Assembly (NCBI GenBank): GCA_945866505.1
Contig: CAMBHH010000019.1
Location: forward strand, 1 to 25,951
Source: Flavobacterium psychrophilum
GTDB taxonomy: Bacteria; Bacteroidota; Bacteroidia; Flavobacteriales; Flavobacteriaceae
Length of the DNA: 25,951 nucleotides
Reading direction: 5' to 3'
Shown piece by piece: positions 1 through 25,951 of this stretch. The position numbers and the translations under genes are program-made. Below the pieces are notes generated by a model, which worked only from the letters and a program-made list of their open reading frames with translations, was not told the DNA's origin and did no database searches. Numbering within the stretch: the first letter of the stretch is position 1; each line of letters opens with the position of its first letter.

Positions 1-1017
1 TACAACCCCGCAGTAAAAAATGCAAGTAACTGGCCATTTGACAAAGAGCAATACATACTTTTGAATATTGCAATGGGTGGGGTAGCTGGAAACATTAATG
101 CTAATTTTACTCAAACTTCAATGGATATTGATTATGTAAGGGTATATCAAAATACGACTGTAGATAACGAAGCACCAACAAATTTTACAGCTAGTGTGGG
201 TACTGTTACAGGTTCGTCTGTGGCATTAGTGTTGAACGCAACCGATAATTCTGGAAATGTAACTTACAATGTAGATTATGGTTCGGGAACTAGTTCGACA
301 TATAGTCCATCGGGCAGTCAAAAAACGTTAACGATAAATAATTTAGATCAAAACACAAATTATACTTTTAATGTTTCAGCTACTGATGCAACAGGTAATA
401 CCGCTGTTAATAACCCAATTGTACTTAACGCCAAAACCACTACAATTTTGCAGTGTACAGGCACTGAAACGCAAGCAACACAAGGCTCTTTCTCTTTGGG
501 TTATAAATATACGTTTGAAACTATCGGAACCGATGTGAAGATTAATTTTGAATTATTAGATACCGACAAGGTAGGCCTAGTGGCTTATTTATGGAAGCAA
601 TCTCCATTTTCAGAATCGCAAATGTCAAACGTTTCAGGGAATATATTCTCTAAAACAATTACAGGACAAACCATTGGTTCAACCATTAGTTACGCTTGTA
701 AATTTGCTTATGCGGGAGGGTTGTCCGTGACAAAATATATTTCTTACGTGGTAGGCAGTAATTGTGCATTGGGAGTAGAATCTGTATCCGAGCTGAAACA
801 GTTTTGCTACCCGAATCCGGTCGACGATGTGATGCAGTTGCAATTGTTAGACAATGAAAATAAAATCACTTTGACCGATATTTTGGGACGTAAGTTCGTA
901 GAAAGGGTTGTGCCTTCCTCGCATAAAATAGATATGAGTGCTTTTAAATCAGGAACGTATTTTTTAAAAATAGATAACTCCTTTGGAATCCAAAACATAA
1001 AGATCATCAAAAAATAG
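1..1017 (+). CDS. GH16 glycoside hydrolase (laminarinase-like), 3' part, with T9SS sorting domain
   Basis: This frame is open from the first base, so the gene starts outside the window; 338 residues are visible. The first ~48 residues look like the end of a family 16 glycosidase: WPFDKEQYILLNIAMGG followed by the closing strand MDIDYVRVYQ, the usual end of bacterial laminarinases. The catalytic ExDxxE motif would lie upstream and cannot be checked. A fibronectin type III-like module follows (from EAPTNFTASVG to about residue 145), then a ~110-residue beta-rich module of unknown role starting near LQCTGTETQ. A type A sorting domain ends the protein (FCYPNPVDD, ITLTDILGRK, SGTYFLKI). The enzyme is therefore expected to be secreted by the type IX system and to cut beta-1,3- or mixed-link glucans outside the cell. 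A strong hairpin terminator follows at 1156-1191. The sorting domain is certain; the GH16 call rests only on the C-terminal strands. Confidence 0.85.
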   Translation, partial: YNPAVKNASNWPFDKEQYILLNIAMGGVAGNINANFTQTSMDIDYVRVYQNTTVDNEAPTNFTASVGTVTGSSVALVLNATDNSGNVTYNVDYGSGTSSTYSPSGSQKTLTINNLDQNTNYTFNVSATDATGNTAVNNPIVLNAKTTTILQCTGTETQATQGSFSLGYKYTFETIGTDVKINFELLDTDKVGLVAYLWKQSPFSESQMSNVSGNIFSKTITGQTIGSTISYACKFAYAGGLSVTKYISYVVGSNCALGVESVSELKQFCYPNPVDDVMQLQLLDNENKITLTDILGRKFVERVVPSSHKIDMSAFKSGTYFLKIDNSFGIQNIKIIKK

Positions 1018-1594
1018 AGATAAGTTCGGTAATCTTAAGATAATAAGTTGTGAAGTTGAAGATTCGCAATTATATTCAAATAGTTCAAAATTAATATTCT
1101 ATAACTTGAATTCTTCATTAATCACAAGGAACTTTTTATTAATCGTTTCAAAAATAAGCTGCTTTCACGATTGGTGATGCAGCTTTTTTTTGCTCTAAAA
1201 CAATTTACGCGTATGTTAGCCATTATTTACTATAGCTATTTTTAGAGTTTATTAAGTTTTCTATTTTCTATAAAAGTTGCACAATTGAAACCGCAAATTG
1301 GATAATTGTGGTTTTAAGTTTAGTTCTGCTTTTTTTGTCTTGGTTCAAATGCTTGTTTATTTGAAACAACCAATGGCAGTACTATTAAAAACTTATAGAA
1401 AGTAGCGTTGTATAAATTTATTAGTTGTAGACAACTATTCCTAAAATCTATATTTTTTTGAAATTAAGGCAAAAAAATGGCGCTATTTATGTTTTTTGTG
1501 CACTATGGTTGATTAATTGCAAAATAAAAAATGATGCAATTCTTTTTTTTGTATTTTAGTTGACAAATAAAAAATTACTTATATCAAATTACAT
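1018..1594. other. Intergenic region between GH16 gene and response regulator
   Basis: No reading frame here looks coding. Besides the terminator at 1156-1191 there are two further weak inverted repeats: AAACCGCAA (1288-1296) with TTGTGGTTT (1306-1314), and TTCAAAT (1344-1350) with ATTTGAA (1359-1365). Neither is followed by a clear T-run. The last 150 bases before the regulator are extremely AT-rich and presumably hold its promoter, but no full TTG-N17-23-TAnnTTTG match was found. Confidence 0.5.
1156..1191 (+). terminator. Rho-independent terminator downstream of the GH16 gene
   Basis: Arms AAGCTGC (1156-1162) and GCAGCTT (1179-1185) enclose a second inner pairing, TCAC with GTGA. A run of T residues continues to 1191. 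It lies 139 bases past the stop codon, and no other gene intervenes. Confidence 0.75.
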
Positions 1595-2944
1595 ATGACT
1601 GCACTAAAAATTTTTTTGATTGAAGATGACCCTTTTTTTGGTGCAGCTTTAAAATATCATTTGAAATTAAATCCAGATTTTGACGTGTACCTTTTCACAT
1701 CTGGAAAAGAATGTATCAGTAATTTATATCAAAAACCAGACATAATTTGTTTAGATTTTGGATTGCCTGATATTACCGGTGATAAATTGCTAAAAAGGAT
1801 TCAGGAAACAAATAATAAAATACCTATAATAATTATTAGCGCACAAGAAGAAATAGAGGTTGCAGTTAATTTTTTAAAAGCCGGTGCGAAGGATTATATT
1901 ATTAAAAATGAACAAACTAAAGACATTCTTTGGAATGCAATTAATAAAATTAGAGAGAATCTTGATCTTGTAAACGAAGTAGAAGACTTAAAGGAACAAC
2001 TAGAGCAAAAATTTAGTTTCGAGAAAACGATAATTGGACAAAGTGAAGCTATAAAAAGTGTTTTCAGTAAAATAAATAAATCCATTAATACTAATATAAA
2101 TGTTTCGATTACTGGCGAGACAGGAACAGGAAAAGAGGTTGTGGCAAAGGCAATTCACTATAATTCAGATAGAAAAAACAAACCTTTTATTGCCATAAAT
2201 ATGGCTGCAATTCCTAAAGATTTGATGGAAAGCGACTTCTTTGGTCACGAAGTAGGAGCTTTTACAGGAGCTAACAGTAGAAATATAGGAAAATTTGAAC
2301 AAGCTAATGGTGGAACTATTTTTTTGGATGAAATAGCCGAATTAGATTTGAATCTTCAAAGTAAATTGTTGAGAGTTTTGCAAGAAAGAGAAGTCGTTCG
2401 TTTGGGAGGCACTACAAAAATAAAGTTTGATGCGAGATTGATAATCGCTACTCACAAGGATCTAGCGCAAGAGGTAAAAAATGGAAACTTTAGAGAGGAT
2501 TTATATTATAGAATTATAGGTTTGCCTATTGTGTTGCCTCCTTTAAGAGAAAGAGGAAATGACACATTATTATTGGCAAAATATTTTATTGACTTATTTA
2601 CAAAAGATAATAAAATGAAGGCTATTTCGCTTTCGAAGGAAGCTAAAGAAAAGCTCCTAAAGTATCCGTTTCCTGGAAACATTCGAGAGTTAAAATCGGT
2701 TATTGATTTGGCTTGTGTGATGTGTGAAAATAATGAAATAGTAGCAGATGATCTCACTTTTAATAGCATTAACAATACTGATTTTTTCCTGTCGGACGAA
2801 AAAACATTAAAAGAACATACTACTGAAATTATCTTGCATTATCTTAAAAATAATAGAAACGACGTTTCGAAAACTGCTAAAATACTTGATATTGGCAAGT
2901 CAACTATTTATAATTTAATACAATCTTTAGAACAACAAAAATAG
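1595..2944 (+). CDS. Sigma-54-dependent response regulator (NtrC/AtoC family)
   Basis: A cytoplasmic DNA-binding activator of 449 residues, the normal length for the family. An N-terminal receiver domain (about 4-118) has the acidic pair D11/D12, the likely phospho-acceptor D54 in ICLDFGLPD, and the conserved K in YIIKN. A short linker leads to the AAA+ domain (about 144-372) with Walker A GETGTGKE (174-181), the sigma-54 contact loop GAFTGA (221-226), Walker B GGTIFLDE (239-246), the arginine-finger region FREDLYYRI (299-307) and GNIRELK (361-367). A Fis-type helix-turn-helix closes the protein (about 415-445, NDVSKTAKILDIGKSTIYNL). All residues needed for ATP hydrolysis and sigma-54 activation are present. 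No histidine kinase gene lies next to it in the window. Its position directly upstream of, and in line with, the exopolysaccharide-like operon suggests it controls that operon, but this is inference; no convincing sigma-54 -24/-12 site was found between them. Confidence 0.95.
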   Translation: MTALKIFLIEDDPFFGAALKYHLKLNPDFDVYLFTSGKECISNLYQKPDIICLDFGLPDITGDKLLKRIQETNNKIPIIIISAQEEIEVAVNFLKAGAKDYIIKNEQTKDILWNAINKIRENLDLVNEVEDLKEQLEQKFSFEKTIIGQSEAIKSVFSKINKSINTNINVSITGETGTGKEVVAKAIHYNSDRKNKPFIAINMAAIPKDLMESDFFGHEVGAFTGANSRNIGKFEQANGGTIFLDEIAELDLNLQSKLLRVLQEREVVRLGGTTKIKFDARLIIATHKDLAQEVKNGNFREDLYYRIIGLPIVLPPLRERGNDTLLLAKYFIDLFTKDNKMKAISLSKEAKEKLLKYPFPGNIRELKSVIDLACVMCENNEIVADDLTFNSINNTDFFLSDEKTLKEHTTEIILHYLKNNRNDVSKTAKILDIGKSTIYNLIQSLEQQK

Positions 2945-3736
2945 CGTTATAGAAATCATAGGGCAAAATTATATACCCGTTGGATTAGACTAGATTTGAT
3001 TTCGAAACTGGTGTCTGCAAATTAATTTTAAAGGCGAGTTCGATGGTAATTTTATAAAGTTAAGTATATCTCACAAAGCATATATTTTATTTTTTATTGC
3101 CAATTTTTACTGTAAATTATTTACAAAAGGTGGTAGCAAATTAATCAGAAAAAAGGCATAGAAAAAATTTTGTAGCACACTTTTTTTTGAATAATCAGTA
3201 CGATTTTTAGTTTAATTTTATTCTTCCTTTCATCTTTAAAAGTTGCTATTACTATCTCAAAAAGTACAATTAGTTCAACATTTTTGATTGGTGTCTTTGA
3301 CTTTTTAACAAGGAAATCATCAAAACTTAGATCGCTTCAGTTGGAAGATTAACTCGAACTAATCCTACTTTTATCGCAGTCTTTTTGTCGCATTGCTTGT
3401 TTTTAAACAATGACTTTTTATGAAATATAAAGGTAAACTTGTTTTTGAGTTTTTCTTCGGACCCTAGGTAGTTCTCTGCAAATAAACAAGGAAGTGCATT
3501 AAAGTATCCATTCACCGACTTAATTGAACCAGTTATCGAAAACATTGCCTATAATTAGGATTCTTTGAATAATAAGAAGAAGTTTGTAAAAATAATTTTT
3601 TGTATTTTTGTTTAAGTTAATAAATTCGCAAAATCGCAGCTTTGAAGTCATATTTAATGTTGTTAATAAGTTGTAAGTCTGCATTTGTGTACACGTAATA
3701 AATAAAAATCGTTGTAACTTCATTACTTAAAAAAAA
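2945..3736. other. Long leader/intergenic region upstream of the six-gene operon
   Basis: A 792-base stretch without a gene I would defend. One minus-strand frame (3327-3545, 72 codons) is open but has no recognisable motif, no promoter and no family resemblance. The plus-strand frame opposite it has several stops and also reads weakly protein-like near its end (ALKYPFTDLIEPVIEN), so this may be the remains of a lost gene. A block at about 3030-3075 resembles one at about 25297-25345. A promoter candidate lies at 3583-3610. An ordinary promoter would not need so long a region, so upstream regulatory sites are possible. Confidence 0.4.
3583..3610 (+). promoter_or_regulatory. Putative Bacteroidota sigma-A promoter of the exopolysaccharide-like operon
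   Basis: TTTG (3583-3586) is followed after 16 bases by TATTTTTG (3603-3610), a full match to the TAnnTTTG -7 element; the spacing is one base below the usual 17-23. Transcription would start near 3617, leaving a leader of about 120 bases before the ATG at 3737. The call rests on pattern only. Confidence 0.45.
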
Positions 3737-4882
3737 ATGTTTAGTATTATTAATTTTTTCGAGAATCTATATTACAAGTTTATTGTAATGGCTCTTGTAA
3801 TTCGTATTACTGTAGTAGTTACCATTTTCTTAATTCTTTTGTTGCTTTTTATTGCTACTTTGAGCCTGGTTAACTATTATATCAAAAAACGATTCGAACT
3901 TAGGGAAGCAGAGCGAAAAAGGAATAGTGATTGTTATACTGTTTTATCAGGAATTCTTACAGACCCTGAGATCATTCCCTTCAACAATTTACAGTATGAT
4001 TTTGCATCAATAAAACAACGCTGTCATTCAGAAATTCCAGACATAATTTATGAAATGGTACTCATCAAAAATGACTTTCCGTTTGAATTTAATTATGAAA
4101 ATTTTTTATCTTTAGCACGTCTTTTCAAATTGACAGCCTATTGGGATGATAAATTAACAGATAAATCGCTGAAAGTGAAAATGGAAAACCTTCAAACTAT
4201 TATTGATTTAAGGGCCAATATTTCAGAGTCTATCCTTTCTACTTTGTTGTATCATAAAAATAGCGAACTTCGTAAAAAAGCACGTATTGCCCAAATTCAC
4301 CTAAGTCAACACGAACCATTTAAGTTTTTTGACGAAGAATTTGATAAAGATTTTACGGTTTGGGACAAGAGTAAAATTCATGACATTCTTTTAAATAAGC
4401 CAACACAAACGATTCCTAACTTTGTTCGATGGATACCTAAAGTTAGTAATGTTAACTTACAGTCGTTTTTTATTTATGAAGTTGGTTACTACAATCAAGG
4501 GGAAAATAAAGAATTTCTTTTTGATTTCTTTAAGACTACACCAAACGATGGGGTAAAGATTCAAATTATAGAAACTTTAAAGATGTTGGGAATTGAAAGT
4601 ATGGCGCATAATTTAATTAAACAATATGGTGCCTGTTCAGAAAATGTTCAATTATGCATGATCAATAATTTAAAACATATTCAAACAGATCCATTGTTGT
4701 TGCCGTTCTATGTTCGCGCTTTCGAAAGCGCTTATGAAACAGATTTGAAATTGGCTTTAGGGGAAGCGATTTATTCATCAGAAAAAAATGGTCAGCGAGT
4801 AATTGAAGTTTTAGAGCGTGACGCAAAAGGATTTGATTATCTTATTTTTGAACACATTAAAAATCCTTTGCTTTTAAATTAA
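3737..4882 (+). CDS. Membrane-anchored HEAT-repeat-like protein, first gene of the operon
   Basis: A 381-residue protein with one long hydrophobic segment near the N terminus (about residues 14-47, from KFIVMALVIR to TLSLVNYY), followed by a basic stretch (KKRFELREAERKR) that should stay in the cytoplasm. The remaining ~320 residues are hydrophilic and predicted all-helical, with leucine-spaced helix pairs (LLYHKNSELRKKARIAQIHL; IIETLKMLGIESMAHNLI; MINNLKHIQTDPLLLPFYVRAF) that look like HEAT-type repeats. No catalytic motif is visible. The next gene, a processive glycosyltransferase, starts 13 bases after its stop, so the two are probably translated together and may form an inner-membrane complex, with this protein as scaffold or regulator in place of PgaD or a PilZ subunit. 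The ATG at 3737 was taken as start; a second at 3788 would still keep the membrane segment. The HEAT call is by helix pattern, not by a signature motif. Confidence 0.75.
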   Translation: MFSIINFFENLYYKFIVMALVIRITVVVTIFLILLLLFIATLSLVNYYIKKRFELREAERKRNSDCYTVLSGILTDPEIIPFNNLQYDFASIKQRCHSEIPDIIYEMVLIKNDFPFEFNYENFLSLARLFKLTAYWDDKLTDKSLKVKMENLQTIIDLRANISESILSTLLYHKNSELRKKARIAQIHLSQHEPFKFFDEEFDKDFTVWDKSKIHDILLNKPTQTIPNFVRWIPKVSNVNLQSFFIYEVGYYNQGENKEFLFDFFKTTPNDGVKIQIIETLKMLGIESMAHNLIKQYGACSENVQLCMINNLKHIQTDPLLLPFYVRAFESAYETDLKLALGEAIYSSEKNGQRVIEVLERDAKGFDYLIFEHIKNPLLLN

Positions 4883-4895
4883 GAGTTTACTATTT

Positions 4896-6350
4896 ATGGA
4901 TACAATTTTATACGTCTATCAATTTGTGATTTTTTTTTATGCCTTTGCTCTCGTGCTTATTTATACCATGCTTGCGATTTTGGCATTTTTAAAATTGCGA
5001 CAACTGGTAGCCCAAAAAAGTTCTGACACACAAAAAATATTTAGGGAATCTCCTTTTATTCCCGGCATTTCGATTGTTGCACCGGCATATAATGAAGAGA
5101 AAACCATCATTAATAATGTAACATCATTTCTTACGGTAAACTACCCCAAATTTGAAGTGGTGATTATTAATGATGGTAGTAAAGACGATACGTTGCAACT
5201 TCTTATTGATAACTTTGAAATGGTTGAAACTACTTATGCTTATGTAGAGAAAATTAAAACGAAGCCGTTTAAGCGTATTTTCAAATCTACAAATCCAGAA
5301 TATTCAAGATTAATTGTAGTAGATAAAGAAAATGGAGGTACTAAAGCTGATGCCTCAAACGCGGGAGTTAATGTTGCTAAATATCCATACTTTATTTGTA
5401 CTGATGTGGATTGTGTTCTTGACCGTGAGGCATTAACCAAAATGATTCTTGCTGTAATTAGCACTAAAACACGAGTAATTGCCGTTGGAGCTACCATGCG
5501 AATGGTAAACAGTTGTGTAGTGGAAGACGGTGTTTTGCTAGAAGCTAAATTGCCTGTTAGAATGTTTCCATTATACCAAGAAATTGAATATTTGCGAAGT
5601 TATTATATTGGGAAACTCGGATTTTCTACCATCAATGCAATTAGTAATGTCTCTGGGGGTTTAGGCTTGTTTGATAAAGAAATTGCAATTGGCGCTGGTG
5701 GATATGATCCTTTATCGCACGCCGAGGATATGGACATGACCACGAGGATGATTGCGTATATGATTAACTATCAAAAGCCGTACAAAATTGACTTAGTACC
5801 CGATACCTGTGCGTGGACGGAAGGTCCACCATCATTTCGTGTATTGAACCGTCAAAGGACTAGATGGGCGAGAGGTTTGTATCAAATTTTCTCAATCCAT
5901 TGGCAATATGTATTCAATAGAAAATACAAAAAAATGGGATTGATTTCATTCCCATTTATCTTTTTCTTCGAATTTTTAGCTCCGATTATTGAAACAGTTG
6001 GCTATTTAGCAACAATTTGGCTTATTATTGTAGGCGGAGTTAACTGGAATACGGCTTTCTTGATGCTGTTTTTTTCCTATATTTTCGGACTCAGTTTGTC
6101 TTTGACGACTCTTTTGTACGAAAGACTTTTAGAACACCGTTTTAGAAATAGAGAATATTTACGATTAATCTTATTTTGTTTAGTTGAGCCCGTTATTTAC
6201 CACCCGTTGATTGTTTTTTTTAATATAAGGGGCTATATCGATTATTTGACTAAAAGTACTTTTGAATGGGGAACTATGACTAGAGAAGGAACGGCCGGTA
6301 AGAAAACAACTAAAGCTAAAGAACCAGTAACACAAACAATTCAAGTATAA
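4896..6350 (+). CDS. Processive family 2 glycosyltransferase (polysaccharide synthase)
   Basis: An integral membrane glycosyltransferase of 484 residues that should polymerise a beta-linked polysaccharide from nucleotide sugar on the cytoplasmic face. An N-terminal membrane helix (about 5-34) precedes the GT-A domain. The synthase motifs are all present: VAPAYNEE (61-68), D93 in IINDGSKDD, the DxD metal site TDVD (169-172), the catalytic-base acidic motif HAEDMD (275-280) and QRTRW (320-324), which corresponds to the Q/RxxRW of cellulose, PNAG and hyaluronan synthases. Three to four hydrophobic segments follow (about 349-445). The short basic tail (KKTTKAKEPV) has no PilZ domain. The size and layout are closest to PgaC/IcaA-type enzymes, but the sugar cannot be told from sequence. 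It lies 13 bases after the HEAT-like gene and 6 bases before the TPR/beta-barrel gene, which fits a synthase-dependent secretion operon. Confidence 0.93.
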   Translation: MDTILYVYQFVIFFYAFALVLIYTMLAILAFLKLRQLVAQKSSDTQKIFRESPFIPGISIVAPAYNEEKTIINNVTSFLTVNYPKFEVVIINDGSKDDTLQLLIDNFEMVETTYAYVEKIKTKPFKRIFKSTNPEYSRLIVVDKENGGTKADASNAGVNVAKYPYFICTDVDCVLDREALTKMILAVISTKTRVIAVGATMRMVNSCVVEDGVLLEAKLPVRMFPLYQEIEYLRSYYIGKLGFSTINAISNVSGGLGLFDKEIAIGAGGYDPLSHAEDMDMTTRMIAYMINYQKPYKIDLVPDTCAWTEGPPSFRVLNRQRTRWARGLYQIFSIHWQYVFNRKYKKMGLISFPFIFFFEFLAPIIETVGYLATIWLIIVGGVNWNTAFLMLFFSYIFGLSLSLTTLLYERLLEHRFRNREYLRLILFCLVEPVIYHPLIVFFNIRGYIDYLTKSTFEWGTMTREGTAGKKTTKAKEPVTQTIQV

Positions 6351-6356
6351 AATATT

Positions 6357-9146
6357 ATGTTTAAAAGCAAAAACCTACTTAAAAATACAATCTTGATAAC
6401 AATTACGCTGCTAATAAGTAGTAGCACATTATCGGTTGTTTATGCACAAACTTCAGAGGAATCAACCTTTCAGAAAGCCAACAAATTATTCAAGCAAAAT
6501 CGTTTGGAAGAAGGCAAGCAAATGGTAGATATAGGTTTGGAGGAAAGTCCTTATGATGCCGATTTATTGATGCTAAATGGCAAATATTATCATGAGAAAA
6601 AAAATAACGATAAAGCAAGATTCAATTTAATTAAGAGTTTGAAGTACGATCCAAATAATGTGGATGCAAAGCAGATTTTGACAAACGTAGAAATAGAAGA
6701 TAAACATTATTCGGCGGCAATTTGTTATATCAATGAACTTCTACAGGTAAACCCTTATTGGAAAGGACTTTGGCGTAAAAAAATAGAGGTGTATAGATTG
6801 CAAGGTAACAGTGTTGAAGCGAATAGATTGTTGAAGCGAATTAATCAAATTTACCCAGAAGACAGTCAGATAAAAGAAGATTATCGTTATAACCTTCAAA
6901 CTGAAATTCAAAATCTTAAAAAATCTGGTAAAGTCGATGCCGCTTTAAAAATGACCGATGAGTTAATGGCAGTAGATAAAACGAATCCTAATTTATACGT
7001 TGATGTAATCAATACTCATATTGCGGCTGGGGATTATGACAAAGCGCTCGTTTATGCAAATCAAGCATTAACATACATGCCTAATAATAGTTACCTAATT
7101 ACTAAAAAAGCTTCTATACTTGCTGATAGTGGTGATATTAATGAAGCATTAAATTTTATTAGATCTAAAAATAAAGGAAATGGTCAGTTATCTGCGCTTT
7201 ATAATCAATTGCTATTAGAAAGTGCTCGTGTCCAAAATGATAAAGATCCCTATACACTTTATGGTAAAATTTTAGAAAAATCTCCCGGTAATCCAGAGGC
7301 TTTGGAGTATTTATTAAACACTTCTTTATCAAGAGGTTATTATTCTGATGCGCAAAATTATATTAATATGGCCAAGAAATCTGGAGGAGATAACAAAAAA
7401 TTACTTTCAAAAGAGTACACGCTTTATACTCAAATGGGAAATGATTCAAAAGCAAATGCAGTTTTGACTAAGATGTACACTCGTTTTCCTGAAGACGCAG
7501 AAATTCGCGACAATTATGTTAATTATCAGTATAAGTTAGCGCGCCAAAATATGTTGAACCAACAATATAGTGAGGCGTTAATTCAATTGACTTTCTTAAC
7601 GAAACTGTCTAAAAATGATTATACAGAAGTATGTTTGCAGGAGTTAACAGAGGCCTATTTAAAAACAGGAAGGAAACAGGAAGCATTTGCTACTGTTCAA
7701 AAATTAAACAACGATTTTCCTAGTAACAAAGACAATAAACTTCGTAAAGTAGGTGTTTTGGTTGCAATGGATCGAGACGAAGAAGCATTAACTTTTTATG
7801 AAGATTTTCTCAAAGGCGTTAATCAGAATGAATTTGAAAATTACCTGATAGCCTATGATGAAATTGGCACGAAGTTTTTGAAAAAACTTGTTGAAGCAGG
7901 TCAAGTGCAAAAAGTATTGGAAGTTGCAGATAGAATAATAGCTATAAATCCAGAAAGTGAGCTAGCTTATACCTACGCCATCAACGCTGCATTTAGTATT
8001 AATGATAGTAAATTAATGTTAAAGTATTCGCAAAAAGCTATTGAAGCAAATCCAGATAGTATCGTTTTTAAAACGAAATATGCCGAAGCACTAAGTAAAA
8101 ATGAAATGTACGAAGAAGCTGGTAATTTATTAAAAGAGTTATTACTGTCAAATCCGTATAACAAAGACGTTGTAAACACCAATTCTCAGTACACTTTAGA
8201 TTACGGAAAGATGCTTTACAAGAATAAGGATGCAAACCAATTAATTATTGTTACAGATGATGCTTTGAAATATAATCCTAACAACAAAGAACTTCTGCAT
8301 CAAAAAGGACTTGCATATCTATTGCTGAAAGATTATGCAAAAGCTTATGAATTCATGAAATTTTACGAACCATCACCTACAGAGCAAGCTAGTTTTCTAA
8401 AAGAACTGGAATGGTTGCAATATAAAACATATAAAAATCAAATTTCACTTAATTATCTTAGAAGTCGTTTCGCGGATGAGATCAATGTCAATGCAATTGC
8501 AATTTTAGAATATACTCGTTTTCAGTCTAATACAAATACCTATACAGGACGCTTAAATTATACCGGTAGGGAGTTAGGATCTGGTGTTTTAGGCCAAGCA
8601 GAATGGACCCACATACTAAATAGAAAAACCTATTTCATTGCAAATTTGGGTTTTGGAACACGTTATTTTGCTAATGTTATTGCCAATGGGAGTATTTATA
8701 GAAGCTTCGCAAAAGATTACGAATTAGAACTTGGATTGGGCTATAGGAATTTGCCTGATGTGTACACTTTGACCAATTTGGTTGCAGGTGTATCACACAA
8801 AGGCGATAACATGTGGCTCAATGCTAAAGCATTACTGTACAGAACCGAAAGTTCATTGACACTTTACAATGTCTTAGCACAATCTCGATTTTACATTTTT
8901 AATGATGGTCGAAGTCATCTAACGGCGATGGCATCTGTGGGAACAGTTCCAGAGTCTGGAGCTTTAGATTTGGCAGTCTATAATACTTACAACGCATTTA
9001 ACACGATGGTTGGTGCAGGCGGTCAATACATGATAAATAGACGTTTGACATTGAGCGTACTTGGAAACTGGTACAATTACAAATACAATCCAAACGAATA
9101 TAGCAACTTGTTTAATGTATATCTTACGGCGATTTATTCTTTTTGA
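6357..9146 (+). CDS. TPR protein with C-terminal YaiO-type outer-membrane beta-barrel
   Basis: A 929-residue exported protein. The signal peptide (about 1-31) has a basic start, the core ILITITLLISSSTLSVV and a likely cut after VYA. A long series of tetratricopeptide repeats follows (about 35-660), seen in helix pairs such as ANKLFKQNRLEEGKQMVDIG, DYDKALVYANQALTYMPNN and KDYAKAYEFMKFY. From about residue 693 the sequence turns into alternating beta strands rich in aromatic residues (NYTGRELGSGVLGQAEWTHI, AKDYELELGLGYRNLP), ending in LFNVYLTAIYSF with a terminal Phe, as outer-membrane barrels usually do. This architecture matches the YaiO-family barrel and is analogous to PgaA (periplasmic TPR plus exit porin). 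Inferred role: moving the polymer made by the preceding synthase through the periplasm and outer membrane. The barrel is about 235 residues, smaller than the PgaA barrel, so it may be a narrower pore or a modifying partner. Confidence 0.9.
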   Translation: MFKSKNLLKNTILITITLLISSSTLSVVYAQTSEESTFQKANKLFKQNRLEEGKQMVDIGLEESPYDADLLMLNGKYYHEKKNNDKARFNLIKSLKYDPNNVDAKQILTNVEIEDKHYSAAICYINELLQVNPYWKGLWRKKIEVYRLQGNSVEANRLLKRINQIYPEDSQIKEDYRYNLQTEIQNLKKSGKVDAALKMTDELMAVDKTNPNLYVDVINTHIAAGDYDKALVYANQALTYMPNNSYLITKKASILADSGDINEALNFIRSKNKGNGQLSALYNQLLLESARVQNDKDPYTLYGKILEKSPGNPEALEYLLNTSLSRGYYSDAQNYINMAKKSGGDNKKLLSKEYTLYTQMGNDSKANAVLTKMYTRFPEDAEIRDNYVNYQYKLARQNMLNQQYSEALIQLTFLTKLSKNDYTEVCLQELTEAYLKTGRKQEAFATVQKLNNDFPSNKDNKLRKVGVLVAMDRDEEALTFYEDFLKGVNQNEFENYLIAYDEIGTKFLKKLVEAGQVQKVLEVADRIIAINPESELAYTYAINAAFSINDSKLMLKYSQKAIEANPDSIVFKTKYAEALSKNEMYEEAGNLLKELLLSNPYNKDVVNTNSQYTLDYGKMLYKNKDANQLIIVTDDALKYNPNNKELLHQKGLAYLLLKDYAKAYEFMKFYEPSPTEQASFLKELEWLQYKTYKNQISLNYLRSRFADEINVNAIAILEYTRFQSNTNTYTGRLNYTGRELGSGVLGQAEWTHILNRKTYFIANLGFGTRYFANVIANGSIYRSFAKDYELELGLGYRNLPDVYTLTNLVAGVSHKGDNMWLNAKALLYRTESSLTLYNVLAQSRFYIFNDGRSHLTAMASVGTVPESGALDLAVYNTYNAFNTMVGAGGQYMINRRLTLSVLGNWYNYKYNPNEYSNLFNVYLTAIYSF

Positions 9147-9313
9147 AATCGCCATTAACAACGAATTTGTTGCAAACAATTGAATAATCATCGAACTCCT
9201 ATGAAAATAACATATTGTGAGATAAACATCAATAAGTATAAAAGGCGACACGAGCGCTAGCGAACTGGCAAAGCATACCATATATGACCGCTGAAAAATC
9301 ATAATTTACATGT

Positions 9314-11461
9314 ATGAAAATGATTATAATACAAAATATATTTTTTCTCCTTTTTATCTCTTGCGGAATGTCTGTAGAAGATGAGCAATCAATTGCATTT
9401 GACTACTATGTTGTCACAGCCGCTACCAACGGTAATATTAAAGAAGTAGATTATTTGTACAATCACTTAAAAAAGCGTTCAGCCGAAGGGGTAGTTTTAA
9501 AACAAGGTCAGGATAAAATTCCAAATAATGGAAAAAACGTCCAATTTATAGACGTTGCGGTAGACAAAAATCTTGATGGGGACTATGAAATTATTAAAAA
9601 CGAAAACAAATTAACATTAAAGGCAAATTCAAAAAAAACATTGTATTGGCTGTATTATCAGTATTTTCAAGCATTAAGTGAAAACACTTCTAAAATAAAA
9701 GCGGAAGATTTGCCTCCAGCCATTGTGAATTTTGCAGCATCCAAAAAAGTAAAATTTGCATTTAGTTATAGAGAACCTCACTTAAAAGCCAATTTGGTAA
9801 AGGATTATGATGTAATCGTTAATACTAATAATGTAGAAAATGATTGGGGAATTTGGGGACATCAGCTATTTAATATTATTAATAAAAACCCTAAGGATGA
9901 GCATTATAGCATTGTGGATGGTCAACTAAATAAGGATCAATTGTGTTTTGGCAAACCTGAAATGTATAATTTTTTAGTAAATTTTGTACTCGAAAACTAT
10001 GGGGAAAAAGAAGATAGTCATCAAAATTTTGTAGTATGTCCAGCAGATAATAATTTAGTCTGTACGTGCTCAGCCTGCGCCAAACTTGGGAATGTTAAAG
10101 GAAATTCAAGTTTTTCGGTAATTGCTCTAGTAAATAAATTGGCTACTCGGTTTCCTAATCATCAGTTCTTTACAATTGATTATTTATCCGTAAAGACGCC
10201 TCCGTCGGTTATGATGCCAAAAAATACAGGAATATTGATTAGTTCTATAGATATTCCCAGAAAAGTAAATATAGATAGCAATAACCCATCTGTTAAAGCT
10301 TTCGCATCTAAAGTTGAAAGTTGGCATAAGGTTTGCTCTTCAATATATGTCTGGGACTATATCTCTAACTTCGACGATTATTTGACACCTTTTGCAATGT
10401 TGTCTGTTTGTAAAACAAACTTCAATTTTTATAAAAAGTTAAATATAAGCGGAATTTTTGCAAATGGGGCAGGGTATGATTATAGCAGCTTTAACGAAGT
10501 GCATACATATGTGTTAGCTGCCTTGATGCAAGATCCAACGTTAGATGTGAACCAGTTGGTAAACAGATTTTGCAAGCAGCATTATGGTGAATCTGGGAAG
10601 CTGGTAGCCGATTATATTTTAGGACTGGAGAAAGCGATGCAAACATCAAACTATAGTTTAGATTTATATAATGGTGTTGGTAAAATGACAAAGACCTACC
10701 TGAATAAAGAAGATTTTTTTAATTTTTATAATGAAGTTGGGGCTTTAAAATCAGGCAAAACAGAAGAGATTGATTATAGATTGAGTCAATTGCATACAGG
10801 ATTGATTTTCACAGCGATGCAGATTAATTTGGCCAGCGGATTTGATGATAATTTTGGATTTGCAAAAAAGCATGATAACCAAATTTTAATCAATAATGAT
10901 TTTAAAAACAGTCGAACAGTTTTTGAAAATCAATTTAAAATTAAGGATGTTTTTCTTACTCGTGAACGTGACGGTATGGTGTTAAACTACCTTAATGATG
11001 TAAAATCAGAAGTAATAGATGCCAAATTGCAAACTAATTTATTGTCTAAGGATATTTTGAAGGTTACAAGTATATTAGACGAAGATTATCAAGACGAAAG
11101 TGTATTGACAGACGGCATTCCTGGTTTGCCGTTCGATTATCATAATGGCTGGTTGTTAGTTAGCGCAGCAGACTTGACCGCCGAAATCAAAGGATTAAAT
11201 GCTTCTGGCTTGTTTCGACTTAAATTAAATTTTTTAATTGATGAACATTTAAAATTGAGAGCGCCAGATAAAATACAAGTTTTAGTGAATAACATTATTG
11301 TTAAAACAATAAAACCTACGGTAACGATGTCCGAGAGTGCAAGAAAAGTTAGTTTAGAAACGTCGGTTAATTTGAACTTAAACGATAAGGTAGTAATAAA
11401 AGTGTATCGTGATAAAATCTTTAAAAAATTCGCTTGCGATGAAATATATTTGCATAAATAA
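9314..11461 (+). CDS. DUF4838-type surface lipoprotein, glycosidase-like
   Basis: A 715-residue predicted lipoprotein: short hydrophobic start with lipobox LLFISC (Cys17), then GMSVEDEQ, acidic residues as found in surface-exposed Bacteroidota lipoproteins. The N-terminal ~130 residues look like the small alpha/beta domain that precedes the catalytic barrel in alpha-glucuronidase-related families (NENKLTLKANSKKTLYWLYY). The next part fits DUF4838: SYREPH (151-156), the Cys cluster VCPADNN...CTCSAC (C242, C250, C252, C255), and VWDYISNFDDYLTPF (346-360). The final ~150 residues look like a beta-sandwich. The substrate is unknown. In pga-type systems a lipoprotein hydrolase/deacetylase sits beside the porin, and this gene could fill that place; that is inference. 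It starts 167 bases after the barrel gene, the largest gap in the operon, and overlaps the next gene. A second Met two codons later is an equally possible start. Confidence 0.8.
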   Translation: MKMIIIQNIFFLLFISCGMSVEDEQSIAFDYYVVTAATNGNIKEVDYLYNHLKKRSAEGVVLKQGQDKIPNNGKNVQFIDVAVDKNLDGDYEIIKNENKLTLKANSKKTLYWLYYQYFQALSENTSKIKAEDLPPAIVNFAASKKVKFAFSYREPHLKANLVKDYDVIVNTNNVENDWGIWGHQLFNIINKNPKDEHYSIVDGQLNKDQLCFGKPEMYNFLVNFVLENYGEKEDSHQNFVVCPADNNLVCTCSACAKLGNVKGNSSFSVIALVNKLATRFPNHQFFTIDYLSVKTPPSVMMPKNTGILISSIDIPRKVNIDSNNPSVKAFASKVESWHKVCSSIYVWDYISNFDDYLTPFAMLSVCKTNFNFYKKLNISGIFANGAGYDYSSFNEVHTYVLAALMQDPTLDVNQLVNRFCKQHYGESGKLVADYILGLEKAMQTSNYSLDLYNGVGKMTKTYLNKEDFFNFYNEVGALKSGKTEEIDYRLSQLHTGLIFTAMQINLASGFDDNFGFAKKHDNQILINNDFKNSRTVFENQFKIKDVFLTRERDGMVLNYLNDVKSEVIDAKLQTNLLSKDILKVTSILDEDYQDESVLTDGIPGLPFDYHNGWLLVSAADLTAEIKGLNASGLFRLKLNFLIDEHLKLRAPDKIQVLVNNIIVKTIKPTVTMSESARKVSLETSVNLNLNDKVVIKVYRDKIFKKFACDEIYLHK

Positions 11462-12029
11462 CAGGTTTTTATATAATTTTAAGAAGTCTATTCATATATT
11501 TACAGTATTTGTAATATATTTGCTCTTTACTTCTTGTGATTTTGAAGAAAATTTAGCTGATGTAGTGGTAATTGATCCAATAAGGCATTATTACCCTGTT
11601 GTTCAAGGCCAAAAATTAAATATAGTAGTTAAGTTAGAAAACAAAAGTGATTTTCCGTTTAAAATTACTGATATACAAACTTCTTGCGGTTGTATTATAC
11701 TTAAAGATGGAATATTAGAAGTTGTGCCAGCGCAAAGTACGGGTATTATTGAGTTGACTTATGACAGTAATAAAAATATTGGTTTAGTGAATCATTTTAT
11801 TTATGTATATGGTAATTTAAAAAAGACAGATAGACTGATTTGTGATTTTGATTTGCACGTAGTTCCTGATGCTTTATACACGCCTGATTATGAAGAATTG
11901 TACCGCAAAGAGGTCGAAGCTGAAGGTGGTGTTAAAAATATGGTCGAAGGAAATGAAAACGAAAAAGGTTACTATTTGTCAACAGGAGATAGTAAAGGTG
12001 AGAATAATCATACTGATTTAAAATATTAA
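11439..12029 (+). CDS. DUF1573 domain lipoprotein
   Basis: I chose the ATG at 11439, which overlaps the preceding gene by 23 bases; a GTG at 11409 in the same frame would add ten residues before the signal. The 196-residue product has a basic N-region, a hydrophobic core (IHIFTVFVIYLL) and lipobox FTSC followed by DFEEN, acidic residues typical of surface-exposed lipoproteins in this phylum. The core matches DUF1573, an Ig-like fold common in Bacteroidota: VVQGQKLNIVVKLENKSDFP, then the hallmark ITDIQTSCGCI, then STGIIELTYDSN. The C-terminal ~50 residues are charged and probably disordered (KEVEAEGGVKNMVEGNENEK). No enzymatic role is known for the family. The overlap upstream and the 3-base gap to the next gene mean it is co-translated with both neighbours. 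Confidence 0.85.
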   Translation: MKYICINNRFLYNFKKSIHIFTVFVIYLLFTSCDFEENLADVVVIDPIRHYYPVVQGQKLNIVVKLENKSDFPFKITDIQTSCGCIILKDGILEVVPAQSTGIIELTYDSNKNIGLVNHFIYVYGNLKKTDRLICDFDLHVVPDALYTPDYEELYRKEVEAEGGVKNMVEGNENEKGYYLSTGDSKGENNHTDLKY

Positions 12030-12032
12030 AAA

Positions 12033-14708
12033 ATGGAAAAATACACCGACTTAAAATTCGAAGGAGATTTGGCATTTTTAAATGAACATCTTGAGCAGGC
12101 GCGCATTATTTCTAATGATTCTGTAAAGGAAAACCATAAAGAAGGAAATGCGGGTAGTGTACAGCGCGCTGTTCCCAATAAAAATTATTTTGAAAACAGC
12201 GGGAATTTTGCTTATAATCTAACTTCACCAAATATTGTAAATGTACCATCTAAATGGAATTTGAAAAATCAATTTGAAGATAATAACAATAAATCTAAAA
12301 ATGTTTACACGAAGAATAATTCTGAACAGGAAGAAATAATAGAAAATAATAACGATTTTCAAGGTACAAAAAGTATTCAAAAAAATGACGAATACAAGGA
12401 CACTGATTACGATAACCATAAGACACAATTTCATCAATCAGAAAAAATTCACCCATTAAATTCTCAAAATACCGATGATGAAGCTAATTTTGAGCAACTA
12501 GAAACTATAGATAGCGACAATAATATTCAAAACAGTAGAAGTTTTCAAAATGTTAATGAATATAATAAAAGTGATGACGAATATGATGCAATGCCTCTTG
12601 ATCAATTAGAAAAAATCAATGAATCAGATTCTCAAAACACAGATTACATTAACAATAGAAGAAATTTTCTTGAAACTATCTTAGATGAATTTAATGATTC
12701 GGAAAGTAGTGTGAAAGAGTCAAATTTCGAGCAACTAGAAAGTTTAAAAGGCGATAATAGTTTTGAACTTAAGGATGAATTTTACAATGACATAAAGTTG
12801 GCTAACAGAACTCAATTTGTTAAATCCGAAAATAGCAATATATTAGATTCTCAAAACGTAGCTGATATTCATAATAAAAGAAATTTTCTCGAAACAATCT
12901 TACACGAATTTAATGATTCTGAAAGCGGTAATAATGAAGGTAATTTTGAGCAACTAGAAAATTTAGAAAACGACAATAGTTTTCAAAACGGAAGAAGTCT
13001 CCAGTATAATGATGAATTTTATAATGAAAATAACTTTCATCAAAGAACTCAATTTGATCAATCAGAAAAAATGGAAAATTTAAATAACTCTCAAAATATT
13101 GAAAGTTTTCAAAATTCAAGAAATTTTCAAGATCCGAGTTCAATTAAAATTAGCAGTGCTGAAAACAGTCTGAATTGGGATGATTTTTCACAAACAGAAA
13201 GGCTGAAAAATGAGGGTGATTTTCAGAATACAGGAAATTATATAAATACTGATGAATTCAATAATAACGCTGACTCGCTTTATAGAAAACCGTTTCAACA
13301 ATCAGAAAAAACTAGAAATATAATGGATACTCAACATAATGAAAATTTTCAAAATTTTCAAAATCCTAGCGCAAGTAAATTTAACGGTTCCGAAAACAGT
13401 CATTATATGGATAATTTTGCGCAGACAGAAAGGTTGAAATATGATAGCGATTTTCAGAGTGCAATAAATTATAGAGATAATGTTGATTTCAATAATAGCA
13501 ATAACTTGCAGAATAGAACACAGTTTGAGCAATCAGAAAAAATTGAAAATTTCAGAAACAGTTTAAATAAAGAAAGTTTTGAAAATTCAAGAAATTTTCA
13601 TGATGCACGTTCAAGTGTATTAAACGGTTCTCAAAATATCCAGAATAGAGGTGGTTTTGTTGCACCTGAAAGGTTTAATAATGACGGTAATTTTCAAACC
13701 CCAAGAAATTATAAAAATACTGATGACTCAAATAATAATGCTGATTTGCATTATAGAACACAATTTGAGCAATCAGAAAAAACTGGAAATTTTAGAGATA
13801 CTGCAAACAATGCAAGTTTTCAAAACTCAAGAAATAATTTTCAAGATTCTCGATCAAGTGGCTTTAATGGGTCAGAAAATATTAAAAATTGGGGAAATTT
13901 TGAGCAACCAGAAAGATTAAAAAATGACAGTAATTTTCAGGCTCCAAAAAATTATAAAAACACTGATGACTTCACTAATGGAAATGACGTGCAATATAGA
14001 AACCAATTTGGGCAATCAGTAAAAACTGGAAATCTGAGAAATACTTCAAATAATGAAAGTTTTGAAAATTCAAGAAATTTTCAAGATCCAAGATCAGGTA
14101 GGTATAATGGTTCGGAAAATAATCAGAATTGGGGTCATTTTGCACAACCTGAAAGGTCAAATAATGAAAGTACTTTTCAAAGTCCAAAAAATTATAAAAA
14201 CACTGATGAATTCAATAACGGAAATGACTTGCATTATAGAACACAATATGATCAACAAAAGTCGCAAAATATAAATAATACCGACGACAGGGATAAATTT
14301 TACAATAGCAATAGTAGAAATGATAAGCAATTTAACCAGAATCCTAGCGATTTAGATAATGCTACAAATCCCCAATACTCGCAACATAACAATAGAAATC
14401 AAAATTCTGAAAATAATAATTATGCCGCAGGAGGTTATAGAAATAATCAAGCGGAACCTAATCCAGTTGCTAGCAATCCTGTAAGTTCGAAAAATGACAT
14501 TGATGTTAATGTATATGATGTTAACGAATTTGAAGTGGTGCAACCATCCATTAGTAGAAGAAAAAGTCAATTAGAGTTAATGCTCCTTAGCTCTGGTTTT
14601 GATATGGAAATGTTCAATAGTTTTAAAGAAGAGCTTCTTGAAATAGAAAAAGATAATATTATTATGAAATACAAGCAAGATTTAATGATGACGATTCTTA
14701 AAAGTTAA
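12033..14708 (+). CDS. Asn-rich repetitive protein of unknown function, last gene of the operon
   Basis: I recognise no family. The 891 residues are dominated by N, S, F, D, E and Q, with almost no Cys or Trp except the repeated NW. There is no signal peptide, lipobox or membrane segment. A unit of about 80 residues is repeated: the anchor RTQFEQSEK (and variants) starts at codons 338, 418, 495, 575, 656 and 736, giving spacings of 80, 77, 80, 81 and 80, with more degenerate copies at codons 259 and about 130. Each unit runs roughly RTQF.QSEK / SF.NSRNFQD.RSS / NGSEN..NW / F.QPERL.ND..FQ / NYKNTD.FNN. Only the ends are non-repetitive: an N-terminal helix (MEKYTDLKFEGDLAFLNEHL) and an acidic/hydrophobic helical C terminus (RRKSQLELMLLSSGFDMEMF and onward to ILKS). 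It starts 3 bases after the DUF1573 gene, so it belongs to the operon. A disordered scaffold or condensate-forming protein is possible, but no function can be assigned. Confidence 0.85.
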   Translation: MEKYTDLKFEGDLAFLNEHLEQARIISNDSVKENHKEGNAGSVQRAVPNKNYFENSGNFAYNLTSPNIVNVPSKWNLKNQFEDNNNKSKNVYTKNNSEQEEIIENNNDFQGTKSIQKNDEYKDTDYDNHKTQFHQSEKIHPLNSQNTDDEANFEQLETIDSDNNIQNSRSFQNVNEYNKSDDEYDAMPLDQLEKINESDSQNTDYINNRRNFLETILDEFNDSESSVKESNFEQLESLKGDNSFELKDEFYNDIKLANRTQFVKSENSNILDSQNVADIHNKRNFLETILHEFNDSESGNNEGNFEQLENLENDNSFQNGRSLQYNDEFYNENNFHQRTQFDQSEKMENLNNSQNIESFQNSRNFQDPSSIKISSAENSLNWDDFSQTERLKNEGDFQNTGNYINTDEFNNNADSLYRKPFQQSEKTRNIMDTQHNENFQNFQNPSASKFNGSENSHYMDNFAQTERLKYDSDFQSAINYRDNVDFNNSNNLQNRTQFEQSEKIENFRNSLNKESFENSRNFHDARSSVLNGSQNIQNRGGFVAPERFNNDGNFQTPRNYKNTDDSNNNADLHYRTQFEQSEKTGNFRDTANNASFQNSRNNFQDSRSSGFNGSENIKNWGNFEQPERLKNDSNFQAPKNYKNTDDFTNGNDVQYRNQFGQSVKTGNLRNTSNNESFENSRNFQDPRSGRYNGSENNQNWGHFAQPERSNNESTFQSPKNYKNTDEFNNGNDLHYRTQYDQQKSQNINNTDDRDKFYNSNSRNDKQFNQNPSDLDNATNPQYSQHNNRNQNSENNNYAAGGYRNNQAEPNPVASNPVSSKNDIDVNVYDVNEFEVVQPSISRRKSQLELMLLSSGFDMEMFNSFKEELLEIEKDNIIMKYKQDLMMTILKS
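12807..14300 (+). repeat. Tandem ~240-bp coding repeats inside the Asn-rich protein gene
   Basis: Anchor codons lie at 12807 (degenerate), 13044, 13284, 13515, 13755, 13998 and 14238, i.e. steps of 237, 240, 231, 240, 243 and 240 bases. All are multiples of three, so the frame is kept. The units from 13515 to 14237 are the most alike, and divergence grows toward the 5' end, which suggests expansion by recent duplication in the 3' half. Confidence 0.8.
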
Positions 14709-14720
14709 TAAGACTTTTAA
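14698..14720 (+). terminator. Weak AT-only hairpin at the end of the operon
   Basis: TTAAAAGT (14698-14705) pairs perfectly with ACTTTTAA (14713-14720) around a 7-base loop; it overlaps the stop codon of the repetitive-protein gene. It has only two G-C pairs and no long T-run, so termination here is uncertain. Confidence 0.3.
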
Positions 14721-15107
14721 TGTAGTTTAAAGAGGATAATAATAAGACTTTAAATTTTCAAGACAGAACAAATTAATTTAAAATTGCTTTCTTAAATTTG
14801 AATAAAAATTAAATCAACTCAGATGAAAAACAACGTGAAACTTCAAAATTCTAGCTGTCCACGTTGTTCGATAAAAAGAAAATGTGAATAAAACTAGCCG
14901 ATTACTTTGGAGTTTACCTAATTCGCAATCGTTCCAATAAAAAACCACCACAAGTTTTTTAATAAATGTTTAAATGTTGGCAGTACATATAGTAATTGGT
15001 ATAAATACTGATACGTTGCATAATAATATACAAGTCGTGCGACTGAGCGCATTACAGAAGAAAGGATTAGTTTGGCAGTGGACGAACTTTTAATTAAAAT
15101 AGTACAA
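14709..15107. other. Convergent intergenic region
   Basis: This lies between the end of the plus-strand operon and the end of the minus-strand DoxX pair. It holds the inverted repeat at 14829-14868 and the hairpin at 15101-15120. A 22-codon plus-strand frame (14823-14891) overlaps the first of these. A short open plus-strand stretch near 15036-15120 (reads ERITEERISLAVDELLIKI) may be a gene remnant, but it is preceded by stops. No full gene is supported. Confidence 0.45.
14829..14868 (-). terminator. 9-bp inverted repeat, probable terminator for minus-strand transcripts
   Basis: AACAACGTG (14829-14837) pairs perfectly with CACGTTGTT (14860-14868). Read on the minus strand the second arm runs into TTTTT, as a rho-independent terminator would; on the plus strand no T-run follows. 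It lies downstream of the minus-strand DoxX pair. Confidence 0.4.
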
Positions 15108-15120
15108 TTAAAATTGTACT
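15101..15120 (-). terminator. Hairpin spanning the stop codon of the second DoxX-like gene
   Basis: AGTACAAT (15101-15108) and ATTGTACT (15113-15120) form an 8-bp perfect stem with a 4-base loop. The stop codon of the DoxX-like gene (15108-15110) lies at its loop. On the minus strand it is followed by ATTTTAATT, so it is a weak terminator or an mRNA-end stabiliser. Confidence 0.35.
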
Positions 15121-15452
15121 GTTAAATAGAAAATATAAGCATTTAAACCCATATAAAACAGTGCAGGTATCGTAATCCAAAGACTGTCTTTTAAATTAAA
15201 TCTTACTATTACTCCAAGCAACATTAATAACGCTAAACCTGCAGACGATAGCAATAAAAGAGGTTCGTACCAAATGCCAACAAATAAACCCAACGAACCC
15301 AAAATTTCTAGTATAATTACTAATAACCCCAATTTTTCTAGATTAAACCGCTTAAATTCATTTTTCATGTGCGAGCCAACAAAGTATGAAATAGCATAAA
15401 AAAGAAATGAAAAACTAGATACTAAAATACAGACAACAAGTGTATTCATCAT
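15108..15452 (-). CDS. DoxX-like small membrane protein (second of a pair)
   Basis: A small integral membrane protein. I start it at the ATG of MMNTLVVCILV, whose A is the last base of the stop codon of the gene before it (TAATG on the minus strand); an upstream ATG at 15491 would add 13 residues that overlap that gene. The 114-residue product has four hydrophobic segments: TLVVCILVSSFSFLFYAISY, LGLLVIILEILGSLGLFVG, PLLLLSSAGLALLMLLGVIV and a last one ending NAYIFYLTVQF. The glycine-rich second helix and the overall size fit the DoxX-like family. Members are linked to quinone or redox functions in some bacteria, but no activity can be predicted here. The one-base overlap shows translational coupling to its partner. 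Confidence 0.75.
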   Translation of the reverse strand: MMNTLVVCILVSSFSFLFYAISYFVGSHMKNEFKRFNLEKLGLLVIILEILGSLGLFVGIWYEPLLLLSSAGLALLMLLGVIVRFNLKDSLWITIPALFYMGLNAYIFYLTVQF

Positions 15453-15796
15453 TAAATTATATCTGAAGTTGCTATTGATAAAAACAAACATAAAATCAAT
15501 AAAACTAATGACGGCAAGTGCTTAATATATGGATTTTTGATTTTAAAATGAAAATATTGTGCAGCAATCATAAGCATTCCCATAAGTGTTGAGGATATTG
15601 TTAATAGTTCAGGATTCCATATACTTACAATTAATAAGGCTGATAATGTAATTTTTGAAGCTCCAACAAAATTTCTGGTTAAGTCGCTTAATCCAAATTG
15701 ATTAAATTCTTTAACAACATTAAAATAGCGGAATATCCACACATAATATACAGATGCTGATACAATAATTTGTGCAGTCAGAATGAGATTTGACAT
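15452..15796 (-). CDS. DoxX-like small membrane protein (first of a pair)
   Basis: A 114-residue integral membrane protein with four hydrophobic segments: an N-terminal LILTAQIIVSASVYYVWIF, then ASKITLSALLIVSIW, STLMGMLMIAAQYFHF and HLPSLVLLILCLFLSIA. The loop FNQFGLSDLTRNFVGASKIT after helix 1, leading into a Gly/Ala-containing helix 2, is typical of the DoxX-like family. It has the same length as the following gene and overlaps it by one base, so the two probably form a hetero-oligomer. No histidine, metal-binding or catalytic motif stands out. A perfect -7 element (TAAATTTG) lies 67 bases upstream of the start. Confidence 0.75.
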   Translation of the reverse strand: MSNLILTAQIIVSASVYYVWIFRYFNVVKEFNQFGLSDLTRNFVGASKITLSALLIVSIWNPELLTISSTLMGMLMIAAQYFHFKIKNPYIKHLPSLVLLILCLFLSIATSDII

Positions 15797-16102
15797 TTTA
15801 TTTCATTTTAATTATTTAGATGCTTTTTTTACGAATTTCTTGTTAAAAGTACAACAATATTTCAAATTTAGGAAAATATATTTGGTTTTAATTTAAGCCA
15901 ATTCTTCTTTTTTTTGAATTCCGAATATATTTATTTTTTGCAACTCAAATGAAATCGATTCGTACTGACTATAGTTCTGTAGAAAATGATTGAATTATAA
16001 AAATTGTTCTTTTTGATTGAAAAAATAAAATTAATTTGTTGATTATTATTGTTTAAAGTGTACTTCAGAAATTGAATTAAAGTAATAATTAGTAATATTA
16101 TT
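15797..16102. other. Intergenic region between pentapeptide and DoxX genes
   Basis: About 300 very AT-rich bases. Apart from the possible -7 element at 15863-15870 nothing is recognisable: no terminator-like hairpin for the pentapeptide gene and no short reading frame of note. Confidence 0.5.
15863..15870 (-). promoter_or_regulatory. Putative -7 element of the DoxX-like pair
   Basis: On the minus strand these bases read TAAATTTG, a full match to TAnnTTTG, 67 bases before the first DoxX start. The nearest TTG upstream is 28 bases away, too far for a standard -33 element, so the assignment is weak. Confidence 0.3.
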
Positions 16103-16672
16103 TTAGCTTACCATAATGTCGTGTTTGTAAAGCAATCCTTTTACGCCATCAAGCGAAAAAACAGCTTTCTTAATCTTGGTTTTTGTTGGGTCAATTGTGT
16201 AATTGAAACTAGTCTTAAAATTGGCTTTACTTGCATTACCTTTGCCAAATTCTGAACGGTATAAATCGCAGTTATCAAAGACCACTTCGGTTAAATCAGT
16301 GCTCATAAAATCTACAGCAACCATACTACAATCGACAAATGTAGTGGCTTTTATTTTTAAGGTATAAAATTTCGAAAAGTCCAAAACGCATTCCTTAAAA
16401 TGAACCTCAAAAATGAGTTTATCGCACATTGCAAAATTGACAGATGAAATTTTGCAACGGTTAAATAACACGCTTCTCAATGCTACGTGATTGATTTTGG
16501 CACCGCTAAAAATGCAATCGTTGAAGATGCAATCAATAAAAACTACTCCAATAAAATTGCATTGCGAGAAATCACAAGTACTAAATGTGCAGCATTCAAA
16601 TTCCTTTAAATTAATATCTTTTTCACCGTAAGTGAGGTCATTATATTCGATGTCAAGGAAATAGTTTGGCAT
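16103..16672 (-). CDS. Pentapeptide-repeat protein, Qnr/McbG-like
   Basis: A 189-residue cytoplasmic protein that should fold as a right-handed quadrilateral beta-helix. Units of the A(D/N)LXX type run through most of it, many with Phe at the centre and Cys at the next-unit boundary: FECCTFSTCDFSQCNFIGVV, then FIDCIFNDCIFSGAKI, FKECVLDFSKF, FVDCSMVAVDF, FDNCDLYRSEF and ASKANFKTSF. The C terminus (YTIDPTKTKIKKAVFSLDGV, then KGLLYKHDIMV) resembles the dimerisation module of Qnr and McbG proteins, which mimic DNA and protect DNA gyrase. The length is slightly below the ~218 residues of plasmid Qnr. Chromosomal relatives are common in Flavobacteriia, and most have no proven role, so gyrase binding is only a possibility. 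It is a single gene with no close co-directional partner: the DoxX pair starts 306 bases further on. Confidence 0.85.
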   Translation of the reverse strand: MPNYFLDIEYNDLTYGEKDINLKEFECCTFSTCDFSQCNFIGVVFIDCIFNDCIFSGAKINHVALRSVLFNRCKISSVNFAMCDKLIFEVHFKECVLDFSKFYTLKIKATTFVDCSMVAVDFMSTDLTEVVFDNCDLYRSEFGKGNASKANFKTSFNYTIDPTKTKIKKAVFSLDGVKGLLYKHDIMVS

Positions 16673-16764
16673 TGAAAATACATGTTTAAGTTAGAAAACT
16701 AGTGCGCACAAAGAAACACATTTCCATAGATGAAAAAACCTAGAAAGTAAAATAATTTTAAATT

Positions 16765-16793
16765 AAAAGGCACTTTTTAAGACAGTGTCTTTT
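16765..16793. terminator. Bidirectional terminator-like hairpin
   Basis: AAAAGGCACT (16765-16774) pairs with AGTGTCTTTT (16784-16793) over ten positions with one G-U pair and a 9-base loop. The stem begins with A's and ends with T's, so it could work in both directions. It sits 22 bases past the 3' end of the dead minus-strand transposase, whose terminator it may have been. Confidence 0.4.
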
Positions 16794-16814
16794 ATATTGA
16801 TTGTCCTTTTTTAT

Positions 16815-17220
16815 TCATAATCCCGTAATACTTGCCATTACCTGCTTATCGAATAAATTTTCCTTAAAATAGTGGACATTTAGCTTGTAAACAAACTCGT
16901 TTAGGTATAATTTTAGATTTTCCCATTTAATTTTGTAGATATTTACCGGGAAGTTTCTTTTATTCGATTTTTAGGTATGGAGAATCTCTCCATAATCTGC
17001 AATGTCTAATAATTTTGTACTCTTGTCTATAATAAGAATTCTTTTTTCCGACATAGATTCCTGGATTATTTGATTTATTTGTTTCGATGTATTATCTGTT
17101 AAGACCTTTTCTTTAATCTATTTTCAATTAACTGATTTTTCTACCGTTTCAATATCTTCGGAAAGAGTTTACTTGGCGATAATTACAATATTAGCTTTTC
17201 CAATAATGCGGAGAAACCGT
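16815..17220 (-). pseudogene. Degenerate IS1595-family transposase remnant
   Basis: Read on the minus strand, one frame carries a recognisable 3' half of an ISXO2/IS1595-type DDE transposase with several stops. The blocks are KANIVIIAK, a stop, TLSEDIETVEKSVN, two stops, KEKVLTDNTSKQINQIIQES, RILIIDKSTKLLDIADYGEI, a stop, then KRNFPVNIYKIKWENLKLYL followed by NEFVYKLN and HYFKENF. Family members typically have a TDKS..Y.DIADY block, then KW.HIAISNAKRN, and YLNEFCYKLNRRYF near the end; here about 25-30 residues between the IADY and KRNF blocks are missing. After a frameshift the end reads DKQVMASITGL then stop at 16815. The N-terminal zinc ribbon and first catalytic Asp are not found, so the element is truncated and dead. 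Confidence 0.65.
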
Positions 17221-17410
17221 GAAAGTTTATACTTTTCGGGTTTTCTGCTGTTTATTGAGATTTAAATTCTTGAATTAAAGCATAAATGAATATTAAATGA
17301 CTTTGCATTTTTTTATATCAAAGAAAAATAACCTGATTTTTGCAAACGTTTTATTAAAATACGATATCGTTTCAAAACAGCATTTTCTGATTACTTACCA
17401 AAAGTCTTTC
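17221..17410. other. Unassigned sequence between two pseudogenes
   Basis: About 190 bases without a recognisable frame or hairpin. It may contain the missing 5' end of the transposase remnant, too decayed to read. Confidence 0.35.
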
Positions 17411-17934
17411 TATTCTTTCTCTAAATGTATTTGAAAACCGACACCTAAATAGATAGTATTGTTTTGCGTACCATCATTAACTTTATGATTTAGATAATTT
17501 AATGCTACTTCAAGACCTACACTACTATTTAGAAAAAATACTGTTTCCACTTTTACATTAAAATTTTTAACTTTTATATGTACTTAAGTTGTTCGACTAA
17601 ATTCATAGCTTACTTCTGAAAAAACATTAATCAATTTTTCCTTTTATAAAAAAATAATATCTAATAAATGGACCTATTCCGGAAGAATTACTAAGAATAT
17701 ATTTTACAAATGCTAATTCTTCGGAAGTACCCACTGCAAATTTATCAATTACAAAATATCCAATTTTAGGGCTATTTTAAAATCCTTTACTTACACTAGT
17801 AGTGTATCCAAATTTGTAATTATAACTTGAAAATGTTGATCCTCCAACCATCATCCGATTTCCTTGATCTATTTGGGCATTTGAAGAAAACGCTCTAATA
17901 AAGTTACTACAACTAAAATTGTATTGATTTTCAT
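17411..17934 (-). pseudogene. Decayed outer-membrane beta-barrel protein gene
   Basis: On the minus strand a complete small barrel gene can be reconstructed across three frames. It starts with a signal peptide (MKINTILVVVTLL at 17934), then a frameshift near 17890 leads to AFSSNAQ and the mature start IDQGNRMMVGGSTFSSYNYK. TAA at 17777-17779 interrupts, but the same frame continues NSPKIGYFVIDKFAVGTSEE, then LSNSSGIGPFIRYYFFIKGK. A second shift in an A/T run near 17634-17646 leads to INVFSEVSYEFSRTT, a stop at 17584-17586, then VKVETVFFLNSSVGLEVALN and, at the end, NNTIYLGVGFQIHLEKE before the true stop at 17411-17413. The pattern (GG after the signal, IGYFV.DK.A.G, GPF.RYY, a final hydrophobic strand) is that of the ~190-residue outer-membrane beta-barrel proteins common in Flavobacteriia. 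With two shifts and two stops it cannot be functional. Confidence 0.75.
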
Positions 17935-17957
17935 TTTTTATTGATTTTACTTCATTT

Positions 17958-17995
17958 AAAAAACAATTGCATTGTTAGTAATGACAATGCAATTG
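17958..17995 (-). terminator. Strong rho-independent terminator on the minus strand
   Basis: CAATTGCATTGT (17964-17975) and ACAATGCAATTG (17984-17995) are perfect 12-bp arms with an 8-base loop. On the minus strand the stem is followed by six T's (complement of 17958-17963). It would end a transcript coming from 18000 and above, but no minus-strand gene is left there. Confidence 0.6.
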
Positions 17996-18253
17996 AAGTT
18001 GTTTTTATCCTTGCGGATCTAAACATAAATTGTGTCTATACTTTATTTCAAGTCTTAGCCGGAGATTAAGTCTCAGATATTAAAAGCAATTATCTAAAAA
18101 TTAAAAATTCTTTACATTTTCTCCGAACAAATAGTGTACTTAAACGGAATAAAATAACTACATATCGAAAAATTAACCTAATTGTTTGAGGGCATTAATA
18201 TTAGCTAGAAATTCGCATATAATTATTAAAATAACGCTATAAAAAATTCAGAT
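17996..18253. other. Upstream region of the large adhesin gene
   Basis: About 260 bases with no gene. A TTTG at 18183-18186 could be a -33 element, but no good TAnnTTTG follows at the right distance, so the adhesin promoter is not assigned. The minus strand has only a 24-codon frame (17952-18026) that runs through the terminator. Confidence 0.35.
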
Positions 18254-21200
18254 ATGAACTACTCTAGGATGATAACGAGATTGCCAAATTTGTTCGGATT
18301 TTTGATTTTAGCTTTTACTCTTGCGAATATTTCTGTATTTGCTCAGAGTCCAACCGATCCAGCAAAAAACTTTAATATTTTTACATTGGGCAACACTACA
18401 TTGAAAACCAATGAAACTCAAGGTCCGATTGCAATAGGAGGAGACTTAACGATTGAAGGCAGCTATCAAGTTGCTACCAAAAATGCGGGGAACTTTGTTG
18501 TGAATAACGTAAAAATTGGTCTTTTAGTTAACGGAAAAGTGAATTACCAAAGTGGCAGCTCACTACAAGTTAACTCAAACGGATATGTAAAAATCGGTAA
18601 TTCAACTAGTTCAACTGTTTGGTATGCTGATCCAAATAATGCAACTCCGCCTATTAGAATTACACCAAATTCTAATTACAATTCGTCACCCATTATTATG
18701 TTGCAAGCAAATGCTCCAACTTTAGGAGTAAGTGTAAACAACAACCCTGTTTTTCAGTCTAATTTATTAGATTTTGCAAGTGCTTTTCAAAATATGAAGG
18801 CTTCATCGCTAAGCATATCTCAAAATACACCAAACGTACAGTTGACCACTCCCAACGGTCAGTCAATTCCAAATACAAACCTACCAAATCAAGTAAAAAT
18901 TAATTTACAAAATGGTCTTAATTACTGGAACATCACAGCGGCAGATTTGAATGCTGTTCAAGTTTTGGATTTCACCAGCAACAAACCAACGGCTACAAAA
19001 GTTTTAATAATTAATGTGGACGCGGCGGGAACTTTCGATTGGAAAGTATGGAATCAAACAGGAATTAGCTTTGAAAATTGTCCATATATTATGTATAATT
19101 TTTATAATACTACCAAACTAAACATCACAAACGGTTCAGGAATCAAAGGAACAGTTTTCGCACCATTTGCTGACATCGCAAAAGGATCAGGAAATCAATC
19201 CAATATTGAAGGTCAGGTAATTGCAAATAGTTTTAGCCACTCAGGTGGAGCAGTGCATTATGCGATATTCTCTCCAGCAGCTGCAGGTGTGGCGCCAACT
19301 GCGAACTGCTCTGTTGCCAATGCAATCCAATGTTTAGCTGGCAATTCGTTTAATTTCACAAATACTACAACACCAATACAAGCTAATTTACCGCTTACTT
19401 ATCTTTGGGAATTTGGAGATGGAACCACGAGTACCGCTGAGAATCCTACAAAAGTTTATGCGTCTGCAGGAGCTTACATTGTAAAACTTACCGCTACAAA
19501 TGGTAAAGGGTCTAGTTCAAAAACAGTAATAACAAATGTAAATAGCGCAACCAACGCTTCTGTTAGCCAATCGACCTTATTGAATGTAGTTGGCTCGGTA
19601 ACCAAAAAATTTGTATTGAATAATAGTTCAGGATTTACAAATTATTCTTGGTCGGTATCGAATGGTGGAACTGGATTGTTTTCCAATCAAAGCATAGTAA
19701 ACTTTGCATTTACGCAAGTTGGAGTTTACCAAGTAATAGTAACTGCTACAAATGACAAAGGTTGCTCCAGTACGACCATCATACCGGTATCAATCGATGC
19801 TATTGTACCTGGTGTTGCTCCGACTGCAAATTTCTCTGTTGCTAATTCAACCCAATGTTTAGCGACCAATTCATTTAATTTTGCAAATACAACAACCCCG
19901 ATACAAGCAAATTTACCGCTTACTTATTTTTGGGATTTTGCAGATGGAACCACAAGTACAGCTGAAAATCCAATAAAAGTATATTCAGTTGCGGGATCAT
20001 ATAGTGTAAAGCTGACCGCTACAAATAGCCTAGGGTCAAATACAAAAGCAATGAAAGTAATGGTAGTTACTGCCACCAGCGCTGCTGTTAGCCAATCGAC
20101 CTTGTCGAAAGTAAATGGTGTAATAACCAAAAAATTTGTATTAAATAATAGCTTCGGATTTACAAATTATTCTTGGTCGGTATCGAATGGCGGAACAGGA
20201 TTGTTTTCGAATCAAAGTACAGTAAACTTTGAATTTACACAAGCAGGAGTTTATCAAGTAATAGTAACTGGGATAGATGATAAAGGCTGCTCAAGTACAA
20301 CTATAATACCTGTATCTATTTCATTTACAGATGTGGGTATCGCTCCAACTGCAGATTTTTCTATTGACAATTCAACCCAATGTTTAGCAACCAATTCTTT
20401 TAATTTCACCAATGCTACAACGCCAATCCAAGCGAATCTGCCGTTTACTTATCTTTGGGTTTTTGGAGATGGAACAACAAGCACGTCTTTGAATCCGACA
20501 AAAGTTTATTCGGTTGCAGGAACTTACAGTGTAAGGCTGACTGCTACAAATAGTATTGGGTCTAGTACAAAAGCAGTAACCGTAGCGGTAAATAGCTCAA
20601 CTAGCGCTTTTGTTAGCCAATCAACCTTGTCGAAAACGGCTGGTTCGATAACCAAAAAAATTGTTTTGAATAATAGTTTAGATTTTGCTAATTATACATG
20701 GTCAGTATCCAATGGTGGAACAGGATTATTTTCGAATCAAAGTGCGGTAAACTTTGTGTTTACTCAAGCGGGAGTTTATCAAGTAACAATAACTGGAGTA
20801 AATACTAAAGGTTGCTCAAGTACAACCATAATACCAGTGTCTATTTTAACGGAAGATGTTGGTATCGCTCCAACTGCAAATTTCACTATTGCCAATTTAA
20901 GTCAATGTTTAGCAACCAATTCTTTTAAATTCAACGATACTACAACTCCAATCCAAGCTAGCTTACCATTAACTTATCTTTGGGAATTCGGAGATGGAAC
21001 AACAAGTACAGATGCAAGTCCAACAAAAGTGTATTCCGCTGCGGGAACTTACAGTGTAAAGCTTACCGCTACAAATAGTATAGGCTCTAGTGCTAAAACA
21101 GTACCAGTAACAGTAAATAGTTCAACAGATGCAATCGTTAATCAATCGACCCTATCAAGTGCTGCTGGTTTGATAACCAAACAATTTGTATTGAGTAATA

Positions 21201-23620
21201 ACTCAGCATTTACAAATTATTCGTGGTCAGTATCGAATGGTGGAACTGGATTGTTTTCGAATCAAAGTACAGTAAATTTTGTATTTGCTCAAGCAGGAGT
21301 TTATCAAGTAACGCTAACAGGAGTAAATACTAGTGGTTGCTCAAGTACGACTATAATCCCTGTATCTATTTCAACTGTAGATGTTGGTGTTGCTCCAACG
21401 GCAGATTTCACTGTTGCCAATGCCAGCCAATGTTTAGCAACCAATTCTTTTGATTTCGCCAATGCTACAACGCCAGTGCAAGCTGGTTTACCGCTTACTT
21501 ATTTTTGGGAATTTGGAGATGGAACAACAAGTACATTTATGAGTCCAACAAAAGTCTATTCGGTTCCAGGGACTTACAATGTAAAACTTACAGCTACTAA
21601 TAGCATAGGGTCTAATTCAAAAATTACACAAGTAATAGTAAATAGTTCAACAGATGCAATAGTTAACCAATCGACCCTATCAAATGCAGCTGGAACGCTC
21701 ACCAAACAATTTGTTTTGAGTAATACCATAGATTTCACAAATTATTCCTGGTCGGTATCAAATGGTGGAACTGGATTGTTTTCGAATCAAAGTACAGTAA
21801 ACTTTGCATTTACGCAAGCGGGATATTATGAAGTTACAGTAACAGGCGTAAATGCTAAAGGTTGTTCAAACACAACCGTAATACCATTGACAATTGCGTC
21901 AAACGAGGTAAATACCGGCAATTCTGGTGGTCTAGAAAGCGAAAGCCTAGGAGATATTATGTCGAAGCAATACGTTTCACGTAAGATGCAAAGTATTCCT
22001 ACGGAATTCGTTAAAAGTGATGCGGTTCGATTTGACAAGAGTAAATTGATAAATAATTCAACCGCTGTTCAACGTACCACTAAAGAATTCTCAATGGCAC
22101 AAATGTTTCCCGCCAATTTGCAAACGGGTGATGTTGCTCATATCACTTCTCCAACAGATATTTTAGATTATACAATTGCACAAGAAGTATTAAGTGTCGA
22201 TTTCTCTCTTCAAGGAGCTACAAAAGCAGTAGTCTTGGGAGTTCGTACCAAAGACAGGGTTTATAACCATACAAAAGCTTCTTGCGATAGACTAAAAAGT
22301 GCTGAAATTCTAAATGTAAAAACTATAAAGGTAGGTGGTTATAACTTCTTGATGCAAGCTATTAAACAAAGAAATAATGTTACAGAATATGCAATTTCCT
22401 TTTGCATCGGTAAAAATTACAGTGATTCTGAATATACATTACAGTCGAATTGGTTTGTAAAAGAATTTACTCCTTTTAAAGATGTTTACAACTTCCAAGT
22501 TTGGGCAACCTTGCCAGAACAAACTACCAAATTAGTTAACGACATTTTGAACAATATAAAGTCTTCTATGCCTCTGACTCAAAGGGAAATTCAAAAACTT
22601 CCAAAAACCTTTGCATCAAAAGTTACCAGAGAAGGAAATGAACTTGTTTTGAAATTAAAAAGTACTGAGACACAAAAATCTATAGAAATAACTATGGATC
22701 AGAATTACAGCGAAACGAATGGCTTTACAGAAAGATACAATCCATTGAAATCTGAAATCAATCAAACCATCCGCTTGAACGTTGCAGATGCTTATGAATT
22801 TGATGGCTTGATCAAAGTAGAAGGAGAGATTCAAGATGCTTTTTATCACGCAGATGGAAATTGGGGATTGGATTATGATTCAAAATACACCCTGATTAAT
22901 AACTATAGAGTTTCAAATAATCTAGACCGAGTTGCTACTGAAGATGACCTGCTAATTAATAGGAATGTACATTTAGAGGTGTTTAGCGAAGATGATTATG
23001 CCACATTATACAAATCATTATTACCAGGACAACAGCCTGCAGATTACAATGAATATAAATATGTATCTTTTACAGCAAAAGGAAGCGGATTGATCGAATT
23101 AGGATTAATCAAATCTTCGGTTGAAAATTGGAAACACCAATATAAAGCAATGATTAATATCGGTGAAGAAGAACAAACTTATTATGTACCTTTTAAGTTT
23201 TTTACCTCTTCAAAATCAACTGAAAAAATTAATGCAAATGATTTAACAATGCTAACTTTCACATTTTTGCCAGTAGAAGCGAAAAATAAAAATTTAGATT
23301 TGACAATTAGCGATGTGAAATTCACTAAAAAAGCTCCAGAAGGATACGAAGATTTATTGCACACTATGAAAAATGAATTTTTAGTGTATCCTAATCCTTC
23401 GTTAGGAAATGTGAAATGTGTGTTGTTTAGCGATATTACTACAACTGCAACTGTTTCGCTATATGATATGACAGGAAAAGTAGTATATTCTTCAAATGTA
23501 AAATTAAATGAAGGAAAAAATGAATTAGACTTCAATTTTAATGTTCCAAAAGGCGTTATGCTGCTAGACATAAAAAACGAAAAAACTAGCTTTGGGAAAT
23601 CGAAAATAGTTTTTAAATAA
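18254..23620 (+). CDS. Giant T9SS-secreted adhesin: choice-of-anchor A domain, five PKD/Ig units, sorting domain
   Basis: A 1788-residue secreted or surface protein. A signal peptide (about 1-30) is cut before QSPTDPAKNF. Residues ~32-340 match the choice-of-anchor A / collagen-binding-like adhesive domain: FNIFTLGNTTLKTNETQGPI then AIGGDLTI early on, and GIKGTVFAPFADIAKGSGNQ, IEGQVIANSF near its end. Five tandem units of exactly 175 residues follow, starting at codons 346, 521, 696, 871 and 1046 with VAPTA or IAPTA. Each has a PKD domain (LTYLWEFGDGTTST...KVYS..G.Y.VKLTATN) and a second Ig-like half (NYSWSVSNGGTGLFSNQS, then GCSSTTIIPVSI). The region ~1221-1705 is not repetitive and I recognise no family in it. 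The end (~1707-1788) is a type A sorting domain (FLVYPNPSLGNV, VSLYDMTGKVVY). It probably mediates adhesion to surfaces or matrix polysaccharide. It is a single-gene unit closed by a terminator at 23642-23672. Confidence 0.92.
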   Translation: MNYSRMITRLPNLFGFLILAFTLANISVFAQSPTDPAKNFNIFTLGNTTLKTNETQGPIAIGGDLTIEGSYQVATKNAGNFVVNNVKIGLLVNGKVNYQSGSSLQVNSNGYVKIGNSTSSTVWYADPNNATPPIRITPNSNYNSSPIIMLQANAPTLGVSVNNNPVFQSNLLDFASAFQNMKASSLSISQNTPNVQLTTPNGQSIPNTNLPNQVKINLQNGLNYWNITAADLNAVQVLDFTSNKPTATKVLIINVDAAGTFDWKVWNQTGISFENCPYIMYNFYNTTKLNITNGSGIKGTVFAPFADIAKGSGNQSNIEGQVIANSFSHSGGAVHYAIFSPAAAGVAPTANCSVANAIQCLAGNSFNFTNTTTPIQANLPLTYLWEFGDGTTSTAENPTKVYASAGAYIVKLTATNGKGSSSKTVITNVNSATNASVSQSTLLNVVGSVTKKFVLNNSSGFTNYSWSVSNGGTGLFSNQSIVNFAFTQVGVYQVIVTATNDKGCSSTTIIPVSIDAIVPGVAPTANFSVANSTQCLATNSFNFANTTTPIQANLPLTYFWDFADGTTSTAENPIKVYSVAGSYSVKLTATNSLGSNTKAMKVMVVTATSAAVSQSTLSKVNGVITKKFVLNNSFGFTNYSWSVSNGGTGLFSNQSTVNFEFTQAGVYQVIVTGIDDKGCSSTTIIPVSISFTDVGIAPTADFSIDNSTQCLATNSFNFTNATTPIQANLPFTYLWVFGDGTTSTSLNPTKVYSVAGTYSVRLTATNSIGSSTKAVTVAVNSSTSAFVSQSTLSKTAGSITKKIVLNNSLDFANYTWSVSNGGTGLFSNQSAVNFVFTQAGVYQVTITGVNTKGCSSTTIIPVSILTEDVGIAPTANFTIANLSQCLATNSFKFNDTTTPIQASLPLTYLWEFGDGTTSTDASPTKVYSAAGTYSVKLTATNSIGSSAKTVPVTVNSSTDAIVNQSTLSSAAGLITKQFVLSNNSAFTNYSWSVSNGGTGLFSNQSTVNFVFAQAGVYQVTLTGVNTSGCSSTTIIPVSISTVDVGVAPTADFTVANASQCLATNSFDFANATTPVQAGLPLTYFWEFGDGTTSTFMSPTKVYSVPGTYNVKLTATNSIGSNSKITQVIVNSSTDAIVNQSTLSNAAGTLTKQFVLSNTIDFTNYSWSVSNGGTGLFSNQSTVNFAFTQAGYYEVTVTGVNAKGCSNTTVIPLTIASNEVNTGNSGGLESESLGDIMSKQYVSRKMQSIPTEFVKSDAVRFDKSKLINNSTAVQRTTKEFSMAQMFPANLQTGDVAHITSPTDILDYTIAQEVLSVDFSLQGATKAVVLGVRTKDRVYNHTKASCDRLKSAEILNVKTIKVGGYNFLMQAIKQRNNVTEYAISFCIGKNYSDSEYTLQSNWFVKEFTPFKDVYNFQVWATLPEQTTKLVNDILNNIKSSMPLTQREIQKLPKTFASKVTREGNELVLKLKSTETQKSIEITMDQNYSETNGFTERYNPLKSEINQTIRLNVADAYEFDGLIKVEGEIQDAFYHADGNWGLDYDSKYTLINNYRVSNNLDRVATEDDLLINRNVHLEVFSEDDYATLYKSLLPGQQPADYNEYKYVSFTAKGSGLIELGLIKSSVENWKHQYKAMINIGEEEQTYYVPFKFFTSSKSTEKINANDLTMLTFTFLPVEAKNKNLDLTISDVKFTKKAPEGYEDLLHTMKNEFLVYPNPSLGNVKCVLFSDITTTATVSLYDMTGKVVYSSNVKLNEGKNELDFNFNVPKGVMLLDIKNEKTSFGKSKIVFK
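19289..21913 (+). repeat. Five 525-bp in-frame tandem repeats in the adhesin gene
   Basis: Unit starts are at 19289, 19814, 20339, 20864 and 21389, spaced by 525 bases each time with no net indel. The block encoding YSWSVSNGGTGLFSNQS is nearly the same in every copy at DNA level, while the linkers between units and parts of the PKD half differ. Such a layout allows copy-number change by recombination. Confidence 0.88.
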
Positions 23621-23641
23621 GATTTTTACCAAGTAATGATT

Positions 23642-23672
23642 AAACCAGCAAATTAAATTGTTGGTTTTTTTT
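23642..23672 (+). terminator. Rho-independent terminator of the adhesin gene
   Basis: AAACCAGCAA (23642-23651) pairs with TTGTTGGTTT (23658-23667) over ten positions, one of them G-U, with a 6-base loop and a T-run continuing to 23672. It lies 21 bases after the stop codon. Confidence 0.8.
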
Positions 23673-23750
23673 GTTAAAAATAGTATTGCCGCATAACAAA
23701 TTTTCAATCTATTTCTTAAAAAAGCTGCGTCTTAAAAACTTTTTTTGGAA

Positions 23751-23888
23751 ATGAAATCAAGAATTCGACCTAGTAAAAAATACAAAAAAGTAGTTTGGCT
23801 TCTTTTTGGTTTAACAGTTCTAAAAAGAGTTCGTCTGCTGCAGAAAAATGCAAGGTTTTGGTCTCGTGATTGGCAAAATAAAAACTAA
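23751..23888 (+). CDS. Possible 45-residue basic protein, unrecognised
   Basis: A short frame from ATG to TAA: it begins MKSRIRPSKKYKKVVWLLFG and ends NARFWSRDWQNKN. It is very basic with three Trp residues, and one short hydrophobic stretch (VVWLLFGLTVL) flanked by lysines and arginines could touch a membrane. No promoter or ribosome site was recognised, and the opposite strand is also open, so this may be chance or the shadow of a decayed minus-strand gene. Confidence 0.2.
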   Translation: MKSRIRPSKKYKKVVWLLFGLTVLKRVRLLQKNARFWSRDWQNKN

Positions 23889-24054
23889 AATAAAGTAAAA
23901 TTATATTTTTATTGAATTGCAGTAGCTAGCTCCTAAAGCATATTAAATATAACTGCTATTTGTTCGTGATTAACATTATTTGCTATTTACAAAGAGCTCT
24001 ATGTGTAAAGCTAATCTTTTTTTTCATCAATTCTCGTCAAATATGGCATAATAA

Positions 24055-24079
24055 TCCCGAAATTAGCAATGTTTCGGGA
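24055..24079. terminator. 8-bp perfect hairpin, possible terminator of a lost gene
   Basis: TCCCGAAA and TTTCGGGA enclose a 9-base loop. The GC-rich stem base is unusual in this AT-rich gap. On the plus strand it is followed by TAAAATAGATTTTTAG, so the T-run is poor. Confidence 0.3.
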
Positions 24080-24239
24080 TAAAATAGATTTTTAGAAAAA
24101 TGATGTCTTACTAATCCTTTGTTCGCACTTGCGAATCAGATTTTACATCAATTTATATACTTTTGCTTAGTTCTTTATCTAAAGTATTTGTTTTTTTATC
24201 TTTTTTTATCATAATTCTTATAAAAAAAATTCAAATAAT

Positions 24240-24269
24240 TTTGTATAAATAAATTAGACGCTATCTTTG
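24240..24269 (+). promoter_or_regulatory. Consensus Bacteroidota promoter upstream of the IS remnant
   Basis: TTTG (24240-24243), 18 bases, then TATCTTTG (24262-24269): both elements and the spacing fit TTG-N17-23-TAnnTTTG. Transcription would begin near 24276, but the only thing downstream is a dead transposase gene. Confidence 0.5.
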
Positions 24270-24384
24270 TAAGCAATAATTAGAAGTTTATTTTAAAATT
24301 TCAGGTTCAGGCATTTAGGTCGCCCAAAAACGAAAATGGTATTACCTTTGTCAAATGAGTATAAGGTAGAAATTTATAGGTGTG

Positions 24385-25147
24385 AATTCAAAAATATTTA
24401 ACTAGCGATTTAACGAAGATGAAGACTGTTATGAATACCTTTCGTTAATCAAATGGGAAAATAGTTTTGTGTGCAGAAAGTGTAATTAAGATAAACATTA
24501 TAAAGGGAAAAAACCATTTTCGAAACGCTGTTTAAGATGAAAGTCCGACAACAAATACGATTTTCGAGAAACTAAAGTTTCCAATTTTGATAGCTTTTCA
24601 TATCGTATTTAAAATAAGTGCTAAGAAAAAGGGTATGTTCTCAATGGAGTTGAGTAATTAATTTGAGCTTCGTCAAAAGACCTGTTGAACATTTAAACAA
24701 AAGGTACAACAAGTGATCAAAAGTAGTCTTAAAAGTCCACTAACTGGGCTTGTTCACGCAGATGAGTTTGTTGTAGTAGGATCAGAAGAAGGTAAAAAAG
24801 GAAGAAGCAAAGGTGCTAAAAAAACAATAGTTCTTGCACTTGAAATAGTAGAAGATGGAGTTGGTAGAGCTTATGCTGAGGTTATTGAAAATTCTTCGGC
24901 AAAAGAATTAGCTTCTTTTTTGAGGAAATATGTTTCTAATGATGCGGAAATAATTTCTGATAAATGGAAAGGATGTACAGCGTTGAAAATGGAATTTACA
25001 AAACTCAAACAAGTTGCTTCTGATGAAGGAAACAATTTTAAAGAATTGCATATTCATATAATGAATATCAAAGGTTGGTTAAGAGGAATTCATTATCATT
25101 GCAGCAAAGAACATATGCAGGATTACCAGAATGAATACCATAGATAA
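24385..25147 (+). pseudogene. Degenerate IS1595-family (ISXO2-like) transposase
   Basis: Two frames join into one transposase. Frame one (to about 24540) has the N-terminal zinc-ribbon part: RFNEDEDCYEYLSLIKWENS, then FVCRKCN and KGKKPFSKRCLR, with stops at 24403-24405, 24487-24489 and 24538-24540. After a shift near 24540, frame two reads TNTIFEKLKFPILIAFHIVF, KISAKKKGMFSMELSN, a stop (24659-24661), FELRQKTC, a stop (24686-24688), then an open run from 24713: LTGLVHADEFVVVGSEEGKK with the first catalytic Asp, AEIISDKWKG with the second, and ELHIHIMNIKGWLRGIHYHC, SKEHMQDYQNEYH before the stop at 25145-25147. Intact relatives continue beyond DEYH with about 30 more residues, so the 3' end is also lost. 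The open 144-codon stretch could be mistaken for a gene, but it lacks the N terminus. No terminal inverted repeats could be fixed. Confidence 0.85.
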
Positions 25148-25356
25148 CGAGGGTGCTTTAAGCGCATATACCTATAATTTAATATTGCTCAGCATAAATA
25201 GACTAATTTTAAATTGAACATTATATCACAAAAAGAAATTCTTTAAAAAAATTAATTTTGGGGCAAAAATCGATTATTAAGTCTTCTATAAATTAGAGTT
25301 TTAGGAATGGACTCAATGGTAATTTTATAACATAAATATTTAAAAAAAATAAAAAT

Positions 25357-25951
25357 ATGAAAAATTTTAAGAATAATTTAATATGGCTTTTGCCTAAGGT
25401 GTTTTATTCTATACTTATTTTATATTCAGCTACAATCTTTTCACAACCATTGTGTAGCGGTACTCCAAACTGGAACGCAAATAATAGATGTAGCACAAAT
25501 TGTGGGCTTTATTATGATGCTGAAAATGTTGTTTATAATGGAAAGATTTACTCTCCTCGTTATTATTCAACTACAGCTCCTCTTTCCGATCCTTGGAATA
25601 GAGATGAAACAGCTGCCGGATGGAGACAATGGGCTTTTGTTTCGGATTGTGTATCATGTACTAACGGAACCGCTAATTCAGGTTCAAATTTATCAGTTTG
25701 TCAAGGAGCTACCTCTGGAGCTTTAGGAGGGTCTATTGGAGGTGGAGCAACAGGAGGAACTTGGACAGCGAGTTCTGGAACAATAAATAACCCAACAAAC
25801 GCAGCAAATGCCACATACACTGCAAATGGATCTACTGGTAATATAACATTAACATTAACCACAAGTGGTGGATGTGCTTCAGTACAATCAACCAAAACAA
25901 TAACGGTAACTGCATTTCCAACCATAACCGCAACAACTCCAGCAGCTAGAT
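25357..25951 (+). CDS. Secreted protein, 5' part: chitin-binding-like module and Ig-like repeats
   Basis: The gene runs off the window; 198 residues are visible. A signal peptide is clear (MKNFKNNLIWLLPKVFYSIL then ILYSATIFS, cut before QPLCSG). Residues ~33-100 resemble a CBM5/12-type carbohydrate-binding module: PNWNANN, then ENVVYNGKIYSPRYYST and GWRQWAFVSDC. Its four or five Cys residues (LCSG, NRCSTNCG, SDCVSC) are more than that family normally has. From about residue 105 an Ig-like repeat starts (NLSVCQGATSGALGGSIGGG, then TGGTWTASSGTI, ATYTANGSTGNITLTL, TKTITVTAFPTI). This is a pattern repeated many times in large T9SS adhesins of Flavobacterium. It is probably a large surface protein with a sorting domain outside the window. 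Confidence 0.8.
   Translation, partial: MKNFKNNLIWLLPKVFYSILILYSATIFSQPLCSGTPNWNANNRCSTNCGLYYDAENVVYNGKIYSPRYYSTTAPLSDPWNRDETAAGWRQWAFVSDCVSCTNGTANSGSNLSVCQGATSGALGGSIGGGATGGTWTASSGTINNPTNAANATYTANGSTGNITLTLTTSGGCASVQSTKTITVTAFPTITATTPAAR

Follow-up and report, generated by a model that had tools for sequence, protein, structure and literature searches.

An operon in the window, as we term the whole 25,951-nucleotide stretch of Flavobacterium psychrophilum DNA analysed here, can with reasonable confidence be read as a trans-envelope machine for polysaccharide synthesis and export, in which a HEAT-repeat membrane protein would act as an obligate co-subunit of a GT2 synthase. The gene order HEAT solenoid, GT2, TPR/YaiO barrel, DUF4838, DUF1573 is found repeatedly across Bacteroidota, and the placement of the HEAT gene beside the synthase gene in bacteria, haloarchaea and a jumbo phage points to a widespread mode of operation for such machines that seems not to have been described. 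A literature search, whose range left most subscription papers and all preprints outside and which falls short of proving absence, returned no paper on a HEAT-GT2 or DUF4838 polysaccharide system, and the words HEAT, YaiO and Bacteroidetes are not used in the main text of PMC7112194. The genes concerned are as follows.

1595..2944, + strand: NtrC-type response regulator (REC, sigma-54 AAA+, weak HTH), 792 bases upstream of gene 1; candidate operon link
3737..4882, + strand: gene 1, HEAT-repeat membrane protein (381 aa), from an AlphaFold2 model and fold matches
4896..6350, + strand: gene 2, GT2 synthase (484 aa), from Pfam GT2 (69.9 bits) and motifs
6357..9146, + strand: gene 3, TPR array with C-terminal YaiO-type outer-membrane barrel (929 aa), from PF19413 and TIGR04390
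9314..11461, + strand: gene 4, DUF4838 lipoprotein (715 aa), from PF16126, AlphaFold2 and structural matches
11439..12029, + strand: gene 5, DUF1573 lipoprotein, from PF07610; the start is an internal ATG, and GTG 11409 is also possible
12033..14708, + strand: gene 6, Asn-rich repeat protein (891 aa), from its repeats; a lineage-specific addition, not core

With gene 5 begun at the ATG at 11439, the ORF list gives intergenic gaps of 13, 6, 167, -23 and 3 bases. An earlier, sequence-only reading had described the same six ORFs, gaps, motifs and domains, all of which agree with the ORF list and Pfam searches, and had proposed a layout of the synthase-dependent type, whose elements (a processive-type GT2, a TPR scaffold, an outer-membrane barrel and a hydrolase-like lipoprotein) are all present. 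It had further taken the six genes to be a single operon, a Bacteroidota counterpart of known exopolysaccharide systems. Five of the genes recur in the same order across Bacteroidota, and gene 6 is lineage-specific; the Bacteroidota label proved too narrow, the HEAT-GT2 pair occurring also in other phyla, in haloarchaea and on a phage contig. An Rfam scan of the window found no RNA family above its gathering score.

Gene 2 is, from its motifs and topology, a predicted inner-membrane polysaccharide synthase: one N-terminal TM helix and a C-terminal TM cluster accompany D93, TDVD (residues 169-172), ED (277-278) and QRTRW (320-324), the last conforming to QxxRW, the usual mark of processive synthases. 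D93, D170 and R323 are kept in 106/106 aligned relatives, and E277, D278, Q320 and W324 in 105/106. The best NCBIfam synthase model, PgaC_IcaA, is matched at 116.3 bits, far below its equivalog cut-off of 422.3. This shortfall, together with best PDB sequence matches spanning only about residues 50-107, would suit an enzyme that glycosylates a lipid or protein carrier and makes no free polymer, the barrel then serving another cargo; we consider this unlikely in view of the near-invariant QxxRW, the TPR and YaiO barrel encoded in the same operon, and weak cellulose synthase matches (24.7 bits, PDB sequence search) that lie on the QxxRW region itself. At the inner membrane, a GT2 acting as a polysaccharide synthase would polymerise a nucleotide sugar and thread the chain outward. 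Among the relatives, eight GT2 ORFs are long, two of which, tested against Pfam, hold a sulfatase domain, and the Devosia GT2 was found in pieces.

The gene 1 protein has a short N-terminal helix and one TM helix, followed by a cytoplasmic-looking alpha-solenoid. Its AlphaFold2 model (mean pLDDT 93.5) is an all-helical solenoid of helical hairpins behind the TM helix and resembles HEAT/ARM proteins in a structure search; in 73/74 relatives the residues following the TM window are more positively charged than those preceding it. Gene 1 itself matches no Pfam family at E 0.1, HEAT models included. Two distant relatives, L142 (73.9 bits) and L105 (28.4 bits), exceed the HEAT_2 cut-off of 27.7, with the phage relative L082 (26.2 bits) just below it. 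The HEAT assignment, originally made by eye, thus holds on the predicted solenoid, the HEAT/ARM matches and these two relatives. The HEAT gene is split over two ORFs in L012, L024, L070 and L073, L025 has an extra partial copy, and in L158-L161 the HEAT ORFs reach 693-931 aa through long extensions behind the solenoid.

The association of this protein with the synthase is the strongest regularity in the data. Among 82 loci chosen by GT2 similarity (the best 80 of at least 456 genome loci, plus two viral ones), HEAT lies upstream of GT2 in 80, and the two exceptions begin at contig edges. A second survey sampled 247 genomes evenly across a single phylum centred on Bacteroidota, in which GT2 matches at E 1e-100, a threshold that leaves out more distant members, gave 66 rows (two of them from L108, and with L093-L096 removed as the same places as L158-L161). 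HEAT lies directly upstream in 66/66, 65 by script and the last in L142, where the HEAT ORF overlaps a GT2 start called too long; none of these loci holds a second HEAT match besides the upstream one. Reciprocally, all 36 HEAT matches of at least 55 bits in the 247 genomes have a family GT2 downstream, as against 5/15 matches of 40-55 bits that adjoin one, two of the 15 (G014, G028) coming from genomes without a family GT2 match. Some HEAT match was recorded in 105 genomes, most of which have only weak, partial ones. The HEAT profile was seeded from the 82 loci, L082 included, and then refined in rounds over the phylum loci, growing from 56 to 66 members; plasmid records and L163 lie outside both of these sets. 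All 14 plasmid records that carry this GT2 have the pair; their hosts span Bacteroidota, Alpha- and Gammaproteobacteria, Deinococcus, Bacillota and haloarchaea. A 405-kb jumbo-phage contig has it as well. No HEAT was found in the eight loci checked out of 77 further viral ones (besides L162-L164), of which L166 offers fewer than 400 bases upstream of its GT2.

The earlier suggestion that the HEAT membrane protein occupies the slot of PgaD or PilZ is in keeping with this pairing, which is essentially obligate in the loci examined. Gene fusion was considered as proof of physical contact and rejected, as no HEAT-GT2 fusion occurs in those loci, and for that reason we infer contact from linkage. 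Anchored by its single TM helix, with the solenoid in the cytoplasm, the HEAT protein would be an obligate co-subunit docked on the GT2, there to stabilise the enzyme, gate it, or both, in the position held elsewhere by PilZ or PgaD.

For export, gene 3 encodes a signal peptide (identified by eye), a periplasmic TPR array and a C-terminal barrel that belongs to the YaiO family by both curated cut-offs (PF19413, 67.6 against 23.9 bits, alongside TPR matches; TIGR04390, 43.3 against 32), but differs from YaiO family barrels in being tied to a synthase and in carrying a long TPR array. A predicted TPR protein with an outer-membrane pore, one of the features of synthase-dependent systems, is therefore present, and would convey the chain across the periplasm and outer membrane. 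A YaiO-type barrel above 15 bits lies within the locus for 56/66 phylum-sample GT2s; for the other ten the sequence retrieved holds no barrel above that score, and a few of the barrel matches are weak or several kb off. In plasmid records whose hosts have an outer membrane or envelope, the pair is accompanied in 9/9 by a gene for a barrel or TPR protein, annotated or matched, and none was found within the stretches read of the five haloarchaeal and Bacillota records. The annotated YaiO protein of three Mesorhizobium records was missed by the barrel profile.

The gene 4 lipoprotein, with a clear lipobox, is a DUF4838 member (PF16126, 158.6 against 26.6 bits) and is predicted to have a glycoside-hydrolase-like fold. 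Its AlphaFold2 model (pLDDT 91.7) comprises an N-terminal alpha/beta domain, a TIM barrel, a helical region and a C-terminal beta-sandwich, and gives structural matches to GH115, GH84, GH20 and GH67; a PDB sequence search gave no match up to E 1. D245 is kept in 69/69 and D348 in 67/69 DUF4838 relatives, and the protein may trim or edit the chain through its glycosidase-like TIM barrel. The sequence-only reading had DUF4838 replace PgaB, a role that the predicted fold would allow. Gene 5 (PF07610, 42.7 bits against a cut-off of 26.1) would be an accessory lipoprotein; DUF1573 lies downstream in 41 of the 82 loci drawn from the best 80 of at least 456 and two viral ones, a count from whose DUF4838 counterpart the L017 match was lost through an overlap filter. 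With start calls unrefined, a strict lipobox pattern is found in 37/69 DUF4838 and 36/46 DUF1573 relatives.

Set against known machines, the operon resembles the PNAG system (pgaABCD) in its GT2 synthase, its TPR protein with outer-membrane barrel and its periplasmic lipoprotein, PgaB being a periplasmic lipoprotein with a TIM-barrel hydrolase. It differs in having HEAT and DUF4838 proteins where PgaD and a deacetylase domain would be expected, and in the receiver gene frequent among relatives; neither PgaD nor the PgaB deacetylase or hydrolase gave a Pfam or NCBIfam match in the six genes. The cellulose system (bcsABZC), which combines a QxxRW synthase, a TPR/barrel exit and a glycosidase, is similar in the first two of these and, given the glycosidase-like fold predicted for DUF4838, possibly in the third; the window has no PilZ, a HEAT co-subunit, and a YaiO-type TPR protein only weakly BcsC-like (35 bits, NCBIfam). 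In the monoderm systems B. subtilis YdaJKLMN and Listeria Pss, a GT2 synthase likewise has a regulatory partner gene of its own, which encodes a c-di-GMP receptor of degenerate GGDEF type; the partner here is instead a HEAT solenoid, found also in Paenibacillus and Planococcus.

How the synthase might be controlled is suggested by the genes next to HEAT. A response-regulator receiver is encoded directly upstream of HEAT in 35/66 phylum-sample loci, and beside it in two of three haloarchaea; among receiver matches shorter than 160 aa in the 66 loci, the phospho-Asp is kept in 48/52 and the Lys in 50/52. The HEAT-GT2 system is thus probably linked to phosphorelay in many lineages, and because the receiver is encoded just before HEAT in many relatives, we propose that the receiver, once phosphorylated, binds to the solenoid and so switches the synthase. 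In the window the HEAT gene has no adjoining receiver, which in this subtype may have been lost or moved. HEAT is kept although 36/40 DUF1573-containing loci, the window included, lack a receiver beside it, as would be expected if HEAT, perhaps like PgaD, served structure or assembly alone and had no part in signalling, the receiver sharing only operon regulation or acting otherwise. We give this alternative substantial weight, somewhat short of an even chance; the receivers beside HEAT in bacterial and haloarchaeal loci speak against it, as do proteins with two REC domains and one GGDEF domain that fill the receiver slot in three loci. Control through sigma-54 by the NtrC-type regulator encoded upstream is not supported: a loose -24/-12 pattern matched 17 times where 13.6 were expected, and 22 of 100 shuffles came out as high.

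Synthase-dependent exopolysaccharide systems also feature a c-di-GMP-binding domain or co-polymerase (PMC7112194), and none was recognised among the six genes: as the sequence-only reading had stated, no c-di-GMP receptor domain is visible, Pfam and NCBIfam searches of the operon finding no PilZ, GGDEF or PgaD domain. PilZ exceeds its cut-off in 0/60 genomes with this GT2 (one match lies below it), and GGDEF at E 1e-10 is found in 0/25 genomes with the closest GT2s (at least 500 bits). These absences make it improbable that the synthase is c-di-GMP-controlled through an unrecognised receptor. A clean 'c-di-GMP-free' reading is nevertheless counted against by GGDEF at E 1e-10 in 19/60 genomes with this GT2, nine of which have the GGDEF gene within the locus itself; three of six such same-locus proteins examined also carry REC domains. 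Since GGDEF proteins share the locus there, c-di-GMP may act in these nine distant lineages.

Gene 6 consists of imperfect repeats of about 80 residues, with 18.6% Asn and conserved N-terminal (about 25) and C-terminal (about 55) residues, and has no Pfam match. Its start only 3 bases from gene 5 would fit a single six-gene functional unit in which the repeat protein works at the cell surface, as would two of its five relatives from a protein search, one on a contig sized 23,315, a length shared with the contigs of one HEAT relative and one GT2 relative, and another on a contig sized 13,950, a length shared with that of a HEAT relative. Yet gene 6 has no match in the 82 loci (best 80 of at least 456, plus two viral), some of which end early downstream, and a surface location is unlikely because no signal peptide or TM segment was found; we therefore hold such a six-gene unit to be quite doubtful.

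Beyond this operon we advance, tentatively and as possible rather than probable, a cross-domain class of processive synthases in which a HEAT co-subunit and a stand-alone receiver would place a phosphorelay switch at the enzyme instead of c-di-GMP, with export and editing genes specific to each lineage, and in which the minimal barrel-HEAT-GT2 set of jumbo phages would recoat their hosts. A HEAT partner encoded beside the synthase from Bacteroidota to haloarchaea would offer a direct handle on how exopolysaccharide synthesis is switched where c-di-GMP proteins are scarce or absent. If correct, this proposal would give a function to HEAT, GT2, YaiO, DUF4838 and DUF1573 genes now annotated by domain alone, and some phages would bring their own coat-making machine. 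Sugar genes adjoin the pair in single cases (glmS with a nucleotidyltransferase; a nucleotide-sugar dehydrogenase with epimerases), and in two loci a gene that we take to be galE-like does so.

The six ORFs at 3737-14708 all run in the same direction, and reading the ORFs of the window bore out the layout and intergenic gaps described in the sequence-only reading. Pfam and NCBIfam back the GT2, TPR plus YaiO barrel, DUF4838 and DUF1573 assignments; neither matched a family to proteins 1 and 6. The proposal of a non-canonical synthase-dependent operon is supported in part: for these four genes and for the first, which encodes a predicted membrane-anchored HEAT protein and proved to be paired with the GT2 gene, and not for the repeat gene, which is lineage-specific. 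The operon is a polysaccharide system of the synthase-dependent type that differs from such systems in having no c-di-GMP co-polymerase feature, and by the models tested it is not a member of the pga group. Key GT2 residues (in the D93, TDVD, ED and QRTRW motifs) are kept in 105 or all 106 of 106 aligned relatives; judged by sequence, the enzyme is PgaC-like yet not PgaC, because it scores 116 bits against the NCBIfam PgaC_IcaA model, far under the equivalog cut-off of 422 bits. The trait setting this system apart is the HEAT co-subunit, and we infer a polymer product, contact between HEAT and GT2, and a phospho-switch. At residues 245-255 the periplasm-facing DUF4838 protein (window 9314-11461) has the motif D-x4-C-x-C-x2-C, which does not vary among 69 of 69 relatives and may be a metal or disulfide site.

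A GT2 profile search supplied 82 loci (the best 80 of at least 456 genome loci, plus two viral loci), among which HEAT precedes GT2 in 80, the other two starting at a contig edge less than 350 bases from GT2. In this same selection a TPR/YaiO match is present in 77 loci (upstream of HEAT in the viral contig L082), DUF4838 in 69 and DUF1573 downstream in 41. Relatives keep the six genes together only in part: the five-gene order is complete in 37 of these 82 loci, including three with two HEAT ORFs, many of the remaining loci being truncated or of a two-GT2 type. The repeat protein (window 12033-14708) was found in none of the 82, some of which end early on the downstream side. That protein has only five relatives; in the four aligned, strongly conserved ends of about 25 (N-terminal) and 55 (C-terminal) residues flank an Asn-rich middle that varies, and it is therefore real but lineage-specific. 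No signal peptide was seen in it; it is probably cytoplasmic and possibly a scaffold. Bacteroides finegoldii has the five-gene set; its annotation calls the third gene hypothetical and names the other four by domain only. MAG contigs labelled Limnohabitans (L001), Gastranaerophilales (L019) and Beijerinckiaceae (L032) bear Bacteroidota-like operons and are probably mis-binned.

To remove the choice of loci by similarity, 247 genomes spread evenly over one Bacteroidota-centred phylum were searched, giving 66 family GT2s at E 1e-100 in 60 genomes. A first HEAT profile matched upstream of 51 of the 66 (29 of 29 where GT2 scored at least 500 bits). After every locus had been fetched and the profile iterated, HEAT lay directly upstream of GT2 in 65 of 66; in the last (L142) it is also upstream, overlapping an over-long GT2 start call. 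The profile matched no further ORFs of these 66 loci. Reciprocally, across the 247 genomes a family GT2 follows downstream of all 36 HEAT matches that score at least 55 bits, and of 5 of 15 at 40-55 bits, the remainder being other HEAT proteins. The HEAT-GT2 linkage is well shown, and the pair is the core of the system.

The pair extends beyond Bacteroidota. A tblastn search of plasmid records with a Haloarcula GT2 (E 1e-50) returned 14, from Haloarcula, Salinirubellus, Halosolutus, Mesorhizobium (three), Paenibacillus, Erythrobacter, Devosia, Emticicia, Deinococcus, Planococcus, Bacteroides and Legionella adelaidensis. By a HEAT profile with all members drawn from the phylum sample, HEAT is directly upstream of GT2 in all 14 (lowest 22 bits, Halosolutus), and 12 annotate that gene as a HEAT repeat protein. 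All nine records whose hosts possess an outer membrane or envelope show a barrel or TPR gene, by annotation or by match. In the five haloarchaeal and Bacillota records no such gene turned up in the 3.5-6 kb covered to either side, a distribution by host envelope that fits the prediction of outer-membrane exit.

An exopolysaccharide machine borne by phage would be notable in itself. The 405-kb IMG/VR jumbo-phage contig L163 carries barrel, HEAT and GT2 consecutively (7976-11422); a head maturation protease and a major head protein are encoded no more than 9 kb away, and six tRNAs lie in the 21-kb stretch that was read. The 29-kb viral contig L082 has the same trio (7945-11389). Since phage retains just these three, they plausibly form a minimal machine. 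Eight checked viral GT2 loci of lower score (132-264 bits) had no HEAT. A faecal record with a phage label (L247:3553-6266; MT836222.1, 'Bacteriophage sp.', unverified) holds a HEAT-GT2 pair at 40 and 372 bits.

A stand-alone receiver (118-156 residues) is directly upstream of HEAT in 35 of the 66 phylum-sample loci; of 52 receiver matches below 160 residues there, 48 keep the phospho-Asp and 50 the Lys. Of the 14 plasmid records, 9 have response regulators in the same gene run as the pair; in two of the three haloarchaea the regulator immediately precedes HEAT. In a comparison of 73 rows, made up of the window and those loci of the first set (82) in which HEAT is preceded by more than 700 bases, 36 of 40 with DUF1573 have no receiver and 24 of 33 without DUF1573 have one (Fisher p 3e-8, with no correction for kinship); the window belongs to the DUF1573 type without receiver. 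In three distant loci the receiver slot directly upstream of HEAT-GT2 is occupied by a single protein that combines two REC domains with one GGDEF domain and might link phosphorelay to c-di-GMP control:
L139, 3633-5195: two-REC plus GGDEF protein
L140, 3395-5035: two-REC plus GGDEF protein
L145, 4167-5954: two-REC plus GGDEF protein
None of the 60 genomes holding a family GT2 has PilZ over cut-off, and 19 of the 60 have GGDEF at E 1e-10, nine of them encoding a GGDEF protein within the same fetched locus. By GT2 score, GGDEF occurs in 0 of 25 genomes at 500 bits or above, 1 of 8 at 475-500, 4 of 4 at 440-475, 6 of 14 at 400-440 and 8 of 9 below 400. Because of this PilZ and GGDEF distribution, direct c-di-GMP control is unlikely in the window's branch but may operate in distant ones.

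For 10 of the 66 phylum-sample GT2s the locus includes DUF4838, and for 26 it includes a sulfatase-type protein. Chitinophaga-type loci comprise receiver, HEAT, two GT2s, TPR/YaiO and DUF4838. Eight GT2 ORFs reach a length of 1134-1270 residues, among them:
L101, 5033-8521: long GT2 ORF
L102, 3117-6554: long GT2 ORF, GT2-sulfatase fusion
L103, 3903-7715: long GT2 ORF, GT2-sulfatase fusion
The two fusions, by Pfam, are the two checked of the eight, and suggest that polymer decoration may be coupled to synthesis. Genes adjoining single pairs differ (amino-sugar glmS; nucleotide-sugar dehydrogenase plus epimerases; galE-like), which suggests that different loci may make different polymers.

By Pfam and NCBIfam, two proteins flanking the window operon end in a T9SS sorting domain, which makes a Bacteroidota host very likely. 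Downstream features are:
15108-15796, minus strand: two small overlapping membrane-protein ORFs
16103-16672, minus strand: pentapeptide-repeat protein
Also in the window are:
18254-23620: 1788-aa protein with an ice-binding-like adhesive domain, about ten PKD repeats and a T9SS sorting tail
24713-25147: short IS1595-type (ISXO2-like) transposase ORF
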